The position numbers and the translations under genes are program-made. From Streptomyces sp. NBC_01498 (lineage in GTDB: Bacteria; Actinomycetota; Actinomycetes; Streptomycetales; Streptomycetaceae), in assembly GCF_036327775.1 (NCBI RefSeq), contig NZ_CP109598.1:5220001-5284000 (forward strand): DNA of 64,000 nt, read 5' to 3'. Within the stretch, counting starts at the first letter, position 1, and each line of letters opens with the position of its first letter. Under the pieces are notes generated by a model, which had not been told where the DNA came from, searched no databases, and worked only from the letters and a program-made list of their open reading frames with translations. Below are positions 1-64,000 of the stretch, piece after piece.

Positions 1-84
1 CGTGGAGGCACTGCCGGACCGGCCCGTCGGCCGCCCGCGCACCCGGCGTAACCTGCGGACACATCCGTAAGACTCAGGAGCGCC

Positions 85-921
85 ATGTCCGCCGCAGCCG
101 TACCGCCCCGCATCCTCTACGTCACCGACCTCGCCTACGAGGCCCGGGGCCGCCGCTACTGCGACGAGGACATCCTGGTCTCCGCCCGGCTGCGGCGGGA
201 CTTCACCGTCGCCCTGTGCCACCCGGCCGACGCCGCCCGCCTCATGGGCGACTTCGACGCGGTCGTCATACGCAACAGCGGACCGGTGATCCACTACCGG
301 GAGCGCTACGACGCCTTCCGCGAGCGGGCGCTGGCCGACGGCGTACGCGTCTACAACCCGCTGCACGGGCGCGGCGACATGGCGGGCAAGCAGTATCTGG
401 TGGAGTTGAGCGCGGCGGGACTGCCCGTCATCCCCACCGTGGACCGGGCCGAGGACCTCGGCCGGCTGCCGGACGCCGACGAGTACGTGATCAAGCCGAA
501 GGACGGCGCGGACTCCATCGGCATGCGCCTGGTGCCGCGCGACCGGCTCGGCGAGGTGGCCGGCGGTCTGCGGGACATGCTCGTGCAGCCGCGGATCCCC
601 TTCCTGTACGAGGTGTCCTTCTACTTCGTCGACCACGACTTCCAGTACGCGCTCCACGCGCCCGACCCGGACCGGCGGTGGGAGCTCGTGCCGTACGAGG
701 CCAGGGCCGTGGATCTCGACTTCGCGCGGAAGTTCATCGACTGGAACACCCTCGACCACGGCATCCAGCGCGTCGACGCGTGCCGTGCGCCGGACGGTGA
801 ACTGCTGCTGGTGGAGCTGGAGGACCTGAATCCGTTCCTGTCGCTGGGGTTGCTGGACGAGACGACCCGTGACGCGTTCATCGCGCGCACGGTGGTCTCG
901 CTGCGCGAACTGCTGAGCTGA
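85..921 (+). CDS. ATP-grasp family ligase (glutathione-synthase/RimK-like fold)
   Basis: 278-residue protein with the layout of an ATP-grasp enzyme: an N-terminal pre-ATP-grasp region, a phosphate/adenine-binding strand YVIKPKDGADSIG at about residues 134-146, and a C-terminal metal-binding segment with ELEDLNP near residues 246-252. Such enzymes join a carboxylate to an amine or thiol through an acyl-phosphate, using ATP; the substrate cannot be read from the sequence. The ATG is preceded by AGGAG at 76-80 with good spacing, and a -10-like TAACCT lies at 47-52. It appears monocistronic. ATP-grasp proteins are also members of the Ter-associated biosynthetic set, but this gene is over 40 kb from the ter locus, so a link is only speculation. 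Confidence 0.75.
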   Translation: MSAAAVPPRILYVTDLAYEARGRRYCDEDILVSARLRRDFTVALCHPADAARLMGDFDAVVIRNSGPVIHYRERYDAFRERALADGVRVYNPLHGRGDMAGKQYLVELSAAGLPVIPTVDRAEDLGRLPDADEYVIKPKDGADSIGMRLVPRDRLGEVAGGLRDMLVQPRIPFLYEVSFYFVDHDFQYALHAPDPDRRWELVPYEARAVDLDFARKFIDWNTLDHGIQRVDACRAPDGELLLVELEDLNPFLSLGLLDETTRDAFIARTVVSLRELLS

Positions 922-1481
922 GACGGGCGGGGCGGCCGGGGCGTCGGGCGAGGCGGCGGGGGCACCGGGCCGGGCGGGGCGGCGGGGCCGTGGGCCGGAC
1001 CGGGGCGGACGGGTGGGCCCGGCCGGTCGGCCGTGCCTCACGCCCGCGTCGGCCGTAACCTCGGAGAATTTGTTCAGTAACACAACACTGTCCGAAAGGT
1101 GGGCAGTTGCCGGTGTCCGGGGCCGCAAGATCGTCTCGGCAACGGGGCAGGCCAAGGGCGGTCTACGCGGGGCACGTTCGGCCCCCCGCGCGCGCGTGGG
1201 CGGTCGCGGGGAGGGTCGAGATCTATTTTGACACGACCTTGACAAATTAATTCGGCGTTGCCAGCATGCAAATCGCCCGGCCCGTGGACACGGCGTCCGG
1301 GCGAACGCCCCCCATCCCCCCGCGTACGTCCCGCGTCACCCCGTACCCCTCTCCCACAGACCCCGTCTGTCCCGCGCACCCCACGTGCCATCACCAGCAA
1401 CACCGCTATCCGTCCAGCAGCAAAGCGCGACGGCGCGCGCCTTGCCTGACACACCCCACCTCTGGTCAGGAAGGAACACCC
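922..1481. other. 560-bp intergenic region, promoter side of sugar dehydrogenase
   Basis: No convincing gene is seen here. The last 280 bp are unusually AT-rich for this genome in one spot (around 1221-1255) and carry two TTGACA hexamers, described separately. The short open frames in this stretch lack ribosome sites and homology signals. Confidence 0.6.
1228..1267 (+). promoter_or_regulatory. candidate promoter with duplicated TTGACA
   Basis: TTGACA occurs at 1228-1233 and again at 1239-1244. The second is followed after 17 bp by CAGCAT at 1262-1267, a weak -10. The AATTAATT stretch between them is a strong local drop in GC. It would drive the sugar dehydrogenase gene with a 5' leader of about 200 nt. 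Confidence 0.4.
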
Positions 1482-3974
1482 ATGTCCCGACGACGCCCAC
1501 CCGCGTGGTCCAGAGTCTTCGCGGCGCTCGCCCTCGTCCTCTCGGCAGGCATCACCGCCGCCCCCGCCGCCGTCGCCCACCCCGGTCACCCCGAGCACGC
1601 GGCGGAGATCCCGGCATCGGACTATCAGCAGGTGCAACTCGCGCTCGGCGGTTCCGAGTTGGGCGAGGCCATGTCGCTGGCCGTGCTGCCCGACCGCTCG
1701 GTCGTCCACACGTCGCGCGACGGCACGCTCCGCGTCACGGACGCCGCCGGCAACACGAAGACGGCCGGCAAGCTCGACGTGTACACACACGACGAGGAAG
1801 GTCTCCAGGGAGTCGCGGCCGACCCGGACTTCTCGACCAACCGGTATCTGTACCTGTACTACTCGCCCGCGCTGGACACCCCGGCCGGTGACGCCCCGGT
1901 GACCGGCGGCGCGGCCGACTTCGAGGCGTGGAAGGGGCATCTCAACCTCTCGCGCTTCACGCTGAAGGCCGACAACACGCTCGATCTCGCGAGCGAGAAG
2001 GTCGTGCTGGAGGTTCCCAACGACCGTGGCCAGTGCTGCCACGTCGGCGGTGACATCGACTTCGACGCGCAGGGCAACCTGTACCTGACCACGGGCGACG
2101 ACACGAACCCGTTCGAGTCGGCCGGTTACTCGCCGATCGACGAACGGGCCGACCGCAACCCGCAGTTCGACGCCCAGCGCTCCTCCGGCAACACCAACGA
2201 CCTGCGCGGCAAGCTCCTGCGCATCAAGCCGACGGCCGACGGCGGTTACACCGTCCCGTCCGGCAACCTCTTCGCGCCGGGCACGGCCGGCGCACGTCCC
2301 GAGATCTACGGAATGGGCTTCCGCAACCCGTTCCGGATGTCCGTCGACAAGGCCACCGGCATCGTCTACCTCGGTGACTACGGTCCGGACTCCGGCGGCA
2401 CCAGCGCGGACCGGGGCCCCAGCGGCCAGGTCGAGTTCAACCGTGTCACCGAGGCCGGGAACTTCGGCTGGCCGTACTGCACCGGCACCAACACCACGTC
2501 CGAGACCTACGGCGAATGGGCTTTCCCGGACGGCCCCTCCACCGGTAAGTACGACTGCGCGGCAGGGCCCACCAACAACTCCCTCCACAACACCGGCCTG
2601 GACACCCTTCCGCCGGCCAAGGCGGCCTGGATCAAGTACGGCGGCGACGCCGGCTCCCCGCCCGAGTTCGGCGGCGGCTCCGAGTCGCCCATGGGCGGTC
2701 CCGTCTACCGGTACGACGCCGGTCTCGACTCGAACGTGAAGTTCCCCGAGTCCCTGAACGGCCGCTTCTTCGCCGCCGAGTACGGCCGGAAGTGGATCAA
2801 GGCCATCGAGGTCAAGTCCGACGGTTCGCCCGGCGTCATCGAGGCGTTCCCGTGGACCGGCACGCAGGTCATGGACCAGGCGTTCGGCCCCGACGGCGCG
2901 CTGTACGTCCTCGACTACGGCACCGGATCCAACAACCAGGCCCTGTACCGCGTCGAGTATCTGGCCGGCAGCAACCGCAGCCCGGTCGCCAAGGCCGCCG
3001 CCGACAAGACGTCCGGCCCGACGCCGCTCGCGGTCTCCTTCTCCGCCGCGGGAAGCGCCGACCCCGAGGGCGGAGCGCTCACCTACGCCTGGGACTTCGG
3101 CGACGGCGCGACATCCACCGACGCGAACCCGAGCCACACCTACACCGAGGCCGGCACCTACCGGCCGACCCTCACCGTCACCGACCCCGAGGGCCTCACC
3201 GGCTCCGCCAGCCTCGTGGTGACCGCGGGCAACACCGCGCCCACCGTCACCCTGACCACACCGACCGACGGGGAACTGTTCTCCTGGGGCGACAGCGTGC
3301 CGTTCGAGGTGACCGTCAGCGACCCCGAGGACGGTGAGATCGACTGCGCCAAGGTCAAGGTGACGTATCTGCTCGGCCACGACGAGCACCGGCACCAGAT
3401 CACCTCGAAGAACGGCTGCACCGGCACCATCGACGTCCCCGTCGACGGTGAGCACGACACCGCCGCCAACATCTACGGGGTCTTCGACGCCGAGTACACC
3501 GACGCGGGCGGTCTGACCTCGCACGGCGACAGCGTCCTCCAGCCCCGGCACCGGCAGGGCGAGCACTTCTCCGCCCAGAACGGCATCGAGGTCGCGGCCC
3601 ACGGCAACGCCGAGGGCGGTGGCACGGTCGGCTTCACCGACAACGGCGACTGGGTCTCGTTCACGCCGTACGCGGTGGACAACGCGACCAGCGTCTCGGC
3701 GCGCGTCGCGTCCGGCGGCGTCGGCGGCACCCTCGAAGTACGGGCGGGCTCCGCGACCGGCACCCTGCTCGGCTCGCTGGACGTCGCGCCGACCGGCGGC
3801 TGGGAGAACTTCGTCGACGTGACGGCGGACATCTCCGACGCGCCCGCCGGAACCACCGAGTTGTTCCTCGTCTTCAAGGGCCCGACGGGCCAGGGCAATC
3901 TCTTCGATCTGGACGCCTTCACCTTCACCACCGGTGCGGCGGCCAAGACGGCCAAGTCCGGGGGAGCCGAGTGA
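1482..3974 (+). CDS. secreted PQQ-type glucose/sorbosone dehydrogenase with PKD and CBM6 domains
   Basis: 830 residues. The ATG at 1482 was chosen because AGGAAGG lies just upstream and the product then starts with a clear signal peptide (RRRPPAWSR, hydrophobic core, AHP). Residues about 45-470 form the beta-propeller of the glucose/sorbosone dehydrogenase family, which oxidises sugars or aldoses with a PQQ-type cofactor; MGFRNPFRMSVD and LYVLDYGTG are recognisable blade motifs. A PKD domain (DPEGGALTYAWDFGDGATS) spans about 496-582, followed by an immunoglobulin-like stretch and a CBM6 carbohydrate-binding module from about 686. The last codon overlaps the next start (TGATG), so the two genes are translationally coupled. 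It is probably an extracellular enzyme acting on polysaccharide-derived sugars; substrate unknown. Confidence 0.88.
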   Translation: MSRRRPPAWSRVFAALALVLSAGITAAPAAVAHPGHPEHAAEIPASDYQQVQLALGGSELGEAMSLAVLPDRSVVHTSRDGTLRVTDAAGNTKTAGKLDVYTHDEEGLQGVAADPDFSTNRYLYLYYSPALDTPAGDAPVTGGAADFEAWKGHLNLSRFTLKADNTLDLASEKVVLEVPNDRGQCCHVGGDIDFDAQGNLYLTTGDDTNPFESAGYSPIDERADRNPQFDAQRSSGNTNDLRGKLLRIKPTADGGYTVPSGNLFAPGTAGARPEIYGMGFRNPFRMSVDKATGIVYLGDYGPDSGGTSADRGPSGQVEFNRVTEAGNFGWPYCTGTNTTSETYGEWAFPDGPSTGKYDCAAGPTNNSLHNTGLDTLPPAKAAWIKYGGDAGSPPEFGGGSESPMGGPVYRYDAGLDSNVKFPESLNGRFFAAEYGRKWIKAIEVKSDGSPGVIEAFPWTGTQVMDQAFGPDGALYVLDYGTGSNNQALYRVEYLAGSNRSPVAKAAADKTSGPTPLAVSFSAAGSADPEGGALTYAWDFGDGATSTDANPSHTYTEAGTYRPTLTVTDPEGLTGSASLVVTAGNTAPTVTLTTPTDGELFSWGDSVPFEVTVSDPEDGEIDCAKVKVTYLLGHDEHRHQITSKNGCTGTIDVPVDGEHDTAANIYGVFDAEYTDAGGLTSHGDSVLQPRHRQGEHFSAQNGIEVAAHGNAEGGGTVGFTDNGDWVSFTPYAVDNATSVSARVASGGVGGTLEVRAGSATGTLLGSLDVAPTGGWENFVDVTADISDAPAGTTELFLVFKGPTGQGNLFDLDAFTFTTGAAAKTAKSGGAE

Positions 3975-6181
3975 TGAGACATCAGATCGCCCGACGCATA
4001 CGGCACATGTCGTGCGCGGTGACCGTCGCGCTCGGGGCGGCGCTCCTGGCGCCCACCGGAGCCTCGGCACAGGCGGCGCCCGAGGCCGCTCCGTACGAGG
4101 TACTCGTCTTCTCCAAGACAGCCGGATTCAGGCACGATTCGATCCCGGTCGGCATCCAGACCATCCAATCCCTGGGCGCGGCCGACGAGTTCACCGTCAC
4201 CGCCACCGAGGACAGCGGCGCCTTCACCACGGCCAACCTCGCGAACTACGAGGCGGTGGTCTTCCTCAGCACCACGGGTGACGTGCTGAACGACGCGCAG
4301 CAGACAGCGCTGAAGTCGTACGTCGACGGGGGCGGCGGCTATGTCGGCGTGCACGCGGCGGCCGACACCGAGTACGACTGGCCGGAGTACGAGGGCCTGG
4401 TCGGCGCCCGGTTCAAGAGCCACCCCGCCATCCAGCAGGCCACCCTCGACAACGAGGACCGGTCCCACCCGGCCACCTCGCACCTGGACCCCAGCTGGTC
4501 CCGGACCGACGAGTGGTACAACTACCGCACCAACCCGCGCGGAAGCGTGCACGTCCTCCAGAGCCTGGACGAATCCACCTACAGCGGTGGTGAGATGGGC
4601 GACGACCACCCCATCACCTGGTGCGACGAGCAGGCCCAGGGCCGGTCGTTCTACACCGGGCTCGGCCACACCCAGGAGTCGTACGCCGACCCCGCCTTCC
4701 GGCAGGTGCTGCTCGGCGGCATCCAGTACGCGGCCGGCGCGGTCGACGCCGACTGCTCCCCGAACGGCGGCGGCGAGGACCCGGGCGAGCCGGGCCCGGG
4801 GCCGGCCGCCATTGAGGGCGAGGCGTACACCTCCGGTTCGGGCGTGGAACGCGCGAACCACGGCACGGCCAGCGGCGGCCAGACCCTCGGCCACATCGAG
4901 AACGGCGACTGGGCCGGATACGCCCAGGTCGACACCGCCGGGGCGACCACCTTCACCGCCGACGTCTCGTCGGCGGGCGCGGGCGGCACCGTCGAGATCC
5001 GCTCCGGCTCGGCCACCGGCACCCTGCTCGGCGCGGTCGACATCGCGCCGACCGGCGGCTGGGACACCTTCACCGAGGTCTCCACGACGCTGACCGCCAC
5101 CGGGTCGGGCGCGCTGTTCCTCCGCTTCACCGGGGGAGCGGGCGCGCTGTTCGACATCGACCGCTTCACCCTGTCCGGCCAGACCGGGGAGCCCGCGGCG
5201 GACGGCTCCTCGAACGTGCACCTCTTCTACTACCCCTGGTACGGCAGCCCCGAGATCAACGGAAGCTGGCGGCACTGGCAGCAGGGCGGCCAGAACCCGC
5301 CCGAGGACATCGGCGCCGACCTCTACCCGTCGCTCGGCGCCTACGACTCCGGTGACTTCACCGGCGCCGTCGAACAGCACATGAAGTGGATCAAGCAGTC
5401 CGGTGCCAATGTGCTGGTCTACAGCTGGTGGGGCCAGGGCAGTTACGAGGACGGACTGGTCGACGGTGTGATGGACGCGGCCCAGCGCCACGGCATCAAG
5501 GTCGCCTGGCACCTGGAGCCGTACAGCGGTCGCAGCGGCGCCTCCACGGTGGACGACATCACCTACATCAACGAGCGGTACGGCGACCACCCGGCGTACT
5601 TCCGGGACGCGGCGCGCAACAACAGCAACGCGTTCTACGTCTTCCAGAGCCTCGACGTGGCCGACTGGTCGGCGCTGGACCAGGTGACCGACAGCAACAT
5701 CGTCCTGGCCCAGACCACCGACACCTCGAAGATCGCGCACTTCAACGGCCTCTACACCTACGACGGCATCGCCGGCGCCACCGCGCCCGGCTGGAAGAAC
5801 GCCGGGGACTACGCGCGGGCCAACGACCTGGTCTGGGCGCCGTCGGTGGCGCCCGGCTACCTCGACGACCGGGCCGTACCCGGCAACACCACGCCCACCG
5901 TGGCGCGGGACAACGGCGCCGCGTACGACAAGCAGTGGAACAACGCCCTGGACCCGGCCGTCGGCGGCTCGCCCACCTGGGTCTCCGTCACCTCGTTCAA
6001 CGAGTGGCACGAGGGCAGCTCGATCGAACCGGCGTCGAGCAACCCGCCCGGCGGGCACGGCTACCAGACCTTCTCGGGCGCGTACGGGAAGACCGGGGCC
6101 GAGGCCGAGACGGCGTATCTCGACCGGACGCGGTACTGGGCGGACCGCTTCGAGACGGCCCGAGCGGCCCGGCTGCGGTGA
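3974..6181 (+). CDS. secreted ThuA - CBM6 - GH99-like fusion protein
   Basis: 735 residues, ATG overlapping the upstream stop by one base, with GGGGGA as ribosome site. After a signal peptide come three modules. A ThuA (trehalose-utilisation, class-I glutaminase-like) domain spans about 40-260 (YEVLVFSKTAGFRHDSIP, GGGYVGVHAAADTEYDWPEY). A CBM6 at about 277-402 is closely similar to the CBM6 of the upstream gene. A GH99-like domain runs from about 414 (HLFYYPWYGSPEINGSWRHW, SVTSFNEWHEGSSIEP). GH99 enzymes are endo-alpha-mannosidases/mannanases. The fusion suggests a secreted enzyme for mannose-containing glycans, with ThuA acting on an oxidised sugar, perhaps the product of the dehydrogenase. 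ThuA function is inferred only. Confidence 0.82.
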   Translation: MRHQIARRIRHMSCAVTVALGAALLAPTGASAQAAPEAAPYEVLVFSKTAGFRHDSIPVGIQTIQSLGAADEFTVTATEDSGAFTTANLANYEAVVFLSTTGDVLNDAQQTALKSYVDGGGGYVGVHAAADTEYDWPEYEGLVGARFKSHPAIQQATLDNEDRSHPATSHLDPSWSRTDEWYNYRTNPRGSVHVLQSLDESTYSGGEMGDDHPITWCDEQAQGRSFYTGLGHTQESYADPAFRQVLLGGIQYAAGAVDADCSPNGGGEDPGEPGPGPAAIEGEAYTSGSGVERANHGTASGGQTLGHIENGDWAGYAQVDTAGATTFTADVSSAGAGGTVEIRSGSATGTLLGAVDIAPTGGWDTFTEVSTTLTATGSGALFLRFTGGAGALFDIDRFTLSGQTGEPAADGSSNVHLFYYPWYGSPEINGSWRHWQQGGQNPPEDIGADLYPSLGAYDSGDFTGAVEQHMKWIKQSGANVLVYSWWGQGSYEDGLVDGVMDAAQRHGIKVAWHLEPYSGRSGASTVDDITYINERYGDHPAYFRDAARNNSNAFYVFQSLDVADWSALDQVTDSNIVLAQTTDTSKIAHFNGLYTYDGIAGATAPGWKNAGDYARANDLVWAPSVAPGYLDDRAVPGNTTPTVARDNGAAYDKQWNNALDPAVGGSPTWVSVTSFNEWHEGSSIEPASSNPPGGHGYQTFSGAYGKTGAEAETAYLDRTRYWADRFETARAARLR

Positions 6182-6307
6182 GGGCCGAGCCCTTGATCGG
6201 GTGAGGGCCGGGCCCCTGTCCGGGTGAGGCTCCGGACCGGGTGAGGCGTCCGATTCGGGGCTCGACCTTCGGTCCGGGTGAGGGCCGACCCTCGGTCCGG
6301 ATCTCGG

Positions 6308-6353
6308 AACAGCGGGTCCGGTACGGCGAACAGGCCGTACCGGACCCGCTGTT
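6308..6353. terminator. perfect 20-bp hairpin, bidirectional terminator
   Basis: A 20-bp arm at 6308-6327 is perfectly complementary to 6334-6353, with a 6-nt loop. It lies between the 3' ends of the ThuA fusion (+) and the histidine kinase (-), so it can end transcription from both sides. There is no U-run, as is usual in Streptomyces. Confidence 0.85.
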
Positions 6354-6364
6354 GTACCTGTGTC

Positions 6365-6475
6365 GGCGTGTCGGCCCGCCGGTGTACGTCGCGTCGGAGT
6401 GAGGCGCGCGTCGGCGTACGTCGCGTGGGCGCGGGGCGCGTGTCGGCCTACCTCGCGTCGGCGTACGGCGGCTTT
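6365..6475. repeat. imperfect GTCGGCGTACGTCGCGT-type direct repeats
   Basis: Between the terminator and the 3' end of the histidine kinase the segment GTCGGCGTACGTCGCG and variants (GTCGGAGTG, GTCGGCCTACCTCGCGTCGG) recur about five times. No gene is supported. It looks like slippage-generated intergenic sequence. Confidence 0.5.
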
Positions 6476-6493
6476 CGTGCGGCCCCGGCCCGG

Positions 6494-8107
6494 CTACCGT
6501 TCCGCCTCCCAGATCACCGGAGCGCCCTCGTCGTCCGGTTCCTCGCGCGCCCCGTCGTCCCTCACCACCAGCCGCACCCCGTCCCGCCCGCCCGGCAGCC
6601 GGACCGTCGCGTCGACCCGCACCTCCACCGACGTCACCCCCGGCCGCCGGTGCGCGGCGGCCAGCGCGCCGCGCAGCGCGGCCAGCAGCCCCTCGTGCAG
6701 CGGCTCCGCCACCAGGGTGTCCACCGCCCCGGTGAAGTGCACGGACGGCTGGAAACCGAGGAGCCCCGCCGCGCCCGCCGTCTCACGCAGCACCTTGCCG
6801 CGCAGGCCCGCCGGGGCGTCGGCGGGCGGCTGTTGCAGGGCGAAGATCGTGGTCCGTACCTCCTGGATCGTGGAGTCCAGCTCGTCCACGGCATGCCCCA
6901 GCAGATCGGCCAGCTCGCCCTCGTCCGCGCGCCGCCGGGTCGACTCCAGCATCATCTCGGTGGCGAACAGCCGCTGGACGACGAGATCGTGCAGGTCACG
7001 GGCGATCCGGTCGCGGTCCTCGTAGACGGCGAGGCGCTCCCGGTTGTGCTGGGCATCGGCCAGCAGCAGCGCGAGCGCGGCCTGGGAGGCGAACTGGTTG
7101 GCCAACAGCCGGTCCACCGGGGTGTACGGGCGCCCGCCGCGCCTGCGCGGCAGCGCGAGCGTGCCGATCAGCCGGCCGCCGCTCTGGAGGGGCAGCATCA
7201 TGCTGGGCCCGAAGCGGGTGCGGACATGCGTGGTCATCCGGGGATCGGTCGCCGAGTCGTCGATGTAGACCGGTTCGCCGCCGAGGAGTTGGGTGAGAAC
7301 GGCCGAGCCGGGCGCGATGTTCGTACCGACGATGTCGCCGGGGTCGTCCAGCGCGGAGGCGGCGACGATCTCCATGCCCCCCTCGTCGGTGGGCTGGAGC
7401 ACCACCCCGGCGGCGGCTCCGGCCAGCGCCCGCGCCGACTCGGCCAGGGTCGTCAGCGCGTCGGCCGCCGTCTCGCCCGAGAGGAGCGCGGTCGTGACGG
7501 CGGCGGCGCCCTCGATCCAGCGCGCGCGCTGGCGGGCGGTCCCGTACAGCCGTGCGTTGCCGATCGCGATCCCGGCCTGGGAGGCGAGAACCCGCAGCAG
7601 GGCCAGGTCCTCCTCGGTGAAGGGGCCCTGCTGTTTGCGGGCCAGACAGAGATGGCCGAGAACGTCGTGGTGGACCCGGACGGGGACACCGAGGCTCGTC
7701 GCGCTGCCCGGGTGGCCGAGGAGGCCGGTGTGTCCGGTGGGGAGCCGGGTGATGCGGCGGCGTTCGTCGTCGCTGAGTCCGTGGGAGAAGAGTTCGGCGA
7801 TCCGGCTCCGCTCCCGGTCGGGGCCCCGGCCCTGGGCGGGGCCGGCGAGCGCGAGCGCCCCGTATCGCGCGCCGGTCAGATCGGCGGCGCTGTCCACGAC
7901 GTGCTGAAGGGTGGCGGCCAGCTCGCCCTCGGTGCCGACGTTGAGGACGGCGTCGAGCAGCATGGGCAGCCGGGGGACGGATCTGCCGGCGGGCCGGGCG
8001 ATCCCGGGAGGCACCGGGCGGCCGGGAACGTCGTCCGGGTCCTCGCGCGCGCCGTCCTCAGGGCCGTCGGTCCGGTCGGCGTCGTCGCCCATGCCGCCTG
8101 CCGTCAT
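6494..8107 (-). CDS. GAF-domain sensor histidine kinase (DevS/NarX type) with degenerate ATPase end
   Basis: 537 residues. Two GAF domains (about 60-190 and 225-365) precede a HisKA_3 dimerisation/phosphoacceptor helix, RDRIARDLHDLVVQRLFAT, with the phosphoacceptor His near residue 372. This layout is that of DevS/DosT-like oxygen or redox sensors. The C-terminal HATPase_c region is short: the N-box Asn position reads ALRGALAAAHRRP and the protein ends soon after VRDDG, with no GxGL or later G-box. It may therefore be unable to bind ATP normally. No response regulator is adjacent, so it is an orphan. ATG 8107 was used; an in-frame ATG at 8092 is possible. GAF ligand (haem or other) cannot be judged from sequence. 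Confidence 0.8.
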   Translation of the reverse strand: MTAGGMGDDADRTDGPEDGAREDPDDVPGRPVPPGIARPAGRSVPRLPMLLDAVLNVGTEGELAATLQHVVDSAADLTGARYGALALAGPAQGRGPDRERSRIAELFSHGLSDDERRRITRLPTGHTGLLGHPGSATSLGVPVRVHHDVLGHLCLARKQQGPFTEEDLALLRVLASQAGIAIGNARLYGTARQRARWIEGAAAVTTALLSGETAADALTTLAESARALAGAAAGVVLQPTDEGGMEIVAASALDDPGDIVGTNIAPGSAVLTQLLGGEPVYIDDSATDPRMTTHVRTRFGPSMMLPLQSGGRLIGTLALPRRRGGRPYTPVDRLLANQFASQAALALLLADAQHNRERLAVYEDRDRIARDLHDLVVQRLFATEMMLESTRRRADEGELADLLGHAVDELDSTIQEVRTTIFALQQPPADAPAGLRGKVLRETAGAAGLLGFQPSVHFTGAVDTLVAEPLHEGLLAALRGALAAAHRRPGVTSVEVRVDATVRLPGGRDGVRLVVRDDGAREEPDDEGAPVIWEAER

Positions 8108-8271
8108 GTGGGATCACGTCTCGTCGCTCTTCGTCACGTCAGATGTTGTCGTGTGGCGTCGTGTGGTTTTGTGCGTCGGGCGTTGTCGTCGGGCCTCGTC
8201 CGGTCGTGGGCGGGTCGTGGGCGGGTCGGGGCGCGGGGCCCGGGTCGGCGTTGAGGGCGCGTCCGGTCGTC

Positions 8272-9318
8272 TCACCCGGTGTGTGTCAGCTGGTTGAGCA
8301 TCAGGGGCTGGATCTTCCCGTCCAGCATCGCCCCGAGCCCCAGGATCGCGCAGACGTCCGGCCGCTCCGCGATCTGCACCGGCATGCCCGTCGCGTCGTG
8401 CAGCATCTGGTCGAGGCCGGGCAGCAGCGCGCTGCCGCCGACCATCATGATTCCCGTGTCGGCGAGGTCCGCCACCAGATCCGGCGGGCAGTCGCGCAGT
8501 ACCTTGCCGATGCCGTCGAGCACGGCGGTGAGCGGGGTGTGGATGGCCTGCCGTACGGCGGCGGTGTCCACCCGGACCGACCGGGCGAGCCCCGTCGCCA
8601 CATCACGGCCGTGGATCTCCGTCGACGTGGGCCCGCCGTCCGCCGCGATGCCGTTGACGCGCAGGGCCAGCTGGAGGGGTCGTACGGACTGGCTCGGCAG
8701 CATCAGCTCGTGCTGATGGCGCAGATGCGTGACGACCGCCTGGTCGATGGCGTTGCCGCCGACCGGGATGCGCTGGGCCGTCACGATCGAGCCGAGGGAC
8801 AGCACGGCGACCTGGGTGGTGGCCGCCCCGCACACCATGATCATGGAGGCGGTCGGCTTCTCGACCGGCAGCCCGCAGCCCACGGCGGCGGCGATCAGTG
8901 TGTCGACCAGTTCGACCCGGCGGGCGCCGAGACCGGCCAGGGTCTCGATCGCCGCGCGCTGCGCGAGCGGGTCGCTGTCGTGAGGGGTGCAGGCCGCCGC
9001 GCGCAGCCGGGGCCTGCGGCGCAGCTGGCGGCGGAGTTTCTCGCCGAGGAGATGCCGGAGCATCCGCTGGGCCATGTCGATGTCCACGACGGTGCCGCCG
9101 GTCACGGGCCGGGAAACCCGGATGTAGCCGGGCGTGCGGCCCGTCATCTGCTCGGCGAGGGTGCCGACGGCGATGAGCGCGCCGGTCCGGGTGTTCACGG
9201 CGGCGACGCTCGGCTCGTCCACGACGAGCCCGGACCCCTTCACGAAGACCCGGGTCCTGGCGGCCCCGAGGTCGACGGCGACATGGCAACGGCGCAACTG
9301 CTCAAGGCTGACGGTCAC
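8272..9318 (-). CDS. mbl: MreB/Mbl-like actin homologue
   Basis: 348 residues from the GTG at 9318, which places VAVDLGAARTRVFV (phosphate-1 loop of the actin fold) at the N-terminus; GGGAG lies upstream. The segments RPVTGGTVVDIDMAQRMLRH, PVGGNAIDQAVV and MMVGGSALLPGLD match MreB-family landmarks. MreB proteins polymerise at the membrane; in Streptomyces MreB and Mbl act in spore-wall synthesis rather than in vegetative rod growth. The phosphate-2 motif reads VCGAATTQVAV where MreB has DIGGGTTEVAV, so the ATPase site is divergent. It is not in an mreBCD operon, which favours an Mbl-type paralogue. A longer in-frame extension to 9861 is Pro/Arg-rich and does not resemble the family. Confidence 0.75.
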   Translation of the reverse strand: MTVSLEQLRRCHVAVDLGAARTRVFVKGSGLVVDEPSVAAVNTRTGALIAVGTLAEQMTGRTPGYIRVSRPVTGGTVVDIDMAQRMLRHLLGEKLRRQLRRRPRLRAAACTPHDSDPLAQRAAIETLAGLGARRVELVDTLIAAAVGCGLPVEKPTASMIMVCGAATTQVAVLSLGSIVTAQRIPVGGNAIDQAVVTHLRHQHELMLPSQSVRPLQLALRVNGIAADGGPTSTEIHGRDVATGLARSVRVDTAAVRQAIHTPLTAVLDGIGKVLRDCPPDLVADLADTGIMMVGGSALLPGLDQMLHDATGMPVQIAERPDVCAILGLGAMLDGKIQPLMLNQLTHTG

Positions 9319-10180
9319 GGCGGGTTCGTCTCCCGGGAGGCGCTGAGGGCGGATCACCGGCGGGCAGCCGGTCCTCTTCGATCGTGGTCGCCGGAGCGCC
9401 GGGGCGCGCGCTGGGATGCGCCGGTCGGGGGTGCGGGTCGGGGTGCGCGGCGGTCCACGGCCGAGGCCGTTCGGTGGCTGGTCCGTGGCCGTGTCGGCGG
9501 GGGCTTCTGACGCGCCGCCAGGAATGTGTGCGGCCGGCGGGGGTGACCTGTCGCCGTGGTGCTGTGCCGCTCCGGTGCCGTGGTGACGACCGGGGCGGCG
9601 GGGCGGCTGCCGGATCGTGTACGGCGCGTACCGGCACCGCCGGGGGAGGGGCTGGTAGCGGGGCACAAGGTGTCCGGGGTACGCGGCCGGCGCCGCGCTG
9701 TCCGACGCGAGCGGCCGGGCCCGCCGACCACTGCTCTGTGGCGGCGGCGGCTCGTCGGCGGGGGAGGGCGGCATGGCCGCCCGGTCCCGCGTACCGCGCG
9801 TCCCGGCCATGCCGCCCGGGACGCGGACCAACGCCGGGACCGTGACCGTGGCCGGGGCCACGGCCTCGCGTTCGTGCGCGTGTTCTCACCACCGTGGCCA
9901 CGTTCTGGCGGTGGGGCAGTTGTCGCCTCGTGACCACGTCTTGGCGGTGGGCTCGCCCGCCCTCGCGCCGTGGCCGCTTCCTGGCGGTGGGGAAGCACCT
10001 GCCCCGGGCCCTGGCGGTGGGCACGCCCTCACCACCGTGACCGGGCCCTGGCGGTGGGCACGCCCTCACCACCGTGACCACGCCCTGGTGGTGGGCACGC
10101 CCTCGCCCCGTGACCCCACGCCCCTGCCCCGGCCGCGCACTCCCACGCCGTCCTACGGACCGGCGACGAGGCCCGGGGGA
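9319..10180. other. 860-bp intergenic region without a supported gene
   Basis: Upstream of the mbl-like gene and downstream of the mycothiol-type gene. Several open frames cross it, but they are Pro/Arg/Gly-rich, lack ribosome sites and have no family features. The right part is occupied by a tandem repeat (9888-10125). Confidence 0.6.
9888..10125. repeat. tandem repeat, about six copies of a 37-bp unit
   Basis: The core TGGCGGTGGG (last copy TGGTGGTGGG) recurs at 9906, 9942, 9982, 10012, 10049 and 10086, a spacing of 36, 40, 30, 37 and 37 bp. Each copy continues with a variant of GCACGCCCTCACCACCGTGACC. The two copies around 10012-10085 are the most alike. It lies in the 3' flank of the mycothiol-type gene. 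Confidence 0.8.
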
Positions 10181-10879
10181 TCACCTCGTCGGGGTCGCCC
10201 CCGCGACGCAGCGGGCGCGGAGGGTCTCGACGCCGTCGCCCCGGAGGTCGTCGCAGTACGCCGCGCGCCCGGTCATGGCCATGATCAGGGCCAGGGTGCT
10301 GCCGGAGACGACGGGGCCGGAGCCCGCCGTGAACGGTCCGTCGTCCGCGACGAGCCGCAGCCCGCCGATCCGGCCCTTGGCGAGGACGACCTGGTCCGAC
10401 TCCCGGTAGTACTCGGCCACCCGCGTCAGGGTCCCGGCCGGGCGGGCCGAGCGTATGCCCAGCGGATGCCGGATGTCCGCTCCGTGCACGATCACCTCGC
10501 CGAGCATGGCCAGGGCGGCGACGGGCGGCTTGGTCGTGCTCGGGACGGAGCGCAGGAACCTGTCGTACGTCTCGGCCGGGTCCGCCCCCAGGTGCTCGGC
10601 CAGCCGCATGGCCACCATCTTGTCGAAGTCGAACCGGCAGCGGATCACGCCCGCCATCCAGCGGACGGCGTTGAGATTCGCCGACGCGGTGAGGTGGGCC
10701 AGTACCTCGCGCACCGTCAGCCCGGCGCAGAGGGACGGAGTCGCCCACCGCTCGTCGCTCAGGTTCGCGAGGTCGGTCGCCAGCGCCGCCCGCTCGGCAT
10801 GGATCAGGGGCCAGACGTCGGCCTTCGGGCCGGGGTCCGCCTTCGGTGTGCTCGGCGAGTTCGGTGTCGGATCAGCCAT
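10181..10879 (-). CDS. maleylpyruvate isomerase-family, mycothiol-type (DinB-like) enzyme
   Basis: 232 residues with the MDMPI_N/DinB four-helix fold: LTVREVLAHLTASANLN near residues 54-70, and GEVIVHGADIRHPLGI near 127-142 supply the His residues that bind the metal in this family. Members use mycothiol, the actinobacterial thiol, as cofactor for isomerisation or conjugation, but the substrate here is unknown. ATG 10879 opens a Pro/Lys-rich N-terminal tail of about 20 residues before the conserved part. It is a single gene. Confidence 0.75.
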   Translation of the reverse strand: MADPTPNSPSTPKADPGPKADVWPLIHAERAALATDLANLSDERWATPSLCAGLTVREVLAHLTASANLNAVRWMAGVIRCRFDFDKMVAMRLAEHLGADPAETYDRFLRSVPSTTKPPVAALAMLGEVIVHGADIRHPLGIRSARPAGTLTRVAEYYRESDQVVLAKGRIGGLRLVADDGPFTAGSGPVVSGSTLALIMAMTGRAAYCDDLRGDGVETLRARCVAGATPTR

Positions 10880-11076
10880 CGGGAAGTCCTGTCTCGTTCG
10901 TGTCCCGCGAGTCGCGCGCGGGCGCGGGCAACGGGTCTATGGGCCGCTGGTCCTGCCGCCTCGGTCGCGGATCGCGGTGTCCGGGAACAAGACTCGCCTT
11001 CCGGCGCGGAATCATCGCTCGGGTGTGAGTTTTCTTTCCCCGCGAGGGCCGGGTGATCCAGCGACCGGCGCGCCAC

Positions 11077-11676
11077 TCACCCGCCCGGCGCCGGGGACCA
11101 GCGCTGGAGGAGGCCCCAGGTGAACTCCGCCACGCACGGCCCCGCACCCGGCACCGTGAACGCGAGGCCCCAGCGGGTCGGGGCCGTGCCCTCCAGGGGA
11201 CGTGACGGCGGGAACGCGTGGGCGACCTCGGTGACCGTGCAGGACCAGGGGCGCAGATCGTCGGCCGTACGCAGTTCGGGTCCCGGTTCGCCCGGTGCCC
11301 GGACCAGCCACTCGTTCCACACCGCGCCGCCCGGCGCCGCCGTCACCTCGAAGCGGAGCGCGGGCCAGAGCGGCACGGGCCACAGCAGCACCTCGCACGC
11401 CAGATCACCGATCTGCCGGGGAAAGGCCGTCTCCGGTCGGCCCAGCACCGAGCGGTAGCGCGAGAGCGTGCCACGGGCGCGGGGGGAGCGGACCATCGCC
11501 TGCCACCGCCGGTTGGCCTCCCGCATGTCGGCGGTCGACGCGCCCAGTTCACGGCGGGCGTTCTCCACCAGCTCGCCCTGGTGGTCGGCCATGCGGCGCA
11601 GCAGGACGAGCTGGAAGTCGCGGGGGCCGAAAGGCCGGGACGTACCGCCGGCTCCGCCCGATGTCGTGGCATTCAT
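11077..11676 (-). CDS. conserved hypothetical protein, unknown function
   Basis: 199 residues from ATG 11676. I do not recognise a family. The first half is helical and charged (FQLVLLRRMADHQGELVENARRELG), the second half has beta-type sequence with many Trp (ACEVLLWPVPLWPALRFEV, AEFTWGLLQRWSPAPG). It has no signal peptide or membrane segment. The ribosome site is weak, so an in-frame start at 11739 cannot be excluded. It is divergent from the zinc-ribbon membrane protein gene with about 120 bp between starts. Codon use is typical of the genome, which supports a real gene. Confidence 0.6.
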   Translation of the reverse strand: MNATTSGGAGGTSRPFGPRDFQLVLLRRMADHQGELVENARRELGASTADMREANRRWQAMVRSPRARGTLSRYRSVLGRPETAFPRQIGDLACEVLLWPVPLWPALRFEVTAAPGGAVWNEWLVRAPGEPGPELRTADDLRPWSCTVTEVAHAFPPSRPLEGTAPTRWGLAFTVPGAGPCVAEFTWGLLQRWSPAPGG

Positions 11677-11797
11677 AGCGACATCGTGCACGTTCGGGGC
11701 AGGTCGGGCGCCGGATTGGTGGAACCGTCGATTCCGCACAGGATCTTCACACCACAGGTGCCCGGACCGTTGCCAGTCGGATTATCTTCGGGGCGCC

Positions 11798-12541
11798 ATG
11801 GACTACTGCCATCACTGCCAACGGCACCTCAACGGCGCCCTGGCGTGCGCCGGTTGCGGTACGCCCGCCGAGGAGCTGCGGCTCCACGACCCCGTACCGC
11901 ACGAGGCGGAGGTGGTCCTCGTCGCGCGCGAAAACAGCCGCCCGGAGACGGCCGACGGCCCGCGCCGTGCCGCCCGTGGCTCCCGCAGGCGCGAGCTGTC
12001 CCGCCGTGAGCGCCGCGAGATGCGGGACCGGCGCGGCTCCCACCGGCGCCGGGGTCGTACGGTCCTGATCACCGTGCTCGGCCTCGGTCTGGCGGCCGGC
12101 GCGCTGAGCCTGGCCGAACTGGCCCTGGAGTCCTCCGGCGACGACGGCGACGCCACCTCCGTACAGGAGGACCGCGCCATCGAACTGGACGGCGGGCAGC
12201 CCTCGGAGGCCGCCGAGGAGCCCGAGGAGCCGGGGCGGGTCGAGGGCACGCCCACCCGGACCGCCGGGACCGGGAGCCCCACCGGTGACGGCTCGCCGGA
12301 CCCCTCCGCGTCGGAGGCGGAGTCGGGTCCGCCGGGCGGGGAGTCCCCGTCGCCCAGCGAGTCGGTGGCGCCGAGCGACGAGGCGGACCCCAGCGGTTCG
12401 CCCGGCCCGTCCGGCTCCGCCAGTGCCTCGGGCAGTCCCAGCACGTCCGGGCGGCCGAACCAGCCGCCGCCGCCTTCCGCCTCCGCGCCGCCGCCTCCCC
12501 AGGAGGAGGACGACTGCTTCCTCTGGTTCATCTGCACCTGA
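11798..12541 (+). CDS. zinc-ribbon, single-pass membrane protein with Ser/Pro-rich tail
   Basis: 247 residues. The N-terminus MDYCHHCQRHLNGALACAGC holds two CxxC pairs, a zinc ribbon. A basic linker (RRELSRRERREMRDRRGSHR) leads into one membrane helix at about 88-108 (TVLITVLGLGLAAGALSLAELAL), followed by an acidic and then Ser/Pro/Gly-rich extracellular tail ending in DDCFLWFICT. The ATG at 11798 sits 9 nt after TATCTT (11783-11788), suggesting a nearly leaderless transcript. Function unknown; the order zinc ribbon - TM - disordered tail suggests a membrane-linked signalling or envelope protein. The Cys and hydrophobic C-terminus may be a specific contact site. Confidence 0.75.
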   Translation: MDYCHHCQRHLNGALACAGCGTPAEELRLHDPVPHEAEVVLVARENSRPETADGPRRAARGSRRRELSRRERREMRDRRGSHRRRGRTVLITVLGLGLAAGALSLAELALESSGDDGDATSVQEDRAIELDGGQPSEAAEEPEEPGRVEGTPTRTAGTGSPTGDGSPDPSASEAESGPPGGESPSPSESVAPSDEADPSGSPGPSGSASASGSPSTSGRPNQPPPPSASAPPPPQEEDDCFLWFICT

Positions 12542-12645
12542 GGTTCGTCCGCACCCGAGGCCCGTGCCCGGCACACGCCCGGCACCTCTCGGCGCGCGCC
12601 TAACACGTGAAACCACCTCTGTGTAAACGCCCCGTCCGGCGCTTC

Positions 12646-13083
12646 TCACTCCGCCGCGTCGTCGCCCAGCATCCGCCGCAACAGGTCCCGCAGGACCGTC
12701 CGTTCGGCCACCGAGAGGTCCGCCAGCGGCTCGCGTGCGAAGGTCAGCCCCTCCCGCAGCCGCCGCGCCGTCTCCCGCCCGGTCTCCGTGGCCGCCGCGA
12801 GTTTCACCCGCCGGTCGCCCGGGTCCGGCTGCCGCTCCGCCAGGCCGCGCGACTCCAGCCGGTCGACGATCCCCGTCACGTTCGACGGCTCGCACTTGAG
12901 CTTGCGCGCGATGCGGCGCATGGGCATCGGCTCGATGGACAGCAGTCCCAGCACGCGCGCCTGCGCGCCGGTGAGCGAGTGCTCCGCGGCGGCGTGGTCG
13001 TACTCCTCGTAGTAGCGGGCCACGACCGTGCCGATGAGTTCGACGACTTCGAGGGTCAAGGGGTCCGTGTGCTGAGTGGCCAT
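12646..13083 (-). CDS. MarR family transcriptional regulator
   Basis: 145 residues with the MarR winged-helix fold: LTGAQARVLGLLSIEPMPMRRIARKL, recognition region CEPSNVTGIVDRLESRGL, and wing RQPDPGDRRVKLA. It is divergent from an MDR oxidoreductase gene (94 bp between starts), the usual arrangement for a regulator of its neighbour and itself. An ohr gene follows 1.2 kb further on. OhrR-type sensors carry a conserved redox Cys in the first helix; here the only Cys is at the start of the recognition region (KCEPSN), so peroxide sensing by the OhrR mechanism is unlikely. It may respond to a ligand such as a quinone or phenolic. Confidence 0.88.
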   Translation of the reverse strand: MATQHTDPLTLEVVELIGTVVARYYEEYDHAAAEHSLTGAQARVLGLLSIEPMPMRRIARKLKCEPSNVTGIVDRLESRGLAERQPDPGDRRVKLAAATETGRETARRLREGLTFAREPLADLSVAERTVLRDLLRRMLGDDAAE

Positions 13084-13100
13084 GGTCTCATCGTACGCTC

Positions 13101-13160
13101 GTTGCTTGACAGCATGAAATATCTAGGAGCATGGTTGTTTCAGTTGGTGAAGCTTTAACG
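13101..13160. promoter_or_regulatory. divergent promoter/operator region of marR and the oxidoreductase gene
   Basis: A relatively AT-rich patch holds TTGACA at 13106-13111 and a direct repeat AGCATG at 13111-13116 and 13128-13133 (17 bp apart, about 1.5 turns). These flank AAATATCTAGG. It is a likely place for MarR binding, though a clean palindrome is not seen. Confidence 0.4.
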
Positions 13161-13176
13161 AGGAGGCACCGCACCC

Positions 13177-14193
13177 ATGACCGCTCTTCCCGCGTCCGGC
13201 CGCGCCTGGCATCTCGTCGCCCGCCCGCACGGCTGGCCGAAGCCCGAGGACGTCGCCCTGCGCGAGGTCCCGCTGGCCGCACCGGGCGAAGGCCGGATCC
13301 TGGTCCGCAACAAGCACTTCTCGGTCGACCCGTACATGCGCGGCCGGATGAACGACGTGAAGTCGTACGCGCCGCCCTACCGGCTCGACCAGCCCATGGA
13401 CGGCGCGGCGGTCGGCGAGGTCGTCGCCTCGAACGCCGAGGGCTTCGCCGTCGGCGACCACGTGCTGCACGGCCTCGGCTGGCGGGAGTACGCGGACGTG
13501 CCCGCCCGGCACGCCACGCCGGTCGACGCCTCGCTCGCACCGCTCAGCGCCTACCTCGGCGTCCTCGGCATGCCGGGCCTGACCGCGTACGCCGGGCTCT
13601 TCGAGGTCGCCTCCTTCAAGGAGGGCGACGCCGTCTTCGTCTCCGGGGCCGCGGGCGCCGTCGGCAGCCAGGTCGGCCAACTGGCCCGGATCAAGGGCGC
13701 CTCACGGGTCATAGGCTCCGCCGGCTCCGACGACAAGGTCCTCCTCCTTGTGGAGGAGTACGGCTTCGACGCCGCCTTCAACTACAAGAACGGCCCGGTC
13801 AAGGAGCAGCTCAAGGCGGCGGCGCCGGACGGCATCGACGTCTACTTCGACAACGTCGGCGGCGACCACCTCGAAGCCGCGATCTCGTCGCTCAAGCTGC
13901 ACGGGCGCGCGACCATCTGCGGAATGATCTCGATCTACAACAGCACCGAGGCCACTCCCGCCCCGCACAACCTCGCCCAGGTCATCGGCAAGCGGCTGCG
14001 CCTCCAGGGGATGCTCGTCGGCGACCACGCCGCGCTCCAGCCGCAGTTCGTCAAGGACGTGGCCGGCTGGATCGCCTCGGGCGAGCTCGCCTACCACGAG
14101 ACGGTCGTCGAGGGCGTCGAGAAGGGCTTCGACGCCTTCCTCGGTCTCCTGCGCGGCGAGAACACCGGGAAGATGATCGTCACCCTCGGCTGA
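13177..14193 (+). CDS. NADP-dependent MDR-family oxidoreductase (zinc-free, alkenal/quinone reductase type)
   Basis: 338 residues. N-terminal GroES-like domain, then a Rossmann domain with VSGAAGAVGSQVGQLARIKG near 152-171, the NADPH-binding AxxGxxG type typical of prostaglandin reductase/leukotriene B4 dehydrogenase and CurA-like proteins. The zinc-binding Cys residues of alcohol dehydrogenases are absent. The motif VDPYMRGRMN near 46-55 is characteristic of this subgroup. It likely reduces alpha,beta-unsaturated carbonyls or quinones, a detoxification role that fits the neighbouring ohr. GAGGAGG lies before the ATG. Expected to be controlled by the divergent MarR protein. Confidence 0.88.
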   Translation: MTALPASGRAWHLVARPHGWPKPEDVALREVPLAAPGEGRILVRNKHFSVDPYMRGRMNDVKSYAPPYRLDQPMDGAAVGEVVASNAEGFAVGDHVLHGLGWREYADVPARHATPVDASLAPLSAYLGVLGMPGLTAYAGLFEVASFKEGDAVFVSGAAGAVGSQVGQLARIKGASRVIGSAGSDDKVLLLVEEYGFDAAFNYKNGPVKEQLKAAAPDGIDVYFDNVGGDHLEAAISSLKLHGRATICGMISIYNSTEATPAPHNLAQVIGKRLRLQGMLVGDHAALQPQFVKDVAGWIASGELAYHETVVEGVEKGFDAFLGLLRGENTGKMIVTLG

Positions 14194-14350
14194 CCGCTGA
14201 CCGCTGACCGTCGGCCGGCCTGACACCCCCCGTCCGGCGCCCCTCCCCGTCCGGTCCTCGTCCGCGACCGGCGCCCACCCGTTAGGCTCGTGACAGGCCG
14301 TCGCGGTCCGTGGGCGCGAGCCGCGGCGTACAAAGAAGAAGGAACCCCGA

Positions 14351-14779
14351 ATGAGCATCCAGAAGATCGACACCCTCTACACCGCCGTCGCCACCGCCGA
14401 GAACGGCCGCGACGGCCGTGTCTCGTCGGACGACGGCAAGCTCGACGTCGTCGTCAACCCGCCCAAGGAGCTGGGCGGCAGCGGCGCCGGTACGAACCCG
14501 GAGCAGCTCTTCGCCGCCGGCTACAGCGCCTGCTTCCAGGGCGCGCTCGGTGTCGTCGCCCGTAAGGAGAAGGCCGACATCTCCGGCTCGACGGTGACGG
14601 CCAAGGTCGGCTTCGGCAAGGCGGAGGCGGGCGGTTTCGGCCTGGAGGTCGAGCTGGTGGCGTCCATTCCGAACGTGGACGCGGCCACCGCGAAGGACCT
14701 CCTGGAGAAGGCGCACCAGGTGTGCCCGTACTCGAACGCCACCCGGGGCAACGTCCAGGTCACCCTGACCGTCGCCTGA
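14351..14779 (+). CDS. ohr: organic hydroperoxide resistance protein Ohr
   Basis: 142-residue OsmC-superfamily protein with all Ohr landmarks: DTLYTAVATAENGRDGRV, NPEQLFAAGYSACFQGAL with the peroxidatic Cys near residue 60, and QVCPYSNATRGNV with the resolving Cys near 125. Ohr reduces fatty-acid and other organic hydroperoxides in the cytosol using lipoylated proteins as electron donor. GAAGAAGGA precedes the ATG. It is separated from the oxidoreductase by 157 bp with a TAGGCT -10-like element near 14283, so it probably has its own promoter. Confidence 0.93.
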   Translation: MSIQKIDTLYTAVATAENGRDGRVSSDDGKLDVVVNPPKELGGSGAGTNPEQLFAAGYSACFQGALGVVARKEKADISGSTVTAKVGFGKAEAGGFGLEVELVASIPNVDAATAKDLLEKAHQVCPYSNATRGNVQVTLTVA

Positions 14780-14881
14780 CCGACGCCACACCGGCAGTAC
14801 GGCGCGACCGAACGACCGCACGGGCACGACCGCGTGACGGTACGAGACGCACGCGACGCACGTAACGCCTGACACGTACGA

Positions 14882-14915
14882 GAGGGCCGCACCCCACGAG
14901 CGGGGTGCGGCCCTC
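14882..14915. terminator. perfect 14-bp hairpin, bidirectional terminator
   Basis: Arms at 14882-14895 and 14902-14915 pair perfectly around a 6-nt loop. It lies between the convergent ohr and M14 peptidase genes. Confidence 0.85.
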
Positions 14916-14929
14916 CGCGTGTCCGACCG

Positions 14930-17512
14930 CTACGGCAGCCGGTTCAGCAGTGCCCGGCCCACCTGGGCGAACGAACCCTTCGGGTGGTCACGGAAGAGCG
15001 GCTCGGTGCCGAACAGCGTCACCGGAGCGCCCGCCGCCGACGTACCGCTCACGATCGCCGCCTGGCCGGCCGCGTTCAGCGGACCGCCGGTGCCGTCCTC
15101 GTTCGCACGCCAGTGGCCGGAGACGAGCGGGTTGCCGCCGCCGTACGACTGCTCCGTACGCACGCCCTTGCCGAGCGCGGTGTACCAGATCGGCGAGTAG
15201 ACGAACGTGTGCGGCTGGGTGCCGCCGGTGATCGGGCCGGGCGTGTTGAGCACCCGGACCACACCGTTGGCGTTCCCGTTGCCGCGCACCGGAGTGGCCG
15301 TCAGCAGCGCCGCCTCCGCGTTGAACGTGGCGCCGCCGGAGCCCAGCGCGACCACGGGCGCGCCCCCGGCGAGGAACTCGCCCAGCGCCGCGCGGGCCGT
15401 GTCGTTGAGCCCCCGGTGGCTGAGCCCCGTCGACACGTACAGCGCGTCGGCCCCCGACCAGTCGAAGCCCGCGTTGGCGGTCGCCGTCGACACGGGCAGC
15501 ACCTCGAAGCCCATCTCGCGCAGCGCGAACAGCTCGCCCGAGTTCACGGCCGCGGCGACCCGGGTGCGGCGCAGCGCCGCGACGCCCTTGTCCTTCGTGG
15601 CGGTGAAGACGACGCCGTACCGGTCGGCCAGGATCTCGGCCTTCCTGCGGGCCGAGGACGGCACGATCGCCGCGCCGTCCGCCGTCCTGCGCACCTGCAC
15701 ACCCTGTGCGAGAAGGGAGTTGAGGGCGGCGAACTCCTTCGGGTCGTCCAGCCGCAGCTTCAGATCGCCGCTGCGGGCCACCGAGCCGACCGGAGCGGCG
15801 GCGTTCACCTCGCGCCCGGAGAAGTCCAGACCGCCCTTCTGGACCTTGGTGACGCTCGCGCCCCAGAGCAGTCCGAGGCTCCAGCCGGAGATGTCGTACA
15901 TCGAGGACACGTCGGCGCTGATGTCGCGGCCCTCGTCCAGGATGACGTTGGCGATGCCGCGCTTGGCCTGCCTCATGTCGACCACGTACGAGCCGGCCGG
16001 GTAGCTGCGGCCCGCCAGCTTGAAGCTCTTGCGGGCCTGCTCGACCTTCACGTCGTTGGCGACGAGATGGTCCACGAGACGGGCTGCGGCCGGGGCCGAC
16101 CGCTGGCCGTCGCCGGCCGGGATCACGTACGCGCGCGGGAAGTCGGTCGTGTAGATGTCCTCCGGGCCGATGCTGGGCACCCCCGGCACGGTCTCCTCGG
16201 AGATGACCCGCTGCTTCTCGCCCTCGACCCCGCGCCGGAACGTCTCGATCTGGTCGGCGATCAGCGTCCCGCGGTTGTCGAGGGTGAAGTCGAGCGCGGC
16301 GCGCATCGTGGCGCCCGCGACGTCCGTGTTGATGGCGGACCTGCGGCGCAGCTCCTCGACGGGCAGGTTGTTGTAGTCGTTGTTGTTGACCCGCATCGGT
16401 ATCTCGACGGTGTGCGAGGCGACCGCGCCCTGGAACGCCATGTACTGGGGCGTGAAGATCGGCGGCCAGTCGTCCCAGCCCTCCTCCTGGTCCCGGAAGG
16501 GGATGACGGGCGGCTGCACGCCGTCCTTCTCGGCGGTGTAGCCGAGGTCGTTGACCGCCTTCTCCATGCCGAGGGCGTTGGCGTAGGAGTTCTTGAGGAA
16601 CAGGTCGTACTCGTAGTTCTCGCCGTGCGGCGGCGTCGTCGGCTCGATCAGCGTGCCGTTGACGTAGCCGTGCAGGTCGAGCATGACCGCGGGCTGCTTG
16701 TCGACGGCTATCTGGCGGATCGCGCGCGCCTCGGGCTGGGACGCGGTGATGAAGTCCCGGTTGAGGTCGATGCCGTTGCCGTTGGCGCGGGTGCCGGCGA
16801 TCCGGCCGTCCGGGTTGGCCGTGACGTTGAGGTGGATACGGCTCGTGGCCAGCAGCTTCTTCGTACGGCTGTCCTTGGCCTTCGCCAGCTCCTCGATGAG
16901 CTTCAGGGCCGCGTCGGTGCCCTCCCACTCGTTGCCGTGGATGTTGTTGTTGATGAAGACGGGAGTCTTGTAACTCTCCTTGATGCGCCGGTCCTTGGCG
17001 GCCGACGCGGGGGAGTTCTCGATGCGCTCGCGCATCTTCTCCTGCTCGGCGGCCTCCTTGGCGCTCTCCGGCGCGGTGACGGTGACCAGGTACAGGTCGT
17101 GCCCGCCGGCCGACCGGCCCGTGACCTCGACGCTGACCCTGTTCCCCAGCTCCTGAAGGGCGTTGAGGCGCGGGGCGAGCGCGTGGTACGGCGCAAGGCC
17201 GAGCTTGATGGCCTTGTCCGCCGGGTTCTCGGGCAGCGTGGCGAGGACGTTACGGCGCGGATAGCCGCCGTCCTTGCGCAGCCCGAGGGAGGTCGTGCCC
17301 ACCGACGACAGGGCGGCGGCGCCCGCCGACGGGAGCGCGGCCGACGCCACGCGGCTGTCCGTGGTGCCGCCGTCGCGCACCGGGTGCGCGGAACCCGGGT
17401 GCGACGAACGGCCGCCGTCGGCGCCTGGGGCGGCGAGCGCGGGCAGCGGGGCGAGCATCAGGGCCGCGGTGGCGGTGGCGGTGGCGAGCAGAACGGGTCT
17501 GGGCATCCCCAT
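14930..17512 (-). CDS. secreted zinc carboxypeptidase, M14 family
   Basis: 860 residues from the ATG at 17512, chosen because GGAGGT lies 8 nt upstream and a signal peptide follows (MGMPRPVLLATATATAALMLAPLPALAAPG). The M14 zinc site is complete: NNNIHGNEWEG near 190-196 (His and Glu ligands), MLDLHG near 280 (His ligand), and SHTVEIPMR near 366-370 holding the catalytic Glu. The long C-terminal part (about 430-860) is a class-I glutaminase-like/beta-sandwich extension usual in the large actinobacterial members. It should remove C-terminal amino acids from extracellular peptides. It is monocistronic. Confidence 0.88.
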   Translation of the reverse strand: MGMPRPVLLATATATAALMLAPLPALAAPGADGGRSSHPGSAHPVRDGGTTDSRVASAALPSAGAAALSSVGTTSLGLRKDGGYPRRNVLATLPENPADKAIKLGLAPYHALAPRLNALQELGNRVSVEVTGRSAGGHDLYLVTVTAPESAKEAAEQEKMRERIENSPASAAKDRRIKESYKTPVFINNNIHGNEWEGTDAALKLIEELAKAKDSRTKKLLATSRIHLNVTANPDGRIAGTRANGNGIDLNRDFITASQPEARAIRQIAVDKQPAVMLDLHGYVNGTLIEPTTPPHGENYEYDLFLKNSYANALGMEKAVNDLGYTAEKDGVQPPVIPFRDQEEGWDDWPPIFTPQYMAFQGAVASHTVEIPMRVNNNDYNNLPVEELRRRSAINTDVAGATMRAALDFTLDNRGTLIADQIETFRRGVEGEKQRVISEETVPGVPSIGPEDIYTTDFPRAYVIPAGDGQRSAPAAARLVDHLVANDVKVEQARKSFKLAGRSYPAGSYVVDMRQAKRGIANVILDEGRDISADVSSMYDISGWSLGLLWGASVTKVQKGGLDFSGREVNAAAPVGSVARSGDLKLRLDDPKEFAALNSLLAQGVQVRRTADGAAIVPSSARRKAEILADRYGVVFTATKDKGVAALRRTRVAAAVNSGELFALREMGFEVLPVSTATANAGFDWSGADALYVSTGLSHRGLNDTARAALGEFLAGGAPVVALGSGGATFNAEAALLTATPVRGNGNANGVVRVLNTPGPITGGTQPHTFVYSPIWYTALGKGVRTEQSYGGGNPLVSGHWRANEDGTGGPLNAAGQAAIVSGTSAAGAPVTLFGTEPLFRDHPKGSFAQVGRALLNRLP

Positions 17513-17696
17513 GCGGTGGTACCTCCGGGTCGTACAGGGGGGAACGTTCGATTCAATAGGCTGGTCATACCGGTTGAACGCGTCAACAACAAGAGGTAAT
17601 CGCCCTCTCATCCGTCCCATCCGTTCCATGGAACTCACCGATAACGCGGCGGAACCCGACCGGAACCGCCCCGAAACCGTCGTGGAACAAGCCCGA

Positions 17697-17702
17697 TAGG
17701 CT
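17697..17702 (+). promoter_or_regulatory. leaderless-type -10 element (TAGGCT)
   Basis: TAGGCT ends 6 nt before the ATG at 17709. No ribosome site is present between them, which fits leaderless transcription of the EI24 gene. Confidence 0.5.
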
Positions 17703-17708
17703 GACCGT

Positions 17709-18521
17709 ATGCGTGAACTCGGCAAGGGCTTCGGATACTTGGTCAAGGGCCAGCGCTGGGTCGGCGGGCACGGCAGATGGCTGGGCCTCGGACTGCTGCC
17801 CGGCCTGGTGACTTTGGTGCTCTACGCGGCGGTGCTCGCCGGCCTGTTCTACGGCGCCGACGACCTGACCGCCTGGGCGACACCGTTCGCCGACGACTGG
17901 ACCTCGCCGTGGCAGGGGCTGTTCCGCGGCTTCCTCACCGTCCTGCTGGTCGTCCTGGTCCTGTTCCTGGCCGTGATCACGTTCACCGCCGCGACCCTGC
18001 TGGTCGGACAGCCCTTCTACGAGGCGCTCTCCGAGGCCGTGGACCGCGCCGAGGGCGGGCACGCGCCCGAGTCCGGCCTGCCGCTCTGGCGCGAGCTGTT
18101 GATCTCCGCACGGGACAGCCTGCGCGTCCTGGCACGGGTCGCGTTCTACGGTGTGCTGCTCTTCGCCCTCGGTTTCGTCCCCGTCGTCGGGCAGACCGTC
18201 GTCCCCGTGCTCGGTTTCTGCGTGTCCGGCTTCTTCCTGGCCGAGGAGCTCACGGCGGTCGGCCTCCAGCGGCGCGGCGTCCAACTGAAGGCCCGGCTGG
18301 CGCTGTTGCGCGAACGACGGCTGCTCACCCTGGGCTTCGGGGTGCCGCTGACACTCGCCTTCCTGGTCCCCGTGGTCGCGGTCTTCCTGATGCCGGGCGC
18401 GGTCGCCGGAGCGACCCTGATGGTCCGTGACCTGACGGGCGAGGACACCGCGCCTCCCGCGGACCTGACCGCGAAGGCTCCCGAATCCGCCCCGGCGATG
18501 GACGCCCCACAGGACTGGTGA
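17709..18521 (+). CDS. EI24-domain (CysZ-like) integral membrane protein
   Basis: 270 residues, four or more hydrophobic segments (about 24-50, 73-103, 140-175, 210-240) and the EI24/CysZ layout beginning RELGKGFGYLVKGQRWV. CysZ in enterobacteria is a sulfate channel; most actinobacterial EI24 proteins are uncharacterised, so transport of sulfate is only a possibility. It has no cys genes nearby. The start codon is the first base group after a TAnnnT element, giving a leaderless message. Convergent with the pyroglutamyl-peptidase-like gene. Confidence 0.8.
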   Translation: MRELGKGFGYLVKGQRWVGGHGRWLGLGLLPGLVTLVLYAAVLAGLFYGADDLTAWATPFADDWTSPWQGLFRGFLTVLLVVLVLFLAVITFTAATLLVGQPFYEALSEAVDRAEGGHAPESGLPLWRELLISARDSLRVLARVAFYGVLLFALGFVPVVGQTVVPVLGFCVSGFFLAEELTAVGLQRRGVQLKARLALLRERRLLTLGFGVPLTLAFLVPVVAVFLMPGAVAGATLMVRDLTGEDTAPPADLTAKAPESAPAMDAPQDW

Positions 18522-18550
18522 CGGGGCACGCCCACGGGGCCGGATCCTCG

Positions 18551-18620
18551 CCTGACGCCTGACGCCTGACGCCTGACGCCTGACGCCTGACGCCTGACGC
18601 CTGACGCCTGACGCCTGACG
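18551..18620. repeat. ten perfect tandem copies of a 7-bp unit (CCTGACG)
   Basis: The 70 bp from 18551 to 18620 are exactly ten uninterrupted CCTGACG heptamers, in the 3' intergenic space between two convergent genes. Such a pure array is prone to slipped-strand length change. Confidence 0.95.
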
Positions 18621-18634
18621 GCGACAGCCGGCCC

Positions 18635-18667
18635 GGCGCGCGACACCCGCAGCGGGTGCCGCGCGCC
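18635..18667. terminator. imperfect GC-rich hairpin terminator
   Basis: GGCGCGCG and CACCC at 18635-18648 pair with GGGTG and CCGCGCGCC at 18654-18667, with a single bulge and a 5-nt loop. It serves the convergent EI24 and pyroglutamyl-peptidase-like genes. Confidence 0.6.
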
Positions 18668-18684
18668 GCCGCGCGGGCCGGCCG

Positions 18685-20013
18685 TTACCTGCCGGCGTCC
18701 CCCGACGCCTCCGCCGCCACCCCCACGATCGCCCTCAACTGGGCGGTGATCGCCTGCCTGTTCTGTACGAAGACCGGGTCCGACACCGTGCCCGTCGCCG
18801 GGTCGGTGTTGCCGGGGCCGAACTGGAGTACCGGTGTGTGGACATGGCCGCCGGGAATGGCCAGGCCGAGGCGGTCGCGCAGCAGGGTCGCCCGGTAGGC
18901 GATCTCGTTCGACAGATAGTCCCCGCCGCCCCCGGCGCGGGCCGCCGAGCCCGGGGTCGGGCCGCCGGGGCGCACGACCGGCGCGGTGCCGCCCGCCGGG
19001 ATCTCGGTGACCGACGTGTTGTCGTACACCGGGAAGGGGCCCGTCGTGGCGGCCACGATGTCCGCGTACGGCAGCGTCGTCCCTGTCCACTGCGGCCGGG
19101 TGGCCGGGTCCGTCACCGGTACGAGCCCGGTCTCGGAGACGTTCTCGTTGTCCCCGAAGCCGCCCCGCCAGGCCCCGTTGAACCGCTCCACGTCGATCCG
19201 CCCCACCCGTCCCTGACTGACCGTCACGAACAGGTCGGCGCGCGGCAGTACGCGGCGCAGCGCGCGTTCCACCGTGCCGTCGGCGAAGTCGCCCCAGCGG
19301 ACCGGGAACACGGCGGTCTCGACGCGCGCCGGTCCGTCGGCCGTACGGATCACCGTGCCGTCCAGCGCGAGGGCGACCGCCCCGGACGGATTGCTGATCC
19401 GGATGTCCCGGTCCAGGGTGAACGGGTCGAAGCCGGTGACCACGATCCGCTTCACGCCTCTCGCCCGGTCGTGCTCCCGCGCCCGGTCCCCGCCGGAGCC
19501 CATCGAGTCCTGGCCGCGCGAGGCGCTCTCCAGCCGCTCCAGCAGCCGGGTGCCCGCCGCCTCGGAGAGCCCGGACTCCGCGTGCCAGGCGCGCAGTTCA
19601 CGGGTCATGGCCAGCCGCGCCCAGTACAGCGGGCGGTCGTCGTCCCGGCTCAGCTCCCCGCCCGCCGGGCCCCGGCCCTGGGCGCGGTCCACCGCGCGCC
19701 GCCAGAGCCGCTCGCCGTGCCGTACGGCGACGTGCTCGGCCCGCGTGTACGAGCCGGGGCCGCGCAGCGCCTTCGCGAACGCCGGTGCGACGCCGTCGAA
19801 GCCGCTGTCGGCGAGTATCCGGCGCGGTACGTCACCGTCGAGGCGCCGTTCCTCCACGGTGACCGCCGGGGCGGGGGCGGACGCCGGGCGGGACGCGGAT
19901 GGCGCGGAGGCCGTGGCGTGCGGGGGAGGGGTGACGGCGACCAGGGCGGCCGACGCGAGCAGAACGAGGCCGAGCCGGCCCGCCGTGGTGCCGGTGGTGC
20001 GCGCGAGTCTCAC
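18685..20013 (-). CDS. secreted pyroglutamyl-peptidase I-like protein with Cys-to-Ser change
   Basis: 442 residues from the GTG at 20013 (GGAAGG 6-7 nt upstream); the product begins with a signal peptide (VRLARTTGTTAGRLGLVLLASAALVAVTPPPHATA). A 160-residue N-terminal region is followed by a C15 peptidase-like domain: RIVVTGFDPF, SNPSGAVALALDG and GGHVHTPVLQFG. C15 enzymes are cytosolic, about 215 residues, with a Glu-Cys-His triad; here the nucleophile position reads DYLSNEIAYR, where canonical enzymes have YLCN, so Ser replaces Cys. It is likely a secreted, altered or non-peptidase member. An upstream GTG at 20052 is possible but would put charge before the signal. Confidence 0.75.
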   Translation of the reverse strand: MRLARTTGTTAGRLGLVLLASAALVAVTPPPHATASAPSASRPASAPAPAVTVEERRLDGDVPRRILADSGFDGVAPAFAKALRGPGSYTRAEHVAVRHGERLWRRAVDRAQGRGPAGGELSRDDDRPLYWARLAMTRELRAWHAESGLSEAAGTRLLERLESASRGQDSMGSGGDRAREHDRARGVKRIVVTGFDPFTLDRDIRISNPSGAVALALDGTVIRTADGPARVETAVFPVRWGDFADGTVERALRRVLPRADLFVTVSQGRVGRIDVERFNGAWRGGFGDNENVSETGLVPVTDPATRPQWTGTTLPYADIVAATTGPFPVYDNTSVTEIPAGGTAPVVRPGGPTPGSAARAGGGGDYLSNEIAYRATLLRDRLGLAIPGGHVHTPVLQFGPGNTDPATGTVSDPVFVQNRQAITAQLRAIVGVAAEASGDAGR

Positions 20014-20103
20014 GGGAATCCTTCCGTCGGGTGGCGGAAGTATCGCCTCCACGCCCCGCCGGTGGCTACGGCGCCCGGCCGCAGGGGACGTAGCGGGACG
20101 CGC

Positions 20104-20688
20104 CTACCGCTCGGGCCCCTCCGCCCCGCCGCGCAGCAGTGTCACGAACGCCCGGAACGCCGCCGGCATGTCCACCGACTCCGGCGCGAGCAGCCACTGG
20201 TACTGGAGCCCGTCCATCACCGCCACCAGTAACGGCGCCGTCTGTTCGGGCGTCAGCCCGCTCGGCAGCCGGTCGCCGAACTCGTCGCGCAGCACGCCCG
20301 CCATGTTCCGCCGCACCTGCACGTAGCGGCGGGTGAAGAACTCCCCGGCCGGGTGGCCCTCCGTCACGCTCTCGCCGAGCAGCGCCGAGAACGTCTGCAC
20401 GATCCCCGGCCGCATCGCGTTGTAGTCGACCATCGACGTCAGCAGCTCCAGCCGCCAGCCGTCCGCGCCCCGGCTGCCGCCCCCGGTGTCCCACTGGTCC
20501 CGCTCGTCCATGACCGCCAGCAACAGCGCGTCCTTCGTCGGGAAGTAGTGCAGCAGCCCCTGCTGGGTCAGCCCCACCCGCTCGGCCACCGCGCCCAGCG
20601 TCGTACCCCGGTATCCCCGTTCGGCGATCACCTCGAAGGTGGCCCGGAGAATCTCCGCCCGCCGTTCCGCGCTTCTGGCCCTCGCCAT
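20104..20688 (-). CDS. TetR family transcriptional regulator
   Basis: 194 residues. The N-terminal helix-turn-helix RAEILRATFEVIAERGYRGTTLGAVAERVGLTQQGLLHYFPTKDALL is canonical TetR; the C-terminal ligand domain belongs to the TetR_C_6 type. It is divergent from a GH3 beta-glucosidase gene with 157 bp between starts, so control of that gene is the simplest inference. Its own SD is weak. Confidence 0.9.
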   Translation of the reverse strand: MARARSAERRAEILRATFEVIAERGYRGTTLGAVAERVGLTQQGLLHYFPTKDALLLAVMDERDQWDTGGGSRGADGWRLELLTSMVDYNAMRPGIVQTFSALLGESVTEGHPAGEFFTRRYVQVRRNMAGVLRDEFGDRLPSGLTPEQTAPLLVAVMDGLQYQWLLAPESVDMPAAFRAFVTLLRGGAEGPER

Positions 20689-20845
20689 CCCACCGGTCCT
20701 CTCGCCTCGTACCCGTCAGCACACCACCCCGTCTCCGGACCGTACATGAGTAACAAACGGATAACGAAGCCTACTCTCCTACAGATTTGCGGGTCACCAT
20801 GTAATCGTCCGCACGAACGCAGGGCACTGACGAGGAGGTACCGCC
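20689..20845. promoter_or_regulatory. divergent tetR / GH3 promoter region
   Basis: The 157 bp hold an AT-richer core (20745-20815) that includes ACATGAGTAACAAACGGATAACG. No clean palindrome was recognised, so the operator is not placed. Confidence 0.4.
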
Positions 20846-23332
20846 GTGACCGGCGCACCCATCACCCGGGCCGACCACGCACGAGAAGCGGCCGTCGAGA
20901 CGGCGCTGAGCAAGCTCGATCTCGACGCCAAGGCGCGGCTGCTGGCGGGACAGGACAACTGGTCGCTGCCCGCCCTCCCGGAGATCGGGCTCGCCTCCCT
21001 CGTCATGTCCGACGGCCCGATCGGTGTCCGGGGCGTGCGCTGGACCGCCGACGACCCGTCGGTCGCCCTCCCCTCGCCCACCGCGCTCGCCGCCACCTGG
21101 GACCCCGAACTGGCCCGAAGAGCGGGCCGGTTGCTCGCCCAGGAGGCCCGCCGCAAGGGCGTGCACGTCCTCCTCGCGCCGACCGTCAACCTCCACCGCT
21201 CCCCGCTCGGCGGCCGGCACTTCGAGGCGTACAGCGAAGACCCGTACCTCACCGGCGAGATCGGTACCGGCTATGTCCTCGGGGTCCAGGACGGCGGAGT
21301 CGGCACCACCGTCAAGCACTTCGTCGCCAACGACGCCGAGACCGACCGCTTCACCGTGGACAACGTCGTCACCCCGCGCCCGCTCCGCGAGCTGTACCTC
21401 GCCCCGTTCGAAGCCATCGTCAAACACGCCCGCCCCTGGGGCGTCATGGCCGCCTACAACCGGGTCAACGGCCACTCCATGACCGAACACGCCGCGCTCC
21501 AGAACGGCGTCCTGCGCGGCGAATGGGGATTCGACGGCTTCATCGTCTCCGACTGGCTGGCGGCCCGCTCCACCACCGGCGCCCTCCTCGGCGGCCTCGA
21601 CGTCGCCATGCCCGGCCCCAAGACCGTGTACGGGCCCGCGCTCGCCGCCGCCGTCCGCGCCGGTGAGGTGGACGAGACCCTGGTGGACGACGCCGTACGC
21701 AACGTCCTGCGGCTCGCCGCGCGCGTCGGCGCCCTCGACAACGCGCCCGCCGTCGTCGCCGGCGCCGAACTCCCCGCGCCACTCGACGGCGACGCGCTGG
21801 CCCGCGAGATCGCGCGGCGCTCCTTCGTCCTCGTACGCAACGAGACCCGCGACGGACACCCCGCCCTGCCGCTCGACCCCGCCCGCACCCGCACCGTCGC
21901 CCTCAGCGGCGCCGCCGCCCGCGACGCCCGCATCCTCGGCGGCGGCTCCGCCCACGTCTTCCCGCCGCATGTCGTCTCACCGCTCGACGGCCTCACCGCC
22001 GCCCTCCCCGACGGCGCCCTGAGCTACCACGTCGGTGCCGACCCCAGCGACGAACTCGCCGTCGCCGAGCGGGGATTCGAGCTGCGCGCCGTCTGCCGCG
22101 CCGCCGACGGACGGGAGCTCGGCACCACACCCCTGCCCTCCGGCATGGTCCAGTGGGTCGGCGTGGACCTGCCCGACGGCGTCAGCTACGACGAGCTGCA
22201 CAGCGTCGAGTTCACCGGCACCTTCACCCCGCGCGAGAGCGGCGAGCACAGCTTCGGCACGCGGGGCATCGGCCCCCTCGTCCTCACCGTCGCCGGGCGG
22301 AAGGTCTGGGAGGGCGAGGAAGGGCTCGGCGACAGCACCGACCCGTTCAACGCGTTCTTCGGCGAACGCCTGGAGCGCGCCCGTGTCGCGCTCACCGAGG
22401 GCGTGCCCGTCGATGTCTCGCTCCATCTCACCGTGCCCCGGCTGCCCGGGGCGCCGATGGACGCGGTCGCCTTCTCCCTGCTCCACCTCGGCCCCCGGCG
22501 CGACCCGGACGAGCTGATCGCCGAGGCCGTCGAGGCGGCGCGGGGCGCCGACACCGCCGTCGTCGTGGTCGCCACCACCACGGCCGTCGAGTCCGAGGGC
22601 TTCGACCGTACGAGCCTGGAACTGCCCGGCCACCAGAACGCCCTCGTCGCGGCCGTCGCCGCCGTCAACCCGCACACCGTCGTGGTCGTCAACACCGGAT
22701 CACCCGTGTCACTCCCGTGGCGGGACGACGTGGCCGCCGTGCTGCTCAGCTGGTTCCCCGGCCAGGAGGGAGGCGCCGCGCTCGCCGACGTCCTCACCGG
22801 CGCCGAGGAGCCCGGCGGCCGGCTCACCACCACCTGGCCGGTCACCCTCGCCGATGTGCCCGTCCACGACACCACCCCCACCGCCGACGGCGAACTGCAC
22901 TACACCGAGGGCGTGTTCATCGGCTACCGGGCCTGGGAACGGACCGGCGCCACCCCCGCCTACCCCTTCGGCCACGGCCTCGGCTACACCGACTGGGAGT
23001 ACGAGACGCTGGACGCCACCCCCGGCCGGGCCACCGTACGGCTGCGCAACACCGGCACCCGCCCCGGCCGCGAGACCGTCCAGATCTATCTCGCGCCCGT
23101 CCCGGGCATCGTGCCGGACGCCGCCGAGCGCCCGGTCCGCTGGCTGGCCGGCTTCGCCACCGCCGAGGCGGGGCCCGGGGAGAGCGTCGAGGTGACCGTC
23201 CCGATCCGGGCCCGCGCCTTCGAGGTCTGGGACGAGACCGCGCACACCTGGACGGCCGTCCCCGGCCCGTACGAGATCCAGGCGGGCCGCTCGCTCACCG
23301 ACCGCAGGCTGAGCGCCACTGTCCACCGCTGA
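20846..23332 (+). CDS. GH3 family beta-glucosidase with PA14 domain
   Basis: 828 residues from GTG 20846, preceded by GAGGAGGT. The N-terminal TIM barrel carries KHFVANDAETDR and GFDGFIVSDWLAARSTTG, with the catalytic nucleophile Asp near residue 236. The alpha/beta sandwich domain is split by a PA14 module at about 400-555 (GTFTPRESGEHSFGTRGIGPLVLTVAG), and a fibronectin III-like domain ends the protein. This layout is that of PA14-containing beta-glucosidases, which use PA14 to shape the active site for longer glucosides. No signal peptide, so it acts in the cytosol on imported oligosaccharides. Probably controlled by the divergent TetR. Confidence 0.92.
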   Translation: MTGAPITRADHAREAAVETALSKLDLDAKARLLAGQDNWSLPALPEIGLASLVMSDGPIGVRGVRWTADDPSVALPSPTALAATWDPELARRAGRLLAQEARRKGVHVLLAPTVNLHRSPLGGRHFEAYSEDPYLTGEIGTGYVLGVQDGGVGTTVKHFVANDAETDRFTVDNVVTPRPLRELYLAPFEAIVKHARPWGVMAAYNRVNGHSMTEHAALQNGVLRGEWGFDGFIVSDWLAARSTTGALLGGLDVAMPGPKTVYGPALAAAVRAGEVDETLVDDAVRNVLRLAARVGALDNAPAVVAGAELPAPLDGDALAREIARRSFVLVRNETRDGHPALPLDPARTRTVALSGAAARDARILGGGSAHVFPPHVVSPLDGLTAALPDGALSYHVGADPSDELAVAERGFELRAVCRAADGRELGTTPLPSGMVQWVGVDLPDGVSYDELHSVEFTGTFTPRESGEHSFGTRGIGPLVLTVAGRKVWEGEEGLGDSTDPFNAFFGERLERARVALTEGVPVDVSLHLTVPRLPGAPMDAVAFSLLHLGPRRDPDELIAEAVEAARGADTAVVVVATTTAVESEGFDRTSLELPGHQNALVAAVAAVNPHTVVVVNTGSPVSLPWRDDVAAVLLSWFPGQEGGAALADVLTGAEEPGGRLTTTWPVTLADVPVHDTTPTADGELHYTEGVFIGYRAWERTGATPAYPFGHGLGYTDWEYETLDATPGRATVRLRNTGTRPGRETVQIYLAPVPGIVPDAAERPVRWLAGFATAEAGPGESVEVTVPIRARAFEVWDETAHTWTAVPGPYEIQAGRSLTDRRLSATVHR

Positions 23333-23357
23333 GCGGGCGGGCGGGCCAGGCGGGTCC

Positions 23358-24410
23358 TCAACCGCCGGACGGGCGAACGGCCGGTCCGGCGGTCGAGAAC
23401 GCGTACGCGGTGGCCGAGGTGAACACCTCGCCCGGCCGCAGCACCGTGCTCGGGAAGTCCGGCCGGTTCGGCGAGTCCGGGAAATGCTGCGTCTCCAGCG
23501 CGATCCCGTCGCCCGGCTTGAACGGCCCCGCGTCGAAGTGGTCACCGGTGTAGAGCTGGAGGCCCGGTTCGGTCGTCGTCACCGTCAACACCCTTCCCGA
23601 CACCGGGTCGTACAGCCCGGCCGCCGCCGACCCAGGCGAACGCCCCTGATCCAGCACGAAGTTGTGGTCGTACCCCGATCCCACCTCACGCGGCTCCCGG
23701 AAGTCGAAACGGGTCCCGTCGACCGGTACCGGCGGCCCCGTCGGCACCGAGTCGCCGTCCAGGGGCGTGAGCCGGCCGGCCGCGATCCGCAGTACATGCC
23801 CGCCGGCGCCGCCCGTGCCCGCGCCGCCCAGGTTCCAGTACGAGTGATTCGTCAGGTTCACCACCGTCGGCGCGTCCGTCACCGCCCGGTAGCCGATCCG
23901 CAGCGCCCCCGCCGCGTCCAGCGTGTACGTCGCCGAGACGTCGAGCCGCCCGGGGAAGCCCTCCTCGCCGTCCGGGCTCACCAGCGACAGCCGCACCCCG
24001 TACCCGTCCGCCGCCGGCTCCGCCGCCCACACCCGCTTGTCGAAGCCCCGCCCGCCGCCGTGCAGACAGTTCGGCCCGTCGTTGCGCGGCAGCCGGTGGG
24101 CGCGCCCGTCGAGCGTGAACACCCCGCCCGCGATCCGGTTCGCGTACCGGCCGATCAGCGCGCCGAAGTACGGCGACGGGCAGTCCACGTACCCCGCCAC
24201 GTCCTCGAAACCGAGCACCACGTTCGCCCGGACACCGTCACGGTCCGGCACCTCCACGGACTGGAGGACCCCGCCGTACGTCAGCACCCGCACACGCGTC
24301 CCGGCCCGCTCCAGGACCCAGCGGCGCACCGCCGTACCGTCGGGCGCCGTCCCGGCGGGCTCGGACACCGGAGCCCGCAGACCTGTCTCGTCCTCGTCCG
24401 TCTCCTCCAC
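23358..24410 (-). CDS. galM: aldose 1-epimerase (mutarotase)
   Basis: 350 residues. The GTG at 24410 was chosen because a G-rich ribosome site lies upstream and conserved sequence begins soon after. Landmarks: RVLTYGGVLQSVEVPDRDG, IGRYANRIAGGVFTLDG, NLTNHSYWNLGG (catalytic acid His) and IALETQHFPDSPN (catalytic base Glu). It interconverts alpha and beta anomers of hexoses. It starts 14 bp after the stop of the SGNH lipoprotein gene, so the two probably form an operon, and it is convergent with the GH3 gene (25 bp between stops), whose glucose product is its likely substrate. Confidence 0.93.
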   Translation of the reverse strand: MEETDEDETGLRAPVSEPAGTAPDGTAVRRWVLERAGTRVRVLTYGGVLQSVEVPDRDGVRANVVLGFEDVAGYVDCPSPYFGALIGRYANRIAGGVFTLDGRAHRLPRNDGPNCLHGGGRGFDKRVWAAEPAADGYGVRLSLVSPDGEEGFPGRLDVSATYTLDAAGALRIGYRAVTDAPTVVNLTNHSYWNLGGAGTGGAGGHVLRIAAGRLTPLDGDSVPTGPPVPVDGTRFDFREPREVGSGYDHNFVLDQGRSPGSAAAGLYDPVSGRVLTVTTTEPGLQLYTGDHFDAGPFKPGDGIALETQHFPDSPNRPDFPSTVLRPGEVFTSATAYAFSTAGPAVRPSGG

Positions 24411-24424
24411 CGTTCGCCGCCCCC

Positions 24425-25375
24425 CTACACCGGGGGCTTCACGGCGACGATGTTGCGGTAGGCGAGGTCGGCCAGCCTGCCCTGGCCGTCCTTGCTCGGG
24501 TGGAACCAGTCCCACCGGCTCAACTGGTCCCCGGTGAACCGGAAGTCGAAGACGGCGCCCCCGTCGTAACGGCAGCGCAGATCCTTCGCGCACACGTCCT
24601 TGAGCACCGTGTTGTACGCCACCACCCGCGCCTGAACCGTCGACCGCCGCTGCTGCGCGGCCGGGCCCATGTCCTGCGCGTCACCCAGCATCGTCGAGCA
24701 GATCCCCAGCTTCCAGATCTGCCGGCCCACCGGATTCTCCCGGCCCTCGGACCAGAGCCGCTTGAGATCGGGCACGCTCGCCACGTACACGTGGGTCTTG
24801 GGCGCGTCCGCCCGCAGCCTGCGCATCGACTCCTCGAACGACGCCCGGAACTCGTCCACGGGCGTCATCAGACCGACCTTGTCCTTGCACGCGTCGTTGG
24901 CGCCCATCATGACCGTGACCAGCTCGGGCCGGTGCGGGGCCACCTTCGCCATCTGCGCCGGAAGCTCCGCGACGGAGGCACCCGAGCGGGCGTAGTTCCA
25001 GGCGTGGCCCGCGACCCCCGGCTCGCCGAGCAGCCGCACCGCGAGGCTGCGCACGCCGTCGTCCGTGCCGGTCGCCCAGGACACCCGGGGGCAGTCGCTG
25101 AGCAGCCCGCAGGCGTCGAAGCCGCGGGTGATGGAGTCGCCGACGGCGGCGATCGAGGCGGGGCTGCGGTCCCACACCGGCTTCGGTGGCGGCGACTGGC
25201 CGGATTTCGACTTCTTCCAGTCCGGATCGGCGCCGTCCGAGGAGATACAGCCACCCAGCGCGGTCCCGGCCACCAGCAGCCCGGCGCAGAGGCCCGCGAC
25301 GCGCGCGTACGCCCTCCGGCGGCTCCTGCCGTACCCCGGGCGTCGCCCGGCGGGTCCCTGGGGGCTCTCCGGCAT
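24425..25375 (-). CDS. SGNH/GDSL hydrolase lipoprotein
   Basis: 316 residues from ATG 25375, with GGGAGGG upstream. A twin-arginine-like basic N-terminus leads into a hydrophobic segment and a lipobox, AGTALGGC, so it is membrane-anchored outside the cell. The SGNH blocks are clear: AVGDSITRGF (Ser nucleophile), block III MMGANDAC and block V DWFHPSKDG with Asp and His. This family cleaves esters of lipids or carbohydrates; together with galM and the GH3 enzyme a role in deacetylating glycans is possible but not shown. Confidence 0.88.
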   Translation of the reverse strand: MPESPQGPAGRRPGYGRSRRRAYARVAGLCAGLLVAGTALGGCISSDGADPDWKKSKSGQSPPPKPVWDRSPASIAAVGDSITRGFDACGLLSDCPRVSWATGTDDGVRSLAVRLLGEPGVAGHAWNYARSGASVAELPAQMAKVAPHRPELVTVMMGANDACKDKVGLMTPVDEFRASFEESMRRLRADAPKTHVYVASVPDLKRLWSEGRENPVGRQIWKLGICSTMLGDAQDMGPAAQQRRSTVQARVVAYNTVLKDVCAKDLRCRYDGGAVFDFRFTGDQLSRWDWFHPSKDGQGRLADLAYRNIVAVKPPV

Positions 25376-25648
25376 CGTCTGAAACCCTCCCGCGTCGGCG
25401 TCGTCATGCGTACGGCGGCGTCCTGGCGAGTGAAAGCTTCGCGTACATCGCCTCCGGGACCGACAGTACGGCACCCCCGTGCCTCCCGCGCAAGGTAGCT
25501 TTCAGGCGTCGAACCAGAGTCAACGACGCCCTCCGGCTCCGGTAAGTTACATCCCGTCACATGCTGTCCGTTTTGCGGGGTTTCACTCTCGATGCTGTTT
25601 ACTGAGGCCGCTGGGCAAGGCGAACCTCGTCCCACACTGGAGGTCCCG

Positions 25649-26143
25649 GTGACCACACGTGGTGTTCTGTACGTGCACTCCGCTCCACGCGCGATGTGCC
25701 CCCACGTCGAATGGGCGGTGGGGGGCGTCCTCGGCGTACGCGTCCAACTCGACTGGATCAGGCAGCCGGCCTCGCCCGGCACCTGGCGCTCCGAATTCTC
25801 CTGGCGCGGCGAGTCCGGCACCGCGTCCAAACTCGCCTCCGCGCTGCGCGGCTGGCAGATGCTCCGCTTCGAGGTGACCGCCGAGCCGAGCCCCGCGGCC
25901 GAGGGCGAGCGCTACAGCGCCACCCCCGGACTGGGCATCTTCCACGCCGTCACCGGTATGCACGGCGACATCCTGGTCCCCGAGGACCGGCTGCGCGCCG
26001 CCCTCGCCCGCTCGCTGAGCGGCGAGACCCGGCTGGAGGCCGAGGTCGAGAAGCTCCTCGGCAAGCCGTGGGACGACGAACTGGAGCCCTTCCGGTACGC
26101 GGGCGAGGGCGCCCCGGTGCGCTGGCTGCACCAGGTCGTCTGA
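25649..26143 (+). CDS. DUF3145 family protein
   Basis: 164 residues from GTG 25649 (GGAGGT just upstream), giving the family start MTTRGVLYVHSAPRAMCPHVEWAV. DUF3145 proteins are near-universal in actinobacteria and of unknown function. No signal peptide or membrane segment. Codons before 25649 in the same frame exist but lack family similarity. In Streptomyces the gene sits close to the fab operon, as here. It has no operon partner: the next gene has its own promoter. Confidence 0.88.
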   Translation: MTTRGVLYVHSAPRAMCPHVEWAVGGVLGVRVQLDWIRQPASPGTWRSEFSWRGESGTASKLASALRGWQMLRFEVTAEPSPAAEGERYSATPGLGIFHAVTGMHGDILVPEDRLRAALARSLSGETRLEAEVEKLLGKPWDDELEPFRYAGEGAPVRWLHQVV

Positions 26144-26190
26144 GGCCGCGCCCCGCCCCTCTCCTCACCCCGGGTGCGACCGCCGCCCTC

Positions 26191-26196
26191 TACCGT
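26191..26196 (+). promoter_or_regulatory. leaderless-type -10 element (TACCGT)
   Basis: TACCGT ends 6 nt before ATG 26203 and no better ribosome site is seen. Confidence 0.45.
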
Positions 26197-26202
26197 GGGC
26201 GG

Positions 26203-27078
26203 ATGGCTGATCAACTGGAAGTCGCCGTACTCGGCACAGGCTTCATCGGCGCGGCGATGGCCCGCAACCTCTGCCGGACCGGGCACGCGGTCCGGGTCTG
26301 GAACCGCACCCGCGCGAAGGCGGAGCCCCTGGCCGCCGACGGGGCGCGGATCACGGACGACGCGGCGGACGCGGTACGCGGCGCGGACGTCGTCCTCACC
26401 ACCCTGTTCGACGGGCCCGCCGTCCACGAGACGATGGCGGCGGCGGCCCCCGGGCTGCGGCCCGGAACCGTCTGGCTCCAGGTGTCGACGGTGAGCCCGG
26501 CGGAGCTCCCGCCGCTCGCGGAGCTGGCCGCCGCGCACGGGCTGGTCCTCCTCGACTCGCCCGTCCTGGGCACCCGGGGCCCCGCCGAGCAGGGCAAGCT
26601 CGTCGTCCTGGTGGCGGGGCCCGAAGGGGCGCTGGAGACCGTCGCCTCCGTACTGGACGCGGTGGGGCAGCGGACGGTCCGGGTGGGCGACGACGCCGCG
26701 TCTGGCGCGGCGACACGGCTCAAGCTCGTCTGCAACAGCTGGGTGCTGGCCCTCACCCACGGGACCGCCGAGGCGCTCGCCCTGGCGGACGGGCTCGGCG
26801 TCGACCCGCGCGGCTTCCTGGACGCCGTCGCGGGCGGCGGGCTCGACTGCGGCTATCTGCGCGTCAAGTCGGCGGCGATCCTCGACGACGACTACACACC
26901 CAGCTTCGCCCTCACCACGGCCGCCAAGGACGCCCGCCTCATCGTGGCGGCGGGCGAGGCGGCGGGGGTGCGGCTGGACGTCGCCGAGGCGGGCGCCGGA
27001 CGCTTCGCCCGCGCCCAGGAACAGGGCCACGGCGCGAAGGACATGGCGGCGACGTACTTCGCCAGCTTCGACGCCTGA
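26203..27078 (+). CDS. NAD(P)-dependent beta-hydroxyacid dehydrogenase (3-hydroxyisobutyrate dehydrogenase family)
   Basis: 291 residues. N-terminal Rossmann motif VAVLGTGFIGAAMARNLCRTGH, substrate loop DSPVLGTRGPAEQGKL and the conserved catalytic Lys region GAATRLKLVCNSWVLA, then C-terminal AAKDARLIVAAGEAAGV. The family oxidises beta-hydroxyacids or reduces the semialdehydes (3-hydroxyisobutyrate, tartronate semialdehyde, imines). The exact substrate is not evident. The message is probably leaderless. Confidence 0.87.
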   Translation: MADQLEVAVLGTGFIGAAMARNLCRTGHAVRVWNRTRAKAEPLAADGARITDDAADAVRGADVVLTTLFDGPAVHETMAAAAPGLRPGTVWLQVSTVSPAELPPLAELAAAHGLVLLDSPVLGTRGPAEQGKLVVLVAGPEGALETVASVLDAVGQRTVRVGDDAASGAATRLKLVCNSWVLALTHGTAEALALADGLGVDPRGFLDAVAGGGLDCGYLRVKSAAILDDDYTPSFALTTAAKDARLIVAAGEAAGVRLDVAEAGAGRFARAQEQGHGAKDMAATYFASFDA

Positions 27079-27112
27079 CCGGGCCGCCCGTACGCGCTCC
27101 CGGAGAAGGCCG

Positions 27113-27149
27113 GAGGCCCGGCTCCCGTCGACGACGGGAGCCGGGCCTC
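27113..27149. terminator. strong hairpin terminator, copy 1 of duplicated element
   Basis: 18-bp arms at 27113-27130 and 27132-27149 are perfectly complementary (the central CGACGACG forms the loop in practice). It lies 35 bp after the dehydrogenase stop. Confidence 0.85.
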
Positions 27150-27319
27150 GGAGGTGTGTACGGAGCGCCGGGCGGGCCGTGTGGGCGCCGTACGACGCGG
27201 GTCCCACGCGGGCGGCGCCGCTTTCCGGACCGGCGCGGGCGCCGGCGTACCCGGCGTGGGCCCGGACGCGGCGGGGTCCGGGCCGTACCGCCCGAACGTG
27301 CCTCCCGGAGAAGGCCGGA

Positions 27320-27352
27320 GGCCCGGCCCCCGTCATCGACGGGGGCCGGGCC
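27320..27352. terminator. strong hairpin terminator, copy 2 of duplicated element
   Basis: Arms at 27320-27334 and 27338-27352 pair perfectly around a 3-nt loop; the flanks add further partial pairing. It can stop transcription toward the fab operon. Confidence 0.8.
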
Positions 27353-27356
27353 TTCC

Positions 27357-27590
27357 GGTTGCTCGTACGGGGAAGTCGCCCCGGCAGCCGCGATCTTCCC
27401 CCGTGGGCCCATGGGCCGTGGGAGAACCGAGCCGGCCTCGTGCGAGCGTCACGAAGCGGGTGTGCGCCGCGCGGGCGGCCGTGCCGGGCACCGTGAACTC
27501 CGGCCCGCGGGCGTGCAGGGCCGTGCCGGGCCCGGCACGGGCGTCAGGTACGCGACCTTCCGCACGCGTCAGCCCGGCCCGGCGCGCGGG
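27357..27590. other. intergenic region downstream of fabF, no gene seen
   Basis: No open frame here has a ribosome site or recognisable product. It separates the second terminator copy from the fabF stop codon. Confidence 0.5.
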
Positions 27591-28853
27591 TCAGATCGAA
27601 CGGAGCGCCAGCACCACGTTGTGGCCGCCGAAGCCGAACGAGTTGTTGATCGCCGAGATCGGGCCCTCGGGCAGCGCCCGCGGCTCGTCGCGCACGATGT
27701 CCGCCTCGACCTCCTCGTCCAGGTCGTCCACGTTGATCGTCGGCGGGGCCAGCCGGTGGTACAGCGCGAGCACCGTCGCCACCGTCTCGATACCGCCCGC
27801 GCCGCCCAGCAGATGCCCGGTCATCGACTTCGTGCCCGAGACCGCGACATGGTCCAGGTCGTCGCCCAGCACCCGGCGCAGCGCCTTGATCTCCGCGATG
27901 TCCCCCTGCGGGGTGGAGGTGGCGTGCGCGTTCAGGTGCACGATCTCCGAGGGCTTCATACCGGTGTTGTCCAGCAGATGCCGCATCGCCGCCGCCACCC
28001 CGCGCCCGCTGGGCTCCGGCTGCGCGATGTGGTGGGCGTCGGCGGACAGGCCCTGGCCCAGCACCTCGCAGTAGACGCGCGCGCCGCGCGCCGCCGCGTG
28101 CTCGGCGGACTCCAGGACCACCACGCCCGCGCCCTCACCGAGGACGAAGCCGTCACGGCCCTTGTCGTACGGGCGGGACGCCTTGGTGGGCTCCTCGTTG
28201 TTCTTGGACATCGCCATCATGTTGGCGAACGCGGCGACCGGCAGCGGGTGGATCGCCGCCTCCGTGCCGCCCGCCACCACGACGTCGGCGCGGCCGGTGC
28301 GGATCATCTCCACCGCGTAGCCGATCGCCTCGGCGCCGGACGCGCAGGCGGAGACCGGGGTGTGCACGCCCGCCTGGGCGTTGACCTCCAGACCCACGTT
28401 GGCGGACGGGCCGTTCGGCATCAGCATCGGCACGGTGTGCGGGGAGACACGGCGTACGCCCCGCTCCTTGAGCACGTCGTACTGGTCGAGGAGGGTGGTC
28501 ACGCCGCCGATGCCCGAGGCGATGACCGCGCCCAGCCGTTCGGGGGCGATGTTCTCGTCGTCACCGGCCTTGGCCTTGTAGCCCGCGTCCGCCCACGCCT
28601 CGCGGGCCGCGATCAGCGCGAACTGCGCCGAGCGGTCCAGCTTGCGGGCGAGGGGACGGGGCAGGACCTCGGACGGGTCGACCGCGGCGAGCGCGGCGAT
28701 CCGGACGGGCAGTTCGGCGAACCGCTCGTCCTCGAGGGTCCTGACACCCGAGCGGCCCGCGAGCAGACCCTCCCAGGTCGATGCGCTGTCGCCACCCAGC
28801 GGTGTGGTTGCGCCGATACCGGTGACGACCACGGTGCGATTGGTCGGGCTCAC
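27591..28853 (-). CDS. fabF: beta-ketoacyl-ACP synthase II
   Basis: 420 residues, GTG start, last gene of the fab operon. The Cys-His-His thiolase-fold triad is intact: PVSACASGAEAIGYAVE with Cys near 169, LNAHATSTPQGD with His near 309, and MTGHLLGGAGG with His near 344. It condenses malonyl-ACP with acyl-ACP in chain elongation (type II FAS, cytosol). It follows acpP by 79 bp; a 7-bp hairpin lies in that gap and may tune the ratio of AcpP to FabF. Confidence 0.96.
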   Translation of the reverse strand: MSPTNRTVVVTGIGATTPLGGDSASTWEGLLAGRSGVRTLEDERFAELPVRIAALAAVDPSEVLPRPLARKLDRSAQFALIAAREAWADAGYKAKAGDDENIAPERLGAVIASGIGGVTTLLDQYDVLKERGVRRVSPHTVPMLMPNGPSANVGLEVNAQAGVHTPVSACASGAEAIGYAVEMIRTGRADVVVAGGTEAAIHPLPVAAFANMMAMSKNNEEPTKASRPYDKGRDGFVLGEGAGVVVLESAEHAAARGARVYCEVLGQGLSADAHHIAQPEPSGRGVAAAMRHLLDNTGMKPSEIVHLNAHATSTPQGDIAEIKALRRVLGDDLDHVAVSGTKSMTGHLLGGAGGIETVATVLALYHRLAPPTINVDDLDEEVEADIVRDEPRALPEGPISAINNSFGFGGHNVVLALRSI

Positions 28854-28896
28854 TGGAATTCTTTCTCCACGTGTAGAGGGTGCGGAATTTTTACGG

Positions 28897-28914
28897 CGCC
28901 ACCACCGGGTGGCG
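28897..28914 (-). promoter_or_regulatory. small hairpin between acpP and fabF
   Basis: CGCCACC at 28897-28903 pairs with GGTGGCG at 28908-28914 around a 4-nt loop. It may act as an attenuator or mRNA stabiliser for the very abundant acpP message. This is inference. Confidence 0.35.
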
Positions 28915-28932
28915 TCAGCCGCGCGGCCTGGT

Positions 28933-29181
28933 TCAGCCCTGGTGCTTCGCGATGTAGTCGGCGGCGTCGCCGACGGTCTTCAGGTTCTTGACGTCGTCGT
29001 CCGGGATCTTCACGTCGAAGCGCTCTTCGGCGGCGACGACGACCTCGACCATGGACAGCGAGTCGACGTCCAGGTCGTCGGTGAAGGACTTGTCCAGCTG
29101 GACGTCCTCGACCGGGATGCCGGCGATCTCGTTCACGATCTCCGCGAGACCGGTGACGATCTCTTCCTGCGTGGCGGCCAT
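28933..29181 (-). CDS. acpP: acyl carrier protein of fatty acid synthesis
   Basis: 82 residues from ATG 29181, with GAAGGAG 7 nt upstream. The phosphopantetheine attachment motif DVDSLSMVEVV places the modified Ser at residue 41. The protein is acidic and helical as expected. It carries growing acyl chains between FabD, FabH and FabF encoded on either side. Longer in-frame starts exist upstream but would add residues absent from the family. Confidence 0.97.
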   Translation of the reverse strand: MAATQEEIVTGLAEIVNEIAGIPVEDVQLDKSFTDDLDVDSLSMVEVVVAAEERFDVKIPDDDVKNLKTVGDAADYIAKHQG

Positions 29182-29253
29182 GTGGGCGCTCCTTCGATAT
29201 TTCAGCGTGAGCAGAGGGATTTGTACGAGCACGGTCCGGAAGATCCGGTGCGC

Positions 29254-30255
29254 CTAGGGGAGGGTAACGACCGTCGCGGCGTACACGAGACCCGCCCCGA
29301 AGCCGATGACGAGGGCGGTGTCACCGCTCTTCGCCTGACCGGTCGCCAGGAGCCGCTCCATCGCGAGCGGGATCGAGGCGGCCGAGGTGTTGCCGGTGGT
29401 TTCCACGTCACGGGCGACCGTGACGTGCTCCGGCAGCTTCAGAGTCTTCACCATCGAGTCGATGATCCGCATATTGGCCTGGTGCGGAATGAAGACGTCC
29501 AGGTCCGCCGAGGTGATCCCGGCCGCGTCGAGGGCCTGCTGGGCGACCTTCGCCATCTCGAAGACGGCCCAGCGGAACACCGCCTGGCCCTCCTGCGTGA
29601 GGGCGGGGAACTTCTCGACCGTCCCCCTGCGGTAGTCGTCCCACGGCACGGTCTGCGTGATGGTGTTCGACTTGTCGCCCTCGGAACCCCAGACCGTCGG
29701 ACCGATCTCGGGCTCCTGCGACGGGCCGACGACGACCGCTCCGGCACCGTCGCCGAACAGGAACGCGGTGGCCCGGTCCTCCAGGTCGGTGAGGTCGGAC
29801 AGCCGCTCCACACCGATCACCAGGACGTACTCCGCCGAACCCTCGACGACCAGGCCCTTGGCGAGCGTCAGCGCGTAACCGAAGCCCGCGCAGCCCGCCG
29901 AGATGTCGAACGCGGCGGGCCTGCCCGCCCCGATCCGGTCGGCGATCTCCGTCGCGACGGCCGGTGTCTGCTTGAAGTGCGAGACCGTCGAGACGATCAC
30001 GGCGCCGATCTGCTCCGGGGTGATCCCGGCGTCCGCGACGGCCTTGCCGGACGCCTCGACCGACATCATCGCCACGGTCTCCTCGTCGGAGGCCCAGTGG
30101 CGGGTCGCGATACCGGAGCGCGAGCGGATCCACTCGTCGGACGAGTCGATCGTCTCCAGGATCACCTCGTTGGGCACCACGCGCGTCGGGCGGTAGCCGC
30201 CGACCCCCATGATGCGGGCGTAGGGCGCGCCCTGGCTGGGCCTGATCTTCGCCAT
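29254..30255 (-). CDS. fabH: beta-ketoacyl-ACP synthase III
   Basis: 333 residues, ATG 30255, 15 bp after the fabD stop. Catalytic triad: DISAGCAGFGYAL with Cys122, VFIPHQANMRI (His) and VETTGNTSAASIP (Asn). FabH starts fatty acid synthesis by condensing acyl-CoA primers with malonyl-ACP; actinobacterial FabH prefers branched primers such as isobutyryl-CoA, giving iso/anteiso lipids. Part of the fabD-fabH-acpP-fabF operon. Confidence 0.97.
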   Translation of the reverse strand: MAKIRPSQGAPYARIMGVGGYRPTRVVPNEVILETIDSSDEWIRSRSGIATRHWASDEETVAMMSVEASGKAVADAGITPEQIGAVIVSTVSHFKQTPAVATEIADRIGAGRPAAFDISAGCAGFGYALTLAKGLVVEGSAEYVLVIGVERLSDLTDLEDRATAFLFGDGAGAVVVGPSQEPEIGPTVWGSEGDKSNTITQTVPWDDYRRGTVEKFPALTQEGQAVFRWAVFEMAKVAQQALDAAGITSADLDVFIPHQANMRIIDSMVKTLKLPEHVTVARDVETTGNTSAASIPLAMERLLATGQAKSGDTALVIGFGAGLVYAATVVTLP

Positions 30256-30270
30256 GCTCTCTCGGGCTCC

Positions 30271-31194
30271 TTAGGCAGCGTGCTCTGCGACGATCTCGCG
30301 AGCCGCGTCGAGGTCGGCGGGGGTCTTCAGCGCGAGGGTCCTCACCCCGGGCAGGGCCCGCTTGGCGATACCGGTCAGCGTGCCGCCGGGGCACAGTTCG
30401 ACCATCGCCGTCACGCCCCGCTCCGTGAACGTCTCCATGCACAGGTCCCAGCGGACCGGGTTGGCGACCTGACCCACCAGACGGGCGACCACCTCGGCGC
30501 CCGTGGACACAGTCTGCCCGTCCTTGTTGGAGACGTACGGGAGCACCGGGTCTGACACGTCGAGCTTTCCGGCCGCTTCCGCCAGCCGAGCCACCGCCGG
30601 AGCCATGTGCTCGGTGTGGAAGGCGCCCGCGACCTTGAGGGCGACCACGCGCCGTACGCCCGCAGGCTTGTCCGCCTCCAGGGCGGCCAGCTGCTCCAGC
30701 GTGCCGGCGGCCACGATCTGCCCGGCCCCGTTCACGTTCGCCGGGGTCAGCCCCAGCTTCTCCAGATGCGGCAGGGTCACCTCGGGGTCGCCGCCGAGCA
30801 GCGCCGCCATCCCGGTCGGGGTGATGCCCGCCGCCTCCGCCATGGCCAGCCCGCGGGTACGGACGAAGCCCAGCGCGGCCTCCTCGCCCAGCACACCCGC
30901 GTACACGGCGGCGGTGATCTCACCGACGCTGTGCCCCGCGACCGCGCCCGCTCTGTCGCCGACGATGTCGCGCAGCGCGCCGGCGGACAGCAGTCCGGCG
31001 GCGACCAGCAGCGGCTGGGCCACCGCGGTGTCCCGGATCTCGTCCGCGTCGGCCTTCGTGCCGTAGTGGACCAGATCGAGGTCGAGCGCGGCCGACCAGG
31101 ACCGCAGCCGGTCTTCGGCACCGGGAAGGTCGAGCCAGGGAGTCAGGAAGCCGGGCGACTGGGCGCCTTGGCCGGGAGCGACGAGTACGAGCAC
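30271..31194 (-). CDS. fabD: malonyl-CoA:ACP transacylase
   Basis: 307 residues from GTG 31194, giving the family start (M)LVLVAPGQGAQSPGFL; GAGAGAG lies about 7 nt upstream. A GTG two codons earlier (31200) is an alternative. The nucleophile Ser89 lies in AVAGHSVGEIT. It transfers malonyl from CoA to AcpP, supplying primary metabolism and, in Streptomyces, also polyketide synthases. First gene of the operon; its promoter region holds a FasR-operator candidate. Confidence 0.96.
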   Translation of the reverse strand: MLVLVAPGQGAQSPGFLTPWLDLPGAEDRLRSWSAALDLDLVHYGTKADADEIRDTAVAQPLLVAAGLLSAGALRDIVGDRAGAVAGHSVGEITAAVYAGVLGEEAALGFVRTRGLAMAEAAGITPTGMAALLGGDPEVTLPHLEKLGLTPANVNGAGQIVAAGTLEQLAALEADKPAGVRRVVALKVAGAFHTEHMAPAVARLAEAAGKLDVSDPVLPYVSNKDGQTVSTGAEVVARLVGQVANPVRWDLCMETFTERGVTAMVELCPGGTLTGIAKRALPGVRTLALKTPADLDAAREIVAEHAA

Positions 31195-31200
31195 TCTCAC

Positions 31201-31283
31201 ACTCTCTCTCGCGGACGGCCTCCGCCGCCCGTGGGGACAAGGACGAAGAACCGTCGGGGGAATTGTTGGTGTCCCACAAAACC
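31201..31283 (-). promoter_or_regulatory. fabD promoter region with candidate FasR operator
   Basis: The 83-bp gap between fasR stop and fabD start holds an imperfect dyad at 31263-31279, TTGTTGGTGTCCCACAA (12 of 16 positions symmetric, pattern TTGTnGG...CCnACAA). FasR is known to activate this promoter in S. coelicolor; assignment of this exact dyad as its site is my inference. Confidence 0.5.
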
Positions 31284-32483
31284 TTAGGAGGGCGATTCCC
31301 CGTCGGCCAGCCTCCCCAAGATCAGCGCGATCCGCAGAGTGAAAGCGGACCGCACGTCCGAGGGGGACCATCCGGTGACGTCCGTCACACGTCGGAGCCG
31401 GTAGCGCACGGTGTTGGGGTGCACGAACAGCATCCGCGCGGCCCCTTCGAGACTGCTCGCCTGCTCCAGATACACACTCAGCGTCTCCAGCAGCGCCGAG
31501 CCCGCCTCTTCCAGCGGTCTGTAGATCTCCTCCACCAACTGCTCACGCGCGGCAGGATCCGAGGCGATCGCGCGTTCCGGCAGCAGATCGTCCGACAGCA
31601 CCGGACGCGGCGCGTCCTGCCACGCCGCGCACGCCTTCAGCCCGGCCGCCGCCGCCTGCGCCGACCGCGTCGCCGCCAGCAGGTCGGGCACCACCGGCCC
31701 CGCCACCACCGGCCCCGCCGCGTACGGCCCGATCAGCGCCTTCGCGACCTGGAGCGGATTGTCGCTGCCGCCCGCGATGACGACCAGCCGGTCCCCGAGC
31801 ACCCCGGTCAGCACCTGGAGTTTGGCGTGCCGCGCGGCCCGGCGGATCGCCTCCACCGTCAGCTCGCTGTCCCCGTCGGGGGCGGTGCCCAGCAGCACGC
31901 ACACGTGCTCCGGCGAGTTCCAGCCCAGCGCGGACGCCCGCGACACCGCGCCCTCGTCGGCCTCCCCGGACAGCACCGCGTTCACCACCAGCGACTCCAG
32001 CCGCGCGTCCCAGGCGCCCCGCGCCTCGGCGGCCTGCGCGTACACCTGCGCCGTCGCGAAGGCGATCTCCCGCGCGTACACCAGCAGCGCCTCACGCAGC
32101 ACCGACACGTCGCCCGGCGCCGCGACCTCCTCGATGGCCGACTCCATGACCTCGATGGTGGTGCGCACCATCTCCACGGTCTGGCGCAGCGTGATGGCCC
32201 GCGTCAACTCGCGCGGCGCCGTGCCGAACACATCGGTGGAGATGGCCTGCGGGGTCTCGGGGTGCCGGAACCACTCGGTGAACGCGGCGATACCGGCCTG
32301 GGCCACCAGACCGATCCAGGAACGGTTCTCCGGCGGCATCGCGCGGTACCACGGCAGCTTCTCGTCCATGCGGGCGATCGCGTTCGCGGCCAGCCGGCCG
32401 GCGGACTTCTCCAGCCGGCGCAGGGTCGCGGGATGCGGATGGGCTTCGTTCGCGGGTTCAGGCACGGGACAAGACTGCCTCAT
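31284..32483 (-). CDS. fasR: FasR, PucR-type activator of the fab operon
   Basis: 399 residues. A long sensory region is followed by a GGDEF-like/PucR middle part and a C-terminal PucR HTH, SLEGAARMLFVHPNTVRYRLRRVTDVTGW near 350-378. Located immediately upstream of fabD in the same direction, it matches S. coelicolor FasR, which is needed for normal fabDHPF expression. The mycobacterial counterpart sits at the same place upstream of fabD. The ATG at 32483 has no ribosome site; a GTG at 32465 preceded by GAGGC is a possible start. The start region lies only 40 bp from the divergent pirin gene, so their promoters overlap. Confidence 0.9.
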   Translation of the reverse strand: MRQSCPVPEPANEAHPHPATLRRLEKSAGRLAANAIARMDEKLPWYRAMPPENRSWIGLVAQAGIAAFTEWFRHPETPQAISTDVFGTAPRELTRAITLRQTVEMVRTTIEVMESAIEEVAAPGDVSVLREALLVYAREIAFATAQVYAQAAEARGAWDARLESLVVNAVLSGEADEGAVSRASALGWNSPEHVCVLLGTAPDGDSELTVEAIRRAARHAKLQVLTGVLGDRLVVIAGGSDNPLQVAKALIGPYAAGPVVAGPVVPDLLAATRSAQAAAAGLKACAAWQDAPRPVLSDDLLPERAIASDPAAREQLVEEIYRPLEEAGSALLETLSVYLEQASSLEGAARMLFVHPNTVRYRLRRVTDVTGWSPSDVRSAFTLRIALILGRLADGESPS

Positions 32484-32510
32484 CAGGGCGGCCGTGTGCC
32501 GGGCCGGGTC

Positions 32511-32516
32511 TACCGT
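32511..32516 (+). promoter_or_regulatory. leaderless-type -10 element (TACCGT) for pirin gene
   Basis: TACCGT ends 7 nt before GTG 32524; the 40-bp fasR-pirin gap leaves no space for a separate leader. Confidence 0.5.
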
Positions 32517-32523
32517 GGGGAAC

Positions 32524-33195
32524 GTGATTTCCGTCCGGTACGCCGACGACCGTCATCCCGGCGGTGATCTCCCCGCCGGGATCGAGTCCTTCCACGCCTT
32601 CTCCTTCGGGCAGTTCTACGCACCCGACAACCTCCGGTTCGGCGCCGTGATCGCCTGCAACGAGGAACGGCTGCGGCCCGGCGCCGGTTTCGACGAGCAT
32701 CCGCACAGCCACACCGAGATCGTCACCTGGGTCGTCGAGGGCGAGCTGACCCACCGCGACTCCGCCGGCCACGCCACGGTGGTGCGCCCCGGCGACGTCC
32801 AGCGGCTGAGCGCGGGCGGCGGCGTCCGGCACGTGGAGCGCAACGACGGGGAACAGCCGCTGGTCTTCGTCCAGATGTGGCTCGCACCCCTGGTGCCCGG
32901 CGGCGCGCCCCGGTACGAGATCGTGCGCGGTATCGCCGACTCCACGCCGTACGCGCTCCCCGAGGCGGGCGCGCTGCTGCACGTGCGCCGGCTCCCGGTG
33001 GGCGCGCGGGCCGCGATCCCCGCGGCGGCGTACGCGTATCTGCACGTCGTACACGGCCTGGTGGTCCTCGCGGGGGTGGAACTCGGCCCCGGCGACTCCG
33101 CGCGGATCACGGACTCCGACGGGCTCGAACTGGCGGCGGAGGAGCGGTCCGAGGTGCTGATCTGGGAGCTGGCCCCCGATCCGGCACGGGCCTGA
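32524..33195 (+). CDS. pirin family protein (bicupin)
   Basis: 223 residues from GTG 32524. N-terminal cupin with FDEHPHSHTEIVTWVVEGELTHRDS and GDVQRLSAGGGVRHVERN supplies the His residues that bind the single metal. Pirins act as quercetinase-like dioxygenases or as redox-responsive modulators; in Streptomyces a pirin protein has been reported to bind acyl-CoA dehydrogenase and affect beta-oxidation, which is notable given the divergent fasR. The stop codon directly abuts the stop of the convergent serine hydrolase gene. Confidence 0.88.
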   Translation: MISVRYADDRHPGGDLPAGIESFHAFSFGQFYAPDNLRFGAVIACNEERLRPGAGFDEHPHSHTEIVTWVVEGELTHRDSAGHATVVRPGDVQRLSAGGGVRHVERNDGEQPLVFVQMWLAPLVPGGAPRYEIVRGIADSTPYALPEAGALLHVRRLPVGARAAIPAAAYAYLHVVHGLVVLAGVELGPGDSARITDSDGLELAAEERSEVLIWELAPDPARA

Positions 33196-34008
33196 CTACC
33201 GCAGCTCGGCCAGCACCGCGTCCGTGAACGGCGGCCACGCCTCGATCGCCCACGGGCCGAAGTCCCGGTCGGTGAGCGCCACGCACGCCGCGCCCGCGTC
33301 CGGGTCGACCCACAGGAACGTACCGGACTGCCCGAAATGCCCGAACGTACGCGGGGACGACGAACCGCCCGTCCAATGTGGCGACTTGCCGTCCCTGATC
33401 TCGAAGCCGAGCCCCCAGTCGTTGGGCTTCTGCTGCCCGTAGCCCGGCAGTATCCCCGCCAGTCCCGGATGCGACACCGTCATCGCCGCCAGCACCGTAC
33501 GGGGGTCGAGCAGCCGGGGCGCCTGGAGTTCGGCGGCGAAGGCGGTCAGGTCGTCCACCGTCGAGACCCCGTCGCGGGCGGGCGAGCCGTCCAGCGACGT
33601 CGACGTCATCCCGAGCGGTTCGAGGACCGCCTGGCGCAGATACTCGCCGAACGGGATGTCCGTGACCTTCGTCAGGTGCTCGCCCAGCGCCTCGAAACCC
33701 GCGTTCGAGTAGATCCGGCGGGTGCCGGGCGGGGCGGTCACCCGGTACTCGTCGTAGGCCAGACCACTGGTGTGCGCCAGCAGATGGCGGACCGTGGAAC
33801 CCTCGGGGCCCGCCGGCTCGTCCAGCTCGACCGCCCCCTCCTCGTACGCCACCAGTACCGCGTACGCGGCCAGCGGCTTGGTCACCGACGCCAGCGGAAA
33901 GCGGCGCGAGAGGGGGCCGTGCGACCCGCTCACCGTGCCGTCCGCGCGTACGACGGCCGCCGCGGCCACCGGCACCGGCCAGTTCTCGATCATCGCCAGG
34001 CTCTGCAT
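33196..34008 (-). CDS. serine hydrolase of the beta-lactamase/DD-peptidase fold
   Basis: 270 residues without signal peptide. Active-site motifs of the class C beta-lactamase-like family: SVTK (SxxK, PLASVTKPLAAYA near 40-50), YSNAGFEALG (YxN), and HFGQSGTFLWVDP (KTG-like). Cytosolic members are usually esterases or D-amino peptidases rather than beta-lactamases. It reads toward the pirin gene, with stop codons touching at 33195/33196, so there is no terminator between them. Confidence 0.85.
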   Translation of the reverse strand: MQSLAMIENWPVPVAAAAVVRADGTVSGSHGPLSRRFPLASVTKPLAAYAVLVAYEEGAVELDEPAGPEGSTVRHLLAHTSGLAYDEYRVTAPPGTRRIYSNAGFEALGEHLTKVTDIPFGEYLRQAVLEPLGMTSTSLDGSPARDGVSTVDDLTAFAAELQAPRLLDPRTVLAAMTVSHPGLAGILPGYGQQKPNDWGLGFEIRDGKSPHWTGGSSSPRTFGHFGQSGTFLWVDPDAGAACVALTDRDFGPWAIEAWPPFTDAVLAELR

Positions 34009-34082
34009 GGTCCCGAGCGTAGACGGGCCCGTCCGGCGGGCCGACGCCGGTGCGGGAAGGGACGCAATTCACCCGGTGTCAC

Positions 34083-34113
34083 TTGCTTCGAGCGCACTCC
34101 AGGGTTTTACGGT
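34083..34113 (+). promoter_or_regulatory. MerR-type promoter with 19-bp spacer and central dyad
   Basis: TTGCTT at 34083-34088 and TACGGT at 34108-34113 are separated by 19 bp, the elongated spacing of MerR-controlled promoters. An imperfect dyad, CTTCGAGCGCACTCCAG, covers 34086-34102. The -10 ends 6 nt before ATG 34120, so the transcript is leaderless. Confidence 0.7.
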
Positions 34114-34119
34114 GACGGT

Positions 34120-34623
34120 ATGACGCTGATCGAGAGCACCGCGGTCCGGACGGACACCGGAGCCGTCACCGGAGCCGGTCCCGGGACGGAGACCGAGGAC
34201 ATATGCGTGGCGCCGCCGCCCACGCATCCCCGCCCGGCCGGCGAGGACCGGTACACGATCAGCGAAGTGGTCGCCTTCACCGGCCTCACCGCGCACACCC
34301 TGCGCTGGTACGAGCGGATCGGACTCATGCCGCACGTCGACCGCTCCCACACCGGGCAGCGCCGCTTCACCAACCGCGACCTCGACTGGCTCGGCCTCGT
34401 CGGCAAACTGCGCCTCACCGGCATGCCGGTCGCCGACATGGTCCGCTACGCCGAACTCGTCCGGGAGGGGGAGCACACCTTCGACCAGCGGGTGGACCTG
34501 CTGGAGCGGACCCGGCACGACGTACGTGCCCGGATCGCCGAACTCCAGGACACCCTCGCCGTACTCGACCACAAGATCGACTTCTACGCCGGTGCGCACC
34601 GCGCGTCGGAAAGGGCGTCATGA
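34120..34623 (+). CDS. MerR family transcriptional regulator
   Basis: 167 residues. An N-terminal 43-residue disordered tail precedes the MerR winged helix RYTISEVVAFTGLTAHTLRWYERIGLMPHVDRSHTGQRRF and a coiled-coil dimer helix. No metal-binding Cys cluster is present, so it is of the organic-ligand or AdhR/CueR-unlike group. It overlaps the next gene by ATGA, so the regulator and the aldo/keto reductase are co-translated. The promoter has the features of MerR control, so it should regulate its own operon. Confidence 0.92.
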   Translation: MTLIESTAVRTDTGAVTGAGPGTETEDICVAPPPTHPRPAGEDRYTISEVVAFTGLTAHTLRWYERIGLMPHVDRSHTGQRRFTNRDLDWLGLVGKLRLTGMPVADMVRYAELVREGEHTFDQRVDLLERTRHDVRARIAELQDTLAVLDHKIDFYAGAHRASERAS

Positions 34624-35645
34624 ACACCACGGGAAACACAGAGAAGATCGCCGAAGTCACCCTCGGCACCGGCGGACCCACCGTCGGTGTCCAGGGCTTC
34701 GGCGCCATGGGCATCAGCGAGTTCTACGGAGGCACCGACGAGACCGCCGCGAGGGACACCCTCGAAGCGACCGTCGAGGCCGGGGTCACCCTCATCGACA
34801 CCGCCGACGTCTACGGGCGCGGCGCCAACGAGACGTTCCTCGCGCCGTTCGTCGCCGCCCACCGCGACGGGATCACCCTCGCCACCAAGTTCGGCATCGA
34901 ACGCTCCGACGACCCCGACTTCCGGGGCATCCGCAACGACCCCGCGTACATCCGCACCGCAGTCGAGGGCTCCCTGCGGCGGCTGGGCGTCGACGTCATC
35001 GACCTCTACTACATGCACCGGCACAACCCGGCCGTCCCCTTCGCCGAGTCCGTCGGCGCCCTGGCCGAGCTGGTCGCCGCAGGCAAGGTCAAGCACCTCG
35101 GCCTCAGCGAGGTCACCGGGGCCGAACTGCGCGAGGCGCACCGGGTGCATCCCATCACCGCCCTCCAGTCCGAGTGGTCGCTGTTCTCCCGCGACACCGA
35201 GACGTCCGCCGTCGCCGCCGCCGCCGAACTCGGCGTCGCCCTCGTCCCGTACTCACCGCTCGGCCGCGGGTTCCTGACCGGTTCCTTCACCCAGGCCGAG
35301 ACGGAGCTGAAGGGCGCCGACATGCGGCGGTCCCAGCCCCGCTTCACCGGCGACAACGCGGCCCGGAACGCCGCGCTCCTGGAGCCGGTGCGCACCGTCG
35401 CCGCCGCGCACGGCGCGACCCTCGGGCAGATCGCGCTCGCCTGGGTGCAGCAGCGCGCCCAGGCACACGGGCTGACCGTCGTCCCCATCCCCGGCACCCG
35501 CAGCCGCGCGCGCCTGCTGGAGAACGCCGCCGCCACCCGGATCACCCTCACCCCCGGGGAGCTGGCGATCCTGGAGCCGATCGCCGGACGGGTCGCCGGC
35601 GACCGCTACCCCGACATGTCGGCGACGGCCGCCGCCCGCGAGTAG
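34620..35645 (+). CDS. aldo/keto reductase
   Basis: 341 residues, ATG overlapping the merR stop (ATGA), with GGAAAGG as ribosome site. The catalytic tetrad is visible: LIDTADVYGRGANE (Asp and Tyr), TLATKFGIE (Lys), DLYYMHRHNPAVP (His). The C-terminal NADPH site is VVPIPGTRSRARLLENAAA. It belongs to the AKR13/YakC-like group that reduces aldehydes such as methylglyoxal-type or plant carbonyls. Likely an inducible carbonyl-detoxifying enzyme under the linked MerR protein. Confidence 0.92.
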   Translation: MNTTGNTEKIAEVTLGTGGPTVGVQGFGAMGISEFYGGTDETAARDTLEATVEAGVTLIDTADVYGRGANETFLAPFVAAHRDGITLATKFGIERSDDPDFRGIRNDPAYIRTAVEGSLRRLGVDVIDLYYMHRHNPAVPFAESVGALAELVAAGKVKHLGLSEVTGAELREAHRVHPITALQSEWSLFSRDTETSAVAAAAELGVALVPYSPLGRGFLTGSFTQAETELKGADMRRSQPRFTGDNAARNAALLEPVRTVAAAHGATLGQIALAWVQQRAQAHGLTVVPIPGTRSRARLLENAAATRITLTPGELAILEPIAGRVAGDRYPDMSATAAARE

Positions 35646-35663
35646 CGATCCGCACTACGCGCG

Positions 35664-36563
35664 TCACAGCTCGGCCAGCAACTCGGCCTTCTTCGCGCTG
35701 AACTCGTCGTCCGTCACCAGCCCCGCCCGGTGCAACTCCCCGAGATGCCGGATGCGTTCGGCGATGTCCGCCGGGTGGCGGCGGCCCGACGCGATCGCCG
35801 GCACCGGGACGGGGCCGGGCCCACCGCTCCCGGCGGGGCCCGGCCCCGACGTCCGTACGGCCGCCAGCACCGCCGCCGCGAACGGCAGCGACTCGTGCAC
35901 AGGCCCGTAACCGAGGCCGAAGACCACGGCCGTCGGGTCGTGATCGGCCCGCGTGAACTCCCGCCGGTCCTCGCCCCGGCGCACCATCCGCAGATGGCCG
36001 TCGAACACCTCGGGTGAACGCCACTCGACGCCGCTCAGCTCCGGGACGGCGAAACTCTGGTCGCCCTGCTTCCACTTCGCGGACGACGCCCCGGTCCAGA
36101 ACCAGCGGAAGGTGACCTTCGACCCGTCGAAGGACACCTTGCCGTCGTACGCCTTGAAGTGCAGGGGCGCCGGGGGAGCGGCCACCAGGAAACGCTCGGC
36201 GGGCTCCCCGGCGTCGGCCGGCCCGGCGGCGGTGAGCGCGGCGCGCAACTCGTCCGCGTAGTACTCCGCGAGCGTCTCGCGCTCCGCCGGCAGCACCAGC
36301 CGGTACGGATCGCCGGAGTCCCGCAGCTGACCGTCCGCCGCCTCCATCAACGGGTCGGCGCCCGGCCGGGGGACGGCGCGCAGCACCACCGTGCCGCGCT
36401 TGCCCGGGGAGAGCGTCACCGACGCCAACGCCGCGTGCGGGACGCGCCGTTCGCGCAGCGCCTGGAACAGTTTCGGCGTACGTATCCCCCGTCCGAAGCG
36501 GATGAGCACGGAGTCGCTGTCGAACTCCCAGGTGGCATGAATTCCGGCCAGCACATCACCCAT
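35664..36563 (-). CDS. DUF4429 - SHOCT domain protein
   Basis: 299 residues from ATG 36563. Two DUF4429 (PH-like) domains cover about 5-85 and 135-210 (GIHATWEFDSDSVLIRFGRG, AYDGKVSFDGSKVTFRWF), and the C-terminus is a SHOCT module (ADIAERIRHLGELHRAGLVTDDEFSAKKAELL), a short helix pair common at the end of membrane or oligomeric proteins. Function unknown. A TAGGAT (minus strand, 36576-36571) lies 7 nt before the ATG, so the message should be leaderless; this also fixes the start. Confidence 0.82.
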   Translation of the reverse strand: MGDVLAGIHATWEFDSDSVLIRFGRGIRTPKLFQALRERRVPHAALASVTLSPGKRGTVVLRAVPRPGADPLMEAADGQLRDSGDPYRLVLPAERETLAEYYADELRAALTAAGPADAGEPAERFLVAAPPAPLHFKAYDGKVSFDGSKVTFRWFWTGASSAKWKQGDQSFAVPELSGVEWRSPEVFDGHLRMVRRGEDRREFTRADHDPTAVVFGLGYGPVHESLPFAAAVLAAVRTSGPGPAGSGGPGPVPVPAIASGRRHPADIAERIRHLGELHRAGLVTDDEFSAKKAELLAEL

Positions 36564-36576
36564 ATGCCACATCCTA

Positions 36577-36897
36577 GGCGGCGAACGCTCCCACGTCCCC
36601 TCTTCGAACCGGTGAGTTCTACGCGCGTCAGGTGCCCGGGGGGCGTGCGCGGGAGGCCGTGCGCGGGCCTCCCGGGCCGGAGCGCGCGGTTCCCCGCCGG
36701 CCCCCGGCGAGGGGCTGCCGTGCTCCGGCGGACCGGTCGGCGTCAACACCGTGCGATTCGGCGCGGCGGCCCGGCCCGGCGCTCCCGGCGGCTCCGTCGC
36801 CTGTTCGGGTGGTGTACGGCGAGACCCCCTTCCCGCCGGGCGGGCCGCCGGGTCAGAGTGCGCACAACTGATCGGCACCACACGGGGGTTCACCATC
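36577..36897. other. intergenic region between divergent genes, no gene seen
   Basis: 320 bp without a recognisable coding region. The distal part carries the promoter of the secreted I36-type protein gene, but no clear -35/-10 pair is apparent. Confidence 0.4.
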
Positions 36898-37350
36898 ATG
36901 CGTACGACCACGCCTGCCGTCCTGCCCGCACGCGCCGCCACGCGCGGGGGCACAGGCGCCCTCACGCGCGGCGCCAGGCACGCCACACTGCTCACCGCGG
37001 CGACCCTGGCCGCAGCGACGGCCCTGCTGCCCGCCGCCACCCCGGCCGCCTCCGCAGTCGCCGTACCGCGCGGCGCGTGCGGACCCGGCGAACTCTGCCT
37101 CTGGGGAAAGCCGGACTTCAAGGGCGCCCGGCAGATCCACGAGCTGTTCCGCACGGAGATCCAGAGCTGTGTCCCGCTGCCGCCCGGCACCGACGCCCAG
37201 TCCCTGGCCAACCGCACCGGACGGCCCGTCACCACCTACCAGTCGCACGAGTGCGAGGAGACCGGCGAGTTCGAGACGTACCCCGGCAAGGGCACCTGGG
37301 TCCCGCAGTCGCCCTACCGCGTACGGGCCTTCAAGGTCTGGGAACGCTGA
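36898..37350 (+). CDS. small secreted protein, peptidase inhibitor I36-like
   Basis: 150 residues with a long signal peptide (basic start, HATLLTAATLAAATALLPAATPAASA). The mature part has the beta-gamma-crystallin-like I36/SMI signature GPGELCLWGKPDFKGARQI and four Cys that could form two disulfides. Streptomyces I36 proteins include SMPI, an inhibitor of metalloproteases; many paralogues are of unknown target. GGGGG upstream of ATG 36898 is a plausible ribosome site. Confidence 0.75.
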   Translation: MRTTTPAVLPARAATRGGTGALTRGARHATLLTAATLAAATALLPAATPAASAVAVPRGACGPGELCLWGKPDFKGARQIHELFRTEIQSCVPLPPGTDAQSLANRTGRPVTTYQSHECEETGEFETYPGKGTWVPQSPYRVRAFKVWER

Positions 37351-37404
37351 GCGGGGGTACCCGCAGTTTCAGACAGCCCACATCCACCGACACAGGGAGT
37401 GATG

Positions 37405-37680
37405 ATGACGGGCTTCGGAAACACCCGGACACGCAAGCACCCTCGTTCACGCGGCCGGATGGGGTCACGGAACGGGACGGACCGCGTGACCATCGGAATA
37501 GTCGGCCTGGTCTTCGCCGTCCTGGGCCTGTTCGTCCTGTCGATCGTGCTCGGCCCGCTGGCCATCGTGCTGGGCTGGCTGGGCATGGGCCGGCGCTGGA
37601 GCACCGCGTACGTACCCGCGGTGATCGCCTTCGCGCTCGGCATCGTCGACACCGTCCTGGCGCTCATGTGGCTGGTCTGA
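37405..37680 (+). CDS. small DUF4190-like membrane protein
   Basis: 91 residues from ATG 37405 (AGGGAG 5 nt upstream; two more in-frame starts lie just before it). A basic N-terminus precedes two hydrophobic helices, TIGIVGLVFAVLGLFVLSIV and AYVPAVIAFALGIVDTVLAL, joined by LGWLGMGRRW. This is the helical hairpin of DUF4190 proteins, whose function is unknown. It follows the I36-like gene by 54 bp and may share its transcript. Confidence 0.75.
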   Translation: MTGFGNTRTRKHPRSRGRMGSRNGTDRVTIGIVGLVFAVLGLFVLSIVLGPLAIVLGWLGMGRRWSTAYVPAVIAFALGIVDTVLALMWLV

Positions 37681-37717
37681 CCGGCCACTTCGGGACCGGG
37701 TACGGAGACGGACCCCG

Positions 37718-37745
37718 GGTCCTGTCCGACCCGTCGGACAGGACC
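37718..37745. terminator. 12-bp perfect hairpin terminator
   Basis: GGTCCTGTCCGA at 37718-37729 pairs perfectly with 37734-37745 around a 4-nt loop. It follows the small membrane protein gene. Confidence 0.8.
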
Positions 37746-37876
37746 TGACAGCGTCCGGCCGGACCGGTGTGCGGCCGGCTGTCGTACCGTCGCTCTCCCA
37801 CGCCCGACCGGGCAGGGCGGCACCCGACAGCCGGCCCATTCCCGCGCCGACGGGCGGCACCTGGCCGCGTACGGGC

Positions 37877-37910
37877 GGTGGCCGGCCCCGTGTCCACGGA
37901 ACCGGCCACC
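37877..37910. terminator. two-step hairpin terminator of aceE
   Basis: GGTGGCCGG at 37877-37885 pairs with CCGGCCACC at 37902-37910, with an inner CCGTG/CACGG stem. It lies 22 bp after the aceE stop on the minus strand. Confidence 0.7.
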
Positions 37911-37932
37911 CACACCCTCGGTCGGAGACGCC

Positions 37933-40677
37933 CTACGCGTCGCCGCCCGCCACGCCCGGCTCCGCCGCCGCCACGTCCAGCAGCTGGTAGCGGTCCACCG
38001 CCTGCTTCAGCAGGGAGCGGTCCACCTTGCCCTCCCGCGCCAGCTCCGTGAGGACCGCGAGCGCGATCGACTCCGCGTCGATGTGGAAGAACCTGCGGGC
38101 CGCGCCCCGGGTGTCCGCGAAGCCGAAACCGTCCGCGCCCAGTGACTGGTACGTCCCCGGCACCCAGCGCGCGATCTGGTCCGGCACCGCGCGCATCCAG
38201 TCCGACACCGCGACGAACGGGCCCTCGGCGCCGGAGAGTTTGCGCGTCACGTACGGGACCCGCTGCTCCTCCTCCGGGTGGAGCAGGTTGTACCGCTCCA
38301 CCTCGACGGCGTCCCGGCGCAGCTCGTTCCAGGACGTCGCCGACCAGACGTCGGCCCGTACGTCCCACTGCTCGGCGAGGATCCGCTGGGCCTCCACGGC
38401 CCACGGCACGGCCACCCCGGACGCCAGGATCTGCGCCGGGATCGACCCGCTCTCGCCCTTCCTGAAGTGGTGGACGCCCTTGAGGATGCCCTCGACGTCC
38501 ACGTTCTCGGGCTCGGCCGGGTGCTGGATCGGCTCGTTGTAGACCGTGAGGTAGTAGAAGACGTTCGGGTCCTCGCCCGGATGCGGCTGCCCGTACATCC
38601 GGCGCAGCCCGTCCTCCATGATGTGCGCGATCTCGAAGCCGAACGCCGGGTCGTAGCTGACACAGCCCGGGTTGGTCGAGGCGAGCAGCTGCGAGTGCCC
38701 GTCCGCGTGCTGAAGCCCCTCACCGGTCAGCGTCGTACGGCCGGCGGTCGCGCCCAGGACGAAACCGCGCGCCAGCTGGTCGGCCATCTGCCAGAACTGG
38801 TCGCCGGTCCGCTGGAAACCGAACATCGAGTAGAAGACGTACACCGGGATCATCGGCTCGCCGTGCGTCGCGTACGCCGAACCCGCGGCGATCAGCGACG
38901 CCGTGCAGCCCGCCTCCGAAATGCCGTCGTGCAGCATCTGCCCGGTCGGCGACTCCTTGTAGGCGAGCAGCAGTTCCCGGTCGACCGACTCGTACTGCTG
39001 ACCGAGCGGGTTGTAGATCTTCGCGCTCGGGAAGAACGCGTCCATGCCGAAAGTGCGGTACTCGTCGGGCGCGATCAGCACGAAACGCTTGCCGATCTCC
39101 TTGTCCCGCATGAGGTCCTTCAGCACCCGCACAAACGCCATGGTCGTGGCGATCGACTGCTGGCCGGACCCCTTCTTCGCAGCCGCGTACGCCTTGTCGC
39201 CGGGCAGTTCGAGCGCCTTGGCGCGCACCACCCGGGTCGGTACGTACCCGTCCAGGCTCCGCCGGCGGTCGTGCATGTACTGGATCTCTTCCGAGTCCCG
39301 GCCCGGGTGGTAGTACGGCGGCTGGCCGTCCTCCAGCTCCTTGTCCGAGATCGGCAGGTGCAGCCGGTCCCGGAAGCCCTTCAGGTCCGAGACCGTCAGC
39401 TTCTTCATCTGGTGCGTCGCGTTGCGGCCCTCGAAGTTCGGACCCAGCGTCCAGCCCTTCACGGTCTGCGCGAGGATCACCGTCGGCTGGCCCTTGTGCG
39501 CCTTCGCCGCCGCGTACGCCGCGTACACCTTCTTGTGGTCGTGCCCGCCGCGCCCCAGATGCAGGATCTGCTCGTCGGTCATGTTCTCGACCATGGCGCG
39601 CAGCCGCTGGTCGTCCCCGAAGAAGTGGTCGCGGATGTACGCGCCGGTCTCCGTGGCGTACGTCTGGAACTGGCCGTCCGGCGTGGTGTTCAGCCGGTTC
39701 ACCAGCACACCGTCGCGGTCCTGCGCCAGCAGCGGGTCCCAGGAGCGGTCCCAGACGAGCTTGATGACGTTCCAGCCGGCGCCCCGGAACTGCGACTCCA
39801 GCTCCTGGATGATCTTGCCGTTGCCGCGCACCGGGCCGTCGAGCCGCTGAAGGTTGCAGTTGACGACGAACGTCAGGTTGTCCAGCCCCTCGCGGGCCGC
39901 GATCGACAGCTGGCCGAGCGACTCGGGCTCGTCCATCTCGCCGTCGCCCAGATACGCCCACACGTGCGACCGCGAGGTGTCGGCGATGCCGCGCGCCTCC
40001 ATGTAGCGGTTCATCCGGGCCTGGTAGATCGCGCCGAGCGGGCCGAGGCCCATCGAGACGGTCGGGAACTCCCAGAAGTCCGGCATCAGCCGCGGATGCG
40101 GATAGCTGGACAGCCCGTCCGGGGCCTTCGACTTCTCCTGGCGGAAGGCGTCGAGCCGCGCCTCGCTGAGCCGGTCCAGCAGGAAGGCGCGGGCGTAGAT
40201 GCCGGGGGAGGCGTGGCCCTGGAAGAAGATCTGGTCGCCGCCGTCACCCCCGTCCTTGCCCCGGAAGAAGTGGTTGAAGCCCACGTCGTACAGGGACGCG
40301 GAGGACGCGAAGGTGGCGATGTGACCGCCGACGCCGATGCCGGGGCGCTGCGCGCGGGAGACCATCACGGCGGCGTTCCAGCGCGTCGCGTTGAGGATCT
40401 TCCGCTCGATCTCCTCGTTGCCGGGGAAGAACGGCTCGTCCTTGGTGGCGATCGTGTTGACGTAGTCGGTGCTGCGCATCTCGGGCACGGCCACGCGCTT
40501 CTCGCGCGCCCGCTCGATCAGGCGGAGCATCAGATAGCGGGCGCGCTCACGCCCCCGTTCGTCGACGGCGGCGTCGAGCGAGTCGAGCCACTCCTGGGTC
40601 TCCTCGGGATCGAAGTCCGGGACCTGGCTGGGAAGGCCGCCAATGATGATCGGGTTGCGATCGGATCCGGAAGCCAC
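37933..40677 (-). CDS. aceE: pyruvate dehydrogenase E1 component, homodimeric
   Basis: 914 residues, GTG start with GAAGGAAA upstream. Contains the thiamine-diphosphate/Mg motif [20 protein letters not shown], and the length and sequence of the single-chain E1 of actinobacteria and enterobacteria rather than the alpha/beta type. It decarboxylates pyruvate and passes acetyl to the lipoyl E2. In actinobacteria it works with a shared E2/E2o complex, whose genes are elsewhere. Its place between fasR/fabD and DUF3052/ahpE is conserved in mycobacteria, linking acetyl-CoA supply to fatty acid synthesis. Confidence 0.96.
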
Positions 40678-41257
40678 ACTTTTCCTTCGCTGTTCGGGTC
40701 GTGTCGCGCCTCGCGACCGGGCCGGCGCCGGTCCTGAGACCGTTTACGTCGTCCCCCGCGGGGCACCTGGGGGTCCTGCTGGGTACTGCGCTGATGCGTG
40801 CGGGTGCCTGCCTCTGCCGCAGCCGGGGGAGAGGAGCGGGGAGCGGGCCGTACGGCGCCTCCATCGTGTACCGCGACGACGGAAACGTCACCTCTACCGA
40901 GGGGTAACCCGCACCCGGCGGCGGATTCCGCCCGATCATGGCGCCCGCCCGGGTTCCGGGCCGGGCGAAACCGCAATCTTACGCCCAAGGCGCCCATGGG
41001 TTTCGTTCGGCCGTTCGGACGCGAATGGCGTATCGATGCCGCGTAGGATGACAAAGAGGGCGGAAAGTCCGCCGGGGGATTACGGCCGGTGTTACAGGGG
41101 TGTCAGGAGATGCGACGAAGCGGCCCGGAACGTACCCGTTTCGGCGGTCTCGGCCGTCGGGTACTTGCGCGATCCGCCCGGCCCGTGTGGACTACGGCCA
41201 GCACCCCGCGTACGCGCGTGGCTGAAGCATTTTCCAAACATGATCAGGAGGCAATCC
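40678..41257. promoter_or_regulatory. 580-bp divergent promoter region of aceE and the DUF3052 gene
   Basis: No gene is supported. On the plus strand TAGGAT at 41044-41049 is a -10 candidate, followed by a small perfect hairpin GGCGGA-AAG-TCCGCC at 41059-41073 and a long leader to the DUF3052 start. The length suggests regulation from both sides. Confidence 0.4.
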
Positions 41258-41695
41258 GTGAGCGCGACCGCGGACCACGCGGAGGAACGGACCAACGTTG
41301 CCGCGAGGCTTGGGTTCGAACCCGGACAGGTGGTCCAGGAGATCGGCTACGACGACGACGTCGAGCAGGAGCTCCGTGAGTCCATCGAGGCCGTCATCGG
41401 CCAGGAGCTCGTCGACGAGGACTACGAGGACGTGGCCGACGCCGTCGTGCTGTGGTTCCGCGACGACGACGGTGACCTGACGGACGCGCTGGTGGACGCC
41501 ATCGGTCTGATCGAGGAGGGCGGCGCGGTCTGGCTGCTGACGCCCAAGACCGGCCGTGCCAACTACGTCGAGCCCAGCGACATCAACGAGGCCGCCCAGA
41601 CCGCCGGCCTGGCTCAGACCAAGAGCATCAACGCCGGCAAGGACTGGACGGGCAGTCGGCTGGTCACGCCCAAGGCGGCGAAGTCCAAGCGCTGA
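41258..41695 (+). CDS. DUF3052 family protein
   Basis: 145 residues from GTG 41258 (AGGAGG 7 nt upstream). Acidic centre (YDDDVEQELRESIEAVIGQELVDEDYEDVADAVVLWFRDDDGDLTDAL) and C-terminal EGGAVWLLTPKTGR..NYVEPSDINEAAQTAGL, as in the actinobacterial DUF3052 family. Function unknown. Its fixed position between aceE and the peroxiredoxin gene, also seen in M. tuberculosis, suggests a link to acetyl-CoA or thiol metabolism, which is inference only. Confidence 0.9.
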   Translation: MSATADHAEERTNVAARLGFEPGQVVQEIGYDDDVEQELRESIEAVIGQELVDEDYEDVADAVVLWFRDDDGDLTDALVDAIGLIEEGGAVWLLTPKTGRANYVEPSDINEAAQTAGLAQTKSINAGKDWTGSRLVTPKAAKSKR

Positions 41696-41957
41696 GACCA
41701 GGCACGGGAGAGCGGGCGCCGAGCAGGCACCGCATCCGAGCGCGACAGCCGGAGCGGGGGCCCGGACGACCTGCCCCGTGATCCTCGTACGCACTGACGG
41801 CCCCCGTCGGCACCCGCCGCCGGGGGCCCTTGCGTAGGCTGGCGGAATCGGCCGCGGGGCCCGTCGCGCACGGTCCGGCGCGGCCGGGAGAGCGGCGAGG
41901 AGCCGGAGCCCGGTCCCACGGAGCCGGGGTGCGAGGGAACGACGGGGAGGACGGCGG

Positions 41958-42536
41958 ATGACCGGGGCAGTGACGGGCACAGGGGCGGCGGCGGCGGGGA
42001 CGGGCAGCGGCGGGATCGCGGTCGGCACCGTGGCGCCGGACTTCACCCTGAAGGACAACCACGGGCGGACCGTAAGGCTCTCCGACTTCCGGCGCGGCCC
42101 GGACGGCGACGGCCACGACGGTGACGATCGCGAAGGTCAGGGCGGTCGGGGCGGTGACGACGGCGCCAGGAACGTGGTCCTGCTCTTCTACCCCTTCGCC
42201 TTCACCGGCGTCTGCACCGGTGAGCTGTGCGCGCTCCGTGACGAACTGCCCACCTTCGTCAACGACGACACCCAGCTGCTCGCCGTCTCCACCGACTCCA
42301 TCCACACCCTGCGGGTCTTCGCCGAGCAGGAAGGGCTGGAGTACCCGCTGCTGTCGGACTTCTGGCCGCACGGGCGGATCTCGCGGGCGTACGGGATCTT
42401 CGACGAGGACAAGGGCTGCGCGCTGCGCGGCACGTTCATCATCGACAAGGAGGGCGTGGTGCGCTGGTCGGTCGTCAACGGCCTGCCGGACGCGCGCGAT
42501 CTCGACGACTACGTCAAGGCCCTCGCCGCTCTGTGA
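41958..42536 (+). CDS. ahpE: AhpE/BCP-like peroxiredoxin with acidic insertion
   Basis: 192 residues. Thioredoxin-fold peroxiredoxin: GTVAPDFTLKDNHGRTVRLSDF, then FYPFAFTGVCTGELCALRDEL with the peroxidatic Cys86 and a second Cys at 91 (Cx4C, as in BCP/Prx5 types), and FDEDKGCALRGTFIIDKEG. It reduces H2O2, peroxynitrite or lipid peroxides; mycobacterial AhpE uses mycothiol/mycoredoxin. Between the two N-terminal strands, residues about 45-71 form a Gly/Asp-rich insert (GPDGDGHDGDDREGQGGRGG) that lengthens the protein from the usual 150-160 residues. The N-terminus also has a Gly/Ala-rich tail. Confidence 0.9.
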   Translation: MTGAVTGTGAAAAGTGSGGIAVGTVAPDFTLKDNHGRTVRLSDFRRGPDGDGHDGDDREGQGGRGGDDGARNVVLLFYPFAFTGVCTGELCALRDELPTFVNDDTQLLAVSTDSIHTLRVFAEQEGLEYPLLSDFWPHGRISRAYGIFDEDKGCALRGTFIIDKEGVVRWSVVNGLPDARDLDDYVKALAAL

Positions 42537-42757
42537 CGACAACTCGCCACGTGATGTGACCGTCGTCGGCGAAAAGCCTTGTGGGAACGGAATTGTCCGC
42601 CGTAAACCGCACAAGGGGTGGGAACCGGTCACTAGGATCCAGTCGTTGATCCGAATGCCAACCGCACCAGGGGGCGCGCGACGCGCGGCGACGGCTGCCG
42701 GAGCGGCCGGGGCCGGGGCCCGTCCGCGCCCCTGTGAGACTCATCAAGGGAGGACTC
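42537..42757 (+). promoter_or_regulatory. promoter region of the first terD gene
   Basis: GGGAAC at 42620-42625 and GTTG at 42645-42648 (19 bp apart) resemble an ECF-sigma (SigR-like) promoter, with one mismatch in the -35 and a spacer one base long. TAGGAT at 42633-42638 is an alternative -10. Weak evidence. Confidence 0.3.
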
Positions 42758-43333
42758 GTGGGAGTCAGCCTCAGCAAGGGCGGCAACGTGTCGCTGACCA
42801 AGGCCGCGCCCAACCTGACCGCGGTCACCGTGGGTCTGGGCTGGGACGTCCGTACGACCACCGGCACCGACTTCGACCTCGACGCCAGCGCCCTGCTGAC
42901 GAACGCCGAGGGCAAGGTCGCCGGCGACGGGAACTTCGTCTTCTTCAACAACCTGCGGAGCCCCGACGGCTCCGTCGAGCACACCGGTGACAACACCACC
43001 GGTGAGGGCGAGGGCGACGACGAGGCGATCAAGGTCAATCTCGCCGGTGTCCCGGCGGACGTCAGCAAGATCGTGTTCCCGGTCTCCATCTACGAGGCGG
43101 AGGCCCGCCAGCAGTCCTTCGGTCAGGTGCGCAACGCGTTCATCCGCGTCGTCGACCAGGCGGACAACAACGAGCTGGCGCGGTACGACCTGACGGAGGA
43201 CGCCTCGACCGAGACGGCGATGGTGTTCGGCGAGCTTTACCGAAATGGCGCCGAATGGAAGTTCCGCGCCATCGGACAGGGGTATGCCTCTGGCCTGCGT
43301 GGTATCGCGCAGGACTTCGGAGTCAACGTCTGA
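42758..43333 (+). CDS. terD: TerD family stress protein, copy 1
   Basis: 191 residues from GTG 42758, with GGGAGG upstream; exact TerD length. Conserved segments: [60 protein letters not shown] and [19 protein letters not shown]. The acidic loops bind Ca2+. TerD proteins are cytosolic, confer tellurite/stress resistance and in Streptomyces affect development and calcium-linked processes. It is 73% or so identical by eye to the next gene, indicating tandem duplication. Head of the ter locus. Confidence 0.95.
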
Positions 43334-43546
43334 GCCGCGGTTCCGCCCCCGTCCGGCGCCGCGCGTTCCCGTGCGGCGCCGGACGCGCCTCACCGTGCGG
43401 GTCCCGGCCCGCACACGACCAGGTACGAGCGGCGAGTGCGCGCGGCCCGTACGAGCACCACGTACACGCATGTGCACACGCACGACGGGTACGGCGTCAG
43501 GCGCGCCGCATCCGGTATCTCGTCACCTCGGGGAGGACTCACCATC

Positions 43547-44122
43547 ATGGGCGTCACACTCGCCAAGGGGGGCAATGTCTCCCTCTCCAAGGCCGCACCG
43601 AATCTCACCCAGGTGTTGATCGGTCTCGGCTGGGACGCGCGCTCCACCACCGGAGCCGACTTCGACCTCGACGCCAGCGCGCTGCTCTGCCAGTCGGGGC
43701 GGGTGCTCGGCGACGACTGGTTCATCTTCTACAACAACCTCACCAGCCCCGACGGCTCCGTCGAACACACGGGCGACAACCTCACCGGTGAGGGCGACGG
43801 CGACGACGAGTCGCTGCTGGTCAACCTCACGGCCGTGCCCGCCCATGTCGACAAGATCATCTTCCCGGTGTCGATCCATGACGCCGACACCCGGGGGCAG
43901 ACCTTCGGCCAGGTCAGCAACGCGTTCATCCGGGTCGTCAACCAGGCCGACGGCCAGGAGCTCGCCCGGTACGACCTGACGGAGGACGCCTCCACGGAGA
44001 CCGCGATGATCTTCGGCGAGCTGTACCGCTACGGGGGCGAGTGGAAGTTCCGGGCCGTGGGACAGGGGTACGCGTCGGGCCTGCGGGGCATCGCTCTAGA
44101 CTTCGGGGTCAACGTTTCGTAA
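43547..44122 (+). CDS. terD: TerD family stress protein, copy 2
   Basis: 191 residues from ATG 43547, GGGAGG upstream. Same family landmarks: [70 protein letters not shown]. It has a Cys (ALLCQSGRV) where copy 1 has a Thr. 213 bp of non-coding sequence separate the copies, so each may have its own promoter. DUF475 follows after 51 bp, likely co-transcribed, as TerD and TerC proteins form a membrane-associated complex. Confidence 0.95.
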
Positions 44123-44173
44123 AGCAGTACTCTGCGCGGGGGAAAACCCGTTCATCACAAGATGGGGTAGGCA

Positions 44174-45307
44174 GTGATCCTGAAAACCTTCGGCTGGTCG
44201 TTCGCCATTACGGCGCTCGGCCTTGCCTTCGCGGCCTGGCAGTGGGGGTGGGAGGCGTTCGGGATCGTACTGATCCTGTCCATCCTTGAGATCTCTCTGT
44301 CGTTCGACAACGCCGTTGTCAATGCGGGGATCCTGAAGAAGATGAATGCCTTCTGGCAGAAGATCTTCCTCACCGTCGGCATCCTGATCGCCGTGTTCGG
44401 AATGCGACTGGTGTTCCCGGTCGCCATCGTGGCGATCAGCGCCAAGGTCGGCCCCATCGAGGCCGTCCAACTGGCCCTGGACAAGCCGGAGCAGTACGAG
44501 GCGCTGGTCACCGACGCGCACCCGGCGATCGCCGCCTTCGGTGGCATGTTCCTTTTGATGATCTTCCTGGACTTCATCTTCGACGAGCGTGAGTTCAAGT
44601 GGCTCGGCTGGCTGGAGCGCCCGCTGTCGAAGCTGGGCAAGGTCGACATGCTGTCGGTCTGCGTCGCGCTGATCATTCTGCTCGTCACGGCGATGACGTT
44701 CGCCACCCACGCGCACACCAGCACCGGGTACCAGGACAAATCGGCGACCGTACTTCTATCCGGTGTCGCCGGTCTGATCACCTATCTCGTGGTCAACGGC
44801 CTCTCCAGCTTCTTCGAGAACAAACTCGAAGAGGAAGAGGAACGTGAACACGAGGAAGAGGAGAAGGCCAAGGCGGAAGGCAAGCAGGTGTCGGCCGTCG
44901 GCCTCGCCGGCAAGGCCGCGTTCTTCCTCTTCCTCTACCTCGAAGTCCTGGACGCGTCCTTCTCGTTCGACGGAGTCATCGGCGCCTTCGCCATCACGAA
45001 CCACATCTTCTGGATGGCGCTCGGCCTCGGTATCGGCGCGATGTATGTCCGGTCGCTCACCGTCTACCTCGTCCGTCAGGGCACGCTCGACGACTACGTC
45101 TATCTGGAGCACGGCGCGCACTACGCGATCGGCGCGCTCTCCCTCATCCTGCTCATCACCATCGAGCACGAGATCAGCGAGATCATCACCGGCCTCATCG
45201 GTGTGGTGCTGATCGCCGCCTCCTTCTGGTCATCAGTGGTCCGCAACAAGCGAGTTGAGGCTGAAGGTGGCGAAGATTCGGAGGACAGGACAACAGTCCA
45301 CGTCTGA
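44174..45307 (+). CDS. DUF475/TerC-like integral membrane protein
   Basis: 377 residues, GTG start. Nine or so hydrophobic segments with the TerC hallmarks, two repeated acidic membrane motifs: ILEISLSFDNAVVNAG near 37-52 and YLEVLDASFSFDGVIGAFA near 255-273. An internal charged cytosolic loop is extremely Glu/Lys-rich (LEEEEEREHEEEEKAKAEG near 215-234). TerC proteins are predicted or shown to export metals, notably Mn2+, and to support secretion of exoenzymes; DUF475 is the actinobacterial branch. It sits between TerD genes, in line with a TerC/TerD membrane complex. Confidence 0.9.
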   Translation: MILKTFGWSFAITALGLAFAAWQWGWEAFGIVLILSILEISLSFDNAVVNAGILKKMNAFWQKIFLTVGILIAVFGMRLVFPVAIVAISAKVGPIEAVQLALDKPEQYEALVTDAHPAIAAFGGMFLLMIFLDFIFDEREFKWLGWLERPLSKLGKVDMLSVCVALIILLVTAMTFATHAHTSTGYQDKSATVLLSGVAGLITYLVVNGLSSFFENKLEEEEEREHEEEEKAKAEGKQVSAVGLAGKAAFFLFLYLEVLDASFSFDGVIGAFAITNHIFWMALGLGIGAMYVRSLTVYLVRQGTLDDYVYLEHGAHYAIGALSLILLITIEHEISEIITGLIGVVLIAASFWSSVVRNKRVEAEGGEDSEDRTTVHV

Positions 45308-45354
45308 GTCCGCCCTCGGGGTGTGACCAGCGGGGGACAGCGGGAACGCTCTTG

Positions 45355-45395
45355 AGCGGGGCGGTCTGAGGCGGAAGCCTTCCGGCCGCCCCGCT
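45355..45395. terminator. 10-bp hairpin terminator after the DUF475 gene
   Basis: AGCGGGGCGG at 45355-45364 pairs perfectly with CCGCCCCGCT at 45386-45395; an inner AGGC/GCCT stem strengthens it. Confidence 0.75.
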
Positions 45396-45470
45396 GTTCA
45401 TGTTCGCGGGGCGCCGCGCGGGGCGTCCGTCGCGTCCGACGACCGGGGAAAGATGGGGGTGGGGGCAGGC

Positions 45471-46202
45471 ATGGCCTTCTGGGACAATCTGTGGCGTGGC
45501 AAGGCGGTGGAGTTCGACTCGGGCAGCTCCTCGAACTCGATCGAGCTGACCAAGCGCCGCCCGACGGTGTCGCTCACCAAGCAGGGCGCGGCCACCGGGA
45601 ATCTGCGGGTGAATCTGTCGTGGCGGATGCGGACGTCCGACATCGAGGGACGGTCCCGGCAGAGCGGACTGCTGCGCCATCCCTTCAAACTCTTCAAGCC
45701 CGACGTGGTGCAGGCGCACACCCAGGGTGTGGTCAACGTCGACCTCGACATCGGGTGCATGTACGAACTGGCCGACGGCACCAAGGGTGTGGTGCAGCCG
45801 CTCGGCGGCTTCTTCGGCAGCCTCAACGAGGCGCCCTACATCAAGCTCAGCGGCGACGACCGCTTCGGCGCCCCGTCGGGCGAGACGATATTCATCAACC
45901 TCGACCAGCGTGACGAGATCAAACGGCTGCTCGTCTTCGTCTACATCTACGACCGCACTCCGGCCTTCGACCGCACACACGCCCACGTCACCCTGTATCC
46001 GAGCAACGGTCCCCGGATCGAGATCGAGTTGGACGAACGGGCTCCGCAGGCGCGGTCCTGCGCGGTGTTCTCGCTCCAGACGGTCAAGGGCGAGCTGGTG
46101 GTGCGGCGCGAGGTGAAGTTCGTGTACGGCTTCCAGGCGGAGCTGGACCGGCTGTACGGGTGGGGGTTGCAGTGGGGCCGGGGCTACAAGACGAAGACCT
46201 GA
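45471..46202 (+). CDS. TerA/TerD-related stress protein
   Basis: 243 residues from ATG 45471. It begins MAFWDNLWRGKAVEFDSGSSSNSIELTKRRPTVSLTKQGAA and has the divergent TerD-like beta sandwich of TerA-type proteins (NLSWRMRTSDIEGRSRQSG, VDLDIGCMYELADGTKGVVQPLG, FVYIYDRTPAFDRTHAHVTLY). The Ca-binding Asp loop of TerD is replaced by DLDIGCMYEL. It is the fourth gene of the plus-strand part of the ter locus. Likely partner of the TerD proteins at the membrane; exact role unknown. Confidence 0.85.
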   Translation: MAFWDNLWRGKAVEFDSGSSSNSIELTKRRPTVSLTKQGAATGNLRVNLSWRMRTSDIEGRSRQSGLLRHPFKLFKPDVVQAHTQGVVNVDLDIGCMYELADGTKGVVQPLGGFFGSLNEAPYIKLSGDDRFGAPSGETIFINLDQRDEIKRLLVFVYIYDRTPAFDRTHAHVTLYPSNGPRIEIELDERAPQARSCAVFSLQTVKGELVVRREVKFVYGFQAELDRLYGWGLQWGRGYKTKT

Positions 46203-46278
46203 CCAGACCTGACCTGATCACGGGCTGACCTCCGCCCCCCGGTGACCGGGCGGCGGAGGGTGCCGATACGGACGGTCC

Positions 46279-47232
46279 CTACGGGCGGAGGAACTGGGGG
46301 CCCATCGGGGGCAGCCGGAAATTCGGGTCCGGAGCGGGAGCCGCCGCGGCGGCGGGCTGTGGATAGCCGTAGCCGGGGGCCGTCTGCGGCACCGGCGGCG
46401 CCGAGGGCCCCGGCGCGGGTGCCTGCGGGTAGCCGTAGCCGGAATTCGCCGACGCCGGCTGCGGGTAGCCGTAGGCCGGCGGGGCGGACGCGGGCTGCGG
46501 GTAGCCGTAGCCGGGCGGGCCCTGCGGAGACGGGAAACTCGGCTGGTGGATGGGCGGCACGGGCGATGACCCGGGCGCGCCGTGGACCGGAGCGGTCCGG
46601 TCACCCGGGCCGGACTGGCCCGGAAGCATGGCGGTCGCCGCCTCGGCGTCCGCGCCCGGCGCCGCCCCGCCGGCGCCCTCGGTCTCGTCGACCGAGATGC
46701 CGAAGGCGGTCGCCAGCCCGATCAGGCCGGTCGGATACCCCTGGCCCACGGCGCGGAACTTCCAGCCGGTCCCGCGCCGGTACAGCTCACCGCAGATGAT
46801 CGCGGTCTCCTCACCCGTCTCCGGGCGTACGTCGAACACGGCCAGCGGATCGCCGTCGGCCCGGCCCGCGTCGTACAGCAGGACCCGCAGGTCGGTCACA
46901 TGCCGGAAGGTCGCCCCGTCCGAGGACGCCGCGAGCACCACCTGGTCGACGCTCGGGTCGAGCCCGGCCAGATCCGCCTCGACGGCGTCGGTCAGCCCTT
47001 CGGGCACCTGCTTCTTCGGCAGATGCCTGACCAGGCCCGACGGGTGGCGGGGCTGGTTGTAGAAGACGAAGTCCTCGTCGGAGCGCACGCGTCCCTCGGG
47101 ACCGAGCAGCAGGGCCGACGCGTCCACGTCGGGCACCCCCGTCCCCGGTGTCCAGCGCAGCACGGCCCTCACGGCCATGGCGTCGAGGGGAACGTTCGAG
47201 CCCTTCACCATCGCGTGCGTCATGCCCGTCAT
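46279..47232 (-). CDS. TerD-domain protein with YGYPQP-repeat tail
   Basis: 317 residues from ATG 47232 (GGGGAGG 4 nt upstream). Residues about 1-185 form a TerD domain ([51 protein letters not shown]). The C-terminal 130 residues are low-complexity: Ala/Pro/Gly-rich, with four copies of a YGYPQPASA-like decamer and a final LPPMGPQF. Such Tyr/Pro/Gln repeats are typical of disordered scaffolds that bind SH3/WW-like or self-associate. It is divergent from the CitE-like operon, sharing a 190-bp promoter region. The tail makes it distinct from the other TerD copies. Confidence 0.88.
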   Translation of the reverse strand: MTGMTHAMVKGSNVPLDAMAVRAVLRWTPGTGVPDVDASALLLGPEGRVRSDEDFVFYNQPRHPSGLVRHLPKKQVPEGLTDAVEADLAGLDPSVDQVVLAASSDGATFRHVTDLRVLLYDAGRADGDPLAVFDVRPETGEETAIICGELYRRGTGWKFRAVGQGYPTGLIGLATAFGISVDETEGAGGAAPGADAEAATAMLPGQSGPGDRTAPVHGAPGSSPVPPIHQPSFPSPQGPPGYGYPQPASAPPAYGYPQPASANSGYGYPQAPAPGPSAPPVPQTAPGYGYPQPAAAAAPAPDPNFRLPPMGPQFLRP

Positions 47233-47422
47233 CCTGCCTCCCCGCAGGCCGCGCGGACAACGTGGGGGCATGGTGGAGGGAGGGGGAGCGGGGCGGAGGC
47301 AGGGGCGAGAAGTGGACGAGTTACCTGAAATTCATGCGCGTTTGGAACTCCCGACTCCCGTCCATACGTACTATTACCGGCCACATGTCAACGCGACCAC
47401 CGTGGCAGTACGGGGGATCAAA
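47233..47422. promoter_or_regulatory. divergent promoter region between the tailed TerD and the CitE-like operon
   Basis: 190 bp. Purine-rich G runs on the left, then an AT-richer part with TTGGAA at 47342-47347 and TACGTA at 47365-47370 (17-bp spacing), a possible promoter for the lyase operon. Confidence 0.35.
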
Positions 47423-48586
47423 ATGCGTCATTTCGGTCATATCTCGCCCGCTGCTCGGCAAGCGTTGTTCCACCAGGAGCCCGGCGAGTTCACCTCGGAC
47501 TCGCCCGCCCGCCTGCTCTCGGCGGGACTCGGGGCCACCCTCTACAGCCCGGCGACCAGGACACGACTGGCCGACGACGTGGTCAAACTGGTCGGGCGCG
47601 GCGTCGTCTCCATGGTGCTGTGCCTGGAGGACTCCATCGACGACTCCGAGGTCGAGTGGGCCGAGGAGAACCTCGTCCGGCAGTTGGCCGATCTTCATCT
47701 ACGCGGAGTGGAGCTGCCGCTCCTCTTCGTGAGGGTCCGCGAGCCCGAGCAGATTCCGGACCTCGTCCGCCGGCTCGGCGCCGCCTCCCACCTCCTGTCC
47801 GGATTCGTACTGCCGAAGTTCACCGAGGAGCGCGGCGTGCCGTTCCTCGAAGCGCTGATTTCGGCCGAACACGACAGCGGGCAGCGGCTCTTCGCGATGC
47901 CCGTGCTCGAATCCCCCGAGCTGCTGCACCTGGAGTCGCGGGCCGAGACGCTCTCCGGCATCGCCCGCACCGTCGACAAGTACCGGGAGCGGGTGCTGGC
48001 GCTCCGGCTCGGCGTCACCGACTTCTGTTCGGCGTACGGGCTCCGCCGCTCGCCCGACATGACCGCGTACGACGTCCGCATCGTCTCGGCCGTCATCGCC
48101 GACGTCGTGAACGTGCTCGGCCGCTCCGACGGCACCGGCTTCACGATCACCGGCCCGGTGTGGGAGTACTTCCGGCTACACGAGCGGATGTTCAAGCCCC
48201 AGCTGCGCCACAGCCCGTTCCTCGAAGGGCGTGCCGAGGAGCTGCGCAACGCCCTCATCGAACACGATCTCGACGGGCTGCTGCGCGAGATCCAGCTCGA
48301 CCAGACCAACGGTCTGGTGGGCAAGACCTGTATCCACCCCTCCCACGTCATGCCCGTGCACGCCCTGTCCGTGGTCAGTCACGAGGAGTTCAGCGACGCC
48401 CAGGACATCCTGCGGCCGGAACGGGGCGGCGGAGGAGTGCTGCGCTCCTCGTACACGAACAAGATGAACGAGGTGAAGCCCCACCGCGCCTGGGCCGAGC
48501 GCACGATGCGGCGCGCGGAGGTGTTCGGTGTCGCCCGTGAGGACGTCGGTTTCGTGGACCTGCTGGCGGCCGGGCTGGTGGAGTGA
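47423..48586 (+). CDS. CitE-like C-C bond lyase of the HpcH/HpaI family, Ter-associated
   Basis: 387 residues from ATG 47423, GGGGGA upstream. HpcH/HpaI TIM barrel: SMVLCLEDSIDDSEVEWAEENL (metal Glu/Asp), PLLFVRVREPEQI, FVLPKFTEERG, LFAMPVLESPELLHLESRAETL and GLVGKTCIHPSHVMPVHAL. CitE relatives cleave or form acyl-CoA or beta-hydroxyacid C-C bonds with Mg2+. In published comparative genomics of ter loci a CitE-like lyase belongs to a conserved enzyme set with PRTase, HAD and ATP-grasp genes. It overlaps the next start (GTGA), so translation is coupled. Confidence 0.88.
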   Translation: MRHFGHISPAARQALFHQEPGEFTSDSPARLLSAGLGATLYSPATRTRLADDVVKLVGRGVVSMVLCLEDSIDDSEVEWAEENLVRQLADLHLRGVELPLLFVRVREPEQIPDLVRRLGAASHLLSGFVLPKFTEERGVPFLEALISAEHDSGQRLFAMPVLESPELLHLESRAETLSGIARTVDKYRERVLALRLGVTDFCSAYGLRRSPDMTAYDVRIVSAVIADVVNVLGRSDGTGFTITGPVWEYFRLHERMFKPQLRHSPFLEGRAEELRNALIEHDLDGLLREIQLDQTNGLVGKTCIHPSHVMPVHALSVVSHEEFSDAQDILRPERGGGGVLRSSYTNKMNEVKPHRAWAERTMRRAEVFGVAREDVGFVDLLAAGLVE

Positions 48587-51315
48587 GCACGACCGGTGGA
48601 GTGAGCACGACCGGGCGCGACGGCGATCCGTCCCGCAACGATCGGTCTCACAATGATCGGTCCCACAATGATCAGTACGCCCACGAGAACCACAACGACA
48701 ACGACGGCGACAACGCCCACGACGACGACCGGTACGACAATGACAGGTACGGGACGATCGAGGCAGAGGAGTACGGACACGTGGTGTGGTCGGGGTCATG
48801 GGTCACCGAACGGCTGGGCGTGGAGCTCACCGGCGGCGACGAGGTGCGCGAGCTGCTGGGCATGGCGCTGCGCCGCAACCCCAGACGCGCCCATCTACTC
48901 GTCTCGAACGTGCTCGGCAAGCACGTCCCGCAGCGGCCCTCGGTCGTGCACGGCGCGGGCGTGACCCTCGGCGCACGCGTACGGGACCTGCTGGGCGACG
49001 CCGTCGGACAGGCGGTGATAGTCGGCTACGCGGAGACCGCGACCGGCCTCGGCCACTCGGTGGCCGACGGTGTGGCGGGAGCCCCGTATCTGCACTCCAC
49101 CCGCCGCCCGGTGCCCGGTGTCCCCACCGCGGGCGGCTTCGAGGAGTCCCACTCGCACGCCACGTCGCATCTGCTGCTCCCCGAGGACCCGGAGCTGCTG
49201 GCCGGTGACGGACCGCTGGTCCTGGTGGACGACGAGTTCTCCACCGGGAACACGGTCCTCAACACGATCCGCGCCCTGCACGCCCGCCGTCCGCGCCGGT
49301 GGTACGTGATCGTCGCCCTGGTCGACATGCGCTCGCCCGCCGACCGGGGGCGGCTCGCCGAGTTCGCCCGGGAGATCGGCGCCCGCGTCGACCTGGTGGC
49401 GACGGCCTCGGGCACGGTCGGCCTCCCCGGGGACGTCCTGGCCCGGGGACAGGCCCTGGTCGCGGAGTACGAGGCGCGGGCCGTCCCGTCGCCCCCGCCC
49501 CCGTACGCCCGGGACACGGGCGGCGACGGGGTCGTACGGGTGCCGCTCGGCTGGCCCGCCGGGCTGCCCGACGGCGGGCGGCACGGCTTCACCCCGGCCC
49601 ACCGCGCCCGCCTGGAGGCCGCCGCCCCCGGCATGGCCGCCGTACTCGCCGAGCACCTCGGCGACGCCCGGCGCGTCCTCGTCCTCGGCTTCGAGGAGCT
49701 GATGTACGCGCCCCTGAGGCTCGCCCTGGAACTGGAACGGACCCTCACCGGCGCCGAGGTGCGCTACTCGACCACCACCCGCTCGCCCGTCCTCGCCGTC
49801 GACGACCCCGGCTACGCGATACGCAGCCGTCTCGTCTTCCCGGCGCACGACACCGCCGCCTTCCCGGCCGTGGAGGGCGCCGAGGGAGGCGGCGGGGACG
49901 GCGCCGGCGACCGGTACGCGTACAACGTCGCCGGTGGCGGCTTCGACGCCGTCGTGCTGATCGTGGACTCCCCGGCGGACTCCCCGGAGCTGCGGGCCCC
50001 CGGCGGTCTGCTCGCCCAGCTCGCCGACCGGGTCCCCCGCGTCCTGCTCGGCGTCGTCCCCTCGTACGTCCCCGCTCCAGTCCCCGCCCCCGGCTCCCTC
50101 TCCGCGCACGCCCCCGACCGGCAGGAACCCGCCATGCTGCCCCCGCCCCTCCGCGGCCCCGCCTTCTCCTCGTACGCCGCGGACGACGTCGGCTGGCTCC
50201 TCCAGGACCTGTCCGACGTCGAACTCGAAGCCCCGACGGAGGAGCGCGAGGAAGCGATACAGAGCGGCGGCGCCCACTACGCGGAGTCGCTGCCCGTCGA
50301 GTACCAGCCCAGCGCCGCCTACCAGGACCTCTTCCGGTCCGCGCTCGCCACCTCCGCCGCCCGGATCGCCCGCGCCGTCGGCAGCGTCACCGAGACCGTG
50401 CTGGCCGAGCACCCGCACCGGTACCCCGACCCCGCCTCACGGGAAGCCGCCGAGGCCCGGCCCGTCCTGGTCTCGCTCGCCCGCGCCGGCACCCCCGTCG
50501 GCGTCCTCATGCGCCGCTGGGCCCGCCACCGGCACGGCCTGGACCTGCCGCACTACGCCCTGTCCATCGTGCGCGGCCGGGGCATCGACACCAACGCCGT
50601 CCGCTGGCTCGCCGCCCACCACCGCCCGGCCGACATCGTCTTCGTCGACGGATGGACCGGCAAGGGCGCCATCACCCGCGAACTGGCCGACGCGCTGCGC
50701 GACTTCCCCGACTTCCACCCCGAGATCGCCGTCCTCGCCGACCCCGGCGGCTGCGTCCGTACCTACGGCACCCGTGAGGACTTCCTCATCCCCTCCGCCT
50801 GCCTCAACTCGACGGTCTCCGGCCTCATCTCGCGCACGGTGCTGCGCGCCGACCTCGTCGGCCCTGACGACTTCCACGGGGCCAAGTACTACCGCGAACT
50901 CGCCGGCGCCGATGTGTCCGGCTACTTCCTGGACACCGTCACCGCCCGGTTCGACGAGGTCAGGGACGCGGTGGACAGCGAGGTGAAGGAACTCCTCGCC
51001 GCCGACCGCGCACCCACCTGGGAGGGCTGGGCCGCCGTCGAACGGATCAGCGAGGAGTACGGCATCCACGACGTCAACCTCGTCAAGCCCGGCGTCGGCG
51101 AGACCACCCGCGTCCTGCTGCGCCGCGTCCCCTGGAAGATCCTCGCCCAGCGGGGCGCGGGCGCCGACCTCGACCACGTACGGCTGCTCGCCGAGCAGCG
51201 CGGCGTCCCGGTCGAGGAGGTCGACGGCCTGCCCTACACCTGCGTCGGGCTGATCCACCCCCGCTACACCCGGGGCGCCACGGGCGCCGACGGTACGGCG
51301 GTGACCAGCGCGTGA
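48583..51315 (+). CDS. Ter-associated double phosphoribosyltransferase-TRSP protein
   Basis: 910 residues, GTG overlapping the upstream stop (GTGA). After an Asn/Asp/His-rich extension (about 15-60) comes a PRTase domain (PRTase_2 type) with PRPP-binding loop LVLVDDEFSTGNTVLNTIR near 212-230. A TRSP domain, named from its TRSP motif, follows (EVRYSTTTRSPVLAVDDPGY near 388-407). The C-terminal half, from about 560, is a second PRTase-like domain (PRTase_1; such proteins are often labelled StiP), with VSLARAGTPVGVLMRRW, IVFVDGWTGKGAITREL and CLNSTVSGLISRTVLRADL. A nucleotide-like product is predicted. A later GTG at 48781 with AGAGGAG is an alternative start, but codons before it keep strong third-position GC. 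Confidence 0.88.
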   Translation: MSTTGGVSTTGRDGDPSRNDRSHNDRSHNDQYAHENHNDNDGDNAHDDDRYDNDRYGTIEAEEYGHVVWSGSWVTERLGVELTGGDEVRELLGMALRRNPRRAHLLVSNVLGKHVPQRPSVVHGAGVTLGARVRDLLGDAVGQAVIVGYAETATGLGHSVADGVAGAPYLHSTRRPVPGVPTAGGFEESHSHATSHLLLPEDPELLAGDGPLVLVDDEFSTGNTVLNTIRALHARRPRRWYVIVALVDMRSPADRGRLAEFAREIGARVDLVATASGTVGLPGDVLARGQALVAEYEARAVPSPPPPYARDTGGDGVVRVPLGWPAGLPDGGRHGFTPAHRARLEAAAPGMAAVLAEHLGDARRVLVLGFEELMYAPLRLALELERTLTGAEVRYSTTTRSPVLAVDDPGYAIRSRLVFPAHDTAAFPAVEGAEGGGGDGAGDRYAYNVAGGGFDAVVLIVDSPADSPELRAPGGLLAQLADRVPRVLLGVVPSYVPAPVPAPGSLSAHAPDRQEPAMLPPPLRGPAFSSYAADDVGWLLQDLSDVELEAPTEEREEAIQSGGAHYAESLPVEYQPSAAYQDLFRSALATSAARIARAVGSVTETVLAEHPHRYPDPASREAAEARPVLVSLARAGTPVGVLMRRWARHRHGLDLPHYALSIVRGRGIDTNAVRWLAAHHRPADIVFVDGWTGKGAITRELADALRDFPDFHPEIAVLADPGGCVRTYGTREDFLIPSACLNSTVSGLISRTVLRADLVGPDDFHGAKYYRELAGADVSGYFLDTVTARFDEVRDAVDSEVKELLAADRAPTWEGWAAVERISEEYGIHDVNLVKPGVGETTRVLLRRVPWKILAQRGAGADLDHVRLLAEQRGVPVEEVDGLPYTCVGLIHPRYTRGATGADGTAVTSA

Positions 51316-52286
51316 ACTCGCCTGCTCCGAAAGGCTTTTCCGAGAACGTGCCTGCCCCGCACGACCCTCCCGGCAACGGGACTCCCCGCGACGCGCCCGT
51401 CCCCCCGGGGACCAACGCGCAGGTCCCCGCCCGGTCCGACGCGCCCGTGCCCGTGCCCGCCCGGACGCTCGTCGCCAGCGACCTCGACCGCACCCTCATC
51501 TACTCGGCCGCCGCCCTCCACCTCACCATGCCCGACGCCGAGGCCCCCCGGCTCCTGTGCGTCGAGGTCTACGGGCACAAGCCCCTGTCGTACATGACCG
51601 AGACCGCCGCCGGGCTGCTGCGCGACCTCGCCGGCAGCGCGCTGTTCGTCCCCGCCACGACCCGCACCCGGGAGCAGTACCTCCGTGTCCGGCTGCCGGT
51701 CCCCGCCCCCCGGTTCGCGATCTGCGCCAACGGCGGCCATCTGCTGGTCGACGGCGAGTCCGACCCCGCGTGGCAGGCCGAGGTGCGGAACCGTCTCGAC
51801 GAGGGCTGCGCCCCGCTCGGGGAGGTCCGGGAACACCTGATCGCCTCGGCCGACCCCGCCTGGCTGCTCAAGGAACGCGTCGCCGAGGACCTGTTCGCGT
51901 ATCTCGTCGTCGACCGCGCGCTGCTGCCCGGGGGATGGGTGGGGGAACTCGCCGCATGGGCCGGCGAGCGCGGCTGGGCGGTCTCCCTCCAGGGCCGGAA
52001 GCTCTACGCCGTACCCCGGCCGCTCACCAAGAGCGCCGCCATGCGGGAGGTCGCCCGGCGGACCGGCACCGAACTGACCCTGGCGGCCGGGGACTCACTT
52101 CTCGACGCCGATCTGCTGCTGGCCGCCGACCGGGGCTGGCAGCCCGGTCACGGCGAGCTGGCCGACTCCGGCTGGCGCGCCTCGCACGTGGAGACCCTGG
52201 CCGAGACGGGGGTGGCCGCCGGGGAGGAGATCCTGCGGCGGCTCAACCGCGCTGTTTCTCCTTGCGGTTCTCCTTGCGGGACCTGA
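51312..52286 (+). CDS. HAD-superfamily phosphatase of the Ter-associated operon
   Basis: 324 residues, GTG overlapping the PRTase stop (GTGA). A 50-residue Pro-rich tail precedes HAD motif I ASDLDRTLIYS near 54-64, later a Lys (LTKSAAMREV) and motif IV ELTLAAGDSLLDADLLLAA. The Cof-like cap and ATTRTREQYLRVRLP suggest a sugar- or nucleotide-phosphate phosphatase. Third gene of the CitE-PRTase-HAD operon. Its last 44 bp overlap the 3' end of the convergent dedA gene; the resulting C-terminal RAVSPCGSPCGT is not family-like. Confidence 0.87.
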   Translation: MNSPAPKGFSENVPAPHDPPGNGTPRDAPVPPGTNAQVPARSDAPVPVPARTLVASDLDRTLIYSAAALHLTMPDAEAPRLLCVEVYGHKPLSYMTETAAGLLRDLAGSALFVPATTRTREQYLRVRLPVPAPRFAICANGGHLLVDGESDPAWQAEVRNRLDEGCAPLGEVREHLIASADPAWLLKERVAEDLFAYLVVDRALLPGGWVGELAAWAGERGWAVSLQGRKLYAVPRPLTKSAAMREVARRTGTELTLAAGDSLLDADLLLAADRGWQPGHGELADSGWRASHVETLAETGVAAGEEILRRLNRAVSPCGSPCGT

Positions 52287-52890
52287 CCACCCGCCTGACC
52301 ACGAAGGCCACGAGCGCGAGCGCCACGACACCCAGGATGATCTTGGAGTACGTGGAGACATAGCCGCTGACCTTGGTCCAGTTCTCGCCGAGCAGGTAAC
52401 CGGCCATGATGAAAGCCGTGTTCCAGATGGCGCTGCCGAGCGTGGTCAGACCGAGGAAGACGGGCAGCGGCATTCGCTCGACGCCCGCCGGCACGGAGAT
52501 CAGACTGCGGAAGACGGGGACCATCCGCCCGAAGAAGACGGCCTTCGTGCCGTGCCGGGCGAACCAGTCCTCGCTCTTCTCTATGTCACTGGCCTTCACC
52601 AGCGGCACCTTGGACGCGAGGGCGATGGTCCGTTCGCGGCCGAGCCAGGCACCCAGCCCGTACAGCGCGAGCGCGCCCACGACCGAGCCCGCGGTCGTCC
52701 ACAGAACGGCGGCGAGCAGACCCATCTTTCCGGCGCCCGCCGCGAAGCCCGCCAGCGGCAGGATCACCTCGCTGGGCAGGGGAGGGAACAGATTCTCCAG
52801 GGCGATGGCCAGGCCGGCGCCCGGTGCTCCGAGCGTGTCCATCAAGCTGGTGACCCACTGCTGGACGCTGCCTGCGATCATGACTCCCAC
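52243..52890 (-). CDS. DedA family membrane protein
   Basis: 215 residues. DedA/SNARE-associated fold: ENLFPPLPSEVILPLAGFAA, then FGRMVPVFRSLISVPAGVERMPLPVFLGLTTLGSAIWN, with the conserved Glu, Arg and Pro residues of the family. DedA proteins recycle undecaprenyl-phosphate or other lipids and are linked to membrane potential homeostasis. The C-terminus is very basic (RRVVRSRKENRKEKQRG). Starts: GTG 52890 or ATG 52881, neither with a perfect ribosome site. It overlaps the HAD gene tail to tail by 44 bp. Confidence 0.9.
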   Translation of the reverse strand: MGVMIAGSVQQWVTSLMDTLGAPGAGLAIALENLFPPLPSEVILPLAGFAAGAGKMGLLAAVLWTTAGSVVGALALYGLGAWLGRERTIALASKVPLVKASDIEKSEDWFARHGTKAVFFGRMVPVFRSLISVPAGVERMPLPVFLGLTTLGSAIWNTAFIMAGYLLGENWTKVSGYVSTYSKIILGVVALALVAFVVRRVVRSRKENRKEKQRG

Positions 52891-53047
52891 GGTGTGTGCC
52901 TGCTCGGACGGTGTCCTGGGACGGACCCCACGGATTATTGAGGGTGCCCGCAGTCCGGGGACGCATGCCTGGTGGGAGTGTCGGCCGCGTCACCGGAGGC
53001 GGTCGTCGCACCGCCGGACACGCGGTCGTCGCACCGCCGGACGCGGG

Positions 53048-53266
53048 CTACGAGCAGCAGCCCCCGCCGCAGCAGCCGCCCCCGCCACCGGCCGGTGCCG
53101 GGGCGGGGGAGCCCTTGGCCGAGCCGCCCACGGCGACGGTGGAGAGCAGTTTCACGGTGTCCTGGTGGCCGGCGGGGCACGTGGCGGCCGCCGACGACTC
53201 GGCCATGGGACGGCTGAGTTCGAAGGTGGTGTCGCAGGGACGGCAGCGGTACTCGTAACGAGGCAT
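53048..53266 (-). CDS. FmdB-type zinc ribbon protein with Cys-rich tail
   Basis: 72 residues. MPRYEYRCRPCDTTFELSRPM is the start of the FmdB/CxxC_CxxC_SSSS regulatory zinc ribbon; the second pair reads TCPAGH rather than CPxCG, so the last ligand is likely His. The C-terminal tail is Gly/Cys-rich, with GGGGGCCGGGCC, and may bind metal. Small regulators of this type are linked to amide metabolism in some bacteria; here the role is unknown. The gene lies 10 bp from the DUF4383 gene, same strand. Confidence 0.8.
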   Translation of the reverse strand: MPRYEYRCRPCDTTFELSRPMAESSAAATCPAGHQDTVKLLSTVAVGGSAKGSPAPAPAGGGGGCCGGGCCS

Positions 53267-53275
53267 GGAGCCAGA

Positions 53276-53899
53276 TTATCCGGCGCTCCTGCGCGGGCCC
53301 TGCCGGTTGTGGGAGGTCACGGCACGGTGGGCGTGGACCGCGCGCCGCCCGGCCGCTTCCCGGCCGCGCCGCTCGTCCTCCACCAGCTTCGGATGGCGGG
53401 CCCGCCAGTACGGATTGTCGTGCGGCAGGCCGCCGCTGACTCTCCCGTACATGCCGAAGAACATCAGCATCACGCCCACCACGAAACTGAACAGCACGTT
53501 CGGGATGCGGAAGGCCAGCGGGTTGAACGGGCCCGAGATCAACGCGAGATTGACGAACCCGCTCAGGATGAAGAGCAGCCCGAGCACCATGTTCAGCGTC
53601 GACGCCAGATTCCCGCCGATCAGCATGCCGACGAAGAGCAGGGCGCCGACGCAGATGGACAGGATGCTCAGCGCGCCGTTGGAGTTCAGCCCGGCGATGC
53701 TGTGCTTCCCGGTGTCGAAGACACCGATCTGGTCGATCAGCCCGAGGATGCCGAAGGCGACCAGCACCAGACCGGTCAGCCCGGCGCCGACGCGGTACAC
53801 CCGGCTCAGACTGTGGTCGACGGGCAGATGTTCGTCGAGCCGGACGCCCCGTCCCCGGCGCGGCGTGGGCCGGGTGCGGCGTGTGCCCTGACCGGACAT
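53276..53899 (-). CDS. DUF4383 membrane protein
   Basis: 207 residues from ATG 53899. Four membrane helices: VYRVGAGLTGLVLVAFGILGLI, ILSICVGALLFVGMLIGG, TLNMVLGLLFILSGFVNLAL, VLFSFVVGVMLMFFGMYG, with the DUF4383 segment PFNPLAFRIPNVLFS. N- and C-termini are cytosolic and basic. Function unknown. AAGGGGG lies before the start; longer in-frame starts would run into a repeated intergenic segment. Confidence 0.82.
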   Translation of the reverse strand: MSGQGTRRTRPTPRRGRGVRLDEHLPVDHSLSRVYRVGAGLTGLVLVAFGILGLIDQIGVFDTGKHSIAGLNSNGALSILSICVGALLFVGMLIGGNLASTLNMVLGLLFILSGFVNLALISGPFNPLAFRIPNVLFSFVVGVMLMFFGMYGRVSGGLPHDNPYWRARHPKLVEDERRGREAAGRRAVHAHRAVTSHNRQGPRRSAG

Positions 53900-54164
53900 G
53901 GAAGGCCCCCTTCGGCGGTGGGTCCCGCTGATCCGCGTACGTCCCTCGTACCCGGACACGTACATCCGCGCGGACGGCGTACGCCGCTGTGGACGCGTAC
54001 GTCCGGGCCGGCGCGTACGTCCGCACGGACACGCGCACATCGGCGTGGATCCGACGTCTGCGCGGATCCGACCTGCGTGGATCCGATGTCCGCGTGGACA
54101 CGTACGTCAAGGATCGGCCCGGTACGACAACGGGACAACTCGGGCGTGCCCGGGAGCTCCGGTG
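53900..54164. repeat. intergenic repeats: GTACGTCC and GGATCCGA
   Basis: GCGTACGTCC recurs around 53935-54020 and GGATCCGA occurs three times at 54047-54054, 54064-54071 and 54079-54086. No gene is supported in this 265-bp gap between two minus-strand genes; it includes the promoter of the DUF4383 gene. Confidence 0.6.
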
Positions 54165-55529
54165 TCAGGCTCCGGCGCCCAGCTCGTCGCGGATGTTCCC
54201 GACGACACGGGCGGCCGTGGCACGCACCGCCTCCGTCTCCACCAGGAAGTGCCACCAGTCGGGATGCCGGCCCTCCAGCCCGGCCACGGCCCGGTCCAGC
54301 CGCGCCACGGCGTCGTCCAGCGGGCGCGCGTGCCGGGGATCCGGAGTGTTGCGCCCCGCCATCGCCAGCCGCTGGGCGTCCCGCAGGGCGAACCGCGTCC
54401 GGTCGATCTCCTGCTGCGGGTCCTTCGACACGGCGTTGAGCCGGCGCAGCCGGTCACCGGCTGCCGAGACGGCCTCGTCGGTGGAGTTCAGCAGCGCCCG
54501 GACCGTGCTGAGCAGGGCCGTCGCGTCCGGCCAGCGCTGCTCCTCGCGCGCCGTGGCCGCCTCCTTCAGCTTCGCCTCCGCCTGGTGCACGGCGGCCACC
54601 GCCTGCTCGGGCACGGGCTGGAGATCCTGCCAGCAGGCGGCGCTGAAACGGCGCCTCAGCTCGCTCAGGACCGGCTCGACCGACCCGGCGCGAGTGGTCA
54701 GCGCCTCGGCGCGGGTACGCAGGGTCACCAGCCGCCGGTCGATCTCCGCCGCGCGCTCGGGCAGCCGCTCGGCCTCGGCCCGTACGGCCTCGGCGTCCCG
54801 CAGCACCCGGTCGGCCCGCTGAAGGGTCTCGGCGACGCCGTGCCGGCCCGCGCCCTGGTTGAGCTTGGTCAGTTCCGGACCGAGCGTGGCGAGCCGCGCC
54901 GCGAGGTCGTCGGCCCGCAGCCCGGAGGCGCGTACGGCGTCCAGCGCGTTGCTCGCGGCGAGCAGGGTCTGCCGGGCCCGCTCCACGGCGGGCGCCAGCC
55001 GGGCGAGCTGGGTCTCCGCCTTGTCGAGCAGCGGCCCGAGACCGCGCTCGAAACGGTCGAGCTCGCCCTTGACCCGGACCAGCTCGTCCTTGGCCCTGGT
55101 CAGTTCCGTACGGGCGGTGGAGGCGGCGGAGGCCTCCAGATCGTCCCTGTCGAGGTCGTGCGCGTCGACCGCGCTGATGTACCCGCCGCTGGCCTCGTCG
55201 ATGCGCCGGCCCAGCGCGGCGAACTCCTCGGCGATCCGCCGCGCCCCCGGCGAGCTGTCCACGGCGGTGATCGTCTCTATCGAGATGCGCAGATCACGCT
55301 GGGCGGTGTCCAGCTCGTAGAAGGCGGCGGCGGCGGCGTCCTTGGCGGCCTGCGCGTCGGCCCGCTGGCTCTCGCCGCGCCCGCCGAACCAGCGGCGCGT
55401 GCCCCCGCCCGCGAAGGTCCCGGACAGGGTGGCGGCGAGCAGTGGCAGCGGCAGCAGGACCAGAGTGAGGACATCACGGACGCCACCCGCCCCGACTCGT
55501 GCGTGCGGTCGCGCGTGTGTCGCCGTCAC
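54165..55529 (-). CDS. membrane-anchored coiled-coil protein, unknown function
   Basis: 454 residues. One N-terminal membrane helix (VRDVLTLVLLPLPLLAATLSGTFAGG), then about 380 residues of helical, Ala/Glu/Arg/Leu-rich heptad-like sequence (coiled coil), such as TRAKDELVRVKGELDRFERGLGPLLDKAE. The C-terminal 90 residues contain two Trp near HPDWWHFLVETEAV. A signal-anchored scaffold is likely. GTG 55529 has only a short-spaced AGAGGG. Function unknown, found in other Streptomyces as a conserved hypothetical. Confidence 0.7.
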   Translation of the reverse strand: MTATHARPHARVGAGGVRDVLTLVLLPLPLLAATLSGTFAGGGTRRWFGGRGESQRADAQAAKDAAAAAFYELDTAQRDLRISIETITAVDSSPGARRIAEEFAALGRRIDEASGGYISAVDAHDLDRDDLEASAASTARTELTRAKDELVRVKGELDRFERGLGPLLDKAETQLARLAPAVERARQTLLAASNALDAVRASGLRADDLAARLATLGPELTKLNQGAGRHGVAETLQRADRVLRDAEAVRAEAERLPERAAEIDRRLVTLRTRAEALTTRAGSVEPVLSELRRRFSAACWQDLQPVPEQAVAAVHQAEAKLKEAATAREEQRWPDATALLSTVRALLNSTDEAVSAAGDRLRRLNAVSKDPQQEIDRTRFALRDAQRLAMAGRNTPDPRHARPLDDAVARLDRAVAGLEGRHPDWWHFLVETEAVRATAARVVGNIRDELGAGA

Positions 55530-55602
55530 ATCCCTCTCCCGTGCCGATTACGCCCCTGCCCGGTTCATTCTCCCACCTGGTAGGGACGAACACACGGGCC
55601 GG

Positions 55603-56409
55603 TTAGTTCGCGCTTCGGACGGTGACTTTCCCGTTGTCGCTGTGGGCCTTCACCACATGGGCGCTGTTCTCGCCGGTGGGAACGGACACGTCGACGCTCC
55701 CGTTGCCGCTCCGGGCGTCCACCCGGTAGACGGTGTCGGACTTCGGCAGGTCGACGGTGACGGACCCGTTGTCACTGGACGTGTCCACCCGGTCCGGTAC
55801 GGCGGTCAGACCCAGCCTGACCGAACCGTTGTCCGACCTGGCCCGCACCGACACGGACGAGACGCCCTCCGTCGTCACCCTGCCGTTGTCGCTGGAGAGG
55901 TCGAGCCTGCCGCTGGAGTCGCGCACCTCGACGGAGCCGTTGTCGGAGCGCAGCGCGAGGGCGGTGTCGAAGCCGTCGGCGCGCAGGCTGCCGTTGTCGT
56001 TCCGCACCGTCACGGCCGTCCCGCGCGGCACCTTGACGCTGTGCCGCGACTCGCAGTCGTTCACCAGCGCGGCGCAGGTGACCTTCAGCGTCAGGGTGTT
56101 CCCGTCCAGCTTCCAGACGGGATCGGGGCCGGAGCCGAGGAACACCCAGCCGTCGACCTGCCGGGTCACCTCGATCTCCGTCACATCGGCGGGCACCAGG
56201 TCGATCGAGGAGTTCCCCGACGCGATGGTCAGGGCCTTCCCGGCGAAGGCGAACGACCGCTTCTCGACGGGCGCCCCGTCGACGTCGGTGCTCCCGCACC
56301 CACCGACGGCGACGACGGCGAGCACGGCACCCCCGGCGGCGACGAACGTCCGGACACGGCTGCTGCGAGGGCCGCGGCGACGGTCGGGTGAGCAAAGGCG
56401 GGTGTCCAC
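55603..56409 (-). CDS. DUF4097-type lipoprotein with DNGSV beta repeats
   Basis: 268 residues from GTG 56409 (GGGGGA upstream). Lipobox AVVAVGGC follows a hydrophobic start, so it is anchored outside the membrane. The mature protein is a beta-solenoid-like repeat: the motif DNGSV or SDNGxV recurs about seven times at intervals of roughly 20 residues (RNDNGSLRADG, RSDNGSVEVRD, SSDNGRVTTEG, ARSDNGSVRLG, SSDNGSVTVD, RSGNGSVDVS, HSDNGKVTV). Such DUF4097 repeats form adhesin-like stacked beta strands. Function unknown. Two Cys could form a disulfide near residue 110. Confidence 0.82.
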   Translation of the reverse strand: MDTRLCSPDRRRGPRSSRVRTFVAAGGAVLAVVAVGGCGSTDVDGAPVEKRSFAFAGKALTIASGNSSIDLVPADVTEIEVTRQVDGWVFLGSGPDPVWKLDGNTLTLKVTCAALVNDCESRHSVKVPRGTAVTVRNDNGSLRADGFDTALALRSDNGSVEVRDSSGRLDLSSDNGRVTTEGVSSVSVRARSDNGSVRLGLTAVPDRVDTSSDNGSVTVDLPKSDTVYRVDARSGNGSVDVSVPTGENSAHVVKAHSDNGKVTVRSAN

Positions 56410-56553
56410 GGTGATCGTTCCCCCAAGGTGGTCCTGCGGATGTGCCCCCACCGTACGAATCCCGGCACCCCCGCACGATCCGGTCGGCCACCGTCTCGGT
56501 GGTGGGGGTATCCCCCCGCCGCCGACCGCCCGGGTCCCGGCCCGAGAAGCCGT

Positions 56554-56584
56554 TTGCGGCCGGGCCGTGTGCGCCATGTAACCT
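56554..56584 (+). promoter_or_regulatory. candidate promoter of the tRNA gene
   Basis: TTGCGG at 56554-56559 and TAACCT at 56579-56584 with 19-bp spacing, 14 bp before the tRNA 5' end. Confidence 0.4.
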
Positions 56585-56598
56585 GTTGCCTCGTCCAC

Positions 56599-56673
56599 GG
56601 GTGCGTAGCTCAGGGGTAGAGCGCTGCTCTTACAAAGCAGATGTCGGCGGTTCGAAACCGTCCGCGCCCACCA
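56599..56673 (+). tRNA. tRNA-Val (anticodon UAC), CCA encoded
   Basis: Acceptor stem GGGTGCG/CGCGCCC pairs (one G-U); D-arm GCTC/GAGC; anticodon arm CTGCT-CTTACAA-AGCAG with anticodon TAC; T-arm with GGTTCGAAACC; discriminator A followed by encoded CCA at 56671-56673. UAC reads Val codons GUA and GUG. Confidence 0.95.
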
Positions 56674-56678
56674 CTCCG

Positions 56679-56711
56679 AAGGCCCCCGACCGCCCAGCGG
56701 TCGGGGGCCTT
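56679..56711. terminator. 15-bp perfect hairpin terminator after the tRNA
   Basis: Arms 56679-56693 and 56697-56711 pair perfectly around a 3-nt loop. Confidence 0.88.
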
Positions 56712-56810
56712 CGCGCTGCCCCGTGCCCCTCCGTCGCCGGGCGTGGCCTCCGGCCGTCGATACAGCCCGGTACATGCCGGTCCCGGCCCGTGATCGGTCA
56801 CACTGGAGGT

Positions 56811-57032
56811 ATGTGCCGCAGCATCAAGACCCTCCGTCCGCCCGTCATCCCCGAAGAGGCCACCGAGGAGGAGATACGGGCCGCCGCCCTTCAGTACGTG
56901 CGCAAGGTCTCCGGCTTCCGCGCGCCCGCCGCCCACAACCGTGAGGCGTTCGACCGGGCCGTGGAGGAGATCGCCGCCTCGACGGCGCGGCTGCTCGACA
57001 GCCTCGAAGTGCGGGGCGCGGCCCGCACCTGA
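56811..57032 (+). CDS. DUF2277 family protein
   Basis: 73 residues from ATG 56811. MCRSIKTLRPPVIPEEATEEEIRAAALQYVRKVSGFRAPA is the full DUF2277 pattern; the invariant N-terminal MCR...KTLR suggests a functional Cys. Helical C-terminus. Function unknown. CACACT ends 6 nt before the ATG and GGAGGT touches it, so the mRNA is probably leaderless. The longer in-frame ORF overlaps the tRNA and is rejected. Confidence 0.9.
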   Translation: MCRSIKTLRPPVIPEEATEEEIRAAALQYVRKVSGFRAPAAHNREAFDRAVEEIAASTARLLDSLEVRGAART

Positions 57033-57051
57033 CCGCGCGGACCGGGCCGGG

Positions 57052-57759
57052 TCAGAGGACCGGCGCCGGGGTGGCCGCCGGGGTGTCGGCGCGCCCGCGT
57101 GCCGGGCGCCGGACGAGGTACGCGGCCACCGTTCCCGCCGCGAACAGCGCCAGCACGGACACCGCCGCGCCGAACCAGCTCGCGCCCAGCCACTGGCCGC
57201 CGAAGTAGCCGAGACCGACGCTGTACCCGGTCCAGGCCACGGCGGCCAGCGCCGACCAGGGCAGGAACTCCTTGAGCTTGCGGTGCGCGGCGCCCGCGCC
57301 CAGCGAGACCACCGAGCGGCCCGCGGGTACGAAGCGCGCGATGACCACGAGGAGCCCGCCACCGGTGAGGGACGCACCGAGGTTTTCCTGCGCGGTGGTC
57401 AGCCGGCGGGAGCGGGCGATCGCGCGGGCCAGCCGGTCGCCGCCGCGCCACGCGAGGCGGTACGCGACGAAGTCACCGATCACCGAGGCGACGGCCGCGC
57501 ACACGATCAGCACGAGCAGCGACGGCACTTCCTGCGGCACATGGGCCACGTGCGACACCTTGTCGGCGGCGTCGGCGACCGCCGAGCTTCCCGCCGCCGC
57601 GGCCGTGGCGGTCGTGATCACCAGGACACCGCTGGGCAGGACGGGCACAAACACGTCCAGCAGTACGGAGAGTGCCACCACGGCGTAGATCCATGGGCTG
57701 CCGGTCAGCGCGCCCAGACTCTCCAGCACTCTTGCTTTCCCCGTTCCCGTTCCCGTCAC
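57052..57759 (-). CDS. DedA family membrane protein, second copy
   Basis: 235 residues, GTG start with GGGAGG 10 nt upstream. DedA fold: LLDVFVPVLPSGVLVITTATAA, ASVIGDFVAYRLAWRGGDRLAR, VIARFVPAGRSVVSLGAGAAHRKLKEFLPWSALAAVAWTGYSVGLGYFGG. It differs from the 52-kb copy in carrying an extra 30-residue loop (SSAVADAADKVSHVAHVPQEVP). Likely involved in lipid carrier recycling or membrane homeostasis. Confidence 0.87.
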   Translation of the reverse strand: MTGTGTGKARVLESLGALTGSPWIYAVVALSVLLDVFVPVLPSGVLVITTATAAAAGSSAVADAADKVSHVAHVPQEVPSLLVLIVCAAVASVIGDFVAYRLAWRGGDRLARAIARSRRLTTAQENLGASLTGGGLLVVIARFVPAGRSVVSLGAGAAHRKLKEFLPWSALAAVAWTGYSVGLGYFGGQWLGASWFGAAVSVLALFAAGTVAAYLVRRPARGRADTPAATPAPVL

Positions 57760-58225
57760 GAAGCCGAAACCTCCCGGCCTCGTACCCCCTGACGGCCGCT
57801 CCTCCCGCGCGAAGCGAACAGCGAGCAGCCGTCGGCCGTACGGTGTACGCCCGTCCGGTGGACCACCTTCCCACGTGGCGGGTGTTGTCCACCTCCCGTT
57901 TCGGCTTCGGCCGGGGCCGGGGAATGGCCGGATGTGTGTGTCCGGGGCGAGTCTGCCGGACAGCGGAACGCCCGGACCCCGGTGAAACGGGGTCCGGGCG
58001 CCTGTACCGCCGGTCGCGCTGTTCTTCCGGTTGTCCTTCTGGTCAATGTGATCAATTCTGTCGATCTGTCGACTTGTTGATCAAGTGAGAGAAGTCGGCC
58101 CGGTCATGGGCCTGTGGGGTGACTGTCATGGCCCTGCCAGAGGGCCTGTCGTGAGGCGTCTCGGAGGCCCTGCCGGAGACCGCGTACGGCCCGGCCGTCC
58201 GGCCCGCCGCTTCCCCTGCCAACCG
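57760..58225. other. 466-bp intergenic region with a nested palindrome
   Basis: Upstream of the dedA gene and downstream of doxX. No gene is supported. It holds a GGGGTCCGGGC-type hairpin near 57968-58000 (CCGGACCCC.. GGGGTCCGG) acting as terminator, and the 35-bp palindrome at 58049-58083. Confidence 0.6.
58049..58083. repeat. 35-bp low-GC nested palindrome
   Basis: TGATCAA (58049-58055) and TTGATCA (58077-58083) form the outer arms; GTCGA (58060-58064) and TCGAC (58069-58073) the inner arms around TCTG. Strongly AT-biased relative to the region. Confidence 0.8.
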
Positions 58226-58663
58226 TCAGGCGGTCACGGCCGCCGGCCGCTCCCGGCGCTCCGGTTCGCGTGTGCCGCGCGAGCCGATGAGCCGGTCCAG
58301 TGCGAGCGCGCCGGGACCGTTGAAGACGATCAGCAGGAAGGCCCAGCAGAAGATCGCCGCGGCCTCCCCGCCGTTCTCCATGGGGAACAGCCCTTCGGGC
58401 TGGTGGACGTTGAAGTACGCGTACGCCATGGACCCCGACGCCACGAGAGCGGCGATCCGGGTCCCCAGGCCGAGGAGGACCAGGCAGCCTCCGACGAGCT
58501 GGATGACGGCGGCGTACCAGCCGGGCCAGGCCCCGGCCTCGGCCTGCTCCTTGCCGAGGACTCCGAAGAGCGTCGCGGCGCCGTGGCAGGCGAAGAGCAG
58601 TCCGATCACCATGCGGAAGAGTCCGAGGGCGTACGGCTGCGCTTGGTTGATGCGTGTGGACAT
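58226..58663 (-). CDS. DoxX family membrane protein
   Basis: 145 residues, four hydrophobic helices: ALGLFRMVIGLLFACHGAATLFG, WPGWYAAVIQLVGGCLVLLGLGTR, AALVASGSMAYAYFNVH, AAIFCWAFLLIVFNGPGALALDR. This is the DoxX/SURF4-like family; M. tuberculosis DoxX works in an oxidoreductase complex with SodA and SseA. An iron-box-like site lies about 45 bp upstream of the start, suggesting iron control. The protein has a Cys/His pair (FACHG) in helix 1. Confidence 0.88.
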   Translation of the reverse strand: MSTRINQAQPYALGLFRMVIGLLFACHGAATLFGVLGKEQAEAGAWPGWYAAVIQLVGGCLVLLGLGTRIAALVASGSMAYAYFNVHQPEGLFPMENGGEAAAIFCWAFLLIVFNGPGALALDRLIGSRGTREPERRERPAAVTA

Positions 58664-58708
58664 GGGGGGTTGTGCTCCTTCGGTTCGGGACGTAACCGAC
58701 GAGAGGCT

Positions 58709-58727
58709 TCAGGTTAGGCAGCCCTAA
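58709..58727 (-). promoter_or_regulatory. DmdR/IdeR-type iron box candidate
   Basis: TCAGGTTAGGCAGCCCTAA matches 15 of 19 positions of the DtxR/IdeR-family consensus TTAGGTTAGGCTAACCTAA. It lies 46-64 bp before the doxX start codon, where a repressor would block transcription. Confidence 0.6.
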
Positions 58728-58883
58728 AGAATGCTTGCAAGTTCAACATCATCGGGACGGACGTTTCTCAGCCGTACGGCCGTTCCCCGGCGTGAAGCCG
58801 ACCCCGGGCCGCTGACCTGCCACTTCCGGTCGGCTTGTCGCGACTGCGACGGAGATCCCCTTCGGGCGGGCATGGGCAGACCA

Positions 58884-58916
58884 ATGCCCGGTTCGGAGGA
58901 ACCGGGCATGGGATGA
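58884..58916. terminator. hairpin, likely terminator of the PhoD-like gene
   Basis: ATGCCCGGTTC near 58884-58894 pairs with GAACCGGGCAT near 58900-58910. It is downstream of the minus-strand phosphatase. Confidence 0.65.
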
Positions 58917-58975
58917 GGAACGGGGATCGCGGTGTCAAAGGGTGCCGGCGTACGGCTCCGGGGCCGCCCCGGCCG

Positions 58976-60736
58976 TCACCGCGGCGACAGCTCCCGTTCG
59001 TCGACGGTCACCAGGCGCGCCCCGCCGTCCCGCGCCGGTGCCGCCTGCGCCTGGACCGTGCGCAGCCGCGCGGAACGTCCCCGCAACGTCAGCGTCATCA
59101 GCTGATTGCCGAACCAGGGCCCGCCGGTCTTGCGCCACCCGACCGACGGGGTGGCCACCCGGCCGTGCCGGGCGAAGGCCCGGCCCAGCCGCCGCCCCAC
59201 CCCGCTCCAGCCGAACCGGAAGCCGAAGCGGATCCAGCGCGGGATGGAGTTGTGCACCGGCGAGCAGGTCAGCTGGACGACCCGGGACCGGGGCTGCTCC
59301 GTACGCCAGGCCGGTTCGGCGACGTACGCGTGGTGCACGTCGCCCGACAGCACGCACACCGTCGCGGGCGCGTCCGGCCCGCCGCCCACCTCGGCGATCA
59401 GCCCTGACAGCGCCTCGAACGACGTCGGGAACGCGGCCCAGTGCTCCAGGTCCGCCGCCCGGCGCAGCTTCTCGCCGAACCGCGCCCACCGGGGCCCGCG
59501 TTCGCCCCGCGCCAGCGCCGCGTCCCAGCTCTCCGCGTCGTGGACCAGCGGCGGCAGCAGCCAGGGCAGGGAGGTGCCGATCAGCAGATGGTCGCGGTCG
59601 CCGGGGTCGGTCAGCGCCTGCTCGCGCAGCCAGCGCGCCTCGTCGGCGTCCAGCATCTCCCGGCGCCCCTCCTCCAGGACGCGGGCCGCCCGCGAGTCGA
59701 TCATCAGCAGCCTGGTCCGGCCGAAGTCGCGGCGGTAGCTCCAGCGCGCGCGGGCCGGGTCGGCGTCGGCCTCGGCCGCGAACTCCCGCAGCCGGGCGGT
59801 CCCGTCCGGCTCGGCCCGTACGGCGGCGTACACCTTGTCCTCGGCCAGCTCGGCGGGGGAGAGGTTGCCGAGGTGCTGATAGACCCAGTACGACATCAGC
59901 CCGCTCAGGATGCGCTCCCGCCACCACGGCTCGGTCCGCATCTCGGCGACCCAGGACGCGCTGGTGTTCCAGTCGTCGATCACGTCGTGGTCGTCGAAGA
60001 TCATGCAGCTCGGGACGGTGGACAGCAGCCAGCGGACGTGGGGGTCGCTCCAGGACTCGTCGTAGAGGAGCGTGTACTCCTCGTAGTCCGCGACCTCGGC
60101 GCCCGGGGGCGCGTCGAGATCCCGGCGCTCGGCCAGCCGGCGGCGGGTGGCCTTCGACGTCTCGTCCGCGTACACCTGGTCGCCGAGCAGGAGCAGGACG
60201 TCCGGGCGCTCCGCCGCGGGGTCGGCCGTGAGCGTCGCGGCGAGGGTGTGGAGGGCGTCGGGGCCGACGGGGTCGGGCTCGTCGTCGGGCGCGGAGGCCC
60301 AGCGGCACGAGCCGAACGCGACACGCAGCTCGGGCCCGTCGGACATGCCGGGAGCGTCGGCCGTGTCAGGCGTGTCAGGCGTGTCAGGCGTGTCCGGCGT
60401 GTCCCGGGCGTCGGGCCTACCGGGTCCGTCGGGAGTCCGGACAGCGGCCGGGACGCGGATCACGCTCGGCGGGAGCGGGGAGCCCTCGGGCGGCCAGGCC
60501 CGTACGTCGTCCAGCAGCACCTCGTACGCCGCCGCGGTGCCGGGCGTCAGCCCCGTCACCGGGATCAGGGCGTAGTGGTGCCCGGCGATCAGGAACGTGC
60601 GCGACGAGCCGTACGCGCCGCCCTCACAGCGGACCTCGGCCGTGCACGGCCCGTCCGTCTCGACCCAGATGGTGGCCGTGCCGCCGGCGTCCCCGTCGAC
60701 ACGGCGCAGCAGTGGTCCCAGGCGCAGCCCGGTCAT
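58976..60736 (-). CDS. PhoD-like metallophosphatase (alkaline phosphatase D family)
   Basis: 586 residues, ATG with GGAGGAGG upstream. N-terminal fibronectin-like PhoD_N domain (LRLGPLLRRVDGDAGGTATIWVETDG), then the binuclear metal site: RVAFGSCRW, DVLLLLGDQVYADETSK, CMIFDDHDVIDDWN, RTRLLMIDSR and VCVLSGDVHHAYVAEPAW. Classical PhoD is exported by Tat; this protein has no signal peptide, so it acts in the cytosol. A linker at about 115-135 contains a DTP repeat (DNA repeats of GTGTCAGGC at 60364-60400). The substrate is likely a phosphodiester such as a nucleotide or teichoic-acid fragment. Confidence 0.88.
   Translation of the reverse strand: MTGLRLGPLLRRVDGDAGGTATIWVETDGPCTAEVRCEGGAYGSSRTFLIAGHHYALIPVTGLTPGTAAAYEVLLDDVRAWPPEGSPLPPSVIRVPAAVRTPDGPGRPDARDTPDTPDTPDTPDTADAPGMSDGPELRVAFGSCRWASAPDDEPDPVGPDALHTLAATLTADPAAERPDVLLLLGDQVYADETSKATRRRLAERRDLDAPPGAEVADYEEYTLLYDESWSDPHVRWLLSTVPSCMIFDDHDVIDDWNTSASWVAEMRTEPWWRERILSGLMSYWVYQHLGNLSPAELAEDKVYAAVRAEPDGTARLREFAAEADADPARARWSYRRDFGRTRLLMIDSRAARVLEEGRREMLDADEARWLREQALTDPGDRDHLLIGTSLPWLLPPLVHDAESWDAALARGERGPRWARFGEKLRRAADLEHWAAFPTSFEALSGLIAEVGGGPDAPATVCVLSGDVHHAYVAEPAWRTEQPRSRVVQLTCSPVHNSIPRWIRFGFRFGWSGVGRRLGRAFARHGRVATPSVGWRKTGGPWFGNQLMTLTLRGRSARLRTVQAQAAPARDGGARLVTVDERELSPR
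60364..60400. repeat. 9-bp tandem repeat inside the PhoD-like gene
   Basis: GTGTCAGGC and close variants recur four times, encoding the DTPDTPDTPDT linker on the minus strand. Confidence 0.85.
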
Positions 60737-60973
60737 GGTGCCTCCTCCGTCGCCCCGTACGGTACGGAACGACGGAGGGGCCCGACCAGGTTCCGGCCGG
60801 TGACGGCCGGGTGACGTGCCGGTGAGCAGGCCGGACGGCCCGCCGGCCGGTGCCGCCGGCAGCGGCCGGTACCCGTCCGGCGACTCTCACGGCAGCGGTC
60901 GCCCGCCGCCGTTTCGGCGGCCGTTCCCGTGGCCGCTTCAGTGGCGGTCCCGGCGGCCGTCCCGGCAGCTGTC
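60737..60973. other. intergenic region, GGCGGCCGT/GGCAGCCG-type degenerate repeats
   Basis: 237 bp between phoD start and the HNH stop. From 60900 on, segments such as GGCGGCCGTTCCCGTGGCC recur imperfectly. No gene supported. Confidence 0.4.
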
Positions 60974-61636
60974 TCAGCAGCCGTTGAGCACGCTCTGGAG
61001 CTTGCTCTTCTCCGCCGAGTCGACGCTCAGGTTGTAGTAGTGCTTCACGTGCACCCACATGCGGGCGTACGTGCAGTGGTACGAGGAGCTCGGCGGCATC
61101 CACTCGGCGGGGTCGCGGTCGCTCTTGGACTGGTTGACGTTGTCGGTGACCGCGAGAAGCTGCGGACGGCTCAGGTCGTTGGCGAACGCCTGGCGCTGCG
61201 CGGTGCTCCAGCCGCTGGCGCCGGAACCCCACGCCTCGGCCAGCGGAACCATGTGGTCGATGTCGATGTCACTGGCGGCGGTCCACGTGGCGCCGTCGTA
61301 CGGGGACTTCCAACTGCCGCTCGTCGCCGCGCAGCTGGAGTCCTGGGAGACGTTCGAGCCGTCGCGCTTGAGGACGGTCTCGCGGGTGTCGCAGGAGCCG
61401 GACTGGGTGATCCAGTGCGGGAACTTGTCGCGGCTGTAGCCACTGCTGGAGCCCTCGGTGGACACGGTCAGCTGGCCGAGGTAACTACGCGCGGTGGAGG
61501 CGCTGATGGGGGTGGGCGGGGCGGCCTGGGCGGCGGGGGCGGTGAGCACGGCCGTGGCCGCGAGCAGGGCGGCGGAGGCGGCGGTGACGGCTATTCGACC
61601 GACGGGACGGCTGCGACGCGCGTAGATACCGGACAT
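60974..61636 (-). CDS. secreted HNH-type nuclease (DUF1524/GmrSD C-terminal fold)
   Basis: 220 residues with a clear signal peptide (RRSRPVGRIAVTAASAALLAATAVLTAPAAQAA). The mature protein contains the HNH motif DIDIDHMVPLAEAWGSGASG, then RQAFANDLSRPQLLAVTDNVNQSKSDRDPAEWMPP and a final YHCTYARMWVHVKHYYNL. Four to six Cys suggest disulfides, suited to an extracellular enzyme. It should cut DNA outside the cell, for nutrient use or competition. It is a common Streptomyces exoprotein. ATG 61636. Confidence 0.9.
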   Translation of the reverse strand: MSGIYARRSRPVGRIAVTAASAALLAATAVLTAPAAQAAPPTPISASTARSYLGQLTVSTEGSSSGYSRDKFPHWITQSGSCDTRETVLKRDGSNVSQDSSCAATSGSWKSPYDGATWTAASDIDIDHMVPLAEAWGSGASGWSTAQRQAFANDLSRPQLLAVTDNVNQSKSDRDPAEWMPPSSSYHCTYARMWVHVKHYYNLSVDSAEKSKLQSVLNGC

Positions 61637-61748
61637 GTGAACTCCCTTGTCGTGGGGGGAAGCTGGCCGTTCGGAACCGGGGGGTGTCGGACCCGAGCGC
61701 CCATCGTGGCGATGCCGCGTTGCTTCCAGGTGGGCATCAGGTAACAGG

Positions 61749-61769
61749 GTGACGACATGTGCACGTCAC
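61749..61769. promoter_or_regulatory. GTGACG...CGTCAC inverted repeat, possible operator
   Basis: 6-bp arms at 61749-61754 and 61764-61769 with a 9-bp gap, in the divergent promoter region of the HNH nuclease and the FetB-like genes. Confidence 0.35.
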
Positions 61770-61850
61770 ATCAAGGGTTTTGGATGTCCGTTGTCGGCTC
61801 TCGGTGAGGTCAACGCGCGTCGCACGGGCGTTTTCTGACGTACGGGCAGA

Positions 61851-62624
61851 ATGTCCGACACGGAGCGAGGTGAAGTGGGGAACATGCTGCTGCATGTCGA
61901 TGTCCTGTTCGGTGTCGTACTGGCCGTCCTGCTGGCGGCGGCGGCCGGTACGGCGGCGCTCGCGCATCTCGGGAAGGGGCGGGAGATCGCCACGGCCGGG
62001 GTACGGGCGGCGGTCCAACTCGGCGCCGTCTCCCTGGTGATCGGCTGGGTCGTCGGATCCGTACCGGCACTGCTGGCGTTCGTCGTCCTCATGTACGCGG
62101 TGGCGGTACGCACCGCCGGGCGCCGCGTCACGGCGAACCGGACCTGGTGGTGGGCCGCGGCGCCCATCGGTGCGGGGGTGGCGCCGGTGGTCGTGGCGCT
62201 GGTGCTGACCGGGCTCGTACCGGTCAAGGGCATCGCCCTCATCCCCGTCACCGGCATCCTCATCGGCGGCGCGATGACGGCGACGGTGCTCGCCGGACGG
62301 CGCGCCCTGGACGAACTCCACGCGCGCCGGGGCGAGGTGGAGGCGGGTCTCGCACTGGGACTGGCGGACCGGGACGCCCGGCTGGAGGTGGCCCGGCCCG
62401 CGGCGGCGGACGCGCTGCTGCCGGGGCTCGACCAGACGCGGACGGTGGGGCTGGTGACACTGCCGGGGGCGTTCGTCGGGATGCTGCTCGGCGGCGCGTC
62501 ACCGCTGTTCGCGGGCGCGGTGCAGCTGTTCGTCCTCGTCGCGCTGATGGCGGTGCAGGCGGTGGCGGTGAGCACGGTGCTGGAACTGGTGGCGCGTGGG
62601 CGGCTGTACCGGGACGCGGGGTGA
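61851..62624 (+). CDS. FetB/UPF0014-type ABC transporter permease
   Basis: 257 residues from ATG 61851 (an internal ATG at 61884 with GTGGGGA is an alternative). Six to seven hydrophobic helices and the UPF0014/FetB landmarks GVRAAVQLGAVSLVIG, VPVKGIALIPVTGILIGGAM and TRTVGLVTLPGAFVGMLLGGASPLFAGAVQLFVLVALMAVQAVAVST. In E. coli FetAB is an ABC exporter for iron; the ATPase partner is not next to it here. Confidence 0.85.
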   Translation: MSDTERGEVGNMLLHVDVLFGVVLAVLLAAAAGTAALAHLGKGREIATAGVRAAVQLGAVSLVIGWVVGSVPALLAFVVLMYAVAVRTAGRRVTANRTWWWAAAPIGAGVAPVVVALVLTGLVPVKGIALIPVTGILIGGAMTATVLAGRRALDELHARRGEVEAGLALGLADRDARLEVARPAAADALLPGLDQTRTVGLVTLPGAFVGMLLGGASPLFAGAVQLFVLVALMAVQAVAVSTVLELVARGRLYRDAG

Positions 62625-62638
62625 CGCCGGGCGACGGG

Positions 62639-63110
62639 GCCGGACCACGGGTCGGCGGGGTCCATGGTCTGCGGGGGCATCGCGGAGGCGGCCGATCCGG
62701 CGCGGTGGCGGGCGACTTCGTGGGCGGCCGTACCGGGACGGCCGGTTCGGGCAGTGCCTCGCGGACCGCCTCGGGGGTGTGCAGGTCCCACAGTCCGGCG
62801 GCCTCGTCGTCGCCGACGAAGACGAGGTCGGCGCCGCGCGCGAGATCGCGCAGCACCCCCGGGGCGGCGCCGGGTCCGGGGCCGTAACGCCACAGTGCGG
62901 GGCGGTGGTTGACGTCGAAGGAGAGCAGCGGGCGGCCGGGGCGGCGGGCGGTGAGGTCGCGCATCAGGGCGAGGCAGTCCGGGGAGAGGGCGGCCGTGAT
63001 GCCGGACAGGTGCAGGAGCCGGCCGGACCACGGGTCGGCGGGGTCCATGGTCTGCGAGGGCATCGCGGAGGCGGCCGATCCGGCGCGGTAGTAGGCGACT
63101 TCGTGGGCGG
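62639..63110. repeat. 89-bp direct repeats inside the kinase remnant
   Basis: 62639-62727 and 63022-63110 are identical except for 4 bases (about 95% identity), 383 bp apart. They encode the same kinase segment, with the first copy out of frame. Confidence 0.92.
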
Positions 63111-63213
63111 TGGTGGCGCGGTCCGTGGCCGTACGGAAGTAGACGCCGGTCGGGCGGCCGTCCGGGTCGCGGCGTACGGCGGAGGTGTCGACGCCGTACG
63201 CGCCGACAGCCGC
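62639..63213 (-). pseudogene. broken PfkB/2-keto-3-deoxygluconate kinase remnant
   Basis: The minus frame from 63213 reads AVGAYGVDTSAVRRDPDGRP..GVYFR, then HEVAYYRAGSAASAMP, LLHLSGITAALSPDC, LLSFDVNHRPALWR and LVFVGDDEAAGLW down to EALPEPAVPV at about 62731. These are the middle segments of a PfkB sugar kinase. A TAG stop precedes 63213, and the ATP-binding C-terminal half is missing. At 62727 the sequence jumps back to a second copy of the HEVA..DPADPWSG segment in another frame. It is thus a rearranged, non-functional remnant. Confidence 0.8.
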
Positions 63214-63299
63214 CTACGGGAGGGCCTCCCCAACCGGCCCCTCGCGGCCCGGCGGCGGGCCGGAGCCACTCGCCCCCGAGACCTGGCGGCGGACCGGAG
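63214..63299. other. gap between kinase remnant and HAD gene
   Basis: 86 bp; GC-rich, no gene. It would have held the N-terminal end of the kinase, which is absent. Confidence 0.4.
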
Positions 63300-63977
63300 C
63301 TACCCGCCCACGTGGAGCCTGATCGTGCCGTCCGGGTCCGCCGTGACGCGTACGTCCGTCAGGTCCCGCGTATGGGCCGTCGGCGACAGTGACTCCGCCC
63401 GGGGGCCCACGCCCAGTATTCGCATCCCCGCCGCCCGCGCCGCCGTGATGCCCGCGTCCGAGTCCTCCAGGACCAGGCAGTCCGCCGCGGCGACGCCCAG
63501 TTCCGCCGCCGCCTTGAGGAAGCCCTCCGGGTCGGGCTTGCTCGCCGATACGTCCTCCGCCGTGACCCGGACCGCCGGGACCGGCAGCCCCGACGCGGTC
63601 AGGCGCGCCGTGGCGAGGGCCTCGTCCGCCGAGGTCACCAGGGCGTGCGGCAGCCCGGCGATCGCCGCCATGAACGCGGGCGCGCCCGCGATCGGCACCA
63701 CCCCGTCCATGTCCGCCGTCTCCCGCGCCAGCAGCACCCGGTTGTCCGCGTGGTTCTGCTCCATCGGCCGGTCCGGCAGCAGCACCGCCATCGTCAGCTG
63801 GCCCTGTCGGCCGTGGACGACCTTCAGCGACTCCTCCGGGTCCAGACCGTGCTCGACCGCCCAGCGGCGCCAGACACGTTCCACGACGGCGTCGGAGTTG
63901 ACGAGGGTGCCGTCCATGTCGAGCAGCAGCGCGCGGGCGGTCAGGACGGCCGTGGTCGCCGTGGTCGTTGGGGCCAT
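63300..63977 (-). CDS. HAD-IA family sugar phosphatase (beta-phosphoglucomutase-like)
   Basis: 225 residues from ATG 63977. HAD motifs: ALLLDMDGTLVNSDAVVERVWRRWA (motif I DMDGT with nucleophile Asp), ALVTSADEALA (motif II Ser/Thr), SKPDPEGFLKAA (motif III Lys) and CLVLEDSDAGITAARAAGM (motif IV). The helical cap at 20-95 is type C1, as in sugar-phosphate phosphatases (YfbT/HxpA-like) that remove phosphate from sugar phosphates. The adjacent kinase remnant suggests a former sugar-metabolism pair. The gene ends near the window edge but appears complete. Confidence 0.92.
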   Translation of the reverse strand: MAPTTTATTAVLTARALLLDMDGTLVNSDAVVERVWRRWAVEHGLDPEESLKVVHGRQGQLTMAVLLPDRPMEQNHADNRVLLARETADMDGVVPIAGAPAFMAAIAGLPHALVTSADEALATARLTASGLPVPAVRVTAEDVSASKPDPEGFLKAAAELGVAAADCLVLEDSDAGITAARAAGMRILGVGPRAESLSPTAHTRDLTDVRVTADPDGTIRLHVGG

Positions 63978-64000
63978 CGAGGTCGACGTGGTCGGGGGGT

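Follow-up and report, generated by a model that had tools for sequence, protein, structure and literature searches.

The Ter locus described here raises the question of what compound its enzymes make and whether that compound serves the Ter proteins encoded beside them. The locus lies in a window of 64,000 nucleotides (positions 5,220,001 to 5,284,000 of contig NZ_CP109598.1) of Streptomyces sp. NBC_01498, the genome of which comprises 7.27 Mb in one contig. The title of a 2012 paper on Ter reportedly proposes the biosynthesis of a nucleoside-like signal together with Ter, and by our literature search the product of the Ter enzymes has been open since that prediction. The first-pass annotation put the locus forward as an undescribed system; this has to be withdrawn, since synthesis of a nucleoside or nucleotide signal by Ter PRTases and HAD enzymes was described in 2021 (passages of PMC7824862), and the literature, in the portions available, names no experimental product of the module. 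The locus is the standard Streptomyces form of a predicted, chemically unsolved Ter system, a stress system that pairs membrane-stress (Ter) proteins with enzymes that probably make a ribose-containing compound, and is not new in kind. What is new here is that the ter and enzyme operons of Streptomyces appear to stand under a common, conserved ECF-sigma-like promoter motif. Our analysis further corrects the strand and domain assignments, tests how far enzymes and ter genes are coupled and where they are not, argues against the name StiP, and supplies a promoter that suggests an inducer.

The genes at 42758-52286 agree with the earlier gene list, apart from the strand and domain corrections; two TerD genes, a DUF475/TerC gene, a TerA-like gene, a tailed TerD gene, a lyase and a HAD gene are present and had been placed correctly, as judged from Pfam and structure or pair matches. 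A peroxiredoxin gene (AhpC/TSA; 41958..42536, plus strand; Pfam PF00578, E 1.8e-35) is the conserved upstream neighbour, followed on the same strand by TerD 1 (42758..43333; PF02342, E 6.9e-86) and TerD 2 (43547..44122; PF02342, E 3.3e-83). The DUF475 membrane protein of the TerC superfamily (44174..45307, plus strand) matches PF04332 (E 2.2e-132) and PF03741, TerC (E 1.6e-20), both above the Pfam cut-off, and plasmid TerC at E 0.001 only. The TerA-like protein (45453..46202, plus strand) scores under the Pfam TerD cut-off and is 35% identical to plasmid TerA over 222 aligned columns (pair E 4e-39). TerD 3, which carries a Gly/Pro/Tyr-rich repeated tail, lies on the minus strand (46279..47223; PF02342, E 3.1e-43) and is the third TerD-domain protein at the locus above the family cut-off. 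A 36-bp repeat within the tail (46423-46519) encodes a GYGYPQPAS-like motif; in family f74 a TerD-vWA (TerF) gene of the same orientation (L111:5434-6801) stands where the tailed TerD is found here.

The enzyme genes, all on the plus strand, encode a CitE-like C-C bond lyase with a TIM barrel (C-C_Bond_Lyase; 47423..48586; PF15617, E 8.8e-121), a four-domain protein recognized by Pfam, AlphaFold models and structure matches (48583..51315), and a HAD-superfamily phosphatase (51312..52286), which has no Pfam family above cut-off and matches the trehalose phosphatase structures 6d3v/6cj0 (E 1.4e-9). A VTT-domain gene, which we take to be DedA-like, converges on the end of the locus. The four-domain protein had been read as PRTase-TRSP-PRTase, and these three domains are indeed present, as PRTase_2 (aa 91-277), TRSP (aa 330-478) and the PRTase-like PF11202, or 'StiP' (aa 529-786); overlooked was a fourth, PELOTA_1, of the K-turn RNA-binding type (aa 813-892; Pfam E 2e-34). 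The Ter biosynthetic module set of PRTase_2, TRSP, PF11202, PELOTA, C-C_Bond_Lyase and HAD is present together. Because TerD 3 is on the minus strand, the lyase is the first gene of another unit, which is transcribed divergently and preceded by a conserved motif of its own, and from strand and promoter motif we propose at least three putative transcription units: TerD-TerD-TerC-TerA, the divergent tailed TerD, and the enzyme operon. PADLOC returned no family for seven locus proteins (the second TerD being left out).

The description of the locus as complete does not stand, as TerB, vWA-TerF and ATP-grasp are absent from it. Matches to TerB (6802716 and 5121958) and TerF (5662813 and 3492968) lie elsewhere in the genome, while the top match to ATPgrasp_Ter in the same genome scored 27.2 bits against a cut-off of 29.1, in a family that is not specific, since the control matched 13 of 14 genomes, 12 of them above the cut-off. 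Genome-wide, 16 TerD-domain matches were found, and the one at 6800214, beside the TerB at 6802716, marks a second ter cluster.

Gene order was compared in the best 80 of 589 confirmed loci from a scan of species genomes, all 80 being Streptomyces. The arrangement is no product of chance: the order lyase, PRTase, PF11202, HAD occurs in 74 of these best 80 of 589, and in the remaining six the sequence ahead of PF11202 is shorter than 810 bases. All genes from peroxiredoxin through to HAD are in place in 66 of the 80, and eight other loci with the enzyme order start part-way, most of them being short. PRTase_2-TRSP and PF11202-PELOTA form a single protein in 76 of 78 Streptomyces loci from the same set. 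In the window, 4-base GTGA overlaps are present at both enzyme-gene junctions, from which translational fusion and equal production of the three enzymes had been deduced. This was overstated: within the best 80 of 589 loci a 4-base overlap is possible between PRTase and HAD genes in 62 of 80, but between lyase and PRTase genes in just 21 of 74, and such an overlap suggests coupling, not stoichiometry.

Outside the genus, the four enzyme parts keep this order at every one of 20 loci that represent five further actinobacterial families and were hand-picked among 39 non-Streptomyces genomes with PF11202 (two of the stretches are shorter than 20 kb owing to a contig end). ATP-grasp was found in none of these 20 by tblastn with two plasmid proteins. 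A TerD-type gene lies within the fetched stretch at 16 of them; the four without one all come from a single family, in which three loci, when extended, have TerA-, TerC- and TerD-type genes ∼8-14 kb from the lyase, and the fourth has TerD ∼18 kb from PF11202. At one of these three loci, in family f67 (L132:4229-9867, minus strand), the gap between ter and enzyme genes holds an Hsp70-type gene and a sub-threshold zinc-ribbon protein.

It is conceivable that the ter and enzyme sets are neighbours by inheritance and serve separate functions, and co-occurrence bears on this directly. Among 345 Actinomycetes genomes, PF11202 is found in 79 and TerD in 90, with all 79 falling within the 90, so that the part of the first-pass annotation that linked the enzymes to TerD is borne out in this class; of the 11 TerD genomes that lack PF11202, ten have a single TerD match (E 1e-10 to 5e-62) and one, G443, has nine. 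In a set of 197 Actinomycetota genomes, PF11202 and TerD occur in the same ten, PF11202 lying within ∼5 kb of a TerD match in each. In the lyase search, the Ter-type enzyme (E below 1e-110, with 6e-14 for the next-best match) was found in 49 of 197 genomes, which are exactly the 49 PF11202 carriers. These genome counts are not independent, owing to kinship, and we place no weight on a Fisher test of them. In plasmid records PF11202 (2567) and TerD (2633) are nearly equal in their genus counts, as in Escherichia (439/439), Klebsiella (1052/1079) and Salmonella (350/351). Exceptions are Rhizobium, with 41-42 PF11202 plasmid records and at most 17 for TerD, where it falls outside the ten commonest genera, and Streptomyces and Rhodococcus, with 32 and 17 TerD plasmid records and a place outside the ten commonest PF11202 genera.

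The rhizobial plasmids are where the link to TerD fails. Four of them (Rhizobium etli p42d, L024, L145 and L146) carry PRTase and PF11202, the neighbouring gene being HAD-like or hypothetical, and the stretches covered have no TerD annotation. On p42d the PRTase, PF11202 and HAD-like genes occupy 10753-14009, with no annotated TerD within the 25 kb shown, and a related plasmid among the four, which bears a HAD-like protein of identical accession, gave 0 TerD matches when searched whole (446,819 bases). Export genes of the flagellar/type III secretion kind are ∼5-8 kb away from the enzyme genes on p42d. A PF11202 protein at least 99% identical occurs on 33 plasmid records, most of the listed ones from Phaseolus vulgaris. 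The coupling of enzymes and ter genes is thus strong in Actinomycetes and enterobacterial plasmids, and the enzyme core can live alone; the coupling is not universal, because rhizobial plasmids hold the enzymes without ter genes nearby. Of the two findings that the first-pass annotation named as fatal to the coupling, each is partly seen: enzymes free of ter genes on these plasmids, and a PRTase-type domain, PF11202, that departs from the canonical PRPP loop. These plasmids and the 11 TerD genomes without the enzymes are what speaks for mere neighbourhood. Linkage in six actinobacterial families, two Pseudomonadota plasmids and one phage, with differing gene orders, and the promoter motif common to both operons in Streptomyces argue against it, and we regard separate functions as improbable.

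The candidate promoter of the ter operon, GGGAAC-N18-CGTTGATC (42620..42651, plus strand), is conserved upstream of TerD1, and that of the enzyme operon, GGAAC-N18-CGTAC (47344..47371, plus strand), upstream of the lyase; both are ECF-sigma-like. Alignment of 68 Streptomyces sets (the window and 67 of the best 80 of 589 loci, the rest having no aligned TerC/TerD start) gave the consensus GGGAACC.GTCACTAGGATC.A..CGTTGATC upstream of TerD1. GGAAC-N18-CGT is found upstream of TerD1 in 67 of the 68 sets and upstream of the lyase in 61, against a background of 0.0055 per 225 bases on both strands of the same loci with the promoter sites removed. These Streptomyces counts describe rather than test, because the motif was chosen after the TerD1 alignment and the loci are related; an independent point is that a second, different intergenic region, that of the lyase, also bears it. 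An initial guess at the motif, GGAAC-N15-17-GTC, was dropped, as it is found upstream of TerD1 in 17 of 68 sets and upstream of the lyase in none of 68.

Other families provide an independent test. Of 17 such loci, 10, which represent four families, carry GGAAC-N17/18-CGT no more than 250 bases before the first TerD, with a background of 0.018 per 300 bases. The lyase has it upstream in just 3 of 23 rows (from 20 genomes, three of them counted twice), so that the evidence for shared control of the enzyme operon applies to Streptomyces only. Throughout the genome of the window, the exact 19-base block searched with up to three mismatches returned the TerD1 site at 0 and two others at 3, from which a wider regulon cannot be drawn.

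The -35 element GGAAC and the N17-18 spacing match S. coelicolor sigmaE sites, whereas the -10 here is CGTT or CGTA and most printed sigmaE sites end in CGTC or a near form (passages of PMC6767563). The same source, as far as its text was available, lists sco2368 as a target of sigmaE, the envelope-stress factor, reports the protein to be up after vancomycin, and prints its site 317 bases upstream. Four of the best 80 of 589 loci contain the printed site without a mismatch, in each case within the stretch that matches peroxiredoxin, 277-311 bases ahead of TerD1; because it recurs at the matching place, TerD1 is probably the orthologue of sco2368. This suggests that the conserved intergenic motif may be a better candidate promoter than the printed sco2368 site. 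Vancomycin, acting via an ECF sigma factor, is the predicted inducer, and S. coelicolor, which has the sco2368 orthologue and, extrapolating from the 74 of the best 80 of 589 loci, presumably the enzyme operon, would be a safe and genetically tractable host. Antisense transcripts of sco2364 and its orthologues are recorded in three Streptomyces species (passages of PMC3765725).

Active-site residues are conserved beyond the genus. Lyase residues E69, D70, R104, K132, E163, D200 and H305 are kept in 25 of 25 non-Streptomyces rows, as are HAD residues D57, D59, T61, G260, D261 and D265 in 27 of 27. AlphaFold models and structure matches predict a PRTase fold for both PRTase-type domains, the alignments used for the models holding 83 hand-picked sequences (A2) and 19 (A4). 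The sequence of the four-domain protein gave no match to solved structures up to E 10, and the fold-search lists were dominated by one domain, so that TRSP (aa 330-478) was barely covered. Against what we take to be the canonical PRPP-loop motif, the two domains score very differently: PRTase_2 has it in 118 of 118 sequences and PF11202 in 0 of 129 relatives, so that the PRPP-loop residues are intact in the former, and the latter carries a near-invariant substitute.

The substitute is a DxWTGKGxI loop, PRPP-type but non-canonical, present in 127 of the 129 relatives (120 listed of 792 from a phage query, three others, five locus proteins and the window). Pfam and NCBI name PF11202 'cysteine protease StiP', and the phrase also occurs in one paper, PMC12111023. 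By this name the domain would be a protease that processes Ter proteins, and the database names are all that favours it. Across the 129 relatives there is no conserved cysteine, the top column of the domain having one in 46 and ten relatives lacking any, and the domain has a predicted PRTase fold (pLDDT 90.7); we therefore reject a cysteine protease as highly improbable. The 50 fold-match rows listed contain no protease, which alone proves nothing, and the literature on the origin of the name, in the portions available, describes no protease activity. As far as we could find, the name has no apparent catalytic basis. This matters because stiP is now listed among metal-resistance genes in at least one paper (passages of PMC13239750); the database name has been widely copied and is also carried on resistance plasmids.

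A profile of PF11202-PELOTA matched only L7Ae-type and related RNA-binding chains among solved structures and no PRTase, the PRTase half being detected by fold alone. Foldseek on the corresponding model was weak, with PyrR at the top (E 8.6e-4) and PLP-dependent enzymes from E 1.6e-3 in the same list at low TM-scores. PyrR and L7Ae/YbxF would accordingly represent the predicted folds of the two halves; PyrR was missed by the profile search, and in the PF11202 family DxWTGKG replaces the canonical PRPP loop. The PELOTA domain is related to the L7Ae/PELOTA family in both fold and sequence, and RNA binding is predicted for it. This invites an RNA-directed reading, in which PELOTA would hold a K-turn RNA while the DxWTGKG domain ribosylates it, exchanges a base in it or senses it, so that the module would edit or read an RNA under stress. 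No RNA partner was found, no Rfam family reached its gathering score in 41500-53000, and a single Thg1-type fusion was seen among 120 listed proteins (of 792), all of which make this reading unlikely. The fusion (P0172, 622 aa, metagenomic) joins PF11202-PELOTA to PF04446, which we take to be tRNA-His guanylyltransferase, Thg1. A related and equally speculative idea is that PF11202-PELOTA could be a new kind of PRTase-fold enzyme, with DxWTGKG replacing the PRPP loop, acting on or gated by RNA and induced with Ter by envelope stress; if true, the Ter response would be RNA-linked ribosyl transfer and not a plain small-molecule signal.

PRPP chemistry also admits a larger acceptor, such as a glycan, lipid or protein, which would be O-ribosylated along the two-step route of ribofuranosyltransferases, in which a PRPP-dependent PRTase-fold enzyme adds ribose-5-phosphate and a HAD phosphatase trims it, with no free nucleoside formed. 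The model for this is the Haemophilus influenzae type b capsule enzyme Bcs3, in which the PRTase-like CriT and the HAD protein CrpP show the same PRPP-dependent pairing (passages of PMC10299916), and to which the fold search also gave a match. Bcs3, however, makes a capsule polymer, and the same passages describe no lyase, PELOTA or Ter partners for it. The structure match is tied with those to ordinary base PRTases, no glycan gene was seen in the module, and the CitE-like lyase and PELOTA would have no place in the route; we consider acceptor ribosylation unlikely, but rank it first among the alternatives, before an RNA-directed role, mere neighbourhood and a protease.

Our preferred reading, to which we assign a probability of about 0.6, is an envelope-stress-responsive Ter locus in which a ribosyl compound is synthesized from PRPP and the enzymes are co-induced with their Ter partners. 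Both the ter and the enzyme operon would be turned on by an ECF-type sigma factor, either sigmaE itself or another that uses a similar promoter. The lyase, PRTase_2 and HAD protein would provide three plausible steps from PRPP toward the compound, and the DxWTGKG domain of PF11202, tethered to PELOTA, may perform or gate a later one. The HAD phosphatase would then strip the 5'-phosphate to leave a nucleoside-like or ribosyl compound, which TerD, TerA and TerC proteins may bind or carry at the membrane. Our data show gene content and order, co-occurrence, predicted folds, active-site residues and the shared promoter motif; the order of reactions, the acceptor, the sigma factor and the contact between product and Ter proteins are inferences, the last of which follows a published proposal (passages of PMC7824862). 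Several observations weigh against this reading, namely the TerD-free enzymes on at least one rhizobial plasmid; the 11 of 90 TerD genomes without PF11202, among them G443 despite its nine TerD matches; ATPgrasp_Ter, which is below cut-off here, yet an ATP-grasp accompanies the IncHI2 and Pseudomonas plasmid modules; the non-canonical PF11202 loop; and the promoter, with a motif upstream of the lyase in 3 of 20 other-family genomes and a -10 that departs from the usual CGTC of sigmaE.

Among the closest known systems, IncHI2 and Pseudomonas plasmids likewise have PRTase_2/TRSP, PF11202, lyase and HAD relatives beside TerA, TerC and TerD. They differ in carrying ATP-grasp and TerB, neither of which is at the locus here, and here PRTase_2-TRSP and PF11202-PELOTA are joined in one protein and TerC is of the DUF475 type. 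The Acinetobacter jumbo phage ME3 also has a single run of TerD-like, PRTase, HAD and PF11202 genes, but these are phage-borne and PRTase_2, HAD and PF11202 are separate genes; they have been described as Ter signal synthesis genes (passages of PMC7824862). Relatives of PRTase/TRSP, HAD and PF11202 are found on ME3 and on two IMG/VR contigs, one of which, L109, also carries a ter set that comprises TerA, TerB, TerC, TerD and ATP-grasp.
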